A stretch of 64,000 bases of DNA from NCBI RefSeq assembly GCF_947493875.1, contig NZ_CANLSU010000005.1, forward strand, positions 230,169 through 294,168. Reading direction: 5' to 3'. Below the pieces are notes generated by a model that was not told the origin of the DNA, made no database searches, and worked only from the letters and a program-made list of their open reading frames with translations. Every line of letters starts with the position of its first letter. Within the stretch, counting starts at the first letter, position 1. Positions 1 through 64,000 of this stretch are shown here, in pieces. The translations under genes and the position numbers were made by a program. The DNA is from an uncultured Marinococcus sp. Its GTDB lineage: Bacteria > Bacillota > Bacilli > Bacillales > Marinococcaceae.

Positions 1-76
1 TGTTTTTCATTTCGATACTAATCACACTACCTATCAACAGAAAAGGTTTACTTGCCAGGGTAATGGAGGGGGATGT

Positions 77-1180
77 ATGCTATCAGGATTTTTCGTCAAT
101 ATAACGATTCTTACGGCTTTTATTTTCTTGTTTCACCGTGTGTTTTATAAAACATCTTTAACGCCCGCTTCCTCTCTCCGGCAAAAAGCAGCGGCCGGGA
201 CAGCCAGTGGACTGTTGGGAGTAGTCCTGCTTTTGTACAGCATCCCTCTTCCCCACGACGCCTTTATTGACCTTCGCATGGTGCCTGTGGCATTGATGGC
301 TTTATTTGGAGGCTGGGTGCCTGCTGTTATTTCCGGCACGATTATTATCGCCGGGCGTTTATTGATCGATTTCAGCACTGCTTCTGTGGCCTCGTTTTTT
401 CTCATCGTTGCCGGCGTTGTTTCTTTCAGTCTTATACATACCTTTGTTCGAAGAGTCCGGCGGCAGGCAGCCTGGATGGTAGCTGTTACGAGCATCTATA
501 TAAGCATCCTGCTTTTCTTTATCCTTCCCTTCCAGGACTGGCTTTTCGCTTCCGTTGCCTACCTCATTGCTTCTACAGCGGGAATGTCGATCGCCGTTTA
601 TATGTTTATTCACCTCACGAAGGTCAATCAGATGTTTAATCGCTACTATTATCAGGCCTACAGGGATCACTTAACGAATTTGTATAACCAGCGGGCATAC
701 CAGGAAATGTTTCAATTGGCAAAAACTGAATATTCAGAAAAATGCCGCCCACTTTCCCTGCTGATGCTGGACATTGATTATTTCAAGCAGATTAACGACA
801 CTTACGGCCATCCTGATGGAGATGCTATTTTGAAGCAGTTCAGTGAAGTGCTGCTGGCTTCCATTCGCCCAAGTGATGATGCGTTCAGGATCGGAGGCGA
901 GGAATTTGCAGTTCTGCTTTACGATTGTGAAGCAGAGCATGCTGAGACCGTGGCCGAACGCATTCGAACAGATATTAACCGAACTGCATTCATCATTCAG
1001 CAGCCTCCCGGCTTTCTTTCTGTCACTGTCTCCATCGGGGCTGCCACGTATCCATCTCCCGGGCAGGACATATCCGATTTACACATTGCAGCGGACGATG
1101 CTTTATATCAGGCAAAGCATCTGGGCCGCAACCGCATCTGCTCTTACCGGGCATCCGGGCAGGAGCAGGAAATGCTTTAA
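77..1180 (+). CDS. Membrane-bound diguanylate cyclase (5TM-LYT sensor + GGDEF)
   Basis: Makes the second messenger cyclic di-GMP from two GTP at the membrane. The first ~190 residues hold six or so hydrophobic segments of the 5TM-5TMR_LYT type found in LytS/YhcK-like sensors. The GGDEF domain follows, with an intact GGEEF active site at residues 273-277 and an RPSD inhibitory (I-) site exactly five residues before it, so product inhibition is likely. No EAL or HD-GYP domain is present. The start at 77 follows a strong GGAGGGGG box. The stop overlaps the convergent small gene by four bases. Cyclic di-GMP commonly controls EPS production, so a link to the EPS loci downstream is possible but only inferred. 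Confidence 0.93.
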   Translation: MLSGFFVNITILTAFIFLFHRVFYKTSLTPASSLRQKAAAGTASGLLGVVLLLYSIPLPHDAFIDLRMVPVALMALFGGWVPAVISGTIIIAGRLLIDFSTASVASFFLIVAGVVSFSLIHTFVRRVRRQAAWMVAVTSIYISILLFFILPFQDWLFASVAYLIASTAGMSIAVYMFIHLTKVNQMFNRYYYQAYRDHLTNLYNQRAYQEMFQLAKTEYSEKCRPLSLLMLDIDYFKQINDTYGHPDGDAILKQFSEVLLASIRPSDDAFRIGGEEFAVLLYDCEAEHAETVAERIRTDINRTAFIIQQPPGFLSVTVSIGAATYPSPGQDISDLHIAADDALYQAKHLGRNRICSYRASGQEQEML

Positions 1181-1365
1181 CCTTCTGCTTTTGCTTTTTT
1201 TCGGAAGAGTCTCTGATATCCGGGAATAGAATCTTCTTTTTCAGACGTTAAAGCGACCGGACGGATAATATTTCCCGACTTCATAAAAACGATGTTTTTT
1301 CCAATTCTCAGGACTTGATACACACGCTGATCGATGGAGCAACGATACAAATCACCTGTTCTCAA
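1177..1365 (-). CDS. Small hypothetical protein (about 62 aa)
   Basis: Short basic protein of unknown function. Its 3' end overlaps the convergent cyclase stop codon. An upstream GTG at 1374 is possible, but the GGGAG box lies directly against it. The TTG at 1365 has that box at about eight bases, so I prefer it. The sequence (LRTGDLYRCSIDQRVYQVLR...) looks like a small beta-rich domain and has no signal peptide or membrane segment. I do not recognise a family. It could be spurious, but the reading frame and ribosome binding site are reasonable. Confidence 0.45.
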   Translation of the reverse strand: MRTGDLYRCSIDQRVYQVLRIGKNIVFMKSGNIIRPVALTSEKEDSIPGYQRLFRKKAKAEG

Positions 1366-1484
1366 CCTATTCACTCCCAGGGTTTAAGTTATTAACAGTC
1401 TTTCGCGTTTTTGATATTTCTAATATTATACAATTTCTACGAAGCACTGGACAGCCATTCCTCTCACTGAACTCCAGTATATAG

Positions 1485-1516
1485 AAAAAGCCGTTCCTTT
1501 GCGGGACGGCTTTTTT
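1485..1516 (-). terminator. Intrinsic terminator of the GntR gene
   Basis: AAAAAGCCGTTCC, a short TTTGC loop and GGGACGGCTTTTTT form a GC-rich stem with A and T tracts on both sides. It lies just past the stop of the minus-strand GntR gene and could work in both directions. Confidence 0.85.
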
Positions 1517-1532
1517 CGGTCTCAAATGACCC

Positions 1533-2225
1533 TTAATCCACCTGCACATTCTTAATCGCACGGCGCACCGATTGAATCAGCAGGTCAAAGGCTTTCTGGG
1601 CTTTTTCAATATCCTGCTCTGCCAGCCCCTCCAGTAACGTGTGATGGTACGGGTAGCTTTCATCAAAGATATGTTCAATGCCAAAGGGCTCGTTCCAGAA
1701 TTGTTCAAACTGGTCCCCCACAGAATTAATGATGCTGTTGAGAAAATCGTTATCCGCCAGCTGATAGATGTATTCATGAAAGGAAGCATCCGCCTGGTTC
1801 GCCGTTTTCCGGTCATTGTGGCTGATGGCTTCTTCATATTCCGTTAAATACGCTTGCAGCTGCTTTATATCCTTTTCTTGAATATTTGAAATCGCCAGGT
1901 CAATCGCCTTTTTCTCCAGCGCCTCCCGCACCTCAAGAATTTCCAGCAGAAACCGCTGTTCGTTCTCGATATCAAACATCGTATGAATATAAAACGGGCG
2001 CAGCTCGTTCACGAAAATGCCCTTGCCGTTAATCACCTGGATCGCCCCTCGGGACTCGAGAATCTGCAGTGCTTCCCGCAGCGTTGAGCGGCCGATCTGC
2101 AGCTTTTCCGACATATCGCTGACGCTTGGCAGGCGGTCCCCCTCCTTTAATTTTTCTGATTTGATAAACGCATATATTTCATCCACCACCTGGGCAGACA
2201 GCTTTTGTTTTTTTATAGCTTTCAC
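1533..2225 (-). CDS. GntR/FadR-family transcriptional regulator
   Basis: DNA-binding regulator of 230 aa. An N-terminal winged helix of the GntR type (about residues 8-75, with GDRLPSVSDMSEKLQIGRST and REALQILESRG) is followed by an all-helical FCD ligand-binding domain. That domain includes an HEYIYQLADN segment and a late YPYHHTLLEG segment with the His residues that usually hold a metal in this family. It is divergent from the PLP lyase-NhaC operon and a perfect palindrome lies in the gap between them, so it probably controls that operon and itself. FCD regulators usually sense small carboxylic or amino acids; the ligand here is unknown. Confidence 0.9.
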   Translation of the reverse strand: MKAIKKQKLSAQVVDEIYAFIKSEKLKEGDRLPSVSDMSEKLQIGRSTLREALQILESRGAIQVINGKGIFVNELRPFYIHTMFDIENEQRFLLEILEVREALEKKAIDLAISNIQEKDIKQLQAYLTEYEEAISHNDRKTANQADASFHEYIYQLADNDFLNSIINSVGDQFEQFWNEPFGIEHIFDESYPYHHTLLEGLAEQDIEKAQKAFDLLIQSVRRAIKNVQVD

Positions 2226-2339
2226 TAAGGAATACCACCCTTCAGCGTTGTTATTCTTTTTATTATAACTTGAATTGCCATATGAAAGGAAATGTGCCGG
2301 GAAATAAAAAAACCTTGCTTAATTTATCAGAATATTTTA

Positions 2340-2354
2340 ACCTATATGATAGGT
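2340..2354. promoter_or_regulatory. Candidate GntR operator palindrome
   Basis: ACCTAT-ATG-ATAGGT is a perfect 6+6 bp inverted repeat with a 3-base spacer, about 30 bases upstream of the lyase start. Its position in the only gap between the GntR gene and the lyase operon suggests it is the regulator's binding site. Function is inferred from position and symmetry only. Confidence 0.5.
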
Positions 2355-2384
2355 AGACAGCATGACTCATTGGAGGGTTGCATA

Positions 2385-3560
2385 ATGGAATTAACGGACG
2401 AAGAAATTTGCATGGGGGACGGCGACAATGAAGGAAATCCCTACCACGCCGTGGCACCACCGATTTATCAGACGAGTCTTTTCACCAAACCGACATTTGA
2501 AGCATTCGCCGAGGATCAGGTGCATGAAAACGAGCGCCACGTGTACAGCCGGGGCACCAACCCTACGGTCGAGGTGCTCGAGCAAAAGCTCGCTGCCCTG
2601 GAGCGCGGCGAGGCCTGCAAGTGCTTTGGCTCCGGCATGGGGGCGATCAGCAGCACCTGGATGACAATTCTCCGTCCCGGCGATCACGTGCTGTTTTTGA
2701 ATCACACCTATGGGCCGGCCCTGCAGCTGATCGAACACCTGTCTTTCTTTGATATTGCCTATACGGTCTGGACCAAGGACTCTGAGAGAAGCATGGAGGA
2801 CTGCATTCAGCGAAACACCGCCCTCATTTATATGGAAAACCCCGGAACAATGACCATGCAGATTATCGACATAGAACAGGCGGTCGCCATGGCCAGGGAC
2901 CATAGCATTACCACCATGATGGACAATACGTGGTCGACCCCGCTTTTTCAAAAGCCTTTAACCATGGGTGTGGATATTGTGGTTCATTCGTTAACCAAGT
3001 ATATCGGAGGCCACAGCGACGTGCTCGGCGGAGCCGTGATCGCAAGCCGGGCGTTTATTAAAAAATTGTTTTTCCACGGCTATCAGCTGTTCGGGTCGGT
3101 GCTGTCTGCGATGGAGGCCTCCATGGTCATCCGGGGGCTGCGTACACTACCGCTCCGGATGAGAAATCATGAAAGCAATGCGGCAGAGATTATTTCTTTT
3201 CTGCAGACCCGCCCCGAAATAAAAGCGATTCACCATCCATCGGTGAACGAGGAAGCCAGTGTCCTGGTCGACCAGCAGTTTTACGGCTTGTCCGGGCTGC
3301 TCAGCTTTGAATTAAAGGACGGCGGCTTTGAAAGCGTGGCACGCTTCATCAACGAGCTGCGCCTGTTTCGCATCGGCACAAGCTGGGGCGGATTTGAGAG
3401 CCTGGTCACCTCCCCGGTGAAGCCCGGCAACGAAGAGGCTCTTCTCCGCCAGGGGTTTGACCACGGCCTGATCCGGCTGTCGGTCGGCCTCGAGGGAGCT
3501 CCGCAGCAGATTCAGGACCTCGAAGGTGCATTTGAACGAACCAGGCATTATGTGCAGTAG
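2385..3560 (+). CDS. Cys/Met-metabolism PLP enzyme (methionine gamma-lyase / cystathionine lyase type)
   Basis: PLP-dependent enzyme of the trans-sulfuration family, 391 aa, about the usual length. The PLP-binding lysine is in SLTKYIGGHSDVLGG, the cofactor aspartate is in MMDNTWSTP, and YSRGTNPTVEVLE is the usual substrate-loop motif. The start at 2385 has a GGAGGG box seven bases upstream; longer in-frame starts lack one. Family members act as cystathionine synthase or lyase or methionine gamma-lyase and the sequence alone does not separate these. The adjacent transporter and divergent GntR gene favour a catabolic role on a sulfur amino acid. Lyase and transporter genes are 35 bases apart and almost certainly cotranscribed. 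Confidence 0.9.
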   Translation: MELTDEEICMGDGDNEGNPYHAVAPPIYQTSLFTKPTFEAFAEDQVHENERHVYSRGTNPTVEVLEQKLAALERGEACKCFGSGMGAISSTWMTILRPGDHVLFLNHTYGPALQLIEHLSFFDIAYTVWTKDSERSMEDCIQRNTALIYMENPGTMTMQIIDIEQAVAMARDHSITTMMDNTWSTPLFQKPLTMGVDIVVHSLTKYIGGHSDVLGGAVIASRAFIKKLFFHGYQLFGSVLSAMEASMVIRGLRTLPLRMRNHESNAAEIISFLQTRPEIKAIHHPSVNEEASVLVDQQFYGLSGLLSFELKDGGFESVARFINELRLFRIGTSWGGFESLVTSPVKPGNEEALLRQGFDHGLIRLSVGLEGAPQQIQDLEGAFERTRHYVQ

Positions 3561-3595
3561 CAGTTAAACTGAAGTATGGATGAGGAGGAAATAGC

Positions 3596-5080
3596 ATGTC
3601 TGAACATACAGAACAGCAGCACCGGCCGCAGCCGGGTATAGGGATCGCCCTTATTCCGGTGTTTCTCGCCGTAGCCATTCTCGTAGGCGGCATCGGCATT
3701 CTGCAGTATCCCGCTGAGCTGATGCTCGTTTTTGCCGCGGTCGTTTTCGTCATCTTTGCGGTCATTTACGGGGCCAAGTGGGACAATATCATTCTGGAAA
3801 TGGGAGAAAAGATCAAGCGCGCGCTTCCGGCCATTCTGATTCTGCTCAGCATCGGCATCATCATCGGCTCCTGGATGATTTCAGGAACGATTCCGCTGAT
3901 GGTGTACTACGGCCTGCAGCTGATCAATCCGGCGCATTTATTTGTACTCGCCTTTATTGTTACCGCTATCACATCCACCTTTACCGGTACAAGCTGGGGC
4001 TCGGCCGGGACAATTGGTGTCGCCCTGATCAGTATCGCCCAGACGATGGACGTATCTCTTGCGATCACAGCGGGCGCGGTCGTTTCCGGGGCGTATTTCG
4101 GGGATAAGCTCTCCCCGCTCTCAGACACGACCAACATGAGCGCCATCGCCGCGGGCTCGGATCTTTATGAGCACATCCGTCATATGTTGTATACCGCCGT
4201 CCCTTCGTCGATTCTCGCGCTCATTGTTTTCTGGATTGCCGGTACGACGATTCCAACATCCTCCGGCCAGATCGCCGAGGTGGAAAGCATGACCGCTTCG
4301 CTGGAAAATTTATTTTCGCTGAATCCCCTGCTGCTCGTTCCGCCATTGATTGTGTTGATTGGATCCATGATGAAAAAGCCGCCGCTGATTATTTTATTTG
4401 TTTCCTCGCTCACGGCTTTGCTGCTCGCGTGGATTCTTCAGGGAGCCGCGTTCAGTAATATTTTTGCCTCTGTGGTCTCCGGGTTTACGACAGATATGCT
4501 TCCGGAAAATGTGGAATTATCGGAGGACCTGTCTTCGCTGTTGAACCGGGGCGGCCTGTATTCGATGTATAATGCCACCTTCTTTATCTTTTGTGCGTTT
4601 TTCTTCGCCTCGGCTCTCGAAGCCTCCAATGTACTGCGCGTGCTGCTTGAAGGAATCATTCAAAAGCTCCGTTCGACGGGCAGCATCGTTTTCACGACGC
4701 TCGTATCCGGCTTTGTTGTGATTAATGGAACATCCAACGCACTCGTCACCTATTTTCTGATAAAGGATATTTACGGCGACGTGTTTCGAAAGCACCGCCT
4801 GCATCCGGTCAACCTGTCGAGAAGCATGGAGGATTCGGTCACCATCACCGAGGTGCTGATGCCATGGACCGTGTCCGGCGTCTTTATGGCCACCACGCTC
4901 GGCGTAGGCAACTTTGAATTCCTGCCGTGGGCCGTATTTAACTGGGGCGGCTTTATCTTTTCTGCACTGCTCGCGTTTCTGGCGCCGTGGACCAATAACT
5001 TCGGCATCCGCACGCTGCCGGAGGCTTCCGCCCAGTACGGCGAGCCTTCTGAGGAAGAACCTCAATCTCTTTATAAATAA
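3596..5080 (+). CDS. nhaC: NhaC-family Na+-coupled antiporter, possibly an amino-acid transporter
   Basis: Integral membrane protein of 494 aa with about 12 hydrophobic segments and the NhaC hallmark GAYFGDKLSPLSDTTN. The family contains Na+/H+ antiporters, the malate/lactate antiporter MleN and the methionine transporter MetT. Because this gene follows a Cys/Met PLP lyase in one operon, uptake of methionine or a related sulfur compound is a reasonable alternative to simple Na+ export. The start at 3596 follows a GAGGAGG box. A strong terminator follows the stop. Family assignment is firm; substrate is inferred. Confidence 0.88.
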   Translation: MSEHTEQQHRPQPGIGIALIPVFLAVAILVGGIGILQYPAELMLVFAAVVFVIFAVIYGAKWDNIILEMGEKIKRALPAILILLSIGIIIGSWMISGTIPLMVYYGLQLINPAHLFVLAFIVTAITSTFTGTSWGSAGTIGVALISIAQTMDVSLAITAGAVVSGAYFGDKLSPLSDTTNMSAIAAGSDLYEHIRHMLYTAVPSSILALIVFWIAGTTIPTSSGQIAEVESMTASLENLFSLNPLLLVPPLIVLIGSMMKKPPLIILFVSSLTALLLAWILQGAAFSNIFASVVSGFTTDMLPENVELSEDLSSLLNRGGLYSMYNATFFIFCAFFFASALEASNVLRVLLEGIIQKLRSTGSIVFTTLVSGFVVINGTSNALVTYFLIKDIYGDVFRKHRLHPVNLSRSMEDSVTITEVLMPWTVSGVFMATTLGVGNFEFLPWAVFNWGGFIFSALLAFLAPWTNNFGIRTLPEASAQYGEPSEEEPQSLYK

Positions 5081-5084
5081 ACAG

Positions 5085-5134
5085 AAAAATGCCCCTCTGG
5101 CGCCGCATGAACGGCGGACAGAGAGGCATTTTTT
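5085..5134. terminator. Bidirectional intrinsic terminator
   Basis: A long stem (AAAATGCCcCTCTGgCGCCG pairing with CGGCGgaCAGAGaGGCATTTT) is flanked by A and T tracts. It lies between the convergent transporter genes and can end both transcripts. Confidence 0.9.
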
Positions 5135-5137
5135 CAT

Positions 5138-6304
5138 TTAATGCGACTTTGCTTCACTTTCCCGCACCCGCGGCGCCCGGTACGCCATCAGCGCAATCGC
5201 CATGGCGACCACCACAAGTGCGCTTCCGGCCCAGGAGGTGGCCGCAACGACGGACTGTTCCACGACGATGCCGCCGAGAATGGACCCGATCGCAATGCCG
5301 ACCTGAAGGGCCGAGGTGTTCACGCTCTGCTGAATATCCGACGTTTCCGGTGCGACGGCGATCAAATAGCTCTGCTGCGCCGGAGCGATCGACCAGCTGA
5401 GAATGCCCCAGATAATGACGGCTGTGATGAAGAGGGCCATCGAGTTCGTCGCAAACGGCAGGATGAATAGGATGACCGCAAACGAGGCGATGAACGTAAG
5501 CGACATTTTTTTGGATCCGAACTGGTCGGTCAGCCAGCCGCCGACGCCACCGCCGGAGACCGCTGCGGCACCGAAAATGAAGAACATAGCGCTGATCCAG
5601 AACGAGTTCAGTCCCATCGTTTCCTGCATGAACGGGTTAAAGTAGCCGTACAGTGTGTAGTGGCCTGCAAGCACGAGCAGCGTCACGCTGTGAATGCCGA
5701 CGATCTTGATGTCCTTGAGCGAGCGGATTTGTTGGCCGACCGTGACCACCTGCTCCGGCTGCATGCGCGGCAGAAAGCGGACCATGAGCGCACCAATCAG
5801 CACCGTGAGCACTGCAATCATGACAAAGATGATCCGCCAGCCGAACGCCTCGCCGATAAGCACGCCGAGCGGCACCCCGAGCACGAGCGCTGAGCTCACG
5901 CCCATCGTGACGAGGCCGATGCTGCGGGAACGGTATTTCGCTTCCACGAGCTTTGGGGCCATCGTGAGCGCGAGCACAATAATGAGCGCAGCGCTGGCCG
6001 CTGTCACAAACCGGGCTGCCATCAGCACCGCAAACGTCGGAGCAAAGCTTGCGCCGATATTCGCGATGGCAAATACGGCGAGCGCCCACATATACACAGT
6101 TTTGCGCTCCACGTTGGACGTAAACGAAAGCAATAGCGGCCCCGCCACCGCAAATACGAGGGCAAAAATCGTAATCAGCTGCCCGGCAATCGCAATAGAG
6201 ACCCCTAAATCGTCCGAAATGAGCGGAAGAATGCCGCTGATAATCAGTTCGACCATGCCGACAATAAACGCCGACACCGCCAGTAAGTATACACGTGAAT
6301 TCAT
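5138..6304 (-). CDS. MFS efflux transporter (DHA1, AraJ/PbuE-like)
   Basis: Major facilitator of 388 aa with 12 predicted transmembrane segments. The N-terminus (MNSRVYLLAVSAFIVGMVEL) and the LTDQFGSKK loop between helices 8 and 9 match the PbuE/AraJ group, which exports purines, arabinose-like sugars or drugs. The start at 6304 follows a GAGGT box. I looked for the purine riboswitch that precedes pbuE in Bacillus subtilis and do not see it in the 150-base leader. The gene stands alone, convergent with the NhaC gene and terminated by the shared hairpin. Substrate unknown. Confidence 0.85.
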   Translation of the reverse strand: MNSRVYLLAVSAFIVGMVELIISGILPLISDDLGVSIAIAGQLITIFALVFAVAGPLLLSFTSNVERKTVYMWALAVFAIANIGASFAPTFAVLMAARFVTAASAALIIVLALTMAPKLVEAKYRSRSIGLVTMGVSSALVLGVPLGVLIGEAFGWRIIFVMIAVLTVLIGALMVRFLPRMQPEQVVTVGQQIRSLKDIKIVGIHSVTLLVLAGHYTLYGYFNPFMQETMGLNSFWISAMFFIFGAAAVSGGGVGGWLTDQFGSKKMSLTFIASFAVILFILPFATNSMALFITAVIIWGILSWSIAPAQQSYLIAVAPETSDIQQSVNTSALQVGIAIGSILGGIVVEQSVVAATSWAGSALVVVAMAIALMAYRAPRVRESEAKSH

Positions 6305-6412
6305 AACACAATGACCTCGAAAGACTCCTTCGTCTTCCGTCCCTTTCTATCCTAAAATCTTCTATTTCATTCTAACATGAACCTCACACCGAAAACGATA
6401 TGATGCCTGCAC

Positions 6413-6443
6413 GAAAAAAGCAGCACCCGAACCGGGTCCTGCC
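6413..6443 (-). terminator. Intrinsic terminator of the 6453-6806 gene
   Basis: GGCAGGACCCGGTTCGGGTGCTGC followed by TTTTTT on the minus strand forms a GC-rich hairpin with a U tract, just after the stop of the 117-aa gene. Confidence 0.85.
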
Positions 6444-6452
6444 TTCTCTCAT

Positions 6453-6806
6453 TTATATCAGCTGCGCATTGGGTGTCGTTTTTTCGTGACTCTGGTACTG
6501 CCTGGCCATGATGCCTTCCGGGGTAATCTCCCAATCGGTGATCGACAGCACCAATTCGTGTCGAAAACCGGTCAAACGGCAGGAGGCCAGCTCCTCTATG
6601 TGTACCGGGCGCCCCTGCAGTTCCTCCAGCAGCTCGTACGTTTCCGGCTTCCACATCATATATTCGTCGTAAAAGAAAGGAATAAGTAATCCTTCCTTTC
6701 GCTGCTTTGCCTGTTCGAAGTTAACAATTGCACTATCACGAAAAAGAGAGCCGATGTCTTCCCAGCGCTCCGAGCGGACCTGGGCTGCAATGAACGTGTT
6801 TCTCAT
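6453..6806 (-). CDS. Hypothetical protein (117 aa)
   Basis: Soluble mixed alpha/beta protein of unknown function, with no signal peptide or membrane segment. The start at 6806 follows AAAGGAG and the gene has its own terminator, so it is probably real and monocistronic. Visible features are many aromatic residues (FFYDEYMMWKPETYELLEEL) and a C-terminal stretch ending in QYQSHEKTTPNAQLI. I do not recognise a family. It is the last intact gene before the EPS island. Confidence 0.6.
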   Translation of the reverse strand: MRNTFIAAQVRSERWEDIGSLFRDSAIVNFEQAKQRKEGLLIPFFYDEYMMWKPETYELLEELQGRPVHIEELASCRLTGFRHELVLSITDWEITPEGIMARQYQSHEKTTPNAQLI

Positions 6807-6892
6807 CTATGACAACTCCTTTCCTCCCTCTATTCCCAAAAGAGAGGAAAGTTAGTCATGAATGGTGAATGTTTTGTAAGAAACACTCCCAT

Positions 6893-7027
6893 TTACTGCG
6901 GCTGAAACAGCTCTACGAGCAGGAGCGCCACGGCCCCAAGCATGGTTGCCTAGCTGCCAAATTCGGTTAGCACAACTTTGGTCTGCTTGGCCTGCTGGGT
7001 GAGCCCGTGTTCCTTCAACCAGCAACC
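6893..7027 (-). pseudogene. C-terminal remnant of a ROK-family (XylR/NagC-type) protein
   Basis: Read on the minus strand from 7027 this gives GCWLKEHGLTQQAKQTKVV, LTEFGS, an in-frame TAG, then ATMLGAVALLLVELFQPQ and a TAA stop at 6893. The segment ending in 'LGAVALLLVELF' is the typical C-terminal helix of ROK repressors and sugar kinases. The rest of the gene is missing exactly where the A+T-rich EPS DNA starts. It is too short for a family search to be secure, but the pattern with an internal stop is that of a decayed gene truncated by the island. A different, intact ROK gene lies at 46030-47202. Confidence 0.65.
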
Positions 7028-7043
7028 ATATAAAGTTTTATTT

Positions 7044-7733
7044 TCAATCAAAATCTTTTTTATCTATTATCGGAATAGTTCCTAAAATAGGTAAGCTTAG
7101 TTCTTCCGTAATATCTTCTTCATTTTTAATTGATTTATCTAGAAATTCTATCATAAAAGCTAGACTAACACCTAAAATTAACCCTATCATCAAAGATATA
7201 AATAAATTTAACACAGGTTGAGGGTAAACTGGGGTATTACTTTCAGCTATTTTAGCTTGAGACAAGATGCTTACGTTGTCTACATCCATAATAGTAGAGA
7301 TTTCTTGTTCAAAAGTTTCAGCCAAAGTATTCGCTAATTTTACAGCCTTTTGTGGAGAAGTATCTTCTATGGTTACTGTGGCCACTTGAGATTCTTCTTC
7401 TGCTGTAACACTTATTTTAGAACGTAAATCACTTGTTGAACTTTGGAAATTAGTTTTCTCTAAAACTGGTTCTAATATAGCCGGACTAGTCATAATTACA
7501 TTATATGTACTAATCAATTCCCGGCTTGATTGCAAATCTGTAGTAGTCAACTCTTCATTTTCATTTTGAGATTGATTGACTAGCACTTGAGTAGAAGCTT
7601 GGTAACGTGGTGTTAGAACGAAAAAAGTAATTATAGCTCCTACAATAAGAGTAATCAAAACAATAGAAAAAATTAAACCCATGTGTTTTTTAGCTATTTT
7701 TAAAATTTCCAGTACACTAATTGATTCCTTCAT
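7044..7733 (-). CDS. wzz: Wzz/CapA-type polysaccharide chain-length regulator
   Basis: Membrane protein of 229 aa that sets EPS chain length and usually activates a partner tyrosine kinase. It has two transmembrane segments (about residues 18-40 and 170-190) around an extracellular domain with the LVNQSQ and STYNVIMTSPAIL motifs of this family. The cytoplasmic tail ends LPILGTIPIIDKKDFD. The ATG at 7733 follows GGAGG at five bases and is preferred to the upstream TTG at 7745. No kinase follows it; the only BY-kinase in the window is at 55559-56251. It is the last gene of locus 1 and a paralogue of the Wzz at 26460-27227. Confidence 0.88.
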   Translation of the reverse strand: MKESISVLEILKIAKKHMGLIFSIVLITLIVGAIITFFVLTPRYQASTQVLVNQSQNENEELTTTDLQSSRELISTYNVIMTSPAILEPVLEKTNFQSSTSDLRSKISVTAEEESQVATVTIEDTSPQKAVKLANTLAETFEQEISTIMDVDNVSILSQAKIAESNTPVYPQPVLNLFISLMIGLILGVSLAFMIEFLDKSIKNEEDITEELSLPILGTIPIIDKKDFD

Positions 7734-7890
7734 ATAATCCTCCAACTAAAATTTCATTTTCTTATTGCGAGTCTATTATTGTATATCTAAATTCTCGTTA
7801 TATGTTTTTAATATAAGCGACAAATCTAATAATTAGTAATAGTAACAAAAACAAAAATAACTCACTACAAAATTTTTAACGTGTTTAAAT

Positions 7891-8940
7891 CGTCAAATTA
7901 AGTTAGACAAAGCATCGATCTCCATGTACCTCATGAATACTTCCAACGGGGTGCAATAGTCTAATGATTTTCTTGGGATATGATTTCTTCGGGAGGCCAC
8001 GGCGGAAACATACGACTGATCGACGTCCTGAAAATCCATGTGCTTGGGCAGACCGTCCTTTCGGAGCAGGCCGTTTGAATGTTCATTTAACCCGCGTTGG
8101 GATGGGGTTCCTGGATCCGCAAAATAAATGGCAAGGTCATGGCTGTTGCTGATGGACCGCCAGTTGGAAAACTCCTTGCCACAGTCAAAAGTGATAGATT
8201 TGAACAGGTGTTTCGGGAAACAGCTGCACCACCGGTGCAGCGTGGTTTCAATATCCCTGGCCGTGCGGCCGGCTGGTTGCAGGGTAATAATGACTTTCGA
8301 CAAGCGCTCGACCAGAGTGATCACGGCACTTTGATGGTGACGGCCCACAATAGTGTCTCCTTCCAGGTGCACGAATTCCTGCCGAAAGGCCGGATAATCC
8401 CGGTTTCTGTCCGTCAATGTCCGGCCAAACGCCTGTTTTCCCCGGCGTTCCTGATATCCGTTCGGTTTTCGCTTTCCTTTCATCGGCAAAGCGTTTCGAT
8501 CTAGCACCCGTCGCTCGAATAGGCGGTATAGGGTTCGTCCGGAACAGGGCAGCGGACGCTCCTGGCGTCCGGCGATGACATCGGGGGTCCATCCCTCGCT
8601 GATTTTTTCGGTGACATAGGCCTGGTCGGTTTCCGATAAGACCGTTGGTCTTCGACCACAACGCTGTTTATTGGCTTGATACCGCTGAACATAATCGATG
8701 GCCCGATACCCTTCCCGTAAATAAGTCACGACGTTGTGGATCGTTTGACGGGCACGCCCGAGCTGCCTGGCCATCCGGGAAACAGGGATTTCCTTCTGCG
8801 CATACGCTTCTATCAGGACGACTTCATTCGTGCTAAGATGGGTGTAGGTCATTCGTGATCACTCCTATGATTTCTTTGGTCGGAAATTCATATCGAGTGT
8901 ATCACGAGTGATCTTTTTCGTTGTCTAGCTTAATTTTACA
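7891..8940. mobile_element. IS30-family insertion sequence
   Basis: About 1.05 kb bounded by imperfect ~20-bp inverted repeats (7891-7910 and 8921-8940, sharing AATTAAG-TAGACAA inward), with one transposase gene. The transposase stop lies inside the left repeat, as usual for compact IS elements. It separates the island's wzz from the aminotransferase gene without breaking either. Its GC-rich codons differ from the island, so it probably entered after the island arrived. I cannot identify a clear target duplication. Confidence 0.85.
7893..8852 (-). CDS. IS30-family transposase
   Basis: Apparently complete transposase of 319 aa. An N-terminal helix-turn-helix of the IS30 type (MARQLGRARQTIHNVVTYLR) is followed by the DDE catalytic core: Asp in LEGDTIVG, Asp in ITFDCGKEF and Glu in NEHSNGLLRKDG. 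The last two motifs are diagnostic of IS30. No frameshift is visible, so the element may still be active. Confidence 0.93.
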   Translation of the reverse strand: MTYTHLSTNEVVLIEAYAQKEIPVSRMARQLGRARQTIHNVVTYLREGYRAIDYVQRYQANKQRCGRRPTVLSETDQAYVTEKISEGWTPDVIAGRQERPLPCSGRTLYRLFERRVLDRNALPMKGKRKPNGYQERRGKQAFGRTLTDRNRDYPAFRQEFVHLEGDTIVGRHHQSAVITLVERLSKVIITLQPAGRTARDIETTLHRWCSCFPKHLFKSITFDCGKEFSNWRSISNSHDLAIYFADPGTPSQRGLNEHSNGLLRKDGLPKHMDFQDVDQSYVSAVASRRNHIPRKSLDYCTPLEVFMRYMEIDALSNLI

Positions 8941-8972
8941 ATCAGCGGTGCTAAAAAATAATTCAAAAGAAA

Positions 8973-10118
8973 TCACATAGTTTTATTTAGTGAATTAATA
9001 ATTTCTATGATTTTCTCTTGCTGTTCCCAAGACATATTAGTTCCTGAGGGCAAGCATAAACCTTTTTGAAACAATGATTCAGAGATTGATTCTTCTGGAG
9101 AGTGGGAGTAGAATTTTTTATCCTTGAATACAGGTTGTAAATGAAGAGGTTTCCAAAGCGGACGAGCTTCAATATTATTCATACCTAAAGTTTCAATTAC
9201 TTGTAAATGAGTTACATTCGTTTCAAGTGGATCTATCGTTAACGCAGTTAACCAACGATTAGACTTAGTTTCCGATAATTCTGGCATAAATTCAAAACCA
9301 GGATTATTTTCTAAATTTTGTCTGTAATTCTCAAAAACCATTCTTTTTTGCAAAACTCGTTCTTCTAGTATTTCTAATTGTGCCCGTCCTATTCCAGCTA
9401 GAATATTGCTCATCCTGTAATTATAACCAATTTCACTATGTTGATAATGCATAGCCTTGTCTCTTGATTGAGTGGCCAGAAAACGCGACCTTTCTAAAGC
9501 AGCTTTATCGTTAGAAATTAGAGCGCCACCACTTGAAGTTGTTATGATCTTATTACCATTAAATGAATAAACTCCAAACTTACCAATAGTACCACTTTTT
9601 TGTCCTTTGTATTCACTACCAAGTGATTCTGCTGCATCTTCAATTATTGGGACATTATAGCGATCACAAATAAATTTTAATTCATCCATTTTCGCACTTT
9701 GACCATATAAATTTACAATTATAGCAGCTTTGGGTAACTCTCCTTCTTTTTCAGCTTCTTCTAAAGCTCTTTTTAATGCTACTGGAGACATGTTCCAAGT
9801 CTCTGGTTCTGAATCTATAAAAATTGGTTCTGCCCCTTGATAAATAATAGGGTTTGCACTTGCTACGAAAGTAAAAGTTGAACAGATAACCTTGTCTGAT
9901 TTACCTACCTCTAATATTCGTAAAGCCAGATGTATAGCTGCCGTACCAGAAGTCAATACTGATGCTCCGGCTGTTCCAGCATAATCAGCAATACTATTCT
10001 CAAATTCATTCACGTTTTTTCCAAGTGGAGCTATCCAATTTAAATCAAAAGCTTCTTGAATATAATCTTGTTCTTTACCACTCATATGAGGTGAAGAAAG
10101 ATGTATGCGTTCAGTCAT
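8973..10118 (-). CDS. epsN: DegT/EpsN-type UDP-sugar aminotransferase
   Basis: PLP-dependent aminotransferase of 381 aa. It probably aminates C4 of a UDP-4-keto-6-deoxy-HexNAc using glutamate. Hallmarks are LTSGTAAIHLAL, the cofactor Asp in PIIEDAAESLG and the PLP lysine in YSFNGNKIITTSSGG. The length is normal and the start follows AAAGGAG. Directly upstream lie the EpsM-like acetyltransferase and EpsL-like transferase genes, the same order as epsL-epsM-epsN in Bacillus subtilis. With the EpsC-like dehydratase at the other end of the island these would make UDP-N,N'-diacetylbacillosamine. Confidence 0.9.
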   Translation of the reverse strand: MTERIHLSSPHMSGKEQDYIQEAFDLNWIAPLGKNVNEFENSIADYAGTAGASVLTSGTAAIHLALRILEVGKSDKVICSTFTFVASANPIIYQGAEPIFIDSEPETWNMSPVALKRALEEAEKEGELPKAAIIVNLYGQSAKMDELKFICDRYNVPIIEDAAESLGSEYKGQKSGTIGKFGVYSFNGNKIITTSSGGALISNDKAALERSRFLATQSRDKAMHYQHSEIGYNYRMSNILAGIGRAQLEILEERVLQKRMVFENYRQNLENNPGFEFMPELSETKSNRWLTALTIDPLETNVTHLQVIETLGMNNIEARPLWKPLHLQPVFKDKKFYSHSPEESISESLFQKGLCLPSGTNMSWEQQEKIIEIINSLNKTM

Positions 10119-10134
10119 AATAACTCCTTTTTCT

Positions 10135-10758
10135 TTAATTTTTTAGTTGTTTTGCAGGCGAACCGACAGCCTTAGAGTATGCTGGGAGATCATTTATTGC
10201 TGTGCTCCCCGCTCCTAACACAGCCCATTCCCCTACAGTTATATTCGGGATGATCGTTGCCCCCGATGCCACTTGGGCTCCTTCTTTAACTGTTACTCCT
10301 CCAGTTAAAACAGATCCGGGAGAGATATGTGTATAATTATCTAGTTTGTTATCATGTTCTACGATGGCTCCTGTATTAATAATCGAATGGTTCCCGATAA
10401 TAGTATTAGGATTTATTACTGCATTAGGCATTATAACAGTCCCTTTACCAATTAACACATTCGATTTAACAACAGCTGATTTGTCAATAATTGTTACAAA
10501 ATCATCTGTATTTAACAACAAATCTTCGATTATTTTCTTTCTTGTTCTATTATTACCGATAGCAATACAAAATTTACTATTATTTTTTTCTAGTATTGAA
10601 AATTTCTCAAATGGGACATGCATCACTTGATTTTTTATTTCATACTCTTTGAACTTCATATCTACTATGGCCTTTAATTTCAATTCAAGATGTTCTTCTA
10701 TCATTGACTGGATAACTCTACTGTGACCCCCATCACCTATTAATATTACATTAATCAT
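10135..10758 (-). CDS. epsM: EpsM/PglD-type sugar O/N-acetyltransferase
   Basis: Acetyl-CoA-dependent acyltransferase of 207 aa of the NeuD/PglD/EpsM group, expected to acetylate the amino group placed by EpsN. An N-terminal Rossmann-like half ([13 protein letters not shown]) binds the sugar nucleotide. The C-terminal left-handed beta-helix shows hexapeptide repeats ([20 protein letters not shown]). The catalytic His region is [20 protein letters not shown]. It overlaps the upstream epsL-like gene by four bases (ATGA), so translation is coupled. Confidence 0.9.
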
Positions 10759-11357
10759 TTTTTGAGTTTTTGAGTTCCTTTAAATTTATGCATAGTAACT
10801 TCTCCTTTTTGAGAAATGCCTTCGCTTTTTACGACTTTAATTATAGTTAACCAAAGAATTTTAATATCTAAACCCAAAGACTGGTTTTCCACGTACCACA
10901 CATCATACTCGAATTTTTTTTCCCAACTAATTGCATTACGGCCGTTAACTTGGGCCCAACCAGTAATGCCTGGCCTTACTTCATGTCTTCTCGCTTGATG
11001 TAGAGAATAATAGTTTAAGTATTCCATTAATAAAGGACGAGGCCCAACTAAGCTAATATCACCTTTTAATACATTTATTAATTGAGGCAATTCATCGAAA
11101 CTTAATTTTCTAATTATTTTTCCACCACCCTTTAAACGTTCATAATCAGGTAATAACTCTCCAACGGAATTTTTTTCATCACTCATAGTTCGAAATTTGT
11201 ATAAAATAAATGGTTTTCCATAAATGCCTGGACGTTCTTGCTTATATATAACTGGTGGACCTAATTTCTTTTTTATAAAAAAAGCAGTTCCTAATATAAT
11301 CGGTGAAGTTACGATCAGACCTATAGCACTTAATATTAAATCCATAAATCTTTTCAA
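10755..11357 (-). CDS. epsL: EpsL-type initiating sugar-phosphate transferase
   Basis: Membrane phosphoglycosyltransferase that loads the first sugar phosphate onto undecaprenyl phosphate and so begins repeat-unit assembly. It has one N-terminal hydrophobic segment and the family motifs [39 protein letters not shown] and [18 protein letters not shown]. The frame stays open to 11423, but that would overlap the preceding gene by 59 bases. A TTG at 11357 preceded by AAAGGA gives 200 aa, close to B. subtilis EpsL, and I prefer it. The likely substrate is UDP-diacetylbacillosamine. Confidence 0.88.
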
Positions 11358-11364
11358 TTTATCT

Positions 11365-12519
11365 CTATCCTTTTGTAATTTTTTTAAATAAAGCCACTTG
11401 CTTTGAAAGAACTTTTTCTTCATTGAAATTATTTAAGGCAATTTTTCTAGATTCTTTTTGATATAATTTTCTCTGATGTTCATTTTTTATCATTTTGTTT
11501 ATTGCTTTTTCTAAATCAGCAACGGATTTAGCCCTAATCAATAAACCGTTCTTTTCATGTTGAACTTCTTCTCGACAGCCTCTAATGTTAGTAGCTATAA
11601 TAGCATTTAACATTGCCATAGCTTCTATTATCGAACGGGGTAGTCCTTCTCGATATGATGGCAAGATAAATACTTCACTAAGATATAAAAGTTGTTCAGT
11701 GTCTTTACGAAAACCCAGATAATCTATTTTTGGTTTATTTAAAAGATTATTGATTTCTTTAAATGTTTCTTTATCTCTTTCGCTTGCGGGCAAATCACCA
11801 ATAACCAATAAACGAGCATTGGAATTAAATTTGCTTACGTTATCAAAAGCTTTCAATAATTCTACAATTCCCTTTTCTTTCACTAATCTTCCGATAAAAA
11901 TAAACACTATTTCTTTATCATTTATTTTTAACTCTTTTTTTAATTTCAATATGTGGTTTTGATTTATTAATTCAGGATTAAATTTATCTGTTAGATCTAC
12001 ACCATTACTTAAATGAATAATTTTATCTGAACTAATAAAATTATTCTCTAAAGCTAACTGATAGTCCTCTATGCTTTGAAGCAGGAGCCAATCAGTTAGA
12101 AATTTAGCTGCATACTTTTCGAGCGTGAAAAAAAAGTAATACTTTTTTTTAGACATTTCTTCATGAAAATAAAAACCATGAGCAGTATAAACAACTTTAT
12201 TTACTCTAGCTAATTTAGCTGCAATTCTTGCAATTAGAGCTGCAACCGGAGTATGAACATGAACTATATCGTATTTCCCTTTTTTCATTATCTTATATAA
12301 TTCAAATATTGAACTTAGATTTGAGATTAAACTAATAGACCTATCGATGTTAACATTAAAAAAATTAATATTTTCTTTTTTTAATCCATTTGTTAAGCCA
12401 GTATCTTTACAAGCAACTTCAGTTTCAAAACCATTTTGACGCGACTCTAATATTAGAGGCATTAGTAGTTTATCTACTGTCAGATCTACAGCACAAACTT
12501 GTAAGATTTTTTTATTCAT
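11365..12519 (-). CDS. GT4-family glycosyltransferase (EpsD-like)
   Basis: Retaining glycosyltransferase of the GT-B fold, 384 aa. The N-terminus [20 protein letters not shown] and the segment [18 protein letters not shown] resemble EpsD/WcaL-like enzymes. The C-terminal half has the GT4 donor site ([13 protein letters not shown] and [19 protein letters not shown], with the E-x7-E glutamates). It is cytoplasmic or membrane-associated and adds a sugar to the lipid-linked repeat unit; donor and acceptor are unknown. It overlaps the upstream GT2 gene by eight bases. Confidence 0.87.
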
Positions 12520-13402
12520 ATTTTTCCTTTGATTTATTTCGACATTTGATATAAATAAATAATGCTAAACCCGCTGGTGTAGCTAATACTGTTTCAAGCT
12601 TTTTAGGACTTTCATGAATATACCTTTTATTTTTCGAAAGAATGCTACTTGAAACATAATGTATGGCTTCTCGTAGCCTTACTGAAAAATCAGGGGCTAC
12701 TTTCATTACTTCCTTCCGATAATGAGCAAAACCCTTCGGTGCTTTTTCATATAATTTCATTTTATTATTAGTTCCACCATCTGGTAAATACTCCACGTAA
12801 CATAGTATTTCATCTAAAGTAATCATTTTGAAATCCTTATCGATCTTGAAATACTTATAACCTATTGGTAAATAATTTTCTCCTGAATTAATTGGGTAGT
12901 ATTCTTTTTTCATTAAATCTGTTCTATATACTAATTTGAAATCTCCTCTAATTTTATATTTATATCGAAGATCATACAATGTGGTTTCTTTTAATTTAGG
13001 TGGGAGTTCCGCGTTTATTTCATCATTCGGATTAGCATCTAAACCAATAATACCGCTGTGCTTATTTCCACCTTTATTTTTCCAAGTACTAACTATTTTT
13101 CTAACCGCTTCGTCTGCTAAATAATCGTCAGAATCACAACACACACACAGTTCAGTTTTAATTAATTTATGAGCGGTATTATGAGCAGCATGCATTCCAG
13201 CATTTTTTTGGTAAACGTATTTAATTTCTATTTTATTTTCTTTTATCCATGATTGGATTAAATCTTCTGTGTTATCGTTAGAGCCATCATCTATAATGAG
13301 CCATTTAAAATCTTGAGATGTTTGACGAGTTAAACTTTCATAACACTTTTTTAATGTATAAGCCCTATTGTAAGTTGGGGTAAATACCGTAAGAGTCTGC
13401 AT
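12512..13402 (-). CDS. GT2-family glycosyltransferase
   Basis: Inverting GT-A glycosyltransferase of about 296 aa. The nucleotide-binding start LTVFTPTYNRAYTLKKCYES and DDGSNDNTEDL are typical. CDSDD is the metal-binding DXD motif. The C-terminal part has basic residues that may hold it at the membrane. The ATG at 13402 follows AAGGTGG and is better placed than the GTG at 13414. It works within the island's repeat-unit assembly line; sugar unknown. Confidence 0.87.
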   Translation of the reverse strand: MQTLTVFTPTYNRAYTLKKCYESLTRQTSQDFKWLIIDDGSNDNTEDLIQSWIKENKIEIKYVYQKNAGMHAAHNTAHKLIKTELCVCCDSDDYLADEAVRKIVSTWKNKGGNKHSGIIGLDANPNDEINAELPPKLKETTLYDLRYKYKIRGDFKLVYRTDLMKKEYYPINSGENYLPIGYKYFKIDKDFKMITLDEILCYVEYLPDGGTNNKMKLYEKAPKGFAHYRKEVMKVAPDFSVRLREAIHYVSSSILSKNKRYIHESPKKLETVLATPAGLALFIYIKCRNKSKEKYE

Positions 13403-13425
13403 ACTATCATCCACCTTAATCTTTA

Positions 13426-14001
13426 TTATCTTTTTTTAATTTCTTTAGCCGGTATTCCACCTAATACGATATTTTCATTTATGAAATCTTTTGTAACTAA
13501 TGTGTGGGCAGCCACTATATTTCCAGAACCTAATTTTATTCCACATAAAATTGTAGATTTTGCCCCTATCCAGACATTATTCGAAATCAAAACTTTATTA
13601 GTTGAAATTTTTTGGTCTTTAATGGGAACGTCTTTTAATTTGTAATTGTGAGTGGTGGACATAATTGTAACCCCGTGAGCTATCGATACATCGTTACCAA
13701 TTTCTACGCCCCCATTAGCCTCAATATAACACATAGGGTGCACACTAACGTTATTTCCTATTGATAAATTTTCAATTCCAAATATATAAACACCTGAATG
13801 TACAGAAACATTGTCACCACACGATCTTGTTAAATTTCTTAATAAGATATACCTAATAAGTATTCCGGGCAATCCTTTCGTTTGAGAGAAAAAAAGCCAT
13901 AGAATCTTATTCATATTTTTAGGAATATAACTATTTATTAACACTAGTAAATTTATAACTGATTTATATTTATTAAAATTTTCTCGGCCTCTTTTTTTCA
14001 T
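13426..14001 (-). CDS. Hexapeptide-repeat sugar acetyltransferase
   Basis: Acyltransferase of 191 aa of the WcaF/WbbJ/maltose O-acetyltransferase type. The left-handed beta-helix occupies about residues 60-185. The catalytic His region is GVTIMSTTHNYKL, and WIGAKSTILCGIKLGSGNIV are hexapeptide coils. The first 50 residues are basic and hydrophobic and may bind the membrane. It probably O-acetylates a sugar of the repeat unit. RBS AGAAGGAG precedes the start. Confidence 0.85.
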   Translation of the reverse strand: MKKRGRENFNKYKSVINLLVLINSYIPKNMNKILWLFFSQTKGLPGILIRYILLRNLTRSCGDNVSVHSGVYIFGIENLSIGNNVSVHPMCYIEANGGVEIGNDVSIAHGVTIMSTTHNYKLKDVPIKDQKISTNKVLISNNVWIGAKSTILCGIKLGSGNIVAAHTLVTKDFINENIVLGGIPAKEIKKR

Positions 14002-14055
14002 TATTTACTCCTTCTACAAATTATTTAATGAACTTACGAGTTCTAGGAGTGATAT

Positions 14056-15258
14056 TTATTCCTCTATAATTTTTTGAAATATATTCAAGCTTTCTGTGTC
14101 GTCATACATATCGAAGGCTAAATTTCTTTTAAACTTTTGCACAAGATAGTCTTCTTTTTTTACCCTTAATATACATTTTGCTAAATCTCTAGCGTTCATA
14201 TTAGAAATCAAGCCAGTTTTTTCATGAACAATTTGTTCATGTACTGTCTCAAAATTAGTGGCAACAATTGGTTTTAATAATTGCTTAGCCTCATCTATTA
14301 CGTTAGATTTACCTTCAAACCTAGAAGGATGAACTAAAATATCAGTGTTTTTAATAAATTCACCTGTATTTAAATGGGCTCCTAATAGTATAAAATAATT
14401 TTGTAATCCTTTTTGGTAGATCATTTTTTCTAACTTTTTTCTATAAGACCCTTCACCCAAAACGTACCATACAACTTTATTGTTTTTTTTCACAAGAATT
14501 TCTAAAGCTTCAATAGCCAAATCAAGGCCCTTATTAGGATCTAATCTGCATATAGTTAGCAAGTTAGTTGTTTCTTCACTTTTTTTCATACTCTTTGTGT
14601 TAACCGGAATGTTTCTATACATTTTAAAAGGAGAAACGTTATACATTACAATTATTTTTTCTTCTGTTTCAGGAAATATACTCAAAAATATGTTTTTGCA
14701 AAGATGAGACACAGAAAGTATACTATCTATCGTCTGAAAATATGGTCTATCTATTTCAACGTTTCTTTTTAAAACCCTATAATCGGATCTAATCCATCCA
14801 ATTTTTTTCCTGGCTCGCACGCAGTCCACAACAAACATTATCGAATGTCCGCCAGAAACCCCTATAGCAACATCGAATTCTTGATTTAATTTTGGCAGTT
14901 TTTTTTTGTTTTCAACCCAAAACTTTTGCTTTTGTTCAGTCATATTTTTTTTCATAAAGCCCAAGAGAACAGTTAAAATAGCTTTAAACGCTAATTTAAA
15001 ATTAGAAGAAAGAAGAAATTTTATTGTTTTGCGGATAAATATTTTAGGTGCAAGAATTGCATAATTCACTGTTGAATCAGGTGTTATTACAGAAACTTCA
15101 TTAGGTAAATGTTTCATTAATTTTCCTTCGGCACTCAATGAAAGGATGCTTACCTCATAGTAATCAAAATTTATTTTGTAAAGAAGTGAAAGTAAACTTT
15201 TTTGTGGTCCACCGATATTAAAGTTATTTACTACAAATAGAATTTTCTTTTTTTCCAT
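14056..15258 (-). CDS. GT4-family glycosyltransferase
   Basis: Glycosyltransferase of 400 aa with the GT-B fold. The N-terminus KKILFVVNNFNIGGPQKSLL is the glycine-rich acceptor-domain loop. The C-terminal donor domain has LLTICRLDPNKGLDLAIEAL and LVHPSRFEGKSNVIDEAK. I chose the ATG at 15258, with AGGAG eight bases upstream, over an earlier start at 15309 that would overlap the flippase gene. The mid-region is basic and hydrophobic. Sugar specificity unknown. Confidence 0.86.
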   Translation of the reverse strand: MEKKKILFVVNNFNIGGPQKSLLSLLYKINFDYYEVSILSLSAEGKLMKHLPNEVSVITPDSTVNYAILAPKIFIRKTIKFLLSSNFKLAFKAILTVLLGFMKKNMTEQKQKFWVENKKKLPKLNQEFDVAIGVSGGHSIMFVVDCVRARKKIGWIRSDYRVLKRNVEIDRPYFQTIDSILSVSHLCKNIFLSIFPETEEKIIVMYNVSPFKMYRNIPVNTKSMKKSEETTNLLTICRLDPNKGLDLAIEALEILVKKNNKVVWYVLGEGSYRKKLEKMIYQKGLQNYFILLGAHLNTGEFIKNTDILVHPSRFEGKSNVIDEAKQLLKPIVATNFETVHEQIVHEKTGLISNMNARDLAKCILRVKKEDYLVQKFKRNLAFDMYDDTESLNIFQKIIEE

Positions 15259-15295
15259 GAGTAAAACTCCTATAGTATTTGATATCTTCCTATTT

Positions 15296-16663
15296 TTATT
15301 TAATCTCATTTAATTCTTTTATCACTAATAATGGCCACTTCCAATTATTGTATAGTAGCTGGACTATACATATTGGAAGAATGAGATGCCATAAATTTGC
15401 TTCAAAATTATACAAAAGAGAAAATTGTATAATTAAAATTACTAAACTAGATATAATAAAAGCTCTATAATGTGGTAAAACGTTTTTGGTAGCAATGAAG
15501 GTTGCAAAAACAGTATGATTATTGTATAAAAATATATAAAACATTATGGCAAGTGTATAAGACCAATGTAAAGATTCTACATTTGAATTAATAACTTCTA
15601 AAAGTTTTTCTGCAATAATAAAAAATGCAAGAAAAGATATCGAAATAATAGAATAATTAATTACCAATGCTTTTTTAAAAGTTCTTTTTAATAATCTATA
15701 TTTTTGTTTTAATCTATATGAATTAAATTGAGGTAAAAAGGTATTAAAAAAAGTATTCCCTACTACAGTCGTCAACGATAAAACTTGAAGAGTAAAACCC
15801 AAGGCTGCAGTAGTACTCAAACTTAAAAAAGCAGAGCTTAATAAAGTAGTAGAACGTAGATTAATATAATTTGATATAGATACTAAAGCTTGCTTATAAG
15901 TATTGGGTAAAAGCCTCTTGAAAATATTTACGTACTCTAATCGGTGCATTTTCTTTTTTAATAAAGGCTTAATATAATTTTTATTGTTTTGATAAGAATA
16001 AAACATTATATTAGCTAAAATTCTATTTACTGCTATAGATGTGAGATATGCAATACTCACCCCTACAAGGCCAAAACCCAACATTAAAAAAATAACCGTA
16101 AATAACAGTTGAGTTAACTTTGTGAATATTAAAATCTGTTGATTTTGCTTCACAGCGCCTATACCTTTTAAAATGGGGTTCCAGTAGGCATATTTCATAT
16201 GTAGAAATACAGCGGTTGAATATATTATCCATGCACTTAAAGTATTTTTTAAAGGTAACTCTGAAACAGAAATTTGTTTTATATAATAGCTACCGATTGT
16301 TAAAAGACCTATAAATATGGTTAAACCTAAAAATAGATAAATTATTTTAGTTGTTCGAAATAACTTAACAAATAACTCATAATTCGGTCTCTTATCTTCT
16401 ACAGAAAGCTCTTGGAAGCTAGAAGAAGTAATTTCTTCTGCTCCTTCCCATATATAAGTAACATTTCTAGATAAAGTGGTCATAAAACCAAGATCTAATA
16501 AAATAACCAAGCTAGAAACAGCAGTAAAAGTGTACCACAAACCAACTTCTGGAGATGTTAAATATGCTAAAATAAATGGTAACAACAACAAATTTATTCC
16601 ATTAAATAAGATTAAACTAAAATAACTCCATTTTACATCTGACTTTGAGATATTTATTGACAT
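15296..16663 (-). CDS. Wzx-type repeat-unit flippase (locus 1)
   Basis: Polytopic membrane protein of 455 aa with about 12-14 hydrophobic segments and a short hydrophilic insert near residues 75-95, in the MOP/Wzx exporter fold. It would flip the undecaprenyl-linked repeat unit across the membrane. Its place between glycosyltransferases and the Wzy-like polymerase supports this. Sequence conservation in this family is low, so the call rests on topology and context. Confidence 0.82.
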   Translation of the reverse strand: MSINISKSDVKWSYFSLILFNGINLLLLPFILAYLTSPEVGLWYTFTAVSSLVILLDLGFMTTLSRNVTYIWEGAEEITSSSFQELSVEDKRPNYELFVKLFRTTKIIYLFLGLTIFIGLLTIGSYYIKQISVSELPLKNTLSAWIIYSTAVFLHMKYAYWNPILKGIGAVKQNQQILIFTKLTQLLFTVIFLMLGFGLVGVSIAYLTSIAVNRILANIMFYSYQNNKNYIKPLLKKKMHRLEYVNIFKRLLPNTYKQALVSISNYINLRSTTLLSSAFLSLSTTAALGFTLQVLSLTTVVGNTFFNTFLPQFNSYRLKQKYRLLKRTFKKALVINYSIISISFLAFFIIAEKLLEVINSNVESLHWSYTLAIMFYIFLYNNHTVFATFIATKNVLPHYRAFIISSLVILIIQFSLLYNFEANLWHLILPICIVQLLYNNWKWPLLVIKELNEIK

Positions 16664-16726
16664 AGTATTTATAAAACCTCTTCATTTTAAATAATATTAG
16701 AATCTCCAATTAAACTTTGTATGTGT

Positions 16727-18145
16727 TTATCTCATGTTTTTTTTAATAAAAATAATCTTTTTATTAAGTAATACTATAATCAACATTAATAAAAAATAAT
16801 TTGTAATAAAAGAAGTCAACACAATAGCGTTAGACATTAAAAACAAACCAAACCTAACAGAAGCGTAGGAAAAAATGTAAACTTCAAAAACAGATTCTGC
16901 CTCACGACTTTTTTTATCAAAAAACATAACCAAAACAGTGAAAATTATTACAAATAAAGGTGAAAAAAAGAAACCAAAATAAACGTACCCTTGCCCAATC
17001 ATAGGGATTATTTGGTCCACTGAATTCGTATTATTATGAAAAGTATAATTAAACATCTCCACTACACCAAAATTAGAAGCAACTTGATCACTTAATAATA
17101 TAACAGAGGAACTCAAATCTTCTATTAACATTTTAGGGCTAATTATATGAGAAAAATTTTCTTTCGTTTTTACAGCGACTGCAACATTGTGTATCCCTGA
17201 AAAATATAATTGCAAAGAATCTCCTATTGCTTCTCCTATATTATTTATTTGACTATTATTAATACTATTAAATGAATTTACACCAAATTGCTTTACTAGA
17301 GTTGTAATACTAACAATGCCCAACAAGATAATACCACAAATACTATATATCTTATATTTAAAAGCAGGATATATTCTAGTAATTAAATACATACCAGTAA
17401 CCATTGGTATAACTATACTAAATCTACTAGTTCCTTCTATGAAAGAAGAAAAAGTAAATACAACTAGAATAGAAAAATAAATATACACAGGACTAGGTTT
17501 TTTTAAATAAGATGAATACGTTTTATTTATTATACTCACGGTGAAAAGCATTATAGAAAAAGAAACCATGAGTGGAAATAAAGAACCCAAGGGGAGATTC
17601 GACGTCAGGCCTTCATCGAATTTATTAAAAGTAAAAATAAATGAATAGTTACTTAGCACACTAGGATAAATTAATACGATTAATATCGTAATTGCTAAAA
17701 ATATTGAACCAACAAAATTACTGTTCACATTAATTTTGTTGGTATTAGATTCTTTCCTATAAAACTTATTTGCAAGTATTTCTACTACTAAAAATATGAT
17801 TATTATTTCATAAATCATCAAAATAATAGCAGTTTCGTAGTTTTCTACACTTGGGCTCACGGCATTACTTATTGAATAACCACTGAGCCACATAAAAAAA
17901 GGAGTAAAAACATATCTTATTATTAAAGTAATATTTAGACCCAGTATTCCAATATTGTTAAGAATATAATAAGACATTTTCCCAAAAACTAAATAGCATA
18001 TTCCAAATGTTAAAACGACTAACGGGAAATAATTCATTTCACTTGGAAGATTGGGGTCAATAAGTATTAATAAAGCTATTACTATAGATAAAGAAAATAC
18101 TGTAATTCTTAGTATACCATTTAATTTGAAGCTTGATTTGCGCAT
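16727..18145 (-). CDS. Wzy-type EPS polymerase (locus 1)
   Basis: Polytopic membrane protein of 472 aa with about 11-12 hydrophobic segments and an extracytoplasmic loop of about 80 residues near residues 270-380. This is the pattern of O-antigen/EPS polymerases, which join flipped repeat units outside the membrane. RBS AGAGGG and ATG at 18145. The call rests on topology, position next to Wzx and the lack of another polymerase candidate in the island. Confidence 0.78.
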   Translation of the reverse strand: MRKSSFKLNGILRITVFSLSIVIALLILIDPNLPSEMNYFPLVVLTFGICYLVFGKMSYYILNNIGILGLNITLIIRYVFTPFFMWLSGYSISNAVSPSVENYETAIILMIYEIIIIFLVVEILANKFYRKESNTNKINVNSNFVGSIFLAITILIVLIYPSVLSNYSFIFTFNKFDEGLTSNLPLGSLFPLMVSFSIMLFTVSIINKTYSSYLKKPSPVYIYFSILVVFTFSSFIEGTSRFSIVIPMVTGMYLITRIYPAFKYKIYSICGIILLGIVSITTLVKQFGVNSFNSINNSQINNIGEAIGDSLQLYFSGIHNVAVAVKTKENFSHIISPKMLIEDLSSSVILLSDQVASNFGVVEMFNYTFHNNTNSVDQIIPMIGQGYVYFGFFFSPLFVIIFTVLVMFFDKKSREAESVFEVYIFSYASVRFGLFLMSNAIVLTSFITNYFLLMLIIVLLNKKIIFIKKNMR

Positions 18146-18337
18146 AATAGACCCTCTTTAGTTATGGGGGATTTTAAGTAAAAAAACTCAATATAAAATA
18201 AAAATTCTGTACTATAAAAAATAAATACTGCAAAACATAAAGTTACATATAATGTTAATTTTTTAAAGTATATATTAGTTTCAATGAATCATATGAATAT
18301 AGAAAAATTTGTTTTCTATCCCAAATTTTTTTTATAT
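18146..18337. other. A+T-rich spacer inside locus 1
   Basis: About 190 bases between the polymerase and UDP-sugar dehydrogenase genes. It contains only A/T-rich sequence with no reading frame, no convincing hairpin and no clear promoter. It is the largest internal gap of the island, so an internal promoter is possible. Confidence 0.5.
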
Positions 18338-19618
18338 TTATAAACTCCATACATCAATGCCCTCTGGACATTTTTCAATATCAATTTTGCTTTTTATATC
18401 TACTATTATCCCTTCCCCATTTTTTAATAAGCTATTAAATTCTTTCCATTCAAGACTAGTGTACTCATCATGTGGGACCGCATAAACTACTGCGTCAGCA
18501 GGCTCTAAACTATCATATGAAACTAAGTTTATATTATATTCTTTTTTTGCTTCTGTAGGGTCAGCCTCTACATCTGTTACTTGAATATCTAAACCAAATT
18601 CTTTTAGTTCATTTATAACATCTATAACTTTGGAATTACGTAAATCCGGAACGTTTTCTTTAAAAGTTATACCCAAAATTGTCACCTTGGAACCTTGTAT
18701 AAGCATATTTTTTTGGATCATTTTCTTTATTAACGAAGTTGCAATAAAATTTCCCATGTCATCATTAATCCTTCTTCCAGCCAAAATCACTTCTGGGTGA
18801 TACCCTACTGCATTAGCTTTATATGTTAAATAATAAGGATCCACCCCAATGCAATGGCCTCCCACTAGCCCCGGAGAAAAAGGGAGAAAATTCCATTTCG
18901 TTCCAGCTGCTTTTAAAACGTCATTAGTATTAATATTTAATCTATCAAATATAACCGCCAACTCGTTCATTAGAGCAATATTTAAATCTCTTTGTGTATT
19001 TTCTATTACTTTAGCTGCTTCGGCTACTTTAATAGAAGTCGCTCTATGTACTCCAGCCTTAACTACTGAGCAATAAACTTCTTCGATAATGTCCATAATT
19101 TCTTCATTTTCGCTAGATATCACTTTAGTTATCTGAGCAAAAGTATGAGTTTTATCTCCAGGGTTAATACGTTCAGGAGAGTACCCTACAAAAAATTCTT
19201 TTCCCTGTTTTAAACCTGAATATTTTTCTAATACAGGAATACAAATTTCTTCTGTCACTCCAGGGTAAACAGTAGATTCATAAACTATAATAGAACCTTC
19301 TTTTATATTTTCAGCAATGGCCTGTGAGGCTTTCACCATTGGTTGTAGTTCCGGCTGCTTATTTTCGTTAATAGGTGTTGGCACAGCTACTATAATAAAG
19401 TCAGCATTACTCAATTCAGACGAATCCGTAGTGAAATCTATATCTGCTTTTTTAAGATTTTCAGGTTCAACTTCCTCTGTATAATCTTTTCCTTCTTTTA
19501 GAGTACGAATTCTTTCTTCATTAACATCAAAACCTATCACTTTATGTTTCTTTCCAAAAGCTACAGCTACTGGTAGTCCTACGTAGCCTAACCCAACTAC
19601 TGCTATTTTTCTATTCAT
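18338..19618 (-). CDS. UDP-HexNAc 6-dehydrogenase (TviB/WbpO type)
   Basis: NAD-dependent dehydrogenase of 426 aa that oxidises C6 of a UDP-N-acetylhexosamine to the uronic acid. The Rossmann site is VVGLGYVGLPVAVAFG and the catalytic Cys lies in GLVGGHCIGVDPYYL. VPTPINENKQPELQP and ESTVYPGVTEE follow the Vi-antigen TviB/WbpO branch rather than UDP-glucose dehydrogenase. It is followed in the operon direction by the polymerase and preceded by a WbpP/TviC-like 4-epimerase gene, so UDP-GalNAcA (or UDP-GlcNAcA) is the likely product. Confidence 0.9.
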   Translation of the reverse strand: MNRKIAVVGLGYVGLPVAVAFGKKHKVIGFDVNEERIRTLKEGKDYTEEVEPENLKKADIDFTTDSSELSNADFIIVAVPTPINENKQPELQPMVKASQAIAENIKEGSIIVYESTVYPGVTEEICIPVLEKYSGLKQGKEFFVGYSPERINPGDKTHTFAQITKVISSENEEIMDIIEEVYCSVVKAGVHRATSIKVAEAAKVIENTQRDLNIALMNELAVIFDRLNINTNDVLKAAGTKWNFLPFSPGLVGGHCIGVDPYYLTYKANAVGYHPEVILAGRRINDDMGNFIATSLIKKMIQKNMLIQGSKVTILGITFKENVPDLRNSKVIDVINELKEFGLDIQVTDVEADPTEAKKEYNINLVSYDSLEPADAVVYAVPHDEYTSLEWKEFNSLLKNGEGIIVDIKSKIDIEKCPEGIDVWSL

Positions 19619-19673
19619 AAAAACTCTCCCATCTAACTAAAAATTTATATTAATCTTCTTAAGAATTTAATTT

Positions 19674-20651
19674 TTATATTAAATTCTTTTTATACCAGTC
19701 TATAGTTAATTCAATTCCTTCTTCAAAACTATATGAAGGATTGTAACCTAACAGTTCTTTAGCTTTAGAAATATCAGCATTTGAATGTTTTATATCACCA
19801 GCTCTTTCTGGCCCAAAATAAGGCGGGATATCTTTATTTAATAACTCTCTAATCTTATCGTACATTTCGGTCAAAACAGCTTGTCCACCGAAAGCTATAT
19901 TAAAAGCTTCCCCAGATGCTTCTTTTGGAGCTAAGCAAGCTTTTAAATTAGCTTCTATAACATTTTCTATATAAGTGAAATCTCTAGATTGTTTTCCATC
20001 ACCATTTATGGTCGGAGCTTTATTCTTTAATAAATTTTTGACGAATTTCGGAATAACCGCTGCATATTCACCTTCGGGGTTTTGTTTCCTTCCGAAAACA
20101 TTAAAATATCTCATACCAATAGTTTCTAATCCATAAACTTCAAAATAAAGTCTAGCATATTCTTCATTAACTTTTTTTGTAAGCGCGTAAGGAGAAAGTA
20201 CCTTCCCTTCTACTCCTTCCACTTTTGGCAAAGTAGGGTGATCTCCATAAACAGAAGAACTTGAAGCATAAATAAATTTTTTAACCTTCTTTTGTTTTGA
20301 AGCTTCTAACATATTTAACGTTCCCTTTATATTTATTTCTTCATATTTTAAAGGCATTTCGATACTTCTTGGTACACTCCCCCAAGCTGCTTGATGTAAT
20401 ACATAATCAACATCAGTGCAAGCAGATAAACATTCATCAAAATTAGTTATGTCTCCTTCTATTAATGTGAAATTAGACGAGTTAAGACAGTTTTCAATAT
20501 TTTTTTTACTCCCAGTTGAAAAATTATCGAAGCAAATAACTTCAGCACCTAAATTTAGAATTTTCTCACATAAATTAGCTCCTATAAAACCTGCTCCACC
20601 TGTGACTAAAAATTTTGTTGTCTTTTCAAATGTTATATTGTGGTAGCCCAA
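19674..20651 (-). CDS. UDP-N-acetylglucosamine 4-epimerase (WbpP/TviC type)
   Basis: Short-chain NAD-dependent epimerase of 325 aa. The cofactor loop is VTGGAGFIGANL, and the SSSSVYGDHPTLPK and SPYALTKK segments give the catalytic Ser, Tyr and Lys. HQAAWGSVPRSIEMP is characteristic of the WbpP/TviC group, which interconverts UDP-GlcNAc/GalNAc or their uronic acids. Start is TTG at 20651 with AGGAGG seven bases upstream. It pairs functionally with the adjacent dehydrogenase. Confidence 0.9.
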   Translation of the reverse strand: MGYHNITFEKTTKFLVTGGAGFIGANLCEKILNLGAEVICFDNFSTGSKKNIENCLNSSNFTLIEGDITNFDECLSACTDVDYVLHQAAWGSVPRSIEMPLKYEEINIKGTLNMLEASKQKKVKKFIYASSSSVYGDHPTLPKVEGVEGKVLSPYALTKKVNEEYARLYFEVYGLETIGMRYFNVFGRKQNPEGEYAAVIPKFVKNLLKNKAPTINGDGKQSRDFTYIENVIEANLKACLAPKEASGEAFNIAFGGQAVLTEMYDKIRELLNKDIPPYFGPERAGDIKHSNADISKAKELLGYNPSYSFEEGIELTIDWYKKNLI

Positions 20652-20689
20652 ATTGATACCTCCTATTTGTAATCTATTAATAGTGATTT

Positions 20690-22489
20690 TTATTTCACAA
20701 AAAGTCTATTATTAGTAATTTCTAATAGCTCATTTTTCATTTCTTCTCGCTCAACATTATTAAATTCATTCAAGAAACGAGTAATTACTTCTGTGTTTAA
20801 ATTTGTCGATTTTCCCACATAAATTTTAGGATATATTTGATTCTCATGTACTTCCTCCTTACCCAATAACTCTTCATACAACTTTTCTCCAACTCTGACT
20901 CCGCTATATTTAATTCCAATTTCTTCAACTGTATAACCTGAAAGTTTAATAAGGTTTTTAGCTAAGTCTACAATTTTTATTGGCTCGCCCATATCAAGTA
21001 CGAACATTTCTCCCCCTTTCGCTAAAGCTCCAGCCTGGATTACTAGCCTCGAGGCCTCAGGTATAGTCATAAAATAACGAACCATCTCAGGGTCTGTTAC
21101 AGTTACAGGGCCTCCATTTTGTATTTGCTTTTTAAATAGAGGAATAACGCTCCCGCGGCTCCCAAGGACATTACCAAAACGTACAGCTACAAATTTCGTT
21201 TTACTTACTTTATTCATATGTTGAACAATCATTTCCGCTAAACGTTTCGTAGCTCCCATTACACTTGTTGGGTTCACCGCTTTGTCGGAAGATACCATAA
21301 CGAATGTATTAACACCTACATGATCAGAAGCTTCTGCGGTATTTTTAGTACCTAAAATATTATTTTTTACAGCTTCTTCTGGATTACGTTCCATAAGCGG
21401 CACATGCTTATGAGCCGCTGCATGAAAAACTACTTGAGGTTTTTTGTTTTTAAAAATTTGAAACATCTTATCTTTATCTTGAATATCAGCAATTTCTGTG
21501 GAAACATTTAGTTCTGGTAAGCTATTTTTTAACTCCATCTCTATGGAGTAAATACTATTCTCTCCATGACCAAGTACTATAATTTCTTTTGGGGAAAAGC
21601 GGGCAATCTGACGGCAAATTTCAGATCCAATAGAGCCGCCAGCCCCTGTAACTAATACACGCTTGTTAGTAACAGAATCTGCAATTCCTTCTACATCTAA
21701 TTCCACAGGCTCGCGCCCTAATAGATCCTCTACGTCCACATCTTTAAATTGAGTTACTTCTACTTTACCCAGCATAATGTCTTCCATACGCGGTAAGGTT
21801 TGTGTTTTAACTTTCGTCTCTGCACATACATTTACAATTTGATTTAATTCTTCGCTTTCTAATGAAGGTACAGCAATTATAATGTGTTCTATGAAATATT
21901 TTTCAACTGCTTGCTCTACATCTTTTATACTTCCGAATACTGGCATACCCATAATTTCTAACCCATGCTTGGAAGGATTATCATCTAAAAAAGCGACAGG
22001 CAGCAATCCTGAATTTGTCTCTTGATTTAATTGCCTAGCTACCATAGTCCCTGCCGAACCTGCGCCCACGATCAATGTTTTTTTTCCATCTTTATTGTTA
22101 GTAATATATGTATCACGGTAAAGACGCCATACCATCCTTGAACCGCCAATCAAAATAACATGAGCCATCCAAGTCATAATTAAAGTGCGTGCATAAAATT
22201 CTTGGAATGCAACCATTTGCATTAAAGCTGTAACTCCTACAGAAATAGTTATAGCGTACACAATAGATTTAATTTCATTTGCACTCGCATACTCCCATGC
22301 TTTTTTATAAAGTTTAAAATAATAAGCACAAACATGGTGCACAATAAGTAATATGATTGCACTAGTAACTAAAACGCGATCGACAGGACGTATATCAGCT
22401 GCCAGTATAAAATTGCAAATGAATATAGAAAAAATAACAATAGCTGAATCTAAGCAAACTAAAGCCAACAGCCTTTGCTTTAACCCCAT
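20690..22489 (-). CDS. epsC: EpsC/PglF-type UDP-HexNAc 4,6-dehydratase, membrane-bound
   Basis: Membrane enzyme of 599 aa that turns UDP-GlcNAc into the 4-keto-6-deoxy intermediate. Four N-terminal transmembrane segments (residues 1-130) are followed by a CoA-binding-like Rossmann domain (KKTLIVGAGSAGTMVARQL). The catalytic SDR domain follows, with TGAGGSIGSEICRQI, FHAAAHKHVPLMERNP and SSDKAVNPTSVMGATKR. It is the first gene of the island operon and feeds the EpsN, EpsM and EpsL homologues at the far end. RBS AAGGAG precedes the ATG. Confidence 0.92.
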   Translation of the reverse strand: MGLKQRLLALVCLDSAIVIFSIFICNFILAADIRPVDRVLVTSAIILLIVHHVCAYYFKLYKKAWEYASANEIKSIVYAITISVGVTALMQMVAFQEFYARTLIMTWMAHVILIGGSRMVWRLYRDTYITNNKDGKKTLIVGAGSAGTMVARQLNQETNSGLLPVAFLDDNPSKHGLEIMGMPVFGSIKDVEQAVEKYFIEHIIIAVPSLESEELNQIVNVCAETKVKTQTLPRMEDIMLGKVEVTQFKDVDVEDLLGREPVELDVEGIADSVTNKRVLVTGAGGSIGSEICRQIARFSPKEIIVLGHGENSIYSIEMELKNSLPELNVSTEIADIQDKDKMFQIFKNKKPQVVFHAAAHKHVPLMERNPEEAVKNNILGTKNTAEASDHVGVNTFVMVSSDKAVNPTSVMGATKRLAEMIVQHMNKVSKTKFVAVRFGNVLGSRGSVIPLFKKQIQNGGPVTVTDPEMVRYFMTIPEASRLVIQAGALAKGGEMFVLDMGEPIKIVDLAKNLIKLSGYTVEEIGIKYSGVRVGEKLYEELLGKEEVHENQIYPKIYVGKSTNLNTEVITRFLNEFNNVEREEMKNELLEITNNRLFVK

Positions 22490-22967
22490 AGTTTTCTCTA
22501 CTCCTTCTTGTAAGTAATAAATAATCCTCTGATTTGTTTCCGCGCATTTATTATAACCAAAGTGTTATATCTATTTATGTATTTAACGAACACTATTCAT
22601 TAACAATCTCAATCTTTTTGAGTTAACTTACAAATTATTATACATTAATTATTTCATTATGTGTTTTGGGTAATATTTCATAAAGTTTAAAACTGTAATT
22701 GAATACTTATTACAAAGCTATTTTCCTCTTAACTGGCAATAATTTCAACAGTCAAATTCAATTTTTTAGGAAAAACATCCTAAATTATTATTTTTTCACC
22801 GTTTATTAGTCTCATCCTATTTGATAATTCATAACATAGATCTCCTTCATTTATTTCACAATAAAAGTTAATTAATTAATAAGTGTGTGTCCTTCCCCAA
22901 GAGCAATTAATAATAAATTAAAAGTTAATAACGGGATTTACATATAATATAGTGATAAGAAATAATT
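22490..22967. promoter_or_regulatory. A+T-rich leader and promoter region of locus 1
   Basis: About 480 bases upstream of the first island gene with no reading frame. It is very A/T-rich, has many TTAATTAA-like tracts and ends abruptly at the junction with GC-rich epimerase DNA at 22968. The promoter of the island must lie here, but I cannot assign -10/-35 boxes with confidence in sequence this A/T-rich. Confidence 0.45.
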
Positions 22968-23988
22968 GATTTGTAGGCATGCATACAGCGGAACGTTTGC
23001 TGGAAGAAGGCTATGAAGTCGTCGGGGTTGATAACAATAACGATTACTATGACGTGAACCTAAAGTATAGCAGACAGGAGCGCCTGGAAAAACACGACGA
23101 ATTTCACTTTCATGAGTTGGATCTGGCCGACGCTTCTGCTCTTCAGGAGATTTTCAATACATATACGATTACTGTTGTCATCAACCTGGCGGCGCAGGCG
23201 GGCGTCTGTTACAGCCTGGAGCGTCCGGATAAATACATCCAATCCAATATTGTCGGGTTTTCAAACATTCTGGAAATGTGCCGTCACCATCAGGTCGAAC
23301 ATCTGATTTACGCGTCTTCCAGTTCGGTGTACGGGGCAAACAAAAAATGCCATTCTCCCCGGAGGACGGGGTAAATCATCCGGTCAGCCTGTACGCAGCG
23401 ACGAAAAAATCCAACGAGCTGCTGGCACATACGTACAGCCACCTGTATGACCTGCCGACGACCGGTCTGCGGTTCTTTACCGTATATGGAACGCTTGGGC
23501 GGCCGGATATGGCCTATTTCAAGTTTGCGAACAAAATCGTGAACGGGGAGCCGATCCAAGTGTACAACAACGGCGATATGATGCGGGACTTTACGTATAT
23601 TGACGATATCGTGGAGGGCATTGTGCGCCTGATTCCGGCTGTGCCGACCGGCGACAACTATTGGGATGCCGAAAATCCGGATCCGTCGACAAGCTATGCA
23701 CCCTACCGGGTCTTTAATATTGGCAACAACCAGCCAATCGCTCTGATGGAATTCATCGAAACATTGGAAAAGCATCTGGGCATGGAAGCGCGGAAGGAAT
23801 ATCTGCCGATGCAGCCGGGAGACGTGCAGGCAACATACGCAAACATCGACAGCCTGCAGAAGGCGGTCGGATTCAAACCACTTACCTCACTTGATGAGGG
23901 CATCGGCAAATTCGTGGAATGGTATAAGAACTATTATCCGGAATACTTTTCCGTGCAGTCAGCGTCCAAAAACAATTCCAATCATTAA
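22968..23988 (+). pseudogene. UDP-glucuronate 4-epimerase-like gene, truncated and frameshifted
   Basis: The coding sequence begins abruptly at the cofactor loop (FVGMHTAERLLEEG, preceded by an in-frame TGA), so the first strand of the Rossmann fold is missing. A one-base deletion in the A-run at 23342-23347 then shifts the frame: SSSVYGANKK continues as MPFSPEDGVNHPVSLYAATK one frame over. The rest to 23988 is normal for a ~340-aa UDP-glucuronate/UDP-sugar epimerase (TTGLRFFTVYG, RDFTYIDDIVEGI). Two independent lesions mean it is dead. It was probably the first gene of an older EPS or sugar-nucleotide locus cut by the island. Confidence 0.88.
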
Positions 23989-24059
23989 ACACCAAAAAGC
24001 CAGCCTGCCGACGATTGAACTGATCCCCGTCAAGTAGACAATGAAAATAAGTAAAACTC

Positions 24060-24982
24060 TTAAGCGGCTTGATTCCGGTATTCTATCGGGGTCAAGCCGT
24101 TTAAATGTTCCTGGTATCGTTGGTGGTTGTAAAACCGAATGTAGCGACGAATCGCTTTCACCAGGTCCTCATAGGTGGCATAAAACGAGTACGGCAGATA
24201 GTATTCTTCGCATTTCAGCGTGCCAAAAAACCCTTCCATGGGTCCGTTATCCAGACACCGGGACACCCGCGACATGCTGTGGTCCAGGCCGTGGGCCTCC
24301 ACGATGGCCTTAAATCCCCGCGAGGTGTACTGGAAGCCCCTGTCGCTGTGAATCATGGGCTGGGCGCCCGGACAAGCTCGAAGAGCTTGTTCCATGGTCT
24401 GAAAGACCAGTTGATTATTATTAAGCGGGCTGATTTCATAATGAACGATCGACTTGTCGTACAGATCGAATACGGTGCTGAGAAACGCTTTTCGTCCGGT
24501 AGCGTCCACGAATTCCGTGATGTCCGTCAGCCATTTCTCATTGGGTTGCGAAGCCTGAAAGTTCCGGTTGAGTTTGTTTGCCTCCACGTGCTGGGGCGAA
24601 GCTGCCGGCGAACGTTTCTTCTTCCGACGGATCACGGCCTGAAGATCGTAGATCTTCATGAGCCGGTACAGGCGTTTCCGGTTGACCGGCTGCCCCAGCT
24701 CCCGGGTTAGGTGTTGGGCCATCCGCCGGTACCCATAAATGCCCCGCACCCGGGTCTGTACCTCACGGACGAGCACCATCAGCGCCTCATTGTGCTTTTC
24801 CTCCGCCGTGGGGGTGCGTTTCCGCCATTTATAATAGGCCGCCCGGGAAACCCCAGCGATCCGGCACAACGCCTGCACCGGAAACCCCTGTTCCTCCTGC
24901 AGCTCCTGAATGGCTTGAAACCGGGACGCATAACGTACCCGCGTCAGCGATCCCTCCTTTCGATGTCCTGGAGCTTTTTTAA
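24060..24982 (-). CDS. IS3-family transposase OrfB (DDE integrase core)
   Basis: Catalytic part of the IS150-type transposase. After the HTH_21 region (IYGYRRMAQHLTREL) the rve core shows Asp in WLTDITEF, Asp in MIHSDRGFQYTS and Glu in GPMEGFFGTLKCE. It lacks its own convincing start. It is expected as an OrfAB fusion by -1 slippage on A-AAA-AAG at 24974-24980 (minus strand). The core itself looks intact. Confidence 0.9.
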
Positions 24983-25605
24983 AAAGGCATTCTCCATGCG
25001 TAATTGTTCGTTTTCCTTCTCGATCCGCCGTTTCTCCTGTTTGGCTTGCTCCTCGTTGGTTAACACTTTGGGTTGCCGGGAGTGTCCGCGACGGTCCTCC
25101 AGGGCCTCCCAGCCGCCCTGCTCGTATTTCTGGACCCATCGGTATACTTGATTGTAGGAAACCTGATGCTGCTCGGCGACACGGCGGTAATTCTTCTGTT
25201 GGGCCAGGTAATCCTGCACAATAGCTATTCGTTCCTGCCAGGTGGTGGAGCGTGCGTGTATCATCGGGGAACCTCCTCGTTTCTTAGATAGTAGGGTCCC
25301 TTCATGATACTGCACAATCCACCTCCGAAACACGGATCTACTCGAAATGCCGTAGAGATGAATAATATCCCGTTGTTCAGGTACGCTTCCACGGCTTCTT
25401 GCTTCTGTTCCTGGGAATATCGCTTCCACTGGGTGGCTTTCGTCAGTGCTTCGGCTCCATAGCGTTCGTACCGACTAATCCAATCCCTTAACGTTGTTTC
25501 GCGAATACCCCAATGATCACAAAAATCTTCCAACCTCTCCGTCCGTTGGTGAAAAGCCTGAATCACCGCTATTTTCTGCTCGTTCGTATACCCTCGATAA
25601 GACAT
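24944..25605 (-). pseudogene. IS3-family OrfA, frameshifted
   Basis: The N-terminal half starts at 25605 (ATG after GGGGGAG) with MSYRGYTNEQKIAVIQAFHQ. It runs in frame to about 25375 (KQEAVEAYLNN), then the homologous sequence continues in another frame (RDIIHLYGISSRSVFRRWI through NAFLKKLQDIERRDR). Two helix-turn-helix units and a C-terminal leucine-zipper-like segment are recognisable. IS150 OrfA is normally one reading frame, so this indicates a small deletion. Confidence 0.75.
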
Positions 25606-25712
25606 AAAAAATGCTCCCCCTCTAAGCAAAACAGATGATTTATTTCATCTGTCTACTTAAAGGAGAGCATATCAGATCATCGGCAGGCTGGCTTTTTATA
25701 TTCTATGTAGTT

Positions 25713-26231
25713 CTATGATAGCTGCGGTTTGACGTCAGCTGCACCAAGATCAAAACGGTGAATCATAATCAGCGTCTGCGCCATCGTGTGGACTGTGTCG
25801 GGGGGCACGAAGGTAACTTTGATATTCTCTCCGAGCAGCACCTGCTTGCCTGCTTCCTGGGAATCTTCCTCCACTTCGACGATGTATTCCAGCCCGTGCG
25901 GCGGCTGTTCCTCTGAAGCCATATACACGTTCTGCCATTCGGTTTCTTCGAGCAGCTCCTGCATTTGATCCCACTGCACGTAATTGCGGATGAGCCGGTT
26001 CATGTCTACGTACATGTAATGCTCTTTATTCACCTGGTAGTAACGGCGATTCTGTACCGGGCGTCCGGTAATCAGCTCCATCTCGCTTAGCCGCTTTAAT
26101 TCCACGCGTATGGCGTTGGCTGAATCGTTGAACTCGCGGACAATTCTTCTTAAATACGTTTCTTCCTCGCATAAAAAAAACTTCACGATTAACCGTAATC
26201 TTGTTTTTGATGTGACTAATTGATGCAGCAA
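25713..26231 (-). CDS. Winged-helix DNA-binding protein, EPS-associated (paralogue A)
   Basis: Protein of about 172 aa with an N-terminal winged helix: HQLVTSKTRLRL, then EEETYLRRIVREFNDSANAI, RVELKRLSEMELITG and an RRYYQVN wing. A C-terminal alpha/beta part follows (GLEYIVEVEEDSQEAGK). The TTG at 26231 has AGGAGG seven bases upstream; longer starts lack one. The protein at 40395-40889 is a clear paralogue along its whole length, and the two bracket EPS locus 2. The fold suggests transcriptional control (ArsR/MarR-like). I know of no named family; target and signal are unknown. Confidence 0.8.
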   Translation of the reverse strand: MLHQLVTSKTRLRLIVKFFLCEEETYLRRIVREFNDSANAIRVELKRLSEMELITGRPVQNRRYYQVNKEHYMYVDMNRLIRNYVQWDQMQELLEETEWQNVYMASEEQPPHGLEYIVEVEEDSQEAGKQVLLGENIKVTFVPPDTVHTMAQTLIMIHRFDLGAADVKPQLS

Positions 26232-26402
26232 CGATTTTCCTCCTCTGGCGGCGATGATTTTAACAGGTATCTTCAAACGAGCGGGAAAATACTTGAAGCC
26301 GGTTTTATTTCTACTCATTGTTTCGGCTGTTTTCGCAGGGATATGAAGGTTATTTGCCAGGTAATTTCAAAAACTTTCTTTTTGTATTTATATATCCAGG
26401 CC
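26232..26402. promoter_or_regulatory. Leader of winged-helix gene A
   Basis: About 170 bases between the locus 2 terminator and the TTG start of the winged-helix gene. It should hold this gene's own promoter, since a strong terminator lies upstream. I see no clear sigma-A boxes or palindrome. Confidence 0.35.
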
Positions 26403-26442
26403 AAAAGGACGTTTCGTGACCGTGCCACGAAACGTCCTTTTC
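26403..26442. terminator. Intrinsic terminator at the end of EPS locus 2
   Basis: AAAAGGACGTTTCGTG and CACGAAACGTCCTTTT form a perfect 16-bp stem with a 7-base loop and T tracts on either strand. It lies just past the wzz stop and separates the locus 2 operon from winged-helix gene A. Confidence 0.93.
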
Positions 26443-26459
26443 AGTCAGCTTCTGCTTCG

Positions 26460-27227
26460 TTATGAAGTTTTTTGTTTGGAAACCTTTGGGCTTTCACTGT
26501 CAGGCTGCGTAATGTCCTCCAGTTCAATCACTTCTTCTGTCCGGTTTTGCTTCTGATCGGAAATAAATGCAATCGTTCCAAGAACAGGCAGACCCACGTT
26601 GTTTTCAACATCCTCTTCCTCTTTAATCGTCCGGTCAAAGTATTCGCGTACGAATGCAAATCCGATGCCGATCATCGCGCCGATCAATAGAGCAAGCCCC
26701 ATACTAAAAATTAGTTGCGGCGATACTGGTTCCTCCGCGTCGGCTAATTTGGCTGGTGCCAGCACGCTGACATTATCCACGCTCATAATTTGCGGCACTT
26801 CGCGTTCAAACACTCGGGCTGTCGTATTGGCGATCGAAACTGCCATTTTCGCATCCGTGTCCTCCACCGTAATCGACGCTACCTGCGATTCATTTTCCCC
26901 GGCAACCGTAATCTGGGACTGCAGCTCTTCCACCGTTTCGTTCAAGTTTGCCTCCTCGATGACCTGTTCAAGAATCGGCGCGCTCATAATAATGACGTTG
27001 TACGTGTTAATATACGCCAGGTTCGCCTCCAGTCCGGTGCCGGGCTCTGCACCCTCCTCCGGCTCCTGGTTCACGAGGATCTGTGCCCGGGCTTCGTACA
27101 CCGGCGTCATGAACAGGTACGTATACGCCGCACCGACCATTCCTCCGATAACAGCGAAGGCCGCGATCACCAGAGCGTATTTTTTCAGGACAGTCAGCAC
27201 CTTTGCTGCGCTCATGGTTTTTTCCAT
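26460..27227 (-). CDS. wzz: Wzz/CapA-type chain-length regulator (locus 2)
   Basis: Membrane protein of 255 aa with two transmembrane segments (about 15-38 and 180-202). The extracellular domain carries ILVNQEPEEG and INTYNVIIMSAPIL. The cytoplasmic tail has the VGLPVLGTIAF motif and then an acidic extension of about 30 residues that the island Wzz lacks. It controls chain length and normally presents its tail to a BY-kinase. It overlaps the preceding GT4 gene by 16 bases. RBS AAGGAGG. Last gene of locus 2 before the terminator. Confidence 0.9.
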   Translation of the reverse strand: MEKTMSAAKVLTVLKKYALVIAAFAVIGGMVGAAYTYLFMTPVYEARAQILVNQEPEEGAEPGTGLEANLAYINTYNVIIMSAPILEQVIEEANLNETVEELQSQITVAGENESQVASITVEDTDAKMAVSIANTTARVFEREVPQIMSVDNVSVLAPAKLADAEEPVSPQLIFSMGLALLIGAMIGIGFAFVREYFDRTIKEEEDVENNVGLPVLGTIAFISDQKQNRTEEVIELEDITQPDSESPKVSKQKTS

Positions 27228-28378
27228 ACGGCCCTCCTTGGCGTTTGACTTGGCGTCAGGTGCGTTTTCTGTACGTATTCGAGCAGCTCCGTGAATGATG
27301 CCCGTGAACCTTCAAAGCTCCACTGCTCCGTCAGCCGCCATGCTTCTCCGGCAGCTTCTTTGCGGTTCAGAACCGTAAATACTTTCTCTATCGTACTCGC
27401 TATCTGCCCGCTTTCGTTTGGATCGACAGTGTAGCCATTTACGCCCTCTTTGACTAAATCCAGAGAGCAGCCGCAGCGCTCTGACACTATGACCGGAAGA
27501 CCGACCGCCAGCGCTTCGTTCACGACCAGCCCCCACGGCTCTATAAGGGAGGGAAGAATAAACGCGTCGCCGAGCATATAATGCTCGAACACGTCCTCCT
27601 GCCGGGACAGAAATCCGGTGATGATAAGCTTTACTCCAGCCCTTTGGGCTTGCTGCTGCAACTCCTCCTCCTGCTTCCCGCCCCCGATGACAAACACGGT
27701 CACCGGGTTTGTCATCGTGCCGACCGCTTCGATCACCGTTGCCATATTTTTAATCGCGATCAGCCGGCCGGAATACACGAGCACCTGCTCCTCCGGATTG
27801 AGGCCGTAGTTGTTTCGCAGCTTTTCCCGATGATAATCGCGGTGCCGAGCGATTTCCTGAATCTTACGGCCGTCCACCGCCAGGTGCTGGTTGTAGATGC
27901 GCGCCTCCGGATAGCCGAACACCTCGGCAAAGTATCGCCGGCTCACTTCGCCGTTGCCAAACACGGCAGCGGCGTGGTCAATCACCAGTGATTTTAGTTT
28001 ATGCTTATAGCCATCAGGCGCGTCCTGCAGCCGGGACGTACTGATCCCGTCATACAAAAGCACGTACGGCTTTCGGTACATCCGGCACAGGAGACTGAGC
28101 GCAATATACGCTGGCTTTTCATACCCGCCGATCACTATCAGATCATGGGTGCTCACGATATGGTGCAGACCGGCGTTCATCCGTCCTGCTTTGCTGAGCT
28201 CGACGCCGGGGAGATCGATTTCTTTATACCCTTCGGCCGCGGTCATCTTCCAGGCCCGGTTTTTACTTGGGCGGTCAGTGTAATAAACCGTCACCTGGAC
28301 GTCCGGTATACGGGCGAATTCGTTCCACTGCAGCGTCCGGTACGGGGCCCGTAAATTTGTGACAAAGGCAATTTTCAT
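27212..28378 (-). CDS. GT4-family glycosyltransferase
   Basis: GT-B glycosyltransferase of 388 aa. The N-terminus is MKIAFVTNLRAPYRTLQWNE. The donor domain has LVYSGRLIAIKNMATVIEAV and ILPSLIEPWGLVVNEALAVG, with the two catalytic glutamates of the E-x7-E motif. RBS AGAAAGGAG. Its 3' end overlaps wzz, indicating tight coupling within locus 2. Sugar specificity unknown. Confidence 0.88.
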   Translation of the reverse strand: MKIAFVTNLRAPYRTLQWNEFARIPDVQVTVYYTDRPSKNRAWKMTAAEGYKEIDLPGVELSKAGRMNAGLHHIVSTHDLIVIGGYEKPAYIALSLLCRMYRKPYVLLYDGISTSRLQDAPDGYKHKLKSLVIDHAAAVFGNGEVSRRYFAEVFGYPEARIYNQHLAVDGRKIQEIARHRDYHREKLRNNYGLNPEEQVLVYSGRLIAIKNMATVIEAVGTMTNPVTVFVIGGGKQEEELQQQAQRAGVKLIITGFLSRQEDVFEHYMLGDAFILPSLIEPWGLVVNEALAVGLPVIVSERCGCSLDLVKEGVNGYTVDPNESGQIASTIEKVFTVLNRKEAAGEAWRLTEQWSFEGSRASFTELLEYVQKTHLTPSQTPRRAVWKKP

Positions 28379-28408
28379 CCGGATGCTCCTTTCTGTCTGT
28401 CTCCTGCT

Positions 28409-29086
28409 TCAGCTTGCGTCTCTCTTTAATACCATATTCAGGCAGGTCCAGATGATAATTTTCATATCAAGCACGGTGCTGCGCGTTTGAATGTACAGGA
28501 GATCGAGCTGTACCATTTCCTCAAAGCCAACACTGTTGCGGGCCGTTGCCTGCCAGAGGCCGCTGCATCCCGGCTTCACATTCAGCCGCTGCATATGATA
28601 ATCACTGTAGTATTTCACCTCACGCGGGAGCGGCGGACGCGGGCCAACGAGACTCATGTCGCCTTTGATCACGTTCCACAGCTGTGGGAGCTCGTCGATG
28701 CTCGTTTTGCGTATCCACCGGCCGACCCTGGTCACGCGCGGGTCCTCGGCCATCTTAAACATCAGTCCGCTTACTTCGTTTTGATCCTGCAGCGCCTCCC
28801 ACCTCGCTTCGGCATCTGTCGTCATGGAACGGAACTTATACATCGTAAACGGTGTGCCGCCCTTTCCGCAGCGGGTCTGTTTAAAAAATACCGGGCCCTT
28901 CGGGTCTTCAAGCTTGATAAACAGGGCGGTCAGCACAAACAGCCAGCCAAGAAGAATAATACCTAAGGAGGCGAAAACAAGGTCGGCCAGACGCTTCGTT
29001 GCTCCGTAATACCGCTTCGTCTTTACGGGCTCCAGCAACTGGCGGACTTCCTTCACAATGCCATCAGCCTGTCGTTTTGTTTCCAT
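28409..29086 (-). CDS. Initiating sugar-phosphate transferase (WcaJ/CpsE type, locus 2)
   Basis: Phosphoglycosyltransferase of about 225 aa that transfers a sugar-1-phosphate to undecaprenyl phosphate. One hydrophobic segment (about residues 30-55) precedes the catalytic motifs [44 protein letters not shown] and [12 protein letters not shown]. It lacks the large N-terminal domain of full-length WcaJ. ATGs at 29092 and 29086 are both possible and the latter fits GGGGA better. It is distinct from the EpsL-like enzyme of locus 1, so each locus begins its own repeat unit. Confidence 0.9.
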
Positions 29087-29113
29087 CCGCATGTTCCCCT
29101 TCCGATTGGATTT

Positions 29114-30397
29114 TTATGAAGGCTTTGCCTTTGTTCCCGGCACTACGGCTGCGTGCTTTTCGCGCGTCAGATCCCCAAACAGTGTGCGGTACTTTCCGAT
29201 TGATGCCTCCTTCGTTAGGTGCTGGTCCAGGTATGCCCGGCCGGCACGTCCCATCGCCTGTCGGTCTTCGGTGTCCATATGATACATGGCTGCGATCGCT
29301 TCCTCCACCGCTTCGTAATCCTTCGGCTCTGCCACGAGACCCGAGCGGCTTACCCGCAGCAGCTTTTCCGCTTCACTGCCTGCTTCAAGCACGCCGATCG
29401 CAGGTTTGCCGGCAGCCATGACGCCGTAGATTTTGCTTGGCACCGACACGCCCTTGATCCCTTTCTGGTTCACCACCAGATGAATGTCCGCAGCGTTTAA
29501 TGAATACTTGATGAATTCCAGCGGCTGGTAGGGCAGAAACAGTACGTTCGTGAGTTGATGATTGGCTACGAACTCCTGCATCTCTGCCTTTTTCGCCCCT
29601 TCGCCGATAAACACGAAACTCACATCCGGATAGCTCTGGAACTTTTTGGTGAGCCGGATCAGGTTTTCCAGGTCGTAATACAGCCCGAGATTGCCGGAAT
29701 ACATGACGATGAATTTGTTCTCCAGGCCGTGAGCTTTCAGAAATTTTTGGACCACCTGATGCGTTTTGTCGAGCGGCACGAGCTCTTTTTCGTTCGTCCA
29801 GTTGTTGATGACGCTATGCATGGGCGCCTTTCGCTTGCCGAACCGGCGGCGGAGCGTGGTGCGCATATCTTCGCCGACGACAACCACATGATCAGCAAAG
29901 GCGCAGTTAACAGTATCGACGGCCTTTGCCAGCCGGAGCACCGTCTGGTTTTTTACGTAGCCGGCCGCTTCGGCCTGTTCCGGGTTAAAATCCTGAATAT
30001 TATACACGTGTTTGGCCCGCTTGAGGACCTTGCCGAGCGTGCCGAGCAGGCCGCCGAGCACCGGCGGCTGCGAGATGGTGTACACAAGATCCACGTCTTT
30101 TTCCCGTTGCAGGGCACGCAGGGCCCGTGTAAAGTACAGTGCCACGTATTTGGCCCGGCTCGCCTTCGAGTTTTTATCAACCGGCGGGAGCGGGACACGC
30201 ACCACCTTAATGGAGCCGTAATAATCCGGCGCGGGCGGAGACGTTTTTTCGGCACCTGTGCCTGCATAGCCGGGCTGGGCGGCGATGACGGTAATCGTAA
30301 AGTCATCCGCCAGCTCTTCACACAGCTCGGTCATCAGCTGACCGGTGGAAGCAAGGTCCGGGTAAAAGTAGTTGATCACAAACACCAGTTTTTTCAT
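29114..30397 (-). CDS. GT4-family glycosyltransferase (WcaI/WbuB-like)
   Basis: GT-B enzyme of 427 aa. The N-terminus VFVINYFYPDLASTGQLMTE and the VYNIQDFNPEQAEAAG motif are typical of the WcaI/WbuB branch, whose members often transfer fucose or related deoxysugars. The donor domain has MYSGNLGLYYDLENL and VVNQKGIKGVSVPSKIYG. With GDP-fucose made in the same operon, it is a candidate fucosyltransferase (inference). It overlaps its upstream neighbour by four bases. Confidence 0.87.
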   Translation of the reverse strand: MKKLVFVINYFYPDLASTGQLMTELCEELADDFTITVIAAQPGYAGTGAEKTSPPAPDYYGSIKVVRVPLPPVDKNSKASRAKYVALYFTRALRALQREKDVDLVYTISQPPVLGGLLGTLGKVLKRAKHVYNIQDFNPEQAEAAGYVKNQTVLRLAKAVDTVNCAFADHVVVVGEDMRTTLRRRFGKRKAPMHSVINNWTNEKELVPLDKTHQVVQKFLKAHGLENKFIVMYSGNLGLYYDLENLIRLTKKFQSYPDVSFVFIGEGAKKAEMQEFVANHQLTNVLFLPYQPLEFIKYSLNAADIHLVVNQKGIKGVSVPSKIYGVMAAGKPAIGVLEAGSEAEKLLRVSRSGLVAEPKDYEAVEEAIAAMYHMDTEDRQAMGRAGRAYLDQHLTKEASIGKYRTLFGDLTREKHAAVVPGTKAKPS

Positions 30398-31500
30398 CCA
30401 AGCTTCTCCTTTGCTGAGGATTCGGCTGCTTCCGGCGAGGCTTCTGCCGGGAGCGCCCGCTGAAATATCCGGTGGATCCGTTCGGTATAGTCTGTTTCTT
30501 TAAATGAACGCAGGGCGTACGTCCGGTTAACCCGCGCCGTTTTCTGCAGGTCCCGGACGCTGATGTCCTGAAGCAGCCGGGCAATGGCATGCGGTGCCTG
30601 CTTGGGAACGAAATAGCCGTTCTCCTCTTTGACGATATCCGGAATACCGGCGTGCTTTGTGGTCACGACCGAGAGGCCGTTGGCCATCGCTTCGATGACC
30701 GAAATCGGCTGGCCTTCATTCGGGTAGTAGGTGGGCAGAATAAACACGTTGCACGTGCGCAGCAGATCTTTTTTGGCTTCGCCGCCAACCACGCCGTGAA
30801 GCACGACGTTGGTTAACTCGTGCTCATCCACCATCGCCTGGAACCGCTTTTCTTCTTTCGGGTCAAAAAAAGCACCCGCAAAATGAAAGGTCATTTCCGG
30901 ATGGTCCTTCGACAAACTCGCCGCCTTCAGTACGTCCAGGTAGCCCTTGGAAGCGATAAAGTTACTCAAAAACAGCACGTGCTTGCCGTTCATTGTCTGT
31001 ATTTTCCTCTCCAGCTCCTCCTCGGTGAGAAGCGCTTCCTTTTCCACGAAGTTTTCGCAGATAACGAGCTTTTCGTCGGGGATAATCGGCTGAAACAATG
31101 CCTTTAAGCTCTCGCTCAGCACGACCACGCAGGCTGCTTTCGGAAGCAGCCGTTCGTTCAGCTTCCGCTGCAGCGGATTCATTTTGCTGAGCAGCTGTTT
31201 AAAGTAGCCGCCGTGATAATGAATAATAACCGGGCGCCTTTTCCCGAGCATGATTGCAAGCAGGAGCAGGTCCCGGGCGTTGCCGCCCTTCGAATGGGCA
31301 ATCGTAAAATAAAAGAAATCACAGTCGGATGTGACAAGCTTTCGAATCGTTGAAAAAATACGTTTGTTATTGGTAAGGTTGATCGTCTGCATATCGTAAT
31401 CAGCCTGAAGCTCTTTTGCGTCGGCTATCTTGAAGAGAGCCTTTGACAAACCGTGTACCGGCGGGGGAAACTGGCCGACGAGCGCCGCTTTTGTGCGCAT
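30394..31500 (-). CDS. GT4-family glycosyltransferase
   Basis: GT-B enzyme of 368 aa. It begins MRTKAALVGQFPPPVHGLSK, the usual acceptor-site loop, and has HVLFLSNFIASKGYLDVL and ILPTYYPNEGQPISVIEAM in the donor domain. The start at 31500 has a perfect AGGAGGT eight bases upstream. It begins inside the polymerase gene, whose stop is 101 bases further on, so translation of the two is likely coupled. Confidence 0.88.
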   Translation of the reverse strand: MRTKAALVGQFPPPVHGLSKALFKIADAKELQADYDMQTINLTNNKRIFSTIRKLVTSDCDFFYFTIAHSKGGNARDLLLLAIMLGKRRPVIIHYHGGYFKQLLSKMNPLQRKLNERLLPKAACVVVLSESLKALFQPIIPDEKLVICENFVEKEALLTEEELERKIQTMNGKHVLFLSNFIASKGYLDVLKAASLSKDHPEMTFHFAGAFFDPKEEKRFQAMVDEHELTNVVLHGVVGGEAKKDLLRTCNVFILPTYYPNEGQPISVIEAMANGLSVVTTKHAGIPDIVKEENGYFVPKQAPHAIARLLQDISVRDLQKTARVNRTYALRSFKETDYTERIHRIFQRALPAEASPEAAESSAKEKLG

Positions 31501-32815
31501 ATGCTCTCACCTCCTCAGGTTTTACCAGAAATGGCCGCTTTTGGGGCGGCTTTTCAGCCATCAGCTCATGGACCACCGCGTACAGCACAGCAGTAATGAT
31601 CATATAAAACGACATTTTAAACATCGTAATCGGGTCATACGCGAGCCAGCGGGGAAAGGTGGTGAGGACGATGATGCCGGCGAAAATAAACAGCGGATGG
31701 CGGGCATTTGCCAGGCTGTTCAAAAGCAAGGCGATCAAAATAGCGATGACCACCACTCCGGCAAAGCCGAAAAAGTAGAAAAAGTAGCTGGCAATAAATC
31801 CGCCGCCCCCAGCCGGTGACATCTCCGACAGGTAATTGCTAAGCTCGGCCTGTTCAAATGGAATGCGGCCTGTTGGAAGAAAGATCCGCATGACAAACGC
31901 CGCCGCTGCGGCTAGCCGGTCGCCGGTGCCGAGCAGGCCGTCCTGCAGAAGCCCCGAAAACAGGGTGGAATTGTACAGTACTTCGCCGGCGTTGCTTGGC
32001 ATATAGCTGCCCTCGGAGTAGCTGGTGAGGCCGAAGTTAATATTTTCCGGGTTCTGCAGGTAAAACGAAATGTCCGCCCGGATGCGGCCAAACACCATAA
32101 ACACGTAATAAATGATGCCGCCCCCGGAAAGCATCATCACAGGCGACAGCCGCTTTTCCCAGAACAGGATAAACAGCAGCATCCCGACCTGGAGCGCTTC
32201 GATCCGGCCGCCGAAGAGCATCATTTTGGCAATATACAAAAACGACAGCCCGAGCAGCAGCACATTCGCATACGGAATGCTTCTGGAATAGTAATAGCCG
32301 AGAATAATAAACAGCACCACGTATTCCGATATCGCCAGGCTGCCGAACGTGGCGGTGGAATTCATCCCGTAGCCGCCCGATTCCAAAATGTTTTCGCCTG
32401 ATTTCCCGAGCACGATAATAACCGTAATCGCGGCCAGGCTCACGAGATACAGTGCCCAGTTGGATTTCCGCTCCAGCCGGTCGGCGATACAGACCGGCGC
32501 TTCCGGCTTTTGGGTAAATAGATAAAGCACGAGCAGAAACAGCGACATAATCAGAAGCGTTTTGTCGTAATACATCGGATAAAAGTAGACGTCGTAGTAC
32601 GTGGTTTTATAGCCGCCGTAATACACGTAGGCGAAGTTCATGTAGTACGTGCTCATGAACACCACCAGGAGCATGACGGCCTTGAACCTCCGCAGATGAT
32701 AAATAAAATGAACGATGATCAACAGATTGGACGCCACCGCGATCGCCGGATTGCCGTTTATTAAAAGCAGCAGCGCAATGATCTGTACACATACGAGAAC
32801 ATATTTCGTAAACAT
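31400..32815 (-). CDS. Wzy-type EPS polymerase (locus 2)
   Basis: Polytopic membrane protein of 471 aa with about 11-12 hydrophobic segments and a large extracytoplasmic loop near residues 260-340, as in O-antigen/EPS polymerases. RBS TGAGGT and ATG at 32815. The last ~34 residues (from about EEVRAYAHKS onward) overlap the next gene in another frame and are Arg/Ser-rich and unlike the rest. The original stop may have been lost, extending the tail. Confidence 0.78.
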   Translation of the reverse strand: MFTKYVLVCVQIIALLLLINGNPAIAVASNLLIIVHFIYHLRRFKAVMLLVVFMSTYYMNFAYVYYGGYKTTYYDVYFYPMYYDKTLLIMSLFLLVLYLFTQKPEAPVCIADRLERKSNWALYLVSLAAITVIIVLGKSGENILESGGYGMNSTATFGSLAISEYVVLFIILGYYYSRSIPYANVLLLGLSFLYIAKMMLFGGRIEALQVGMLLFILFWEKRLSPVMMLSGGGIIYYVFMVFGRIRADISFYLQNPENINFGLTSYSEGSYMPSNAGEVLYNSTLFSGLLQDGLLGTGDRLAAAAAFVMRIFLPTGRIPFEQAELSNYLSEMSPAGGGGFIASYFFYFFGFAGVVVIAILIALLLNSLANARHPLFIFAGIIVLTTFPRWLAYDPITMFKMSFYMIITAVLYAVVHELMAEKPPQKRPFLVKPEEVRAYAHKSGARRPVSPAGTRFVKGSLQDSRRKRASG

Positions 32816-32828
32816 CGGCGTACCTCAC

Positions 32829-33734
32829 TTATCTGCCATGGGTTTTCTGGTACTCCAAATACTTGATCCCGAGCAGTCCGGCCAGGTTACCGGCGCCCAT
32901 ATACACGTACTGCAGGGCTTTGACCCGCTCGTGCTCCCAGCGCAGCAGCGCCGGCACGTACAGGAGAACCCCCTGTATGATACGGCCGCTCCCGACGATG
33001 GCCCGGCCCGCCTTCGCCCTTCGTGCATTCGCCTTCGCGCCGGTGCAGATCGCGAGCGTATTGCCTGAGCGGTAAGCCCGCTGCAGCACCCACTGCCGGG
33101 TGGTGCGCGTGGTGGGAATAAGGTCGTAGACAACCGCTTCCTCGGAGCAGATCATCGTATACGCCTCGCGCTCCAGCTCGGTAAATAAAAACGTGTCGGA
33201 GCCGCCAGTCAGCGCGAGCGCTTCGTTAAACCGGTAGCGGTTGAATATGCTTTTGCGCATCAGCAGGTTGTTGGTCGCTGCCCGGCGGATCGGATCCCCG
33301 GTGCGCCGCTGCAGGCTGTCAAAAAAACCACCGCGGATGACCCATTCGGGGGCCTCCTGCTCAAACACGCTTACGACCTTGCCCTCAACGACGTCTGCAT
33401 CGTACACGTGACGGGCAGCAAGCAGCTGCTCGAGCCAGTCGGGCGCCGGCGTTTCGTCGTCATCAACGAATACGACAAAATCTGCATCCCCGGCCAGACG
33501 GACCGACGTGTTACGTGCCGCCGGTATGCCCCTTTTGGGTTCCACCTCGTAGATGAGCGGGTACGGATAGTTTATCGGGAGCACCTTGGCCGCGCTTCCC
33601 CCGGGGTCGTTATCGACGACCACCACGGTTAATTCAGGCTGATACTGCTTCCATTGCTGGGCAGCAATACCCTCTAAAAGCGCATGTAATCCTTCCGGAC
33701 GTTGATACGTAATAATGCATACCGCAAGCTTCAT
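32829..33734 (-). CDS. GT2-family glycosyltransferase
   Basis: GT-A glycosyltransferase of 301 aa. It starts KLAVCIITYQRPEGLHALLE and has VVVVDNDPGGSA, KRGIPAARNTSV and the metal-binding FVDDDETP. A C-terminal hydrophobic stretch (IIQGVLLYVPALLRW) may bind the membrane. The start ATG directly follows the stop of the flippase gene (no gap), with AGGGAGG inside that gene. Sugar unknown. Confidence 0.88.
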   Translation of the reverse strand: MKLAVCIITYQRPEGLHALLEGIAAQQWKQYQPELTVVVVDNDPGGSAAKVLPINYPYPLIYEVEPKRGIPAARNTSVRLAGDADFVVFVDDDETPAPDWLEQLLAARHVYDADVVEGKVVSVFEQEAPEWVIRGGFFDSLQRRTGDPIRRAATNNLLMRKSIFNRYRFNEALALTGGSDTFLFTELEREAYTMICSEEAVVYDLIPTTRTTRQWVLQRAYRSGNTLAICTGAKANARRAKAGRAIVGSGRIIQGVLLYVPALLRWEHERVKALQYVYMGAGNLAGLLGIKYLEYQKTHGR

Positions 33735-35003
33735 TTATTCCTCCCTCTTTTCCACGACGGGAACACCGGCTTTCATTTTCAGGAGCAGAATAATACTGAA
33801 CAGCAGCTCGCTCAGCATGAGCCCGACGAGCGCTCCTGCTTCGCCGAACGCCTGGACCGTCACAGCGGTCATGCCTACCGTGATGACAGCAACGACCATG
33901 CCCGACTTGGCGAGCATTTTGAAAAACAGCGCGGACTGAAAATAATTGGAATAGTTCACGCGGATGAGCTGAAACAAAAACACGAGCATCCATAAAAGCA
34001 CGTACTCCTGAATGCCCTGGTACGCTTCCGGAAATGCTTCGGAAGGCACAACGGCGAGCCCGGCCATCAACACGAGCGTATACACTAGCAGAATGGCGAC
34101 AGAGGCAGCCATCCCCTGATACATTAACGTCTCCGCCCGGCCCGGGCGCTCGCGCACCATTGCTTTACTGAGGAGCGGGCGCATCACGTTGCTCCAGCTG
34201 GTGATAATAAGCACGATCGGCGTCATTAACAGCTTCGCAGCCGCAATATAGGCGACCTCGGTAACGCCGAGCATCAGAAAAAGCAGCAGCAGGTAGACGT
34301 TTCCCTGCAGCCAGCTGCTTGTAGCCCCGAACAGGCTCCACTGCGAGAGCTTCCATGTCTCGCGGAACTTCTGCCGGATTACGCGCTTCGGCGGCAGATG
34401 CACCGTAAACTGATACATTTTCCTGGCTGACACGAGCAGCGACGCAACGCCGGTGATCAAAAACATCAGCGAAACGTACACTATATCGGCATATACGGCT
34501 GCTCCAATCGCCACAAGCGCCGCCACGGCGTAGACGCTGTCCCGTTTGAGTGCTTTCTGGGGCAGCAGCTGGGCGTATTCCTCCGTGCGGAAGTATTCCC
34601 GCAGCAGAAGCAGGCAGACCGCAAGCGGCAGCACCCAGAGGGCCGTGCCGTCGGCGCCGGTGATCCCACTGAAAAAGGTGATCACCATCATTGAAAGAAA
34701 TACCACCACCAGAAACAGCAGAAGCATCGCAAACAGGCTGCGCCGGAGCAGGACGGCATCCCCGTCTTCCAGCTTTGGGGAAAGCACAATCATCGGCGTG
34801 TTAATCAGCGCGTTCTGCACGCTTAAAAACAGAAAGAACACGCCCATAAACATCGTATAAAATCCGTAATTTTCCGGAGAGCTGAAATATACAAACGCGA
34901 GGCCGATCGTAAAATTCACGCCGCTCAGCGCCGCCTGGTCCAGAACGGTGTAGAAGGCTTTGCCGGAAATGCTGACGGCAAGCACCTTCTTAAGAGGTTT
35001 CAC
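33735..35003 (-). CDS. Wzx-type repeat-unit flippase (locus 2)
   Basis: Membrane protein of 422 aa with about 12 hydrophobic helices. The N-terminus ([20 protein letters not shown]) is typical of Wzx/MOP exporters. GTG start at 35003, overlapping the gmd stop by 14 bases. It would flip the locus 2 repeat unit. It is not closely similar by eye to the locus 1 flippase, consistent with a different repeat unit. Confidence 0.83.
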
Positions 35004-35988
35004 GGTAGATGGTCCGTACCTTCTGATGGCTGCCGTAATGGTTCAAATCGCTCTCCACCATCATTTCCACCAGCTCCCGGAACCCGACTTCGAGCTCCCA
35101 TCCGAGCTTTTCCTTTGCCTTCGAGCAGTCACCGAGCAGAAGGTCCACCTCGGCCGGCCGGACAAATTTTGGATCGGTCACCACGTAGTCACGCCAGTCG
35201 AGGCCCACGTATTGAAAGGCAATGTCCACCAGCTCTTCGACCGTATGCGTCTCGCCGGTCGAGATCACGTAGTCATCCGGCTCGTCGCTCTGCAGCATGA
35301 GCCACATGGCTTTTACGTAGTCACCGGCATAGCCCCAGTCACGCTTGGCATCGAGGTTGCCCATCCGCAGCTCGCTCTGCAGTCCGAGTTTGATGCGGGC
35401 AGCGGCGTCCGTCACCTTCCGGGTCACAAATTCCATTCCGCGCCGTGGGGACTCGTGGTTGAATAAAATGCCGGCGCAGGCAAACATATCAAAGCTTTCC
35501 CGGTAGTTGACGGTAATCCAGTGACCGTACGTTTTCGCCACTCCGTACGGGCTGCGGGGCCAGAACGGCGTCGTTTCCGTCTGCGGCGTCTCGAGCACCT
35601 TGCCGAACATTTCCGAGCTTGAGGCCTGATAAAAGCGAGCGTCCGGCTTGGCGATGCGGACCGCTTCGAGCATATTGACGACGCCGACAGCGGTAATCTG
35701 GCTGGTTGCGATCGGCTGCGGCCACGAGGTGGCAACAAATGACTGGGCGGCCAGGTTGTACACCTCGTCCGGCTGCGACTGCTGGACGGCGCTGATGAGA
35801 GAGGACAAATCGGTCAGGTCACCATCGATCCATTCAACCTGGTCTCTCACGTGCTCGATGTTTTCAAAGTTCGGGGTGCTCGTCCGGCGCCGGAGGCCGT
35901 AGACGGTGTAGCCTTTTTCGAGCAGAAACTCCGCCAGGTATGAGCCGTCCTGACCGGTCACGCCGGTAATAAGTGCTGATTTTGTCAT
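34990..35988 (-). CDS. gmd: GDP-mannose 4,6-dehydratase
   Basis: Converts GDP-D-mannose to GDP-4-keto-6-deoxymannose, the first committed step to GDP-L-fucose. The cofactor loop is [19 protein letters not shown]. Catalytic residues lie in SSSEMFG and [12 protein letters not shown], and the substrate site in [15 protein letters not shown]. Length 332 aa is near normal. It overlaps fcl by four bases and the flippase by 14, in the order manC-fcl-gmd. Confidence 0.96.
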
Positions 35989-36941
35989 AGGGAAGCAGCT
36001 CCTTTGTTTGGTTGTGCCGCGTGGCTGGTGTACCAGTCGTACGTTTTTTCCAGGCCGTCGGCAAGCGGCGTTTTGGCCTGCCAGCCGAGGCCGTGCAGCC
36101 TGGTGACATCGGTGCGTTTACGGAATGTGCCGTCAGGTTTACTGGTATTAAATACAAACTCGCCGTCAAAGCCGGTAACAGCTTTAAGCGTTTCGGCGAG
36201 CTCCCGGACGGAAAGATCCCGCCCGGTGCCGACGTTCACCATGTCCGTGCCGTCGTACTCGTTCATCAAAAAGACGCAAGCATCAGCCAGATCGTCCGCA
36301 TACATAAACTCGCGGCGCGGCTCGCCCGTGCCCCATATTTCAACTGTTGGGTCGCCGTTTACTTTTGCTTCGTGGCATTTCCGCATCAGTGCCGGAAGCA
36401 CGTGCGACGTTTCCAGGTCAAAATTGTCGTTTTTTCCGTACAGGTTCGTCGGCATCGCGGCGATAAAACGGGTGCCGTACTGTCGGTTGTAGGACTCGCA
36501 CATCTTCAGTCCGGCAATTTTTGCGATCGCGTACGGTTCATTCGTCGCCTCAAGTGCTCCGGTTAAGAGCGCCTCCTCTTTAATCGGCTGCGGGGCATGT
36601 TTTGGATAAATGCACGTACTGCCTAAAAACAACAGCTTTTTCACGTTGTACTTATAGGCCGCATCGATAACATTTGTTTGAATATATAAGTTATCCCGGA
36701 TAAAATCCGCCGGATAATCATTATTCGCGGTAATGCCGCCAACTTTAGCGGCTGCTAAAAACACGTAATCTATCGAAGAGGATTGAAAAAAAGCGTCTAC
36801 CTCGGTTTGGTTTCGTAAGTCGAGCTCGCTGCTCGTCCGGTACACCAGGTTCGTATAGCCTTCGCTCTGCAGCTTCCGCAGAATCGCGGAGCCTGCAAGC
36901 CCCCGGTGCCCGGCCACATATATACACGCATGTTTTTCCAC
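35985..36941 (-). CDS. fcl: GDP-L-fucose synthase
   Basis: NADPH-dependent 3,5-epimerase/4-reductase that finishes GDP-L-fucose, 318 aa. The cofactor loop is [12 protein letters not shown]. The catalytic Ser and Cys are in [14 protein letters not shown], Tyr and Lys in [20 protein letters not shown], and the catalytic His in [11 protein letters not shown] chose GTG at 36941 with AGGAG five bases upstream; the frame is open further but lacks a ribosome binding site. It is preceded by the structured leader at 37042-37170. A degenerate paralogue lies at 39456-40379. Confidence 0.95.
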
Positions 36942-37041
36942 TGGAGCTCCTCTTTTCCAATAAGATTTTGGCGTTGTGCAGTATCTGCATCTATTCAAAA
37001 CAGATGGCTGGAGTGTGAATGCCAATAGTTTGTCTTTTCAT

Positions 37042-37170
37042 CTGCGGCAGCTTTGTATGCGCAGCTGCCGCAGGTAAACCGGAGGCATTGAACCTCTCCT
37101 CACGCAGCGCTGTTGACGATCAACGTCTAAGGCTTTTAGAGAAGCCCTTAGCACTGCCGAGTGCCTCCGC
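37042..37170 (-). ncRNA. Candidate structured cis-regulatory RNA before fcl
   Basis: Read on the minus strand, CGGAGGCA (37162-37169) pairs with TGCCTCCG (37080-37087) as an outer stem. Inside, GCAGTGC (37151-37157) pairs with GCGCTGC (37104-37110) with one G-U. This encloses two hairpins: CTAAGGGCTT/AAGCCTTAG (37127-37151) and GTTGA-TCG-TCAAC (37112-37124). That makes a three-way junction with an unpaired GTGAGGAGAGGTTCAA side. An 11-bp perfect hairpin (37042-37073) follows, with no U tract. It lies inside the EPS operon, comparable in position to the EAR antitermination RNA of B. subtilis eps, but I cannot confirm family membership. Confidence 0.6.
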
Positions 37171-37214
37171 GTGATACCGGTGCAGGAGACATGACCGAAA
37201 ATTTTTCAGGAAAA

Positions 37215-38603
37215 CTATTTAATGAACTTAGCGGCGGAGCCGTTGTGGGCACGGAGCACATCATCCCACGTGTCATGGATCCGGACGGTGTCCTCGTCGC
37301 TGATGTCGATGCCTGTCTGTACCTCCACTATTTCAAGGTCAATGGTGGCCCGGAGCGCGTGCTTTGTGCCCGCCGGCAGATGAACCACGTCGCCCGCTTT
37401 GATGCGATGCATATGGTTGTCGACCGCAACTTCGCCTTCCCCGCGCACGACCGTCCACACCTCGTCGCGGTTATGGTGATAGTGAAGCGTTGAATTTTTT
37501 CCTCTTTCCAACAGAATACGTTTTGTGATCATCATCTGGCCGTCCGGATACTTGGCGTGGTCGAGCACCCGTGACCATCCCCACAGCCGCTCCTCGTACA
37601 TCTGCGGGTAGCGGAAGTCCTTAATCAGTTCTTTAATCTGTGAGCTCGCTTTTTTGCTTGCGACAATGATGCCGTCGGGACTCGAGACAACCACCATATT
37701 GCTGGCGTCAATGACCGCAACCGGAATGTCGAGCTCATTCACGAGATGGGTGTTGACCGAACTTTCGGAAATGATGCCTTTCCCGGTCTGATTCGCGGCC
37801 ATTTCCTCGGTGAGCGTGTTCCACGTGCCAAGGTCCTTCCAGTCGCCTTCGTATTTTAAAACGGTGATTTTTTCCGCCCTCTCCACAACCCGGTAATCAA
37901 AGCTGATCTCGGGGATGGTATGGTACTGGCTTTTAAGCAGCTCGTACTCAAACGGCAGCTGCTCCTCCTTGAGAATTCGAAGCAGATAATTCATCGTAAA
38001 GCCGAACACGCCGCAGTTCCAGAGCGCCTGTTTATCGATGAGCCGCTTTGCGGTTGCTTCGTCCGGCTTTTCCGTAAAGGCTCTGACGGTAAAAACGCCG
38101 GTTTGCTTATTCTGGCCGCCCGGCACAATGTAGCCGTATTTGGTGGATGGGTATACCGGCCGCACGCCCATCAGAGCCATACTGCTCGTGCCTTCCTGAA
38201 TCAGTCGTTCCAAAAGTTTAAAATTTTCAAAAAACGAATTGTCTACGAAGGCATCTACCGGCAGCATCACAATCACTTCCTCCGGAGACGCTTTTTCGAC
38301 AGAAAACAGGTAGCTCGCTGCAAGGGCCACAGCCGCAAACGTATCGCGGCGCGACGGCTCCATCACCAGAGGAACCTCTTCCCCGAGCTGGCGCCTGATC
38401 AGATCCTTCTGTGATTCCGAGGTGGCGATCACCGCCGAGGAGGCAAGGCCGCATGCTTCAAGCTGTCTCCACACCCGCTGGACCATCGACTCCTTCTGGC
38501 CGTCCGGCCCGTCGAGCACCTTGAGAAACTGTTTGGATCTCGTATCGTTGGACAATGGCCACAATCGTTTTCCAGACCCTCCGGATAACAGGACTAATCG
38601 CAT
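37215..38603 (-). CDS. manC: Mannose-1-phosphate guanylyltransferase (ManC, bifunctional type)
   Basis: Makes GDP-mannose from mannose-1-phosphate and GTP. The N-terminal nucleotidyltransferase domain has LLSGGSGKRLWPLSNDTRSK, the MLPVDAF active-site region and AFTEKPDEATAKRL. The C-terminal cupin has TLHYHHNRDEVWTVVRGEGE and HLPAGTKHAL, as in type II phosphomannose isomerases, so it may also isomerise fructose-6-phosphate. Length 462 aa is typical. RBS GGAGGAAGGCAG. It feeds gmd and fcl downstream. Confidence 0.95.
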   Translation of the reverse strand: MRLVLLSGGSGKRLWPLSNDTRSKQFLKVLDGPDGQKESMVQRVWRQLEACGLASSAVIATSESQKDLIRRQLGEEVPLVMEPSRRDTFAAVALAASYLFSVEKASPEEVIVMLPVDAFVDNSFFENFKLLERLIQEGTSSMALMGVRPVYPSTKYGYIVPGGQNKQTGVFTVRAFTEKPDEATAKRLIDKQALWNCGVFGFTMNYLLRILKEEQLPFEYELLKSQYHTIPEISFDYRVVERAEKITVLKYEGDWKDLGTWNTLTEEMAANQTGKGIISESSVNTHLVNELDIPVAVIDASNMVVVSSPDGIIVASKKASSQIKELIKDFRYPQMYEERLWGWSRVLDHAKYPDGQMMITKRILLERGKNSTLHYHHNRDEVWTVVRGEGEVAVDNHMHRIKAGDVVHLPAGTKHALRATIDLEIVEVQTGIDISDEDTVRIHDTWDDVLRAHNGSAAKFIK

Positions 38604-38645
38604 CTGCCTTCCTCCTTGTTTCCTGAAATTTTGGACAGAATTTCC

Positions 38646-39404
38646 TTACGTTCGTTTAAAAAAAGCACGTTTCTTGTGCAGAGGCTCGGGCGGGTCCACA
38701 AACGCCGGCGAACCGACCAGCAGGCGCTTGGTATTTTCCTGCAGCTCCCGGCCTTTTTTCAGGCCGAGAGCTGCAGCGGTCTGTTCGTAGGCAGGCTTTA
38801 AGCGAAAAGGCACGCTGTCTGCCTGTGAAGCGATAAAATGAGCCAGGTTTTTCCGCAGGAGTTTCAGGGCGAACCGCTGTTTTTTGCGGCCGCGTTTTCC
38901 TGCGACCGTCTCCGCGCTCACCTGCGAAAGCGCCCCGTGGGAAACGAAATAATACAGCGGGTCGTCTGTCTCGGCGGACCCGGCCAGCCGCTCGGGATGC
39001 GTCATGATTGGAATATAGCCCTCAAGCTGCATGGAATAAAACAGCCTTTTAATACGTGCGAAGGTGTCGCCGGTCTGCATTTCCACAAGTACATAATTGG
39101 TGTCTTCAAGCGGAAGTAATTGCCCGGATAAAAGGTCATCTGTCATCCCCTGATGCAGTGTAATTTCATGGCCGCTTTTGACATGCAGCAGAATGCCTTC
39201 GGCCCGGAGCTTCGTATTAAAATCGAGCACGGCTTCCTTCACGGTCAGACCGTCATTTTCATAGATGCCGGGCCGGTAATGCGGTGTGGCAAAAACCGTC
39301 TGAATATTGTTTGCAACGGCTTCCTTTGCAATGGCAATGCTTTCGTTTACTGCCTCCGGCCCGTGGTCGAGCCCTGGCAGAATGTGTGTGTGTATATCGA
39401 TCAT
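38646..39404 (-). CDS. cpsB: CpsB/YwqE-like PHP phosphatase with altered last metal site
   Basis: PHP-fold protein of 252 aa related to the Mn-dependent tyrosine phosphatases that reset BY-kinases. Present ligands: HTH in MIDIHTHILPG, His in FATPHYRPG, Glu in SGHEITL and His in MTHPERL. Altered: the usual DDG becomes LDHGP, and the final ASDAHN motif becomes ASQADS, losing one Asp and one His ligand. The C-terminus ends in the usual basic tail. The ATG at 39404 follows GGGGGA. Activity may be reduced or lost. A more degenerate paralogue is at 40947-41680. Confidence 0.88.
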   Translation of the reverse strand: MIDIHTHILPGLDHGPEAVNESIAIAKEAVANNIQTVFATPHYRPGIYENDGLTVKEAVLDFNTKLRAEGILLHVKSGHEITLHQGMTDDLLSGQLLPLEDTNYVLVEMQTGDTFARIKRLFYSMQLEGYIPIMTHPERLAGSAETDDPLYYFVSHGALSQVSAETVAGKRGRKKQRFALKLLRKNLAHFIASQADSVPFRLKPAYEQTAAALGLKKGRELQENTKRLLVGSPAFVDPPEPLHKKRAFFKRT

Positions 39405-39455
39405 CCGGCGTTCCCCCAGGTATCTGTTTCGATTCATTCCTTGCAGGGAGCGCCC

Positions 39456-40379
39456 TTACGCCCGGCCGGCGCGGTCCCTCTCTATTTCCCATTGATGCAG
39501 AGCCTGCAGCCCTTTGGCAAGCGATACTTCCGGGTACCAGCCGTACCGGTTGATTTTTGACGTGTCGAGCGTCTTTCTCCTCATCCCGCCGGATCCCGAG
39601 CCTGTAAAAAATACGGCGCCTCTGTAGCCGGTAATCCGCTTGATCAGCATGACGAGCTCCTTTGCGCTCACCTCCCGCTCGGTACCGATATTGACCGGGC
39701 CCTTTTCATTGTAGTGATTCATTACAAACACGCAGCCGGAGGCCATATCGTCGCCGTAGATGAGCTCCTGGAAGGCGGGTTCTTTTTCCGGAATTTCCAC
39801 CTTCGACTGCCACTGGTCCCGGGCCCGGATGCACCGCTGCATCGCATCGGCTACCATGCCGTCCTGCCTGTTCATGTCTGCTGCGGTATACATTCGCGGA
39901 GCCACCGCAATATGGAAATTTGTGTTGGAGGCCCGGTTGTAGGCCCGGCAGAGAGCAATGCCCTCCCTGGTCACCTGCGTCTGTTCCGCGTATACCTCAT
40001 CAATGATCCCCCGCTGCAGAAATGTCTCCTTCAGCGGCTGCGGGGTGTACTTCGGATATACGTGAATGTCGCCGACATACAGCAGCTTTTTCACGTTATA
40101 CCGGGCAGAGGCCTCGAGCACGTTCGCCTGGTGCCAGCGCCTCGCCTGCAGCTCTGCCTTCGCATTTGATTCTGCATATTCATAGCCGTCTGTCATAAGC
40201 ACATACTCGATATTTTCCTCTGCGAAAAATGTATTCATGGCCTGAATGCTTTCCCTTCCCGCTTCCATGCCGGTACGCACAACCACGTTTTCGTATCCCT
40301 GCTTTAACAGGTAGTGATAAATGGCGCTGCCTGCCCTCTCCTGATGATTGGTTACGTAAATTTTCGCCTGTTTATCCAA
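39456..40379 (-). CDS. Degenerate GDP-fucose synthase paralogue (probable pseudoenzyme)
   Basis: Protein of 307 aa that aligns end to end with the intact Fcl at 35985-36941 (KQGYENVVVRT, NVKKLLYVGDIHVYPKY, ELIYGDDMASGCVFVMN, VNIGTEREVSAKEL). The cofactor loop GHRGLAGSA is NHQERAGSA. The catalytic Ser-Thr-Cys region GSTCIYP is GDIHVYP. The Tyr-x3-Lys motif YAIAK is YAEQT with a three-residue insertion, so Lys is gone. The reading frame is intact over 924 bases and has an AAGGAGG box before a TTG start, so it is probably translated. Function as a synthase is unlikely; a binding or regulatory role is possible. Confidence 0.82.
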   Translation of the reverse strand: MDKQAKIYVTNHQERAGSAIYHYLLKQGYENVVVRTGMEAGRESIQAMNTFFAEENIEYVLMTDGYEYAESNAKAELQARRWHQANVLEASARYNVKKLLYVGDIHVYPKYTPQPLKETFLQRGIIDEVYAEQTQVTREGIALCRAYNRASNTNFHIAVAPRMYTAADMNRQDGMVADAMQRCIRARDQWQSKVEIPEKEPAFQELIYGDDMASGCVFVMNHYNEKGPVNIGTEREVSAKELVMLIKRITGYRGAVFFTGSGSGGMRRKTLDTSKINRYGWYPEVSLAKGLQALHQWEIERDRAGRA

Positions 40380-40394
40380 CCCGGCGGCCTCCTT

Positions 40395-40889
40395 TTATGA
40401 AACCTTTTCTTTTTGCCTGCCTACGCTTATCAGCACCTGCTCAATATGGTTCAGCATGGAAGTCGTTGCGAACGTCACCGTCGTCCCCTCTCCGAGATAA
40501 AACTGCTTCCCCCAGTGCGGAGAGTTTTCCTCCACTTCGATCACGTATTCCACCGGCGAGCTCCGTTTCGGATCAGGCGTAATGTAGATGGTCTTCCAGT
40601 CGATTCCCTTCAGCTTCTCATGCAGCTCGTCCCAGTATAAGTACTGTTTAATGAGCGACTCCATCTGCAGGTGCAGGTAGTAATCTTTATTGATTTTATA
40701 GTAGCGTCGGTTTTTGACCCAGCGGTCGGTAATTAAATTCATATCATACAGCCGCCGAAGCTCGAGGCGGATCGCATTTGTTGACTCCTTGCATTCGCGC
40801 ACGAGCTCACGCAGATACGTTTCCTCCTCTGTCAGATAAAACTTCATTACGAGCCGCAGTCTTGTTTTGGATGTTACTAGCTGGTGCAA
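40395..40889 (-). CDS. Winged-helix DNA-binding protein, EPS-associated (paralogue B)
   Basis: About 164 aa with the same architecture as the protein at 25713-26231: HQLVTSKTRLRLVMKF, EEETYLRELVRECKESTNAI, RLELRRLYDMNLITD, NRRYYKINKDYY, then YVIEVEENSPHWGKQF. I prefer the TTG at 40889, six to seven bases after GGGGGAG. It is the second gene of locus 2, between the two degenerate-enzyme genes, so it is probably an operon-encoded regulator. Both paralogues match through the C-terminal EVEE region, which may bind a ligand or partner. Function unproven. Confidence 0.8.
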   Translation of the reverse strand: MHQLVTSKTRLRLVMKFYLTEEETYLRELVRECKESTNAIRLELRRLYDMNLITDRWVKNRRYYKINKDYYLHLQMESLIKQYLYWDELHEKLKGIDWKTIYITPDPKRSSPVEYVIEVEENSPHWGKQFYLGEGTTVTFATTSMLNHIEQVLISVGRQKEKVS

Positions 40890-40946
40890 AACCATCTCCC
40901 CCTTCAGTCCCCTCGTCAATACGGATTATGTTCTTTGCCGGGGCTA

Positions 40947-41680
40947 TTACAGCGTCAGTGCCGGCGGTGTGACCCTTCCCCCTTCCAGCAGCAGATGCGT
41001 ATTTTTCTGCATCCGCTCCCATTCATCGAGCCGGTTCATCCGGGCAAACTGCCGATGCATCTGATCCAGGCAGAATGGCTCGTCATATGCACTGCAGGCG
41101 TTCGATGCCACAAATGCACGAGCCGCTTTTTTAGAAAATATTTCGCCCAGCGCCGGTCGGTTCTCCCATCACGGCCGAGCAGTGCTCCCGCACTGAGCTG
41201 CACGGCTGCTCCTTCATTCACAAGCGTCTCAAGCCCCCCGCGCTTCTTCTGAAACATCTGCAGCCGCTCCGGCGATGAAAGAATGGGAATGAACCCGTGA
41301 TTGTACAGTTTTTTGAGCATCTGCCGGACGTATAAAAAGCTGTGGGTTTCATTCATATGAACGAGTACATAATTGGTATGCTCCAGCGGCAGAATCCTTT
41401 TTCTTTCCAAATCGATTTCCATTCCGCCGTACAGGGTGATTTCCTGACCCGAGCGGACGCGGACCGGAATCCGTGCTTTCAGGAGCTGAAAATTCAGAAA
41501 TTTTACCGCCTCTGTCACGAAAACGGCCCCGAAATCATACGACGGATACCGGTATCCAGGCGTTGCGTAAATAATGCTGACACCGGCGGCCGCTGCCTGC
41601 CTGGCCATTTCCAGGCTTTCCTTCATCGTGTTTGGGCCGTGATCAAAGCCGGGAAGAATATGGGCATGCATCTCAATCAT
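40947..41680 (-). pseudogene. CpsB/YwqE-like PHP phosphatase, frameshifted and lacking metal ligands
   Basis: First gene of locus 2. HAH in MIEMHAHILPG and Glu in SGQEITL remain, but the His of ATPHY is Gly (YATPGYR) and the His of HPER is Ser (LSSPERL). A one-base loss in a T-run (plus-strand AAA, 41112-41114) shifts the frame; the open frame then ends at 41036. Restoring it gives FVASNACSAYDEPFCLDQ and a full-length C-terminus ending at the TAA at 40947. There ASDAH is ASNAC, so Asp and His are also lost. Either a decayed gene or a pseudoenzyme with a recent frameshift. Confidence 0.82.
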
Positions 41681-41763
41681 GTACTCACCCCTTTCTATTT
41701 GAGCAAGGCAAATGTACTACGTGATATTTTTTAGAATATTTTGCCTGTTGCCGTTTCTTTTAT

Positions 41764-41831
41764 ATTAATAGTCCAGTATAATTATTAATAGTAATTACCT
41801 AGTCATTAATAATCACACAAATGTTAATAGT
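41764..41831. promoter_or_regulatory. Array of four phased direct repeats (RTTAATART)
   Basis: ATTAATAGT at 41764, ATTAATAGT at 41784, ATTAATAAT at 41805 and GTTAATAGT at 41823 are spaced 20, 21 and 18 bases apart, about two helical turns. They lie in the divergent region between EPS locus 2 and the two-component system and overlap TATAAT (41777-41782, plus). A regulator binding one DNA face, such as the adjacent NarL-type response regulator or winged-helix protein B, is a natural candidate. Confidence 0.6.
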
Positions 41832-41898
41832 CATATGACCTTTTCTAGGAAGATGGGACCCCGCGCGGGATTACCCCGGCGAAAGGGAGTGGATCTGA

Positions 41899-43071
41899 AT
41901 GAACCGCCGCCAGCGAATCTTCATGTATACGATCCAATTCATAGCCATCATCGCAGCCGGACTGTTCGTATACATGGAGTCGCCGGATGAGCGGTGGCTT
42001 GCCGCAGGCCTTTGCTGGGTATTTGGTATTATTCAGATGATCCGGCTCATGCTTTTATCCATACCACTTGCCCGCTTTTCCTCGGTGATGGTCATCTGCC
42101 TCCAGTTCCTCATTGCCTGGGTGGTTCAGGCCATTGCCGGCGGGTTTGTGCCCCAGACACTCTTTTTCGTCCTGATTGCCGAGCTCGGCTACCGGGCGCC
42201 TCGGCGCTTCAGCTTTCCGTTCATGCTTCTCTGCTTTGCGGGATTTGCGAGCGCTTCGGTGTTTCACGAAGGGGCTCTGACTGCTTCGGCACTCCTCCTT
42301 GTGCTTCCGCGTTCCATTGAATACGTACTGTTCTGGGGGTTCAGCTATCTGGCCAAGCGCTCCAACGAACAGCGCAATGAGCTGCAGCGGGCCTACGACC
42401 GGCTCCGGCTGTATCACCGGGAGATGGAGGATAGATCCATTATGCAGGAGCGGCTGAAGCTCTCCCGGGACATTCATGACAGCGCCGGTCATTATTTAAC
42501 CACCTCCATGATGGCGCTTGAAACAGCCAAACGTCTGCTCGAAAAGGGCGAGGTGGAAAAAGCCCGCACCCAGCTGCAGACGTCCAAGCATCAGGTGCAG
42601 GAGACCATGAAGGAAATCCGGAAAACGGCGCATTCCATGGCGCACACCGACGGCTTCATCGATCTTCCGGCTGCGCTGGAGGGTCTTCTCGTCTCCACCC
42701 GCGACACCTCGGACGTACGGATCGAGTGGGAGTTTGATGAGCCGCTGCCCCTTTTGCGTTCGGAGCAGGAGATGCTTTTGTACCGGATGCTCCAGGAGGG
42801 GCTCACCAATGGCCTCCGCCACGGTGGGTGCACGTATTTTTCCTATACATTGTCCACGAAGGTGCCCGGCCAGCTGATTGCCCGGCTCGAAGACAATGGC
42901 CGCACAGCCGCGAAAAACGTCAGCTACGGCTTCGGCCTTCGCGGGCTGTCCGCCCGGGCCGAAGAGCTCGGCGGCCTGCTTCGTTTCGAAGCAATTGCCG
43001 AAGACAGAAACGGCATGGCGCTTGAACTGCGCCTGCCGGTGAAGGACCGGAGTCCTTACACTCCGTCATAA
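41899..43071 (+). CDS. Sensor histidine kinase (HisKA_3, NarL-system type)
   Basis: Membrane kinase of 390 aa. About six hydrophobic segments fill residues 8-150 with almost no external loop, so it probably senses a membrane or intracellular signal. A coiled linker leads to the phospho-acceptor His in LSRDIHDSAGHYLTTSMMAL. The HATPase domain has QEGLTNGLRHGG (N box) and YGFGLRGLSARAEELGG (G box). GGGAG precedes the ATG at 41899. It is cotranscribed with the response regulator 61 bases downstream. Confidence 0.93.
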   Translation: MNRRQRIFMYTIQFIAIIAAGLFVYMESPDERWLAAGLCWVFGIIQMIRLMLLSIPLARFSSVMVICLQFLIAWVVQAIAGGFVPQTLFFVLIAELGYRAPRRFSFPFMLLCFAGFASASVFHEGALTASALLLVLPRSIEYVLFWGFSYLAKRSNEQRNELQRAYDRLRLYHREMEDRSIMQERLKLSRDIHDSAGHYLTTSMMALETAKRLLEKGEVEKARTQLQTSKHQVQETMKEIRKTAHSMAHTDGFIDLPAALEGLLVSTRDTSDVRIEWEFDEPLPLLRSEQEMLLYRMLQEGLTNGLRHGGCTYFSYTLSTKVPGQLIARLEDNGRTAAKNVSYGFGLRGLSARAEELGGLLRFEAIAEDRNGMALELRLPVKDRSPYTPS

Positions 43072-43132
43072 TACGAAACTGACTATTTATACGCGAAAAT
43101 CTCAGGATACGTATAAGAAGGAGGATCAGCAG

Positions 43133-43804
43133 ATGGAAACCGTTCGGATAGGGATTGTCGATGATCATGCCATTGTCCGGGACGGACTGGCGATGATCAT
43201 CGAGCTTGAAGAGGATCTGGAAGTGGTCGGTATTGCGCGAAACGGGGCGGAAGCAGAAATGATGCTTACGAATGAGCTTCCGGACGTGGTGATGCTTGAT
43301 GTGTACTTAGAGGGCAATAATGGTATTGAATGGCTGCCGGACTTTCAGCTGACATCGCCGCAGACGAAGTTTATTATGCTCAGCTCCTACGTGGACGCGG
43401 AAAATGTCATTCAGGCGCTGGCCAACGGCGCGAAGGGGTTTCTTCTGAAGGACTGGGAAAGCGATGAGCTCGTCCGCTGCGTGCGCCAGGTGGCCCGCGG
43501 CCAGATGGTGCTTCCGACATCTGTCTCGGAGACGCTGAGCGACCAGCTGGTCGCCCGCAACCGCAAGGACGGCGCCCCGCATTTTCAGGAAACCGAGGAC
43601 ACCACCGGTCTTTCCCTGCAGGACCGGCGGATTATGGATCTGCTGCTCGCAGGCTACTCCAACCAGGAGATTGCGGATACACTGTTTTTAACACTCGGCA
43701 CCGTTAAAAATTACCTGACCGCCATCTACCGGAAAATCGGCGTCCACAACCGCCGCGAAGCGATTGCCTATTTCCAGCGGCGGCACAAAGAAACCGGCTC
43801 CTAG
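43133..43804 (+). CDS. NarL/FixJ-family response regulator
   Basis: Response regulator of 223 aa. The receiver domain has the acidic pair in GIVDDHAIVRDG, the phospho-acceptor Asp56 in VVMLDVYLEG, and Lys in KGFLLKDWESDE. The LuxR-type helix-turn-helix is GYSNQEIADTLFLTLGTVKN. RBS AGGAGG. It is the cognate partner of the kinase upstream. Its likely targets include its own promoter region and the divergent EPS locus 2 through the direct repeats there (inference). Confidence 0.94.
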   Translation: METVRIGIVDDHAIVRDGLAMIIELEEDLEVVGIARNGAEAEMMLTNELPDVVMLDVYLEGNNGIEWLPDFQLTSPQTKFIMLSSYVDAENVIQALANGAKGFLLKDWESDELVRCVRQVARGQMVLPTSVSETLSDQLVARNRKDGAPHFQETEDTTGLSLQDRRIMDLLLAGYSNQEIADTLFLTLGTVKNYLTAIYRKIGVHNRREAIAYFQRRHKETGS

Positions 43805-43821
43805 AATGCAGGGGCCGGTTT
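43791..43821 (+). terminator. Hairpin at the end of the response regulator gene
   Basis: AAACCGGCTCCT pairs with AGGGGCCGGTTT around the stop codon. The T tract is short (TTT then GAA), so it may be a partial terminator that lowers read-through into the small membrane protein gene. Confidence 0.5.
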
Positions 43822-43838
43822 GAACTGGGAGGAGCATA

Positions 43839-44033
43839 ATGAAAAGGAAATTTTGGATTATCAATATACTTATAGTTTTCCTCTTTTTACTCACAAACAC
43901 TATTTTGTATTTATTTTTCGGTTTATATCGTTCAGCTTCGATTATTGTCGTCTTAACTATAGCTGCCATCATTTTAAGCATTCTCAGCCAATGGAACTAC
44001 CGGAAGCACTATAAACATACAACACGGCAATGA
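43839..44033 (+). CDS. Small two-helix membrane protein (64 aa)
   Basis: MKRKFWIINILIVFLFLLTN forms the first hydrophobic helix and SIIVVLTIAAIILSILSQW the second; the ends are basic. GGGAGGAG lies just before the ATG at 43839. It follows the two-component genes on the same strand and could be an accessory membrane peptide of that system. Family unknown. Confidence 0.6.
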   Translation: MKRKFWIINILIVFLFLLTNTILYLFFGLYRSASIIVVLTIAAIILSILSQWNYRKHYKHTTRQ

Positions 44034-44071
44034 TTCATTTAAAATCGCTCTCAGGCGTGGGCTTTACGCTT

Positions 44072-45994
44072 TCAGCCCCATACCTTCAGATAGTTTTCTC
44101 CCGGTTTTAAATTATTCATGGGTCCTACGGCTTCTTTTTCACTTTTACTATTGCCGTAGTAGTCCTTATCCAATATTAATTCGCTTCCGTCCGCGTTCTC
44201 AAAATCAGCATCAACGATACGGGTCCTGTGTAACGTTTCTGTCGATTGAATATCCCCACGCAGCTGTTCAAAATCCTCTGGCAGCTCACAGTAAAGATAC
44301 ACTTCGTTTTCTTTTTCAATAATTTCCAGTTTGGGATCGAACTGCTTTGTCGTTAAATTCTGCTCCTCTCTTTCAAAGGGCGCTGCCCCGTTTAAATACG
44401 CATTCTTATTAATATATACCGGCTGCTCGACGTTATTGAACGCTTTATGATCAGCAGAAAAGTCGTTTACTGTATCAATGTACTCCTCGAGCGATGCCGT
44501 ATATCCGTTATAATGATCCGTGCCTACGCCTGTAAGGCCTTTATCCCCTATAAATAGATTATTAAAGTAGCGGTCGTCCCCGCCATAGGTCACAGCAAAG
44601 CCAGCCATTTCCGTACTGTGCGGTACATGATACGGCGTAGCGCGGTCCAGCATTTTCTTATGGACCATTTCCCCGCGTATCAGATTATTAACGTAAGCTC
44701 CGCCCTGGGCGTGATTATCCAGGGCATAATCTGCGGTTAAGATATTATGGTCGACCACATACGGGCCGCTGCTGACTTCCACAAACAGGTCGCGGTTGTT
44801 CCGGTAAAATAAATTACTGCTCACTCTTGTCCCCTGCGTCTGCCAGTCCAGCCATATGCCAAGGGAGCAGTCGTGAATGCGATTGTGATAAATTTGCACA
44901 TCAATGGCCGCATGCAGCTTAATTCCCGCAATTTCATGACCGAAAAATTCGCGCTTTACGCCTATGTTGTAAATGTGATTGTTATATATTTCACTGAACA
45001 CACACCCGAGATGCCCGACGACAGCGTTTTGGCCGCAGTCATATATTTTATTATTACGAATCGTATGTGAGCCGACTTTTTCTTTCGTCCAGCCAGCCTG
45101 CTGGGCCTGAAAGATTGATTCCACCTGGTACTGATACCCGGACTTGTCCTTTCGTGTTGTGCTGTAATTCTGTCCGGTTGACGCCTCTTTCCCTATACTG
45201 ATGGCGCTGCATTTGGAATCATGAATAATGTTGTTTTCAATGATCCAGCCCTTGCTCCAGTGTGGCCCCACAAGTCCCGGCTGATCAGCCGTCGGCGGCG
45301 TCCAGGGAGTTGCTGCCTGAGCCATTTCAAAGCCGCTGACGGTAATGTAGTCCATACCCGTTTGTTCCGGATAAAAGCAGCATTTGCGCACGTTTATTTC
45401 CACCAGCTCCTGCGTGGGATCTATGTCGTGACAATTAATATAAATCGTCGTTGTATGCTGATCCACCTCTGCAAACCATACGTGCTTTGTCTGCTCCGGA
45501 TCTTCAACGGAGACTGTTTGTTCCGTCCAATGATCCACGATCTCTGTCTGCACCGTAGGACTGTACAACTCCTCCATATGCTCCGCCTCGTAGAATGACT
45601 TGCCGTTTACATATACATCGCCCAGATGCCTGCCGGGATTGTATTTCACCCAGTCCCCAAAAATTTTTTCCTGGTAGGGATTATATTCCCCGAAGAAATC
45701 ATTTGGCAGCGTCGTTTTCCAGACCGTTCCTTCCACCTGCTCCCAATCTGTTATCTGCTCCGATCCCTTGATGACGACCCTTTCTCCGTCCGCCGCCTGG
45801 TACGTAATTCTTCTCGTGCTGCTTAATCCTGCATGCTTGGGCTTTACCCATTCCCGGTACTCGCCTTCATGCACAATCACGGTATCTCCCGCTGTCGCCA
45901 CAGCGGCCGCCTGGTTGATGGTCAGGAAGGGGTTCTGCCTTGTTCCCTCCTGGTTATCTGCTCCATCTTTCGCCACATGATATTCATTAGCCAT
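44072..45994 (-). CDS. GH120 beta-xylosidase
   Basis: Cytoplasmic right-handed beta-helix enzyme of 640 aa without a signal peptide. It closely matches what I know of the GH120 xylosidase XylC of Thermoanaerobacterium saccharolyticum in length and motifs (AGDTVIVHEGEYREWVKPK, AATPWTPPTADQPGLVGP, GHEIAGIKLHAAIDVQIYHN). The catalytic pair appears as Asp383 (WLDWQ) and Glu406 (FVEVS), 23 residues apart as in XylC. It should release xylose from imported xylo-oligosaccharides. RBS AAAGGAG. Last gene of the transporter-repressor operon. Confidence 0.93.
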   Translation of the reverse strand: MANEYHVAKDGADNQEGTRQNPFLTINQAAAVATAGDTVIVHEGEYREWVKPKHAGLSSTRRITYQAADGERVVIKGSEQITDWEQVEGTVWKTTLPNDFFGEYNPYQEKIFGDWVKYNPGRHLGDVYVNGKSFYEAEHMEELYSPTVQTEIVDHWTEQTVSVEDPEQTKHVWFAEVDQHTTTIYINCHDIDPTQELVEINVRKCCFYPEQTGMDYITVSGFEMAQAATPWTPPTADQPGLVGPHWSKGWIIENNIIHDSKCSAISIGKEASTGQNYSTTRKDKSGYQYQVESIFQAQQAGWTKEKVGSHTIRNNKIYDCGQNAVVGHLGCVFSEIYNNHIYNIGVKREFFGHEIAGIKLHAAIDVQIYHNRIHDCSLGIWLDWQTQGTRVSSNLFYRNNRDLFVEVSSGPYVVDHNILTADYALDNHAQGGAYVNNLIRGEMVHKKMLDRATPYHVPHSTEMAGFAVTYGGDDRYFNNLFIGDKGLTGVGTDHYNGYTASLEEYIDTVNDFSADHKAFNNVEQPVYINKNAYLNGAAPFEREEQNLTTKQFDPKLEIIEKENEVYLYCELPEDFEQLRGDIQSTETLHRTRIVDADFENADGSELILDKDYYGNSKSEKEAVGPMNNLKPGENYLKVWG

Positions 45995-46029
45995 TGTATC
46001 TGCTCCTTTTGCATCGTCTCTATTATTAC

Positions 46030-47202
46030 TTATACTACGGTGACCCTGCTTTCCGAGAAAAATTGTTCAATTGAAAATGCAGCACAGCCGAGTGCGCATG
46101 ACAGCATACCATGCTCGGAGAATTTCAGTTCAAATGAATCATGATAATAAGGAAGCAGGCGCTGCTGAAGAACACGCTGAATCGGATTGCGCAGCCACGG
46201 CTCTAATACCGCAAACCGGTTGCCGATAATAATTTGCTCCGGATTAAAAGTATTTACTATATTAGTCAGCACAATGCCGATATATTCACCAATCTGATCA
46301 AGGGCATTCAGTACCCCGTGGTGATTTTCCATAGCCATTTTAATAAGCATCTCCAGGTTTATTCTGGTGCCGGGTGGGAAAATGGGTCTTACTTTATCCA
46401 TTAACGCTGCCTCGGAGCTGTACAGCTCCCAGCATCCCCTGTTCCCGCAGGGGCACTTCTTCCCCTGGGAGTCAATTGACACATGCCCGATTTCCCCGGA
46501 AATACCCGTCGATCCTTTATGAAGCCTGTCGTTAATAATAATGCCTGCTCCTATACCAATGCCGATGCTTACATAAATTAAATCAGATACATTCTGACCT
46601 GCACCGTATATTTTTTCTCCGTGAGCTCCTGCCTTTGCTTCATTTTCAATCGTCACAGGCAGCCGGAATTCCTTTTCCAAGTACTTCTTTAAATCAACCC
46701 TGTGCCAGTTAAGGTTCGGGGCAAATAGTATCAGGCCGTTGTTATCAATCATGCCGGGCACCCCGAGGCCAATACCGACGAGGCCGTACGGGCTTCCGGA
46801 AGCTTCCTGCTGCAGCAGCCTGATCAAATTTTTTACTTTCAGAAAAATAATTTCAGGCTCGGTCTCATCCGTTTCAATTTTTTGTTTATTGATAATATTT
46901 CCCTGAAGATCTGTTATTACGGCAAGAATGTAATTAACACCAAGATCCACCCCGATGGAATAGCCCGCATTCTTGTTAAAGAACAGCATCGTCGGTCTGC
47001 GTCCCCCGCTGGAAAGACCTACACCTATCTCCCCGACAAAATGCTCTTCCATCAGCTCACTTACCAGACTCGACACAGTGGCCTTGTTTAATCCGGTAAT
47101 TTTTGAAATTTGAGCTCGGGATACCGGGCTTTCTGTCTGAATTTTATTTAATACGATGGACTTATTAATTTTTCTGACAAGACCTTGATCACCAGTTTTC
47201 AT
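46030..47202 (-). CDS. ROK-family transcriptional repressor (XylR-like)
   Basis: Sugar-responsive repressor of 390 aa. An N-terminal winged helix (SRAQISKITGLNKATVSSLV) is followed by the ROK ATPase-like fold (IGVDLGVNYILAVITDLQGN), with GEIGHVSIDSQGKKCPCGNR and GCWE forming the zinc site. It lies between the ABC permease and beta-xylosidase genes, so xylose or xylo-oligosaccharides are the probable inducers. RBS GGAGA before ATG at 47202. Not the same gene as the ROK remnant at 6893-7027. Confidence 0.92.
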   Translation of the reverse strand: MKTGDQGLVRKINKSIVLNKIQTESPVSRAQISKITGLNKATVSSLVSELMEEHFVGEIGVGLSSGGRRPTMLFFNKNAGYSIGVDLGVNYILAVITDLQGNIINKQKIETDETEPEIIFLKVKNLIRLLQQEASGSPYGLVGIGLGVPGMIDNNGLILFAPNLNWHRVDLKKYLEKEFRLPVTIENEAKAGAHGEKIYGAGQNVSDLIYVSIGIGIGAGIIINDRLHKGSTGISGEIGHVSIDSQGKKCPCGNRGCWELYSSEAALMDKVRPIFPPGTRINLEMLIKMAMENHHGVLNALDQIGEYIGIVLTNIVNTFNPEQIIIGNRFAVLEPWLRNPIQRVLQQRLLPYYHDSFELKFSEHGMLSCALGCAAFSIEQFFSESRVTVV

Positions 47203-47238
47203 ATGTGAGTCTCCATGGTTATTTATTTTTTCATAAAG

Positions 47239-48060
47239 TTATCCCTTCACAGAGCCTGCTGCGAGTCCTTTGATGATTTTTTCCTGGGCTACAAAGTATA
47301 CGAGCAAAAGCGGCACACTCGCCAGCGTCAGAGCAGCCATCAGTCCTGGAATGTTTATGGAGAATTCCCCGTAAAATTCCCGCAGCCCGATGGGAAGTGT
47401 CGCTGCGTCATCGGAGTTCGTTAACACGAGAGCAAAGATAAACTCATTCCATATATGGATAAAGTTATAAATAGCTACGGTGGCGGTCGCTGGAATTAAT
47501 AGAGGGAATAAAATTCTCCAGAATAACTGTAGATGCCCGCAGCCATCGATTTTTGCCGATTCGATTAATTCCTTTGGCAGATCAGACATAAATTGAGTGT
47601 AGATCACTACTGATATTGGGAGAGCAAAGGCCACGTAAGGACCAATCAGGCCCCAAAGGGTATTGTACAATCCCATATTCTGAGTAAGAAGGAATATAGG
47701 AATCAGTGTCGTGTGGATAGGAATCATCATCCCTACCATAAACAGCAGCAGGATTGGTCTGTTTAATTTGAATTTCATGCGCGACAACGGGTAGCTTGCC
47801 ATTGCAGAAAATATGATCGTTAAGATAACCGAGATCACTGTTACAAATAAGCTGTTTCCAAAGTATTGAAAGAAGTTCGTTTCAAACAAAAAGGTGTAGT
47901 TTTCAAAGGATAAAGCCTCCGGCAGTGCCCAGGGGGCCGTGGCGAATTCTGCCTGTCCTTTAAAGGATGTATTGATCATTACAAAGAAAGGAAGGCCGGT
48001 AAATAAAAGAAGAGCAATGGCTACGATATACAATGGGGTTTGTCTTAATTTATTTATCAT
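47239..48060 (-). CDS. ABC sugar transporter permease (MalG-like)
   Basis: Inner-membrane permease of 273 aa with six hydrophobic helices and the EAA loop (ELIESAKIDGCGHLQLFWRI) that contacts the ATPase. It pairs with the MalF-like permease encoded just upstream (one base apart). The start at 48060 follows AAAGGCGG. No ATPase gene is present; in Bacillaceae a shared MsmX-type ATPase often serves several such systems. Confidence 0.93.
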   Translation of the reverse strand: MINKLRQTPLYIVAIALLLFTGLPFFVMINTSFKGQAEFATAPWALPEALSFENYTFLFETNFFQYFGNSLFVTVISVILTIIFSAMASYPLSRMKFKLNRPILLLFMVGMMIPIHTTLIPIFLLTQNMGLYNTLWGLIGPYVAFALPISVVIYTQFMSDLPKELIESAKIDGCGHLQLFWRILFPLLIPATATVAIYNFIHIWNEFIFALVLTNSDDAATLPIGLREFYGEFSINIPGLMAALTLASVPLLLVYFVAQEKIIKGLAAGSVKG

Positions 48061-49002
48061 TTAAAAATCCGCCTTTCTTTTGTTATCCACTGTAATGATG
48101 CCGAGTGTCACTATAAACGCAATAATGAACATCATGGAGGATATGGTACTGCCGTAGCCCATGCTGAAGTTTGTAAACGTCTGGTCATACATATACGTAG
48201 CCATTAATTCCGTTGAGTTGTTCGGACCGCCGCCAGTCATTACGTAAATTAAATCGAAATACTTCAAGGCACCAATAACCGAAAGAATGGCAGAGGTGAT
48301 AATGATAGGACGCAGTAATGGCAGGGTAATCCCCGAAAACTTTCTCCAGGCCGAAGCGCCGTCAATATCAGCAGCTTCATATAAATCCTCCGAGATCCCG
48401 ACAATAGCGGCCCGGAATAAAATCATATAAAACGGAGCGAACTGCCAGCAAATGGTGATAATAACTGCCCAAATGGCCGTATCTTCACTGCCGAGCCATC
48501 CGTGCTGTAATGATTCCAGCCCCACGGCGCCCAGGAACTGGTTCACGAGGCCGTAGTTGGCATCAAAGATATAGATAAATAAAATACCGATAGCCACTGT
48601 CGACATTAAGAAGGGCATAAAATAAACGGTGCGGAACAGCCGCATCCCTTTAATAGGGCTGAACAGCAGCAGGGCCATAATTAAGCCGAGAGGAAGCTGC
48701 GTCAGCAGTGAAGCAGCAATCAGCAGGGCGTTGTTTCCGGAAGCCTGCCAGAACACACCATCCCGGATAACTTCAAAGTAATTCTGGAGCCCAATAAACA
48801 CCATATTGGAATCGATGCCGTTCCAGTCAAACAGACTGTAGTAAAATGTCATCCCAATCGCATAAACCACGTACACTCCGTAGAAGATGAGCGCCGGAGC
48901 CATAAATCCTAATATGACAAGCCAGTTCTTGCCTTTCTTCTTCCTGGAAGCATTCCGGGATTTTGTGTTCACTTCATTTTCGACGTTGGTAGCCAACAAC
49001 AT
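48061..49002 (-). CDS. ABC sugar transporter permease (MalF/UgpA-like)
   Basis: Permease of about 313 aa with a basic N-terminal tail (SRNASRKKKGKNWLVI), six hydrophobic helices and the EAA loop DLYEAADIDGASAWRKFSGI. An ATG at 49002 sits very close to GAGGTGA; one of the following TTG codons may be the true start. It works with the adjacent MalG-like permease and solute-binding protein to import xylo-oligosaccharides (inferred from context). Confidence 0.92.
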   Translation of the reverse strand: MLLATNVENEVNTKSRNASRKKKGKNWLVILGFMAPALIFYGVYVVYAIGMTFYYSLFDWNGIDSNMVFIGLQNYFEVIRDGVFWQASGNNALLIAASLLTQLPLGLIMALLLFSPIKGMRLFRTVYFMPFLMSTVAIGILFIYIFDANYGLVNQFLGAVGLESLQHGWLGSEDTAIWAVIITICWQFAPFYMILFRAAIVGISEDLYEAADIDGASAWRKFSGITLPLLRPIIITSAILSVIGALKYFDLIYVMTGGGPNNSTELMATYMYDQTFTNFSMGYGSTISSMMFIIAFIVTLGIITVDNKRKADF

Positions 49003-49023
49003 TCACCTCAATTTTTAACTACA

Positions 49024-49045
49024 TCAAGCCGGCAGAACCGGCTTG
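49024..49045 (-). terminator. Intercistronic hairpin after the solute-binding protein gene
   Basis: TCAAGCCGG-CAGAA-CCGGCTTGA is a perfect stem of nine pairs, without a strong U tract, between the solute-binding protein and permease genes. Such hairpins often protect the 5' mRNA part and give more binding protein than permease. Confidence 0.65.
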
Positions 49046-49058
49046 ATATAGAAGTTAA

Positions 49059-50366
49059 TTATTCCAGCTCTTCCTCCGCAGCCTGTTCCATCTCTTCTGC
49101 CGCTTCTTCTGGTGTAATGGATCCGCCAAACAATGCTTGTGTAGTGTCTAAGTGAACTTCTGCAAGTGCTGGAGGCAGAGTCTGGTCATAGTACGTTTGT
49201 ACAAAATCAGCTTCGTTTAAGGTTTCACTCAAACGCTTGATGTATTCATCTTCGTACTCAGCCCCTTCTACCGGAGACACAGCGCCGCTTTCGTTCGCAA
49301 ACTCGGTGGCTGTTTCCTGCTGGGAAATGAAGTTCAGGAAGTCAATAGCAGCTTCTTTGTTATCACTTTGCTCTGACACGGAAAATGCCGGGCTCACACC
49401 GCCCACAAGGTGATTTTGCGCGCCTTCCCCACCTTCGATTTCAGGGAACATGAAGTAATCAAGCTTTTCTTTGAATTCAGGCATTTCACTATCAACGTTT
49501 TTGAGCATCGCACCACTGGTCATAATTTCCATCGCAGCGTCCCCGGAATACATTAGTTGACGGGACTGGCCTGTGTCATAGTCGCTGCCGTTAATGCCAT
49601 CTGGAAATGCATTTTTATCCACCAGCTCTTGGATCTTTTCCCCTGCTTCGACATATGCTTCATCATCAAAGCTTCCTTCGCGGCTAAAGGCGTCGGCGAA
49701 TAAATCTTCTCCTCCGGCTCTTTCAGCAAGATACATCAGATAGAAGGCACCCGGCCACTGCGTCTGGTTTGCGAGGGCAAATGGAATAACGTCGTTTTCA
49801 TTCAATGTATCGACAATATCTAAAAGTTCATCATATGTTTCCGGTTCTTCGAGACCGTATTCATCGAAAATTTCCTGGTTATACCATACAGGCACTAAAT
49901 CAAGCCCCATAGGCACGCCGTATACCTCATCATCAAAGGTCACTGTACCTAAGCCAGCTTCCAGAAATCTATCTGATTCAACTTCATCAGTGATATTTAC
50001 CACCTGGTCAGCATCCACGAAATTCTCCAGCCAGCCGCCGCCCCAGGAATGAAAAATATCAGGTGCGGCATTACCGCCCATGGCCGTACTAATCTGTTGT
50101 TTATAAGGATCGTTTTGGTACTGCTTTAAATTTACCGTAACTCCTTCTTCCTCCTCAAAGCGTTCTGCCGCATTCTGAAGTACTTCTTCTCCTGCTCCGG
50201 TTTCAATGTGCCATACTTCAATTGCATTATCTCCGCCGCCGTTGTTTCCGCCTGATGAAGCCTCTTCCCCATCCGGACTTTCCGGGTTTGCAGGCTGACA
50301 TCCTGCCGAAAAAATGAGAAATGCCGGTAAAATTGCTGCCATAGGAACTTTGTAATTCACGTTCAA
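49059..50366 (-). CDS. Xylo-oligosaccharide-type ABC solute-binding lipoprotein
   Basis: Extracellular lipoprotein of 435 aa. The signal peptide ends at a lipobox (LIFSAGC), so it is anchored by lipidated Cys. An acidic linker rich in Ser, Gly and Glu follows, then a family 1 binding protein fold (IEVWHIETGAGEEVLQNAAE, DIFHSWGGGWLENF). The protein is strikingly Asp/Glu-rich, including its last 15 residues, as expected in a halophile. Start is TTG at 50366 or the GTG two codons later after GAGGAG. First gene of the operon; a cre box overlaps the leader. Confidence 0.92.
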   Translation of the reverse strand: MNVNYKVPMAAILPAFLIFSAGCQPANPESPDGEEASSGGNNGGGDNAIEVWHIETGAGEEVLQNAAERFEEEEGVTVNLKQYQNDPYKQQISTAMGGNAAPDIFHSWGGGWLENFVDADQVVNITDEVESDRFLEAGLGTVTFDDEVYGVPMGLDLVPVWYNQEIFDEYGLEEPETYDELLDIVDTLNENDVIPFALANQTQWPGAFYLMYLAERAGGEDLFADAFSREGSFDDEAYVEAGEKIQELVDKNAFPDGINGSDYDTGQSRQLMYSGDAAMEIMTSGAMLKNVDSEMPEFKEKLDYFMFPEIEGGEGAQNHLVGGVSPAFSVSEQSDNKEAAIDFLNFISQQETATEFANESGAVSPVEGAEYEDEYIKRLSETLNEADFVQTYYDQTLPPALAEVHLDTTQALFGGSITPEEAAEEMEQAAEEELE

Positions 50367-50384
50367 TCAACTCCTCTTTTTAAT

Positions 50385-50398
50385 TGATAACGCTTACA
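50385..50398. promoter_or_regulatory. Catabolite-responsive element (cre) for CcpA
   Basis: TGATAACGCTTACA matches the cre consensus TGWNANCGNTNWCA at every defined position. It lies 19-32 bases upstream of the solute-binding protein start, where CcpA would block transcription when preferred sugars are present. Confidence 0.85.
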
Positions 50399-50482
50399 TT
50401 TAATGGGTGATAAAAACTTAATATTAAGAAAAGTGATGTTTGATATTTAGTATAGGAATCAGCTCCTTTCATGTTTATTTTC

Positions 50483-50515
50483 ATCCAGCCGGCTGCCTAT
50501 GTTTGTCGGCTGGAT
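50483..50515 (-). terminator. Possible weak terminator hairpin after the GarR-like gene
   Basis: ATCCAGCCG and CGGCTGGAT pair across a 15-base loop between the GarR-like stop and the transporter operon promoter. The downstream tract on the minus strand is GAAAATAAA rather than U-rich, so termination is uncertain. Confidence 0.4.
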
Positions 50516-50542
50516 AAACTAATAATGTTATATACAGGCGTT

Positions 50543-51433
50543 TCAACCTCCCTTCGGAGTCTGACAATTCCCCATTCTTTCAAAGAAATTAATAATGTAG
50601 GAATGGTCTCTTTTCCCGTTTCCGTTAGCAATTTCGGAGTGAAAGATTTCTTTCACCAGGTTAGTGACAGGAAGCGGTACCCCGATCGCATTCGCTGAGG
50701 ACTGGATGTTCTTTAAATCTTTATAGTTCGTTTCAATGCGGCCGCCCGGCTCAAAATTCCGTTCGATAATCTGCGGCATTTTGGCTTCCATGACAGCGCT
50801 GCCTGCCAGTCCGCCGTGAATGGCTTCAAACAGTTTGTTTAAGTCGATGCCTGCCTGGCTCGCGTACACACAGGCCTCCGATAATGCGGCGAGGTTTCCG
50901 CTGACGATGATTTGGTTTGCCAGCTTTGCTGCCGAACCGGTGCCAGTCGCTCCGCAATGAACGATGTTCTCACCCATGGCTTCAAATACGGGCAGCACTT
51001 TGTGAAAGTGATCTTCGTGCCCGCCTGCCATAATGGATAGTCTGCCTTCAACAGCCATCGGTTCGCCGCCGCTGACCGGAGCGTCGATAAAGTGAAGATT
51101 CAGTGCTTCCAGTTTATTGGCAAACAGTCTTGATTCTTCCGTCGATACCGAGCTCATATCCACAATAATGGTTCCCGGTTTACTGGCTGCAGCTAGTCCT
51201 GGCTCTTCAAATAACACCTGGGATACATGTTTTCCTTCCGGCAGCATCGTGATGATGACCTCACTGCTTTCTGCTGCCTCCTGGCCTGTTTTACACGCAT
51301 GGCCGCCTAAAGCTGCCAGTTCGTTGACAGCCTCTGTGTTTAAATCAAAAAGGTACGTCTCAAACCCCTGCTTGATAAGATGCCCGGCCATCGGTTTGCC
51401 CATGATCCCTAAGCCAATAAATCCAACCTTCAT
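50543..51433 (-). CDS. GarR-like beta-hydroxyacid dehydrogenase
   Basis: NAD(P)-dependent dehydrogenase of 296 aa of the 3-hydroxyisobutyrate / tartronate semialdehyde reductase family. It has the cofactor loop VGFIGLGIMGKPMAGHLIKQ, the DAPVSGGEPMA substrate motif and the catalytic Lys in GTGSAAKLANQIIVSGN. It resembles E. coli GarR and also L-threonate dehydrogenases. The ATG at 51433 follows GGAGG. Last gene of the five-gene operon with kinase and isomerases, so it likely acts on a C3 or C4 acid in that pathway. Confidence 0.88.
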   Translation of the reverse strand: MKVGFIGLGIMGKPMAGHLIKQGFETYLFDLNTEAVNELAALGGHACKTGQEAAESSEVIITMLPEGKHVSQVLFEEPGLAAASKPGTIIVDMSSVSTEESRLFANKLEALNLHFIDAPVSGGEPMAVEGRLSIMAGGHEDHFHKVLPVFEAMGENIVHCGATGTGSAAKLANQIIVSGNLAALSEACVYASQAGIDLNKLFEAIHGGLAGSAVMEAKMPQIIERNFEPGGRIETNYKDLKNIQSSANAIGVPLPVTNLVKEIFHSEIANGNGKRDHSYIINFFERMGNCQTPKGG

Positions 51434-51488
51434 ACGACACGCCTCCATACAACAGTATTTAAATAGATTCTGGTAACGCTAAATGCTC

Positions 51489-52313
51489 TCAGTTTTCCTG
51501 AACGACGGGCGCGAGGTGTTTATTGACATAATCGCCAAGCTCTTTAATGACTTTTCCGGTATCCGGCTCTGCTGCCCCGGTTTCTTCTTCGAGCATCACC
51601 CAGCCGTCGTAGCCGCCGTCTTTTAAGACCTGCATGCACCCTACAAAGTCAATGTCGCCCTCGCCCATTTTCTTCCATTCATGCTGCTTCGAGGCTTCTT
51701 TAAAATGCACGTGTTTAATTAACGGCAACGCTTCCCTAAAAATGTCCACCGGATCCATGTCCCCGAACATGATATGACCGGCATCCGGAGTGTAGCCCAT
51801 ATATCTTTCATCAAGGCCATCGAAAAGGACTTCATAGTCCTCGCGGGATTTCCAGTAGGAGGTTTTGTAGGAAATCGGGTGCAGCGAGGTCACAATGCCG
51901 TGCTCCTCCCGGGCCCGTTTGCCCAGTTCATTGGCTCCCTTAATAATCTCCTGCTGCCGCTGCCGTACATTATCCCTGCTGGCCCCGACTCTCGAAGGCA
52001 CGTTCATTACCGCTCCCGGGAAGTGCTTTAGGTAGTCGAAATAGTAATTTTCCAGCTCCCTTTCCTGCTCAGAGGGCTTTCCGCCTTCAAAAGCATGCGG
52101 GATCGTCAGGGCCGCTAATTGAAGACCTCTTTGATCCAGCTCTTCCTTGAAGCGCTCCGGCTGGTCCCTATACTTTCCAAGCAGGGAGATCTGCATATCC
52201 AGGCCGGTCAGCCCGCCGTTTTTTACGTCATCCATGATCTGGTCCATCATGTCTGCCTCTACATCGTAATCCAACACCCAGGTGGAGCCCTGGCATCCGA
52301 ATTTCATGACCAT
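51489..52313 (-). CDS. Sugar isomerase/epimerase, AP-endonuclease-2 TIM barrel
   Basis: TIM-barrel protein of 274 aa of the IolE/IolI/OtnI superfamily. Probable metal-binding residues are in SLHPISYK, YTPDAGHIMFG, KHVHFKEAS and VMLEEETGAAEPD. Such enzymes isomerise or dehydrate ketoses and keto-acids. Beside DhaK/DhaL and an RpiB-like protein it resembles erythrulose-phosphate isomerase or oxo-tetronate isomerase contexts. RBS AGGAG and start 52313, two bases after the dhaL stop. Confidence 0.8.
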   Translation of the reverse strand: MVMKFGCQGSTWVLDYDVEADMMDQIMDDVKNGGLTGLDMQISLLGKYRDQPERFKEELDQRGLQLAALTIPHAFEGGKPSEQERELENYYFDYLKHFPGAVMNVPSRVGASRDNVRQRQQEIIKGANELGKRAREEHGIVTSLHPISYKTSYWKSREDYEVLFDGLDERYMGYTPDAGHIMFGDMDPVDIFREALPLIKHVHFKEASKQHEWKKMGEGDIDFVGCMQVLKDGGYDGWVMLEEETGAAEPDTGKVIKELGDYVNKHLAPVVQEN

Positions 52314-52315
52314 TT

Positions 52316-52963
52316 TTAATACTCCTCTTTAACAGTTTTTAAATTTAATGCTTCCGTAACAAAGGTGGAAAACAGAAGCTGCATCGATGTTGCCCCCGGG
52401 TCCTGATGGCCTATGGAGCGCTCGCCCAGCCGGCTGGATCTTCCTTTTTGGGAGCTCATCTCTCTGGTGGCCTCCATGCCATCTTTTGCCGCCTGTGATG
52501 CCTGTTCAAATTTTTTCTCCACCGTTCCATCTTCACTCTGCAGAGCTTCCTGGACAGGATATAAAACATCCACCATCGTTTTATCCCCCGGCTCCGCCTG
52601 GCTTCTTTCCTGCACGCCATTGGTAAATTCAATCCAGAACTGCCTCATATCCTCCATGGAGAGTTCTGTTTTATTTTTAACGGCCTTTGCCCCGGCCATA
52701 AAGCCAGAAGCATAGAGCGGTCCTACTGATGAACCCACAGCGCTTAAAAAGGAACGCCCGGCTGTCATCGCAATTTTTCCGCAATCTGTTTCGTCCGCCA
52801 GCTTTGAATGAAGGGCTTCCTGCACGGCCTTCCATCCGATACTCATTGTTATGCCGTGATCGCCGTCTCCGAGCGCCCGGTCCAGTTCGCATAAATAGGT
52901 TTTGTTTTCTTCAAGTACAATGTGAGCGCTCTCAAAATAATTTTTCCATTCCTCTGCCTGCAT
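52316..52963 (-). CDS. dhaL: DhaL-type kinase subunit (nucleotide-binding)
   Basis: ATP/ADP-binding subunit of a dihydroxyacetone-type kinase, 215 aa. The metal-binding aspartates are in LGDGDHGITMSIGW, followed by SSVGPLYASGFMAGAK, PGDKTMVDVLYP and IGHQDPGATSM. The ATG at 52963 follows GGAGGGG; upstream codons would overlap dhaK. No DhaM phosphoryl donor is encoded nearby, so the pair may use ATP directly, as described for erythrulose kinases. Confidence 0.9.
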   Translation of the reverse strand: MQAEEWKNYFESAHIVLEENKTYLCELDRALGDGDHGITMSIGWKAVQEALHSKLADETDCGKIAMTAGRSFLSAVGSSVGPLYASGFMAGAKAVKNKTELSMEDMRQFWIEFTNGVQERSQAEPGDKTMVDVLYPVQEALQSEDGTVEKKFEQASQAAKDGMEATREMSSQKGRSSRLGERSIGHQDPGATSMQLLFSTFVTEALNLKTVKEEY

Positions 52964-52982
52964 GTAGTAATTCCCCTCCTGC

Positions 52983-53990
52983 TTAACTCTGTGTATACAT
53001 CGGGCACTGGGCCGGGGCATCAATCAATGGCTTTAATTCCTCGTCCATTTTTAAAAGTGTGATAGAGCACCCTCCCATTTCGAGAGACGTACAATAATCC
53101 CCTACATAGGAAGTATAGATATTTATTCTTTTTTCATTCAGGAGGCTTTCCACCTTGTCGTACATGATGTAAAGCTCCATTCTGGTTGTGGACCCGAGGC
53201 CGTTAATAAGCACCGAGACCTCCTCCTCCTCGGATGTAATATCCATTTCATCAATAATATTGTTTAAAATACGCTCAGTAACCTCGTTTGAAGTAGCCAG
53301 CTTGGTTTTTTCCACGCCCGGCTCCCCGTGGTGGCCAAGGCCGATTTCCATTTCATCCTCTTCGAGACTGAAGCTTGGCTGTCCGGTTTGCGGAAGGGAG
53401 CACGGGGAGAGGCCGACGCCCATGGAGCCTACATTCTGGTTGGCCTTTTCGGTTATACGGTACACCTCGTCGAGCGAAAGACCCTCCTCCGCTGCTGCTC
53501 CAGCCACCTTCGTCACAAAGAATTCTCCGGCGATCCCTCTTCGTTTTTCCGCTTCCTCCCTCGGTGCAGACGCAATATCATCCTTTACGATGATCTGCTT
53601 TACTTCTATGTTTTCTTCCATGTCTGCAATATCGGCTGCCATCCCGAAATTCATAATGTCTCCCTGGTAGTTCCCGTATAAAAGCAGGGCCCCCTGGTCG
53701 GTATGCGTTGCTTTTATGGCCTCCACAATTGGATCCGGAGGCGGAGAAGAAAAGATATTGCCCACCGCGACGCCATCAGCCATTCCTTTGCCTACATAAC
53801 CCATAAAAGCCGGTTCATGGCCGGAGCCTCCTCCAATAATTAAACTGACCTTCTGCTTTAAGCCAGCATCTGTGCGGACGATCGTTCGCGAATGCGCCTC
53901 TATCCCCCTCACAAGATGAGAATGCGCTTTCAAATAACCATTAAGCATTTCTTCGACGACCACATCCGGGTCATTAATTAACTTTTTCAC
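52983..53990 (-). CDS. dhaK: DhaK-type kinase subunit (substrate-binding)
   Basis: Substrate-binding subunit of 335 aa that attaches the ketose covalently to a His. GGGSGHEPAFMGYVGKGM and GNYQGDIMNFGMA shape the active site, and the covalent His is in GLGHHGEPGVEK. GTG start at 53990 with GGAGG. With DhaL it should phosphorylate dihydroxyacetone or a tetrulose; neighbours point to a tetrose or related ketose rather than glycerol. Confidence 0.92.
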   Translation of the reverse strand: MKKLINDPDVVVEEMLNGYLKAHSHLVRGIEAHSRTIVRTDAGLKQKVSLIIGGGSGHEPAFMGYVGKGMADGVAVGNIFSSPPPDPIVEAIKATHTDQGALLLYGNYQGDIMNFGMAADIADMEENIEVKQIIVKDDIASAPREEAEKRRGIAGEFFVTKVAGAAAEEGLSLDEVYRITEKANQNVGSMGVGLSPCSLPQTGQPSFSLEEDEMEIGLGHHGEPGVEKTKLATSNEVTERILNNIIDEMDITSEEEEVSVLINGLGSTTRMELYIMYDKVESLLNEKRINIYTSYVGDYCTSLEMGGCSITLLKMDEELKPLIDAPAQCPMYTQS

Positions 53991-54008
53991 CGTTAAACCT
54001 CCTGAAAT

Positions 54009-54461
54009 TTATTTTTTCATAAATTCTTTTTCTTTTTCTGAAATCTTATTGATTTTCCGCTCTGAATTGCCTCCCTGAAATTCTACACTTAAATACGTCT
54101 GTACAATTTTTTTAGCATGCTCTGCGCCGATAACCTGGGCGCCCATCGTAATAATCTGGGCATTGTTGCTTAATTGGGCACGTTCAGCAGAATACGCATC
54201 GTGACATTGAGCCGCGCGAATGCCTGGGACTTTGTTAGCCGAGATAGCTACCCCAATACCAGTGCCGCAGATCAAAATCCCCCGGTCAGCTTTATTATCG
54301 TTAATATCCTCCGCCACTTCAAATGCAACATCCGGATAATCCACCTCTGTACAGTTATAGCAGCCGTAATCAATGACCTCATGATTCAGCTCTTCCACGT
54401 GTTTTTTTATCGTTTCTTTCAAATCGTATGCGACGTGATCACTTCCAATAGCTATTTTCAC
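54009..54461 (-). CDS. rpiB: RpiB/LacAB-family sugar-phosphate isomerase
   Basis: Aldose-ketose isomerase of about 150 aa. The family motifs are AIGSDHVAYDLKE, the catalytic Cys in GILICGTGIGVAISANK, GIRAAQCHDAYSAERA and NAQIITMGAQVIG. A GTG at 54461 with GGGGA nine bases upstream is preferred to a TTG at 54470 that touches the same box. First gene of the operon. In erythritol catabolism RpiB relatives isomerise erythrulose-4-phosphate, which fits the company here. Confidence 0.9.
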   Translation of the reverse strand: MKIAIGSDHVAYDLKETIKKHVEELNHEVIDYGCYNCTEVDYPDVAFEVAEDINDNKADRGILICGTGIGVAISANKVPGIRAAQCHDAYSAERAQLSNNAQIITMGAQVIGAEHAKKIVQTYLSVEFQGGNSERKINKISEKEKEFMKK

Positions 54462-54692
54462 TATTTTCAATCCCCGTTTCTGTTAATATTTGATTAAATT
54501 TTCGCATTTCATCTTTTGTTTGTCAATTTTTATTTTTATTTACTTTCGAAAATGATCATTTATTCAAAGATAAGTGATATAAGGGGAACAAGACAAAATG
54601 AAATATTACAGAGGAATTTATATTAAATATTTTGCTAAAAGTGAATTTTTCTTCTACTATTAGAAAGAGAATATGAGTCGAAGGGTGAAACG
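54462..54692. promoter_or_regulatory. Divergent promoter region with palindrome
   Basis: About 230 A/T-rich bases between the kinase-isomerase operon and the DeoR gene. A perfect 12-bp palindrome AAATGATCATTT lies at 54550-54561 and is a candidate DeoR operator. I cannot place promoters with confidence. Confidence 0.45.
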
Positions 54693-55481
54693 ATGACTAA
54701 ATTATTTGTAGCGGAACGCCGGCAAAAGATCCTCGAATACTTAAATGTTGACCGCCGTGTAACTGTCCGCGGTCTGGCAGAGAAAATGAAGGTATCAGAA
54801 GTGACGCTTCGCTCCGATTTGAAGGACATGGAAAACGAAGGGCTGCTTCGCAGAACTCATGGCGGGGCTGTTCTGCCTGAAGCAGAAGATAACGAAATTA
54901 ATTTTTCATCAAGGGAAAAGAAAAACAAAACAGAAAAAATTACGATGTCCCATATGGCAATGTCGTTGATTGAAGACGGCCACTGCATACTTTTGGACGC
55001 CAGTTCAACGGCGCTTGAATTTGCCCGGCTGCTGAAGGAAAGCCAGATGCGCCTGACTGTAGTCACCAGTGGTATTTACACTGCGCTGGAATTAAGGGAA
55101 AACCCTAATTTAACAGTCATTCTTTTAGGAGGGGTGGTCCGGCACGGTTCCAGTTCTTTAGAGGGGGTGCTGGGAATTGATATGTTAAATAAAATTCATG
55201 TTGATTTCATGCTTACTTCCGCCAGTGGTTTTACAGTAAATACAGGGCTTACGGACTTTAACGTCTACGAAGTCGATTTGAAAAAACATATGGTAGCCAA
55301 AGCCAGTAAAGTTGTCGCTCTTATCGACCATTCAAAAATCAACAAAAGCTCTATTTCTTCCTTTGCCTCTTTAAATGAGATTGATTATTTTATTTCAGAC
55401 GAGCCCGTCTCGGGGGATATACTTACTGAGCTGGAGAAGCATAATGTTCAAACGCTTTTTTCCCTGGTGGATTACAGCTGA
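54693..55481 (+). CDS. DeoR-family transcriptional regulator
   Basis: Regulator of 262 aa. The N-terminal helix-turn-helix (ERRQKILEYLNVDRRVTVRG, then KVSEVTLRSDLKDMENEGLL and RTHGGAV) is followed by the sugar-phosphate-binding DeoRC domain (LLDASSTALEFARLL, VVTSGIYTALEL, LLGGVVRHGSSSLEG). Divergent from the rpiB-dhaK-dhaL operon, so it most likely represses that operon and responds to its phosphorylated intermediate. Confidence 0.93.
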   Translation: MTKLFVAERRQKILEYLNVDRRVTVRGLAEKMKVSEVTLRSDLKDMENEGLLRRTHGGAVLPEAEDNEINFSSREKKNKTEKITMSHMAMSLIEDGHCILLDASSTALEFARLLKESQMRLTVVTSGIYTALELRENPNLTVILLGGVVRHGSSSLEGVLGIDMLNKIHVDFMLTSASGFTVNTGLTDFNVYEVDLKKHMVAKASKVVALIDHSKINKSSISSFASLNEIDYFISDEPVSGDILTELEKHNVQTLFSLVDYS

Positions 55482-55518
55482 TTTCCCCGCTCTTAAAACC
55501 ACTACCATTGAAATGCAA

Positions 55519-55560
55519 ACGAGCCGGCTCCTGATTTTTAGGAGCCGGCTCGTTCTGTTT
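55519..55560. terminator. Bidirectional intrinsic terminator
   Basis: ACGAGCCGGCTCCT and AGGAGCCGGCTCGT form a perfect 14-bp stem with a GATTTTT loop, followed by TCTGTTT. It separates the convergent DeoR and kinase genes. Confidence 0.92.
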
Positions 55561-56251
55561 AACCGTAATAGTAGTAATAGCTTTGATCCATACCTTTTTT
55601 CTGGTTCAATATGCAGCCAAGAATTGGCACGCCGCTTACTTCCAGCAGGTCTTTAGCCTTCCGGGCGGCATCATTTTCGGTTTCTCCGGCTTTGACCACG
55701 AGAATACTTCCGTCGCAGTGGCGGGAGATAACCTGAACGTCCGTCACCGCGAGCACCGGCGGCGCGTCAAACAAAATCACGTCGTACTGCTCGCGGGCAA
55801 GCTCCACCAGATGAGCCATTGAACGGCTTCCGAGAATTTCAGATGGATTTGGTGGGATCGGGCCGCTAGGCAGAATATCGAGGTTCGGCACTTCAGTTTC
55901 CTGTACGTATCCTGCATATTCTCCGTGATTCGTCAGAGCGTTAATAAGCCCGTGTGTATTCATGCGGCGAAACGTATAGTGCACGGTCGGCTTACGAAGA
56001 TCAGCGTCCACGAGAAGCACCTTTTTTTCCTGCTGGGCCATCGTTACCGCGAGATTTGCCACCGTGGTGGATTTTCCTTCCCCCGGTCCTGCTGATGTGA
56101 CAACCATCGTCTGCATCTCTTTATCCACTGAGGAATATTGAATATTAGTACGAATCGTACGGTACTGCTCGGATACAGGGGATTTGCTGTTCAGCCAGGT
56201 AATGAGCTTCCGCTGATTCGTGTTCGTCTCTTGCTTCTTTTTTCGTGCCAA
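55559..56251 (-). CDS. cpsD: BY-type protein tyrosine kinase (CpsD/YwqD)
   Basis: Cytoplasmic autophosphorylating kinase of 230 aa that works with Wzz/CapA proteins to control EPS export. The Walker A motif is SAGPGEGKSTTVANLA, A' is VLLVDADLRKP and Walker B is VILFDAPPVLAVTD. The C-terminus ends in the tyrosine cluster SYYYYYG. TTG start at 56251 with AAAGGAG and an extended -10 upstream. It stands alone, far from both wzz genes, and is the only BY-kinase in the window. Confidence 0.95.
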   Translation of the reverse strand: MARKKKQETNTNQRKLITWLNSKSPVSEQYRTIRTNIQYSSVDKEMQTMVVTSAGPGEGKSTTVANLAVTMAQQEKKVLLVDADLRKPTVHYTFRRMNTHGLINALTNHGEYAGYVQETEVPNLDILPSGPIPPNPSEILGSRSMAHLVELAREQYDVILFDAPPVLAVTDVQVISRHCDGSILVVKAGETENDAARKAKDLLEVSGVPILGCILNQKKGMDQSYYYYYG

Positions 56252-56322
56252 ACGCGCACACTCCTTTTGATTTCTGTTCGTTACTCCTTATATCGGCCGG
56301 GTGATGTATTCATTATAGGCGT

Positions 56323-56331
56323 AGTATAGCA
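56323..56331 (-). promoter_or_regulatory. Extended -10 promoter of the tyrosine kinase gene
   Basis: TGC-TATACT on the minus strand is an extended -10 element; a second TATAAT lies just downstream. No good -35 is seen, as is usual for extended -10 promoters. It lies about 70 bases before the kinase start. Confidence 0.55.
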
Positions 56332-56376
56332 CATTTCAGCGTACCCCGGTCCGTTTTTCCAAAAAGCAGGACCTTT

Positions 56377-57168
56377 TTATGACCCGCTTTCTGTCCACTG
56401 CTGCCAGATGCCATCCGCCCAGGCTGTATGCCCCTGTTCCGTCGGTACCGGCGTGTCCTCACCGACGTAGTCAATCAGCTCTTCATCATCCACCGCGGGC
56501 CAGGCGCTCCAGTGATTCAGGTAGGTGACCCCGGTCTCGTCGGCATATCCTTCTATGGCGTCGAGCTGTTCTAAGTAGTACTGCGCCTCGTACCAAGGCT
56601 GCGGCGCACTGATATAGTACGCGCTGTCGTTTTCCTGCACCGCTTCCGTAATTTCACGGGTAGCGTAAATGGTATCGTCGCTGCTGACCGTGCCATTATC
56701 ACTCACCGCAAACGGCACAAAGATAAATAAATCGGCATCAGCACCGGCCATTTCCTCCGGCCCGCCTTCGTTCAGCACTTCAAGGGACGTGCTGTCATCA
56801 TATGTAATTGTTTCTACTTCAGTACTGATTCCGTTCCAGTTCTCCTCGATCCGATCAGCCAGCTGCTGCGGAAAGCTGTTGTCGCCCTCTGACGTCACCG
56901 CACCTGGGCCGGCCACTACAAGCCGCAACGGATCGCCGGACTGCTTCGCTTCTTCCAGCTGGCTTTGCAGAGCACCGTCCAGCCCTTCGGCGTTAATCCC
57001 GCTTCCGGCTCCGCCCTCCGAAGAGGCGCTGCCGCTGTTCTGCTGTTCGCCGCTGCTTTCACCGGCTCCGCCAGCGTTATCGATGCGGTCCTGGTAATAC
57101 AGCCATCCTGCTATCAGCACCACCGCCGTGATCAGGACGAGGATAAATAACCCAATTGATCGCTTCAT
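56377..57168 (-). CDS. Membrane-anchored SGNH-hydrolase-like protein
   Basis: Protein of 263 aa with one N-terminal membrane anchor (IGLFILVLITAVVLIAGWLY), an acidic Ser/Gly/Glu linker and an extracellular alpha/beta domain. LRLVVAGPGAVTSEGDNSFP looks like SGNH block I, but the nucleophile position of GDS is Gly. VPTEQGHTAWADGIWQ resembles the final block with the catalytic His. Such proteins often modify EPS or cell wall acyl groups. If the Ser is really missing, it may bind rather than cleave. Next to the tyrosine kinase gene. Confidence 0.65.
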   Translation of the reverse strand: MKRSIGLFILVLITAVVLIAGWLYYQDRIDNAGGAGESSGEQQNSGSASSEGGAGSGINAEGLDGALQSQLEEAKQSGDPLRLVVAGPGAVTSEGDNSFPQQLADRIEENWNGISTEVETITYDDSTSLEVLNEGGPEEMAGADADLFIFVPFAVSDNGTVSSDDTIYATREITEAVQENDSAYYISAPQPWYEAQYYLEQLDAIEGYADETGVTYLNHWSAWPAVDDEELIDYVGEDTPVPTEQGHTAWADGIWQQWTESGS

Positions 57169-57283
57169 GAGATCTCCCCTCGTTCATTATTCCATTCTTA
57201 AGTATTACGAAAATCCTTCAAATTGTAAAGACGAAATCCGAAAATTTCCATAAAAGAACATATACTTCAGCTTGTTTTAACAG

Positions 57284-59062
57284 CTAAAAATAAAACGTAT
57301 ACACAATACCGACAGTCATCACCATCGCAATGACGGTAAGCGGCAAACCGACTTTAATATAGTCGGAAAATTTATATCCGCCTGGCCCGTACACAATCAG
57401 GTTCGTCTGATACCCAATCGGCGTGACGAAGCTTGCCGAAGCGGCGATCGCAATCGTGAAAGCAAACCCCATCGGATCAGCATTCAGGCTTTCGGCAATA
57501 CTGAGGCCGATCGGAATCATCAGCACGGCTGCCGCACTGTTTGTAATCAGTTCCGTAAAAAGGTTTGTCAGGGCGTAAACAAAAAACAGAACTACAACGA
57601 TACCAAGCGGTTCCCCGAAGGCAAGCAGCCCCTTCGCTATCCAGGCGGCAAGTCCCGTTTCGGTCATGGCTGATCCTACCCCGAAGGCACTCGCAATTAA
57701 CAGCAGCACCTGAAACTGCACATAGCGCTTCGCTTCCTCGGGTGTAATAATACGCGCCACTAAAAAAATGAGTACCGCAAGCGCCATTGCCTGAAACATA
57801 CTGAGCCATCCGACTGTAACAATCGCAATCATCGCCAGCAGCACCCCGAGCGAGAGCCATCCTTTCACGGGCTTCTCTCTGATGGAGCCCGGCGTCTCCA
57901 GGGCAGAAACAACGTAAAAATCATTCGAGCGCTTGTACTTCTGCAGAAAATCCGAACCGGCGAGAAGAAGAAGTGAATCCCCGGGACGCAGTCGGATGTC
58001 TCCGATTTTACTCTGGATTCTTTCATTGTTACGATGCACCGCCACTACACCTGCATCGTAGGACGAACGAAACTGCGCCTGTTTGATCGTTTTAGCCTGG
58101 AGTGACGACTGGTGGGAAACGACCGCTTCCACCAGCTGATTCGATCCGTTTTGCAGGTCATCGAGCGTCAGCTCGGTGCCCGTTTTCAGCGTAAGCCCAG
58201 CCGTCCGCTGCAGGTCAGCCATTTTCTCGAGTACCCCGGTGAAAATCAGACGGTCGCCCGCCTGCACAACGGTATTGGAGCTCACCGGCGATATCCGTTC
58301 ATCCCGGCGGATGATTTCGATCAAAAACATCCCCTGCAGATCCCGAAGCCCTGCTTCCTGAACGCTTTTCCGTACATATGGAAATGTAGGCTCAACCTTC
58401 ATTTCACACAGGTACTCCTTGGCCTCATCCTCCATCCGTCTCTGCGTTCCTTCATAGGCTGGCAATATACGGTAACCAATCGTAAACAGATAAATGAGCC
58501 CGACGACCGTAAGCGGCAGGCCGACGATCGCCAGCTGGAACATGCCGAACCCCGCCATATCGTAATCCAGAAGCATCCCGTGTACCACCAGGTTGGTCGA
58601 AGTGCCGATCAACGTAATTGTGCCCCCCATAATTGTCGCGTACGACAACGGGATTAAAAACTTGGAGGGAGCGTAACCACGATCTTCGCACCATTTTTTG
58701 ATAATTGGGGTGAAGGCTACTACAATCGGGGTGTTATTTAAGAAGGCCGACATGCCGGATATTGGTACAAAGGTGCGTACCATTGATGACACCGGTCCGC
58801 GGCTCTTCTGCAGCCAGTGAGTCATAAACCTTTCTACGAGCCCGCTCTTCTGCACTGCTCCAGCGACAATAAATAAAAGCGCAACTGTCAGCATCCCTTC
58901 GTTGGAAAAGCCGATCAGGGCCTGTTCCGTCGTAAGGATACCGCTGATCAGAAGAATAACCAGCACAGTAAATACGATCATATCCGGCCGCGCGACTTCA
59001 AAAAACAGCGCCAAAAGCATCCCTACGATTAATACTAATACAACACCCATTTCAATGGTCAT
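57284..59062 (-). CDS. SLC13/DASS-family anion transporter with two RCK-C domains
   Basis: Membrane protein of about 592 aa. An N-terminal half with six or so helices (MSAFLNNTPIVVAFTPII and TLIGTSTNLVVHG) is followed by two TrkA-C/RCK-C domains (about residues 205-375). A second membrane half follows, with FTELITNSAAAVLMIPIGLS and TPIGYQTNLIVYGPGGYKF. Relatives carry sulfate or dicarboxylates with Na+. The preceding cysQ gene suggests sulfate. The ATG at 59062 follows GAGGGG; the frame extends upstream without a ribosome binding site. Confidence 0.9.
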   Translation of the reverse strand: MTIEMGVVLVLIVGMLLALFFEVARPDMIVFTVLVILLISGILTTEQALIGFSNEGMLTVALLFIVAGAVQKSGLVERFMTHWLQKSRGPVSSMVRTFVPISGMSAFLNNTPIVVAFTPIIKKWCEDRGYAPSKFLIPLSYATIMGGTITLIGTSTNLVVHGMLLDYDMAGFGMFQLAIVGLPLTVVGLIYLFTIGYRILPAYEGTQRRMEDEAKEYLCEMKVEPTFPYVRKSVQEAGLRDLQGMFLIEIIRRDERISPVSSNTVVQAGDRLIFTGVLEKMADLQRTAGLTLKTGTELTLDDLQNGSNQLVEAVVSHQSSLQAKTIKQAQFRSSYDAGVVAVHRNNERIQSKIGDIRLRPGDSLLLLAGSDFLQKYKRSNDFYVVSALETPGSIREKPVKGWLSLGVLLAMIAIVTVGWLSMFQAMALAVLIFLVARIITPEEAKRYVQFQVLLLIASAFGVGSAMTETGLAAWIAKGLLAFGEPLGIVVVLFFVYALTNLFTELITNSAAAVLMIPIGLSIAESLNADPMGFAFTIAIAASASFVTPIGYQTNLIVYGPGGYKFSDYIKVGLPLTVIAMVMTVGIVYTFYF

Positions 59063-59108
59063 ATGAACCCCTCTATTTCCTACCATTCTTATAGGGATGA
59101 TTATACAG

Positions 59109-59138
59109 CAAAAGAGACCCACTGCGGGAGTCTCTTTT
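59109..59138 (-). terminator. Intrinsic terminator of cysQ
   Basis: On the minus strand AAAAGAGACTCCCGCAGTGGGT and GTCTCTTTTG form a hairpin with a T tract. It lies between cysQ and the SLC13 gene, so the transporter probably has its own promoter or depends on read-through. Confidence 0.8.
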
Positions 59139-59167
59139 CATCAGTTTATAGTTTTAAAAAATTATGA

Positions 59168-59974
59168 TTAAATCGATTTTACAATAAACCAGCCGTTGGT
59201 CTGGTCTTTTCTATTATAATAGAACCTTTCATTGTCTTCGTATCTTACTACCGTTCCTCCGGCGGCTTCTACAATCGCCTGTCCCGCTCCTGTGTCCCAC
59301 TCCATCGTCGGAGCGTATCGCGGATAAAAATCGGCCTTCCCCTCTGCGATCAGGCAGAATTTCAGTGAGCTGCCGGCGGACACCACGTCTACGGCGCTGT
59401 ATGTTTCTTTTAGTTCATTAATGAATGCTTCCGTTTCCGCTGACATGTGTGACCGGCTTGCCACCACATGCGCTTTGTCTTCAGGTCTGGAAACGGCAAG
59501 CTTTTCGCCGTGCTGCCGGAGCAGCTCTTCGCTGAGGGGCAGCTTGGAGGTAACGTCAGTCACTTTATATGCCCCGAATGATTGCCCGCCGATGTACAGC
59601 ACGTCCTGTGCAGGCACATAAATAACTCCCATAACCGGGTATTTGTTTTCAATTTTTGCGATGTTAACCGTGAATTCATCATTCTTTTTCACGAATTCCT
59701 TTGTACCATCCAGCGGGTCCACGAGCCAAAACGAGTCCCAGTCTTTACGCTGCTCGTAATCCACGGTATTTCCTTCTTCGCTTATGACCGGAGTTTCCGG
59801 ATCTGCTTCGTGAAGCCCTTTGGCAATAACGTTGTGGGCGCGCTTGTCCGCTTCTGTCAGCGGGGAATCGTCCTCTTTATGCTCGACCGTAAAATCCCGC
59901 CCGTACACATCCATGATTTCCTGTCCTGCTTCTACTGCAAATGAAATGATTGCGCTTGTGATAACCGCCTGCAT
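59168..59974 (-). CDS. cysQ: 3'(2'),5'-bisphosphate nucleotidase CysQ
   Basis: Mg-dependent phosphatase of the inositol monophosphatase family, 268 aa, which removes PAP left from PAPS-dependent sulfur reactions. Metal-binding motifs are PVISEEGN, LVDPLDGTKEFVKKNDEFTV and TMEWDTGAGQAIVEAAGG. The ATG at 59974 with GGGAG seven bases upstream is preferred. Followed by the SLC13 transporter, which suggests a sulfate-linked pair; no sulfotransferase or sulfate-activating gene is seen in this window. Confidence 0.92.
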   Translation of the reverse strand: MQAVITSAIISFAVEAGQEIMDVYGRDFTVEHKEDDSPLTEADKRAHNVIAKGLHEADPETPVISEEGNTVDYEQRKDWDSFWLVDPLDGTKEFVKKNDEFTVNIAKIENKYPVMGVIYVPAQDVLYIGGQSFGAYKVTDVTSKLPLSEELLRQHGEKLAVSRPEDKAHVVASRSHMSAETEAFINELKETYSAVDVVSAGSSLKFCLIAEGKADFYPRYAPTMEWDTGAGQAIVEAAGGTVVRYEDNERFYYNRKDQTNGWFIVKSI

Positions 59975-60148
59975 ATGCATGCTCCCTTTTTAATTACATG
60001 TTTATGTGGTCCATTTGAGTTAAAAATTTGCCGTTTAATTTAATTACTTTGTTTCACTTGCTTTATTGTACACTTCTTCCAATTAAGTGAAAAGATGATT
60101 TCCTCTTAATAATAGTGTGGGCCGAAATTTTTTATTTATTATAAAGAA

Positions 60149-60175
60149 AACGAGCCGCCCACATGGGCAGCTCGT
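60149..60175 (-). terminator. Intrinsic terminator of the amidase gene
   Basis: AACGAGCtGCCCatgtGGGCgGCTCGTT on the minus strand, followed by TTCTTTATAATAAAT. It lies just after the amidase stop. Confidence 0.85.
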
Positions 60176-60180
60176 TGCTC

Positions 60181-62649
60181 TTAATTTTTGCTGAAGTAAG
60201 AATTGGTACCTTGATAAATTCCTTCAGCAAGTTTTTCTCTATAGGAGCTTTGCTTCAAGTAGGAAGCTTCTGTTGCGTTATCGATAAAACCAACTTCCAC
60301 TAACACAGAAGGAACCTTCGTTTCGCGGATAACGTGGAAGTTGCCTTGTTTCACCCCGCGGCTTCGCCCGGAGGTTTCCCGGATGATTCCTGATTGAATC
60401 TCTTCTGCGAGCTCTTTACTTTCTGCACCTTCGTATTTACTGTACCAGTACGTTTCAATTCCGTGACCGCCACCGGCGTTTGTGTGGATGCTGATGAAAG
60501 CATCCGCGCCTGCGTTATTTGCGATCGAAGAACGCTGGGAAAGCGATAGATACTTGTCACTTTCACGCGTCATTACCACGTTTGCTCCAGCTGCACGTAA
60601 TTTACTAGCCAGGTATTTAGATGTTTCGAGGTTGATATCTTTTTCTTTCAATCCATTTCCCTGCGCGCCTGGATCATGGTCGCCGTGTCCAGCGTCTACC
60701 ACAATCGTCTTGCCGGCTACAGCAGATTCGGATGGATATGTTTCATCTACATTCAATGCTGCACGAAGAGCTTTCATGGTGTTCGGACCAGCCACACCGT
60801 CCACTGCGAGATTTTCAGAACGCTGAAAATCTTTTACTGCCTGCGCAGTTGAGGAATCAAACTGATTGGATGGGTTGCTTACACTCATGAACCCAAGTGC
60901 TTCAAGGTCAAGCTTCAGCTGAACCACTCCATCATGAGTCGTGCCTACCTTCATGATTGAAATAGAGCCGTAGTTACCCGGATCGCCGACGTCGCTTGCA
61001 TCGTCGTCACTCGCTTCATCGTCGCTCCCTTTAGTGCTGAGAACTTCGCTGATCTTCGCGAGGGTTTTCGGACCGGCTACACCGTCGACGTATAAATCAT
61101 GATCACGTTGAAATTCTTTAACAGCTGCTTCAGTTTGTGGACCAAATTTTCCATTTGGACTCGAGATGTCCAGGTAACCGAGCGTATACAGGTCTTCTTT
61201 CATGGCCTTAGCCGCCGGGCTGTCCACTCCGTCCTTCAAAAGGCCGCTGTCACTGTCATTCGAGTTGCTGTCATCACTGCTGTCGTCCTCATCTGATGGC
61301 GGATTTTTCAGTACTTCCCTCAGCTTGGCAAGCGTATTTGGTCCGGCTACACCATCAACCATCAGGCCATGATCGCGCTGGAAATCCTTGACCGCGGCTG
61401 CCGTGAGCGGGCCGAAGTGCGTCGTTGGCTCAGAAATGTTGAGATACCCGAGCGTGTACAGATCGGTTTTCAACAATTGAGCCTCTTTACTGTGCACGCC
61501 GTCCTTCAAAAGCGTGCTTCCACTGTCAGCGCTGTCGTCACTGCTGCTGTCGTTCTCATCTGAAGATAACGCCTGCAGTTCGTCGCTGATTTTGGCGAGG
61601 GTGTTCGGCCCGGCGACGCCGTCCACAACGAGGCCGTGGTCACGCTGGAAATCCTTGACCGCGGCTGCCGTGAGCGGGCCGAAGTGCGTCGTTGGCTCGG
61701 AAATGTTGAGATACCCGAGCGTATACAGATCGGCTTTCACGGCTTTGGCTGCTTCACTGCGTACGCCGTCTTTCAAAAGCGTGCTTCCGCTGTCAGCGCT
61801 GTCGTCACTGCTGCTGTCGTCCTCATCTGAAGATAAAGCCTGCAGTTCGTCGCTGATTTTGGCGAGAGTGTTCGGCCCGGCGACGCCGTCCACAACGAGG
61901 CCATGGTCACGCTGGAAATCCTTGACCGCGGCTGCCGTGAGCGGGCCGAAGTGCGTCGTTGGCTCGGAAATGTCGAGATAGCCAAGCGTATACAGATCGG
62001 CTTTCACGGCTTTGGCTGCTTCGCTGCGGACGCCGTCCTTCAAGAGCGTGCTTCCGCTGTCAGCGCTGTCGTCACTGCTGCTGTCATCCTCATCTGAAGA
62101 TAAAGCCTGCAGTTCGTCGCTGATTTTGGCGAGGGTGTTCGGCCCGGCAACGCCGTCCACCACGAGGCCGTGGTCACGCTGGAAATCCTTGACCGCGGCT
62201 GCCGTCTGCGGACCGAAGCGTTCATTTGGGTTGGCAATATCGAGATAGCCAAGCGTGTACAGGTCTTCTTTCATGGCCTTGGCCGCCGGACTCGTCACAC
62301 CGTCCTTCAGTACGCTGCTGTTTGTATTGCTGTCTCCAGAAGATTTGCTATGTATAATTTCGTTTATCTTGGAGAATGTATTTGGGCCAGCAACTCCGTC
62401 CACAGTCAGCGAATGGTCTTTTTGAAAATCTTCCACCGCTCGTTCTGTTTGCTTACCGAAGTATTTAGTCGGGTTCGCTATATCCAAATAACCAAGCTCA
62501 TACAGATCCTCTTTCAGTTCCTGTGCCTGCGAACTGTTATCTCCGTATTTAACGATATTGGAAGCTGCATTGGCTGGAGTAGACGTAGACAATACAAACG
62601 AAATAGCGAGCAAAACACCAGCTAAAACAAATATGAAGTTTTTAAACAT
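60181..62649 (-). CDS. N-acetylmuramoyl-L-alanine amidase with seven PG-binding repeats
   Basis: Secreted cell-wall hydrolase of about 822 aa. A signal peptide (FVLAGVLLAISFVLSTSTPA-NA) is followed by seven PG_binding_1 units, each with a core like LKDGV...DLYTLGYLDI...FGPQTAAAVKDFQRDHGL and VDGVAGPNTLAKI. They are separated by Asp/Ser-rich linkers. The C-terminal Amidase_3 domain has zinc ligands in VVDAGHGDHDPGAQG, the Glu in EKDINLETS, SIHTNAGGG and catalytic Glu in VEVGFIDN. The ATG at 62649 starts the signal peptide. It cleaves the stem peptide from muramic acid during wall turnover. Confidence 0.94.
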   Translation of the reverse strand: MFKNFIFVLAGVLLAISFVLSTSTPANAASNIVKYGDNSSQAQELKEDLYELGYLDIANPTKYFGKQTERAVEDFQKDHSLTVDGVAGPNTFSKINEIIHSKSSGDSNTNSSVLKDGVTSPAAKAMKEDLYTLGYLDIANPNERFGPQTAAAVKDFQRDHGLVVDGVAGPNTLAKISDELQALSSDEDDSSSDDSADSGSTLLKDGVRSEAAKAVKADLYTLGYLDISEPTTHFGPLTAAAVKDFQRDHGLVVDGVAGPNTLAKISDELQALSSDEDDSSSDDSADSGSTLLKDGVRSEAAKAVKADLYTLGYLNISEPTTHFGPLTAAAVKDFQRDHGLVVDGVAGPNTLAKISDELQALSSDENDSSSDDSADSGSTLLKDGVHSKEAQLLKTDLYTLGYLNISEPTTHFGPLTAAAVKDFQRDHGLMVDGVAGPNTLAKLREVLKNPPSDEDDSSDDSNSNDSDSGLLKDGVDSPAAKAMKEDLYTLGYLDISSPNGKFGPQTEAAVKEFQRDHDLYVDGVAGPKTLAKISEVLSTKGSDDEASDDDASDVGDPGNYGSISIMKVGTTHDGVVQLKLDLEALGFMSVSNPSNQFDSSTAQAVKDFQRSENLAVDGVAGPNTMKALRAALNVDETYPSESAVAGKTIVVDAGHGDHDPGAQGNGLKEKDINLETSKYLASKLRAAGANVVMTRESDKYLSLSQRSSIANNAGADAFISIHTNAGGGHGIETYWYSKYEGAESKELAEEIQSGIIRETSGRSRGVKQGNFHVIRETKVPSVLVEVGFIDNATEASYLKQSSYREKLAEGIYQGTNSYFSKN
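61370..62310 (-). repeat. 267-bp tandem repeats inside the amidase gene
   Basis: Repeats 2 to 5 of the amidase are near-identical at DNA level with an 89-codon period, including their Asp/Ser linkers. Repeats 1, 6 and 7 are more diverged. This is a recent internal amplification, prone to copy number change. The repeat at 63790-64000 on the plus strand is nearly the same as repeat 2. Confidence 0.92.
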
Positions 62650-62993
62650 CCTGATTACTTCCTCACTCCTCTTCTTTAAATTAATTTCGTGCATGTATTC
62701 ATTCTAATTAGGACTTAAGAATCAATCAATAGGTAATTATTATACAAAAGTCGTATCATTATTATCTGCTCATCTATTTCAAAAGGCTTATATAGTCTGA
62801 TTTTATCGTTATTTTTTAATTTTATTTTATATACTAAATTTCATTTTTACCTTGTTATAATTAGTTCCAAAGAATTAATTTTTATCACGTATGTATTTTA
62901 AAAATTGCATAAATTACTGCACTGTGCTTTTTTATGTAATTTTTCTTAGTTAAGACGATAATATACACGTACTAGTTAATTAGGAGGCTGAGT
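62650..62993. promoter_or_regulatory. Divergent promoter region between two PG-binding proteins
   Basis: About 340 A/T-rich bases between the amidase and the plus-strand secreted protein gene. TAGGAGG at 62981-62987 is the ribosome binding site of the latter and TAATAT at 62959-62964 a possible -10. I see no gene or clear operator. Confidence 0.45.
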
Positions 62994-64000
62994 ATGGTTT
63001 CATCTAAAAAAATTATATTTTTCAGTTCGTTTATCGTTTCTATTTCATTAGGCAGTTTAGCCACCACTGGCAATACGGTCCTGGCCAATGAAGAAGACAA
63101 CCACAATGAATTTTACATGGCAGAGGGTACAGAAGCATCTGAGGTCAAGGAGCTCGAAGAAGCTTTGATTGTTTTAGGGTATCCCCTTCAAGAAGCAGAC
63201 ACTCTATTCGATAGCAGTACATCTATACATATTTCAGATTACCAGGAGCGAAACAGCTTTGAAGTGACTGGGGAAGTAGATCAGGAATTGCTTGAAAGCA
63301 TTCTGGAAGATATGAAAAGCGCAAAAGAAAATGAAGCTTCCGGCAATACAGAATCCGAAAATCAAATTGAAAAAGATTCCTCTATAGAAGAAGCTTATAC
63401 TGCTTCATCTAATTCAGAAAACGAAGTTGAGGATGAGAGCAGGGAGACAAGCGCTGGTACAGAAGAATCCGATGCAGATTCCTCCTTTGCTCAGAGAAAC
63501 GATGAAGCTGGTCAGATTCCAGACAGTGACGATCGGGATTTAAAACAAGAAGAATCGGATGAAGACGAAAGTACAGCAGAAGAACCACAGGACATGGAAG
63601 TTGATGAAGAAGAGACAATGACGCAAGACGTGAAAAGTGACGCTGACGAAGAAAAAGAGGAAGACGAAAACACTAAGCAAACAAAAGCACCAGATGCAGA
63701 TGAGAAAGTATCAATCGAACAAGAAGAAGCAGCACCACAAAAGGCCAGATCTTTCGTATTGGCAGCCAATACCTTCTCTGCGTCTGCTGTTTCCAGCAGC
63801 ATGCTCCTGAAAGACGGCGTGACCAGCCCAGCGGCCAGAGCCATGAAAGAAGACCTGTATACGCTTGGCTATCTCGACATTGCCAACCCAAATGAGCGCT
63901 TCGGTCCGCAGACGGCAGCCGCGGTCAAGGACTTCCAGCGTGACCACGGCCTCGTGGTGGACGGCGTCGCCGGGCCGAACACCCTCGCCAAAATCAGCGA
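62994..64000 (+). CDS. Secreted acidic protein with PG-binding repeat (3' end outside window)
   Basis: Open frame from ATG at 62994 (TAGGAGG seven bases upstream) to the window edge, at least 335 codons. A signal peptide (MVSSKKIIFFSSFIVSISLG and on to VLANEED) is followed by a short weak PG-binding-like region (ELEEALIVLGYPLQEADTLF). A long Glu/Asp/Ser-rich linker of about 150 residues comes next. A PG_binding_1 unit then starts at about 63796, almost identical to amidase repeat 2. The C-terminal domain, perhaps a hydrolase, is beyond the window. Confidence 0.85.
   Translation, partial: MVSSKKIIFFSSFIVSISLGSLATTGNTVLANEEDNHNEFYMAEGTEASEVKELEEALIVLGYPLQEADTLFDSSTSIHISDYQERNSFEVTGEVDQELLESILEDMKSAKENEASGNTESENQIEKDSSIEEAYTASSNSENEVEDESRETSAGTEESDADSSFAQRNDEAGQIPDSDDRDLKQEESDEDESTAEEPQDMEVDEEETMTQDVKSDADEEKEEDENTKQTKAPDADEKVSIEQEEAAPQKARSFVLAANTFSASAVSSSMLLKDGVTSPAARAMKEDLYTLGYLDIANPNERFGPQTAAAVKDFQRDHGLVVDGVAGPNTLAKIS

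Follow-up and report, generated by a model that had tools for sequence, protein, structure and literature searches.

Altered CpsB-like and Fcl-like proteins with a winged-helix protein at the conserved head of a predicted polysaccharide locus in Marinococcus, a possible control unit

In the window (the whole stretch of 64,000 nucleotides analysed here, from an uncultured Marinococcus sp., a salt-loving bacterium), a locus predicted from its gene content to make a polysaccharide (EPS) surface coat starts with altered relatives of enzymes, and the question is whether these genes are decaying leftovers or serve a function of their own. The original prediction described a CpsB-like protein, a winged-helix protein, an Fcl paralogue and a second CpsB-like protein, and proposed that pseudoenzymes sensing sugar nucleotide or kinase state act with the winged-helix protein to control EPS. 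The four genes are real, lie on the minus strand in the order claimed, and keep this order in five of five Marinococcus genomes. Each enzyme-like gene has a paralogue, as had been stated (a cpsB elsewhere in the genome and a true fcl in the locus). The genes, with the first five given in the direction of transcription, and the neighbouring features are the following.

41036..41680, minus strand: cpsB2, the first CpsB-like gene (CpsB/YwqE-like), 3/9 metal ligands retained, frame broken near 41110
40395..40919, minus strand: wHTH1, winged-helix protein with an ArsR/SmtB-like predicted fold and 4 Tyr in the wing segment (an ATG at 40895 is a possible alternative start)
39456..40379, minus strand: pFcl, Fcl paralogue lacking its catalytic residues and most of the cofactor residues examined, start codon TTG (GTG in genome G012)
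38646..39437, minus strand: cpsB1, the second CpsB-like gene (CpsB/YwqE-like), 6/9 metal ligands retained, SDAH changed to SQAD in the last motif
37215..38603, minus strand: manC, mannose-1-phosphate guanylyltransferase family, directly after the module in 5/5 genomes
41726..41839, no strand: upstream block of 114 bp in the gap separating cpsB2 from the histidine kinase gene, same sequence in five genomes
41763..41832, minus strand: repeat array, four direct repeats (G/T)A(C/T)TATTAA(T/C)(A/G) with spacing of 18, 21 and 20 bp
41899..43071, plus strand: HK, sensor histidine kinase of the HisKA_3 type, transcribed divergently to the module
43133..43804, plus strand: RR, NarL-type response regulator
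25713..26318, minus strand: wHTH2, wHTH1 paralogue (49%) at the far end of the locus (locus 2)
55559..56251, minus strand: CpsD-like BY-kinase, the sole one detected in the genome at E<=1e-15
35988..36944: true fcl, within the same locus as pFcl

The order cpsB2-wHTH1-pFcl-cpsB1-manC, together with the divergent HK/RR pair, is shared by all five Marinococcus genomes. Module frames are open in these genomes with the sole exception of cpsB2 in the source genome, where a frameshift near 41110 leaves an ORF of 214 aa; the open frame has 244 aa in the four others. Either one isolate can do without cpsB2, or the frameshift is a base-calling error. Mean pairwise dN/dS is 0.036 for wHTH1 (the lowest among 18 genes), 0.089 for cpsB2 (computed on its first 190 codons), 0.118 for pFcl and 0.145 for cpsB1, far below the value near 1 that the original prediction had named as a sign of decay; the enzyme genes manC, fcl and gmd give 0.088, 0.093 and 0.045. 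In the two pairs tested, the four module genes range from 0.04 to 0.17, with bootstrap upper bounds of at most 0.26. The four genes are thus under purifying selection.

The genes behind the head have had a different history. Across species the head is retained, but the glycan genes that follow manC have been exchanged or are absent. Relative to M. halophilus, dS is 0.66 to 1.0 for the module and HK/RR, 0.64 for manC and 0.68 for wzz, and 0.30 to 0.54 from fcl to gt4; since the latter values are lower than those of the module and HK/RR, the glycan genes look more recently exchanged. M. halotolerans has the module but no glycan genes between manC and wHTH2, an observation that goes beyond the original prediction. 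The module dN/dS between this species and M. luteus is 0.04 to 0.17, a measure that is blind to recent loss, so that a recent loss of the glycan genes would leave no trace in it. As order and selection persist while the following genes are swapped, the head looks like a control unit and not like decaying leftovers. Streptococcal cps loci likewise have a conserved cpsABCD head and exchangeable glycan genes. The likeness lies in a conserved 5' head with CpsB-type genes behind which glycan genes are exchanged; however, in Marinococcus the CpsB copies of the head are altered and accompanied by a winged-helix and an Fcl-like protein, and the head contains neither the BY-kinase nor the intact CpsB, which is on contig C4.

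The explanation that we prefer, and to which we give slightly less than an even chance, is that the head is a control unit in which a predicted DNA-binding protein, wHTH1, would be bound by the altered CpsB and Fcl proteins, acting without catalysis. Such a head would likely couple EPS transcription to the state of the tyrosine kinase. Transcription would be set by wHTH1 from the upstream repeat array, where this protein (or the response regulator) would bind the four repeats. The altered CpsB proteins would bind to phosphotyrosine on CpsD, the BY-kinase, or on the wHTH1 wing and remove it inefficiently, so that kinase state would reach transcription; pFcl would be an adaptor whose remodelled former active-site region may serve for protein contact and not for sugar nucleotide. 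A model for a tyrosine kinase acting on a regulator is FatR of Bacillus subtilis, in which, according to PMC4205851, the BY-kinase PtkA phosphorylates a tyrosine of the DNA-binding domain and FatR leaves its operator; phosphorylation of wHTH1 is putative.

The conserved array is a plausible target of such regulation. The 114-bp upstream block is invariant in the five genomes, against 272/616 fourfold sites that are the same in all five, and holds four ACTATTAA-type repeats approximately 20 bp apart. The array occurs once per genome in all five, and a four-copy chain appeared in 0/500 mononucleotide shuffles. Its role as a general operator was rejected, since it was absent upstream of cpsB in five other loci (L077, L081, L084, L085, L098). 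Eleven wHTH upstream regions of other genera, scanned for single motifs and not for arrays, gave isolated hits here and there, each one or two mismatches away from the motif; near the one distant HK relative (genome G017), no motif within one mismatch was found and a single two-mismatch match was present in 4.1 kb. The strand that carries the module gave no sigma-70-type site in a promoter scan. The array may serve the NarL-type response regulator: the repeats lie between HK and cpsB2, and HK/RR has been retained with the module in 5/5 genomes. In its strict form, with the array serving only the two-component pair for direct activation of the EPS operon and the head genes unrelated to transcription, this alternative is somewhat unlikely, and it gives no reason for wHTH1 to show the lowest mean dN/dS among the 18 genes.

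The wHTH1 model (pLDDT 88) matches SmtB, SqrR and HlyU over residues 1-95. Its predicted winged-helix fold is like that of ArsR/SmtB repressors, although the curated ArsR cut-offs are not reached (HTH_metalloreg 20.7 of 55 bits, HTH_5 12.6 of 22) and no Pfam match was obtained at E<=0.001. The protein carries the sequence core (TSKTRLRL...STNAIRVEL) of a large unnamed winged-helix family, whose profile recovers 2719 proteins at E<=0.001. This family is often, not always, found within polysaccharide loci: it is so placed in 5/5 genomes of the order outside the taxonomic family that have a strong match, and among nine loci of other genera inside the taxonomic family, retrieved by the wHTH search, two adjoin cpsB, six have no evident polysaccharide locus by eye and one is an ordinary arsenic-operon ArsR. 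A general linkage to Fcl was discarded, as a member of this family lies in only three of 32 Fcl loci, all from Marinococcus (several of the 32 being short or cut by a contig end). A nucleotidyltransferase-like C-terminus of the wider family is hinted at by eye and by a sub-threshold Polbeta score (12.8 bits) in 1/10 proteins. The wing has 4 Tyr in 9/9 Marinococcus sequences, from both paralogues, a number reached by 3/82 other members; this enrichment is a weak argument.

The CpsB-like proteins share Pfam CpsB_CapC with the PHP-type phosphatases CpsB/YwqE (PDB 3qy6, 2wjd); at E<=0.001 their scores are 129 (129.1) bits for cpsB2 and 159 (158.6) bits for cpsB1, above the cut-off of 27, and cpsB1 aligns to YwqE over approximately its full length. 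They differ from these enzymes in the nine metal ligands (H5, H7, D14, H42, E80, E108, H136, D199 and H201 in Cps4B numbering), whose roles are taken from PMC2777267: three are replaced in cpsB1, six in cpsB2 and all nine in a third altered copy on contig C4, and canonical CpsB copies of the five genomes have 9/9. The first CpsB-like protein had been called devoid of metal ligands, which is true of six positions (D14, H42, E108, H136 and the last-motif D and H, for which the unbroken frames of the four other genomes were used) but not of H5, H7 and E80, which remain. Position H42 is G in three genomes and R in two, and the remaining changes are common to all five. In cpsB1 the predicted change of the last metal motif was confirmed (D to Q, H to D), and D14 is H; M3 ligand types are exchanged between D14 and H201, with H42 and the M2 ligands retained. 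The phosphate-binding Arg139 is present in cpsB1 and cpsB2 of the five genomes and is K in the altered C4 copy. The second protein is altered as claimed, but with six ligands and Arg139 its status as a pseudoenzyme is doubtful; metal binding may still be possible, the sequence does not allow the protein to be declared inactive, and it may be an active phosphatase. Each Marinococcus genome has four CpsB homologues, three of them low-scoring, and both genomes examined fully have one intact and three altered copies. In the source genome, these three altered copies stand beside one intact CpsB, on contig C4 and away from the locus head, and a single detected BY-kinase, a ratio that the original prediction had not described.

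The loss of catalytic residues claimed for the Fcl paralogue is complete (S107D, C109H, Y136Q/K, K140T and H179G), and most of the checked cofactor positions are lost too: two of the three GxxGxxG glycines are gone, with a 3-column deletion at A64-V66. We take C109 and H179 to be catalytic positions of GDP-fucose synthase, and W202, R209, D278 and K283 to be the GDP contacts of the E. coli enzyme; of these contacts, only K283 is retained in pFcl. S107, Y136 and K140 are listed as mutated positions in PDB entry titles. The proposed sensing of GDP-sugar by pFcl is weakened by the replacement of these cofactor and presumed GDP-contact positions, and this part of the suggested shared regulatory function loses ground; the function itself is left standing by the lack of signs of decay, apart from the cpsB2 frameshift, and by the array. 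pFcl deviates at 53 of the 103 alignment columns that show at least 90% conservation across 38 other Fcl proteins, the true Fcl at 1; 38/53 changed columns are invariant in the five pFcl, close to the figure for the whole protein (229/307). The listed changes are common to the five genomes except at Y136 (Q in four, K in one). Residues 81-160, the former site of four of the five catalytic residues, are the slowest-evolving part (dN/dS 0.044 versus 0.12 to 0.21 elsewhere, in one pair). The pFcl type occurs in 5/29 genomes of the taxonomic family, all of one genus. Its model (pLDDT 89.7, built on an alignment consisting mostly of Fcl relatives) has the extended SDR fold, with TM-scores of 0.85/0.82 to 1gfs and query TM-scores of 0.82 to 0.89 over the first seven PDB matches. 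pFcl thus resembles Fcl/WcaG (PDB 1bsv, 1e6u) in predicted fold and full-length alignment and matches Pfam Epimerase (61 bits), but differs in its lost residues and in its NCBIfam NF047922 score (167.3 against a cut-off of 500). The true Fcl of the locus also falls just under that cut-off (488.3). Fungal NmrA and Gal80 are dehydrogenase-like, non-catalytic co-regulators that control a transcription factor and have kept nucleotide binding. They offer an enzyme-derived parallel, with no relatedness claimed, to a pFcl that has lost two of its three loop glycines.

The altered proteins might instead be non-catalytic subunits that tune active paralogues, pFcl with Fcl (or Gmd/ManC) and the CpsB copies with intact CpsB or shielding CpsD, with wHTH1 as an ordinary operon regulator sharing their transcript. 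This is unlikely, although an intact paralogue of every altered protein is encoded in the genome, the pFcl model retains the GDP-fucose-synthase fold, and a small CpsB-binding inhibitor, CcpS, is described for Streptococcus suis in PMC10148854: wHTH1 lies between cpsB2 and pFcl in 5/5 genomes, and M. halotolerans has pFcl without local fcl and gmd (a 68%-identical Fcl lies approximately 14 kb off). Alternatively, pFcl and the CpsB copies could catalyse new reactions by means of new residues, such as the D/H pair at S107/C109, invariant in five pFcl within the most constrained strip, or the rebuilt metal site of cpsB1, with its M2 ligands kept and M3 types exchanged. We regard this as quite unlikely: pFcl, whose NADP loop and adjacent cofactor residues are lost, is unlikely to carry out an SDR reaction, and cpsB2 is left with H5, H7 and E80 only. 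Simple decay of duplicated EPS genes, to which the cpsB2 frameshift and the great length of the pFcl and cpsB2 stem branches could be attributed, is rejected as highly improbable because dN/dS is low, gene order is conserved and, contrary to the frequent stop codons that decay would bring, every other copy of the four genes in the five genomes is open.

Among the open-access papers searched, none on such a module was found by title or abstract. Strongly altered CpsB copies also occur in other Bacillales (a chosen sample), suggesting that the CpsB annotation covers some proteins unable to work as normal phosphatases. Far more speculative, and in our opinion rather improbable, is a pseudo-phosphatase class in bacterial EPS loci, in which CpsB-derived phosphotyrosine readers would pass BY-kinase state on to a winged-helix regulator, here with a dead GDP-fucose synthase as adaptor, recurring across Bacillales where strongly altered copies stand beside an intact CpsB. 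To our knowledge, how gene expression reads the state of the capsule or EPS tyrosine kinase is poorly understood. Altered phosphatases maintained by selection, a dead sugar-nucleotide enzyme, a predicted DNA-binding protein and an invariant operator-like array make this question testable.

In the window (C5:230169-294168 of a Marinococcus genome), the head of EPS locus 2 and its surroundings are laid out as follows.

41680-41036, minus strand: cpsB2, altered CpsB/YwqE-like gene
40919-40395, minus strand: wHTH1, winged-helix protein gene
40379-39456, minus strand: pFcl, altered Fcl paralogue
39437-38646, minus strand: cpsB1, altered CpsB/YwqE-like gene
downstream of cpsB1, minus strand: manC, fcl, gmd and glycan genes, in that order
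26318-25713, far end of the locus: wHTH2, paralogue of wHTH1 (49%)

Intergenic gaps are 15 bp 3' of wHTH1 and 18 bp 3' of pFcl, and a two-gene unit for a HisKA_3 histidine kinase (HK) and a regulator of the NarL type (RR) diverges from the module. The original prediction had been staked on a conserved order of the four genes; that order, extended to manC (cpsB2-wHTH1-pFcl-cpsB1-manC), was found together with HK/RR in all five Marinococcus genomes. Besides the window genome these are one of the same species, taken as Marinococcus sp. PL1-022, and three taken as M. luteus DSM 23126, M. halotolerans DSM 16375 and M. halophilus KCTC 2843. The pFcl type was found in none of the other 24 genomes of the family (29 in all). 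Among the best 120 of 837 protein matches to pFcl, three with at least 78% identity are set apart from Fcl proteins at 36% or less. Mean dN/dS, proposed as a second check, is not near 1: it is 0.036 for wHTH1, 0.089 for cpsB2, 0.118 for pFcl and 0.145 for cpsB1, the last three within the range of 14 neighbour genes (0.045 to 0.222) and wHTH1 under it. Simple decay of the module is excluded for practical purposes.

Between HK and cpsB2, 114 bp (41839-41726) are identical across the five genomes, whereas fourfold sites of the neighbouring genes are identical at 272 of 616. On the module strand this interval carries four direct repeats, GACTATTAACA, GATTATTAATG, TACTATTAATA and GACTATTAATA, spaced by 18, 21 and 20 bp; such a chain arose in none of 500 mononucleotide shuffles, and the triple repeat pattern occurs once in each of the five genomes. 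Taken singly, the 11-mers are not unusual: allowing two mismatches, the window contains 43 of them where about 20 would be expected, so that only the array is distinctive. A promoter scan of the module strand gave no sigma-70-type site.

In pFcl all five catalytic positions (S107, C109, Y136, K140 and H179) are altered and two of three loop glycines are lost; the description of an Fcl paralogue devoid of catalytic and cofactor residues holds for the former and for most of the cofactor positions checked. Of W202, R209, D278 and K283, which we take to be the GDP contacts of GDP-fucose synthase, K283 is retained and the others are replaced. The predicted model keeps the GDP-fucose-synthase fold, its input alignment consisting mostly of Fcl relatives. 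Evolution is slowest in residues 81-160 (dN/dS 0.044, one genome pair), the strip where four of the five catalytic residues used to lie. The changed positions are no better conserved than the remainder: 38 of the 53 are invariant, and across the whole protein the figure is 229 of 307. In trees the pFcl stem is very long, and cpsB1 and cpsB2 are sisters (100/100) with a long cpsB2 stem; with the low dN/dS, these stems suggest that pFcl and cpsB2 changed rapidly early and are under constraint at present.

The CpsB-like proteins were scored by alignment against YwqE and the Cps4B metal ligands given in PMC2777267 (M1: H5, H7, E80, D199; M2: E80, E108, H136; M3: D14, H42, H201), cpsB1 and cpsB2 in five Marinococcus genomes and a third altered copy in two. 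The change noted earlier in the last metal motif of cpsB1 was recovered as D199Q and H201D, with D14H in addition (three of nine ligands); D14H and H201D in effect exchange their ligand types. Six of nine ligands are lost and three kept in cpsB2, which had been described as having none. Arg139 is present in both. A frameshift lies near 41110 in cpsB2 of the window, and the remaining four genomes have intact copies. Each of the five genomes has four CpsB homologues; in every genome the intact one bears nine of nine ligands. The third altered copy, which adjoins a LytR-CpsA-Psr gene (in the window genome by Pfam), has none of the nine in two genomes (window genome, C4:17752-18567, L084; PL1-022, L135:11988-12788) and was recognised in the other three by low score alone. 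The window genome has one BY-kinase at E<=1e-15, against two Wzz-like chain-length genes (7044-7745, recognised by eye; 26460-27227, Pfam Wzz). Elsewhere in Bacillales, in a sample chosen for low-scoring or multiple CpsB matches and hence not a rate, 11 full-length copies from eight genomes have lost six to nine of nine ligands (loci L091, L092, L093, L095, L097, L098, L099, L100 and L101). By eye, three of these eight genomes (L091, L098, L100) have a CpsD-like gene no more than about 5 kb away; an altered CpsB directly adjoins an intact one in L098, and three altered paralogues stand in tandem in L091. At L094:8506-13793, four CpsB-like genes stand behind manC; their products are short, at 203 to 218 aa, for want of the N-terminal part, and two of the four were checked by Pfam.

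For wHTH1, no Pfam match was obtained above cut-off; its predicted model resembles SmtB, SqrR, CzrA and HlyU across residues 1-95, MarR-type chains matching about equally. A family profile (2719 relatives) gave matches at E<=1e-6 in 13 of 150 genomes of the order, five of them weak (about 30 to 36 bits), and all five strong matches outside the family lie among polysaccharide genes (two neighbours per locus checked by Pfam). Nine loci from other genera within the family were assigned by eye: two (L077, L081) adjoin intact cpsB and polysaccharide genes, six (L075, L076, L078, L079, L080, L082) lie outside any evident polysaccharide locus, and L083 encodes an ordinary arsenic-operon regulator. 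Four wing tyrosines, found in both Marinococcus paralogues (nine of nine sequences) and equalled in three of 82 other family members, are candidate phosphorylation sites, a lead from sequence rather than a test.

Synonymous distances set the head apart from the genes fcl to gt4. To M. halophilus, dS is 0.66 to 1.0 for the module and HK/RR, 0.64 for manC and 0.68 for wzz, against 0.30 to 0.54 from fcl to gt4; the head therefore appears to have been inherited with the genus and the cargo exchanged. In M. luteus the gmd-to-wHTH2 interval holds different genes; in M. halotolerans wHTH2 comes immediately after manC, and behind it stands a further polysaccharide cluster that includes separate manC, gmd and fcl genes. 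wHTH2 is split between two frames in M. luteus only among the five genomes (L069:3247-3965). Within the window, an NAD-dependent epimerase-like gene is split between two frames (22949-23985; intact 353-aa homologue, 92%, in L069 of M. luteus), and transposase-like genes, IS30-like and IS3-like by eye, lie inside the polysaccharide region (7893-8852 and 24060-25429). Module constraint persists between M. halotolerans and M. luteus (dN/dS 0.043 to 0.169), a hint that the module may do more than serve the adjacent glycan genes; recent cargo loss in M. halotolerans could also account for it.

We favour reading the module as a control head. In this system wHTH1 would act on the repeat array, as its fold, family context and the array itself suggest, and the altered CpsB proteins would read or shield tyrosine phosphate on CpsD, the BY-kinase, or on wHTH1, in line with family knowledge and with the precedent for the tyrosine-phosphate step in FatR, as described in PMC4205851. 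pFcl might be an adaptor, the pattern of constraint being the one argument for it. The observation behind the original prediction stands with corrections, and the shared regulatory function it proposed for the four genes, which we still infer, is on firmer footing and easier to test than before.
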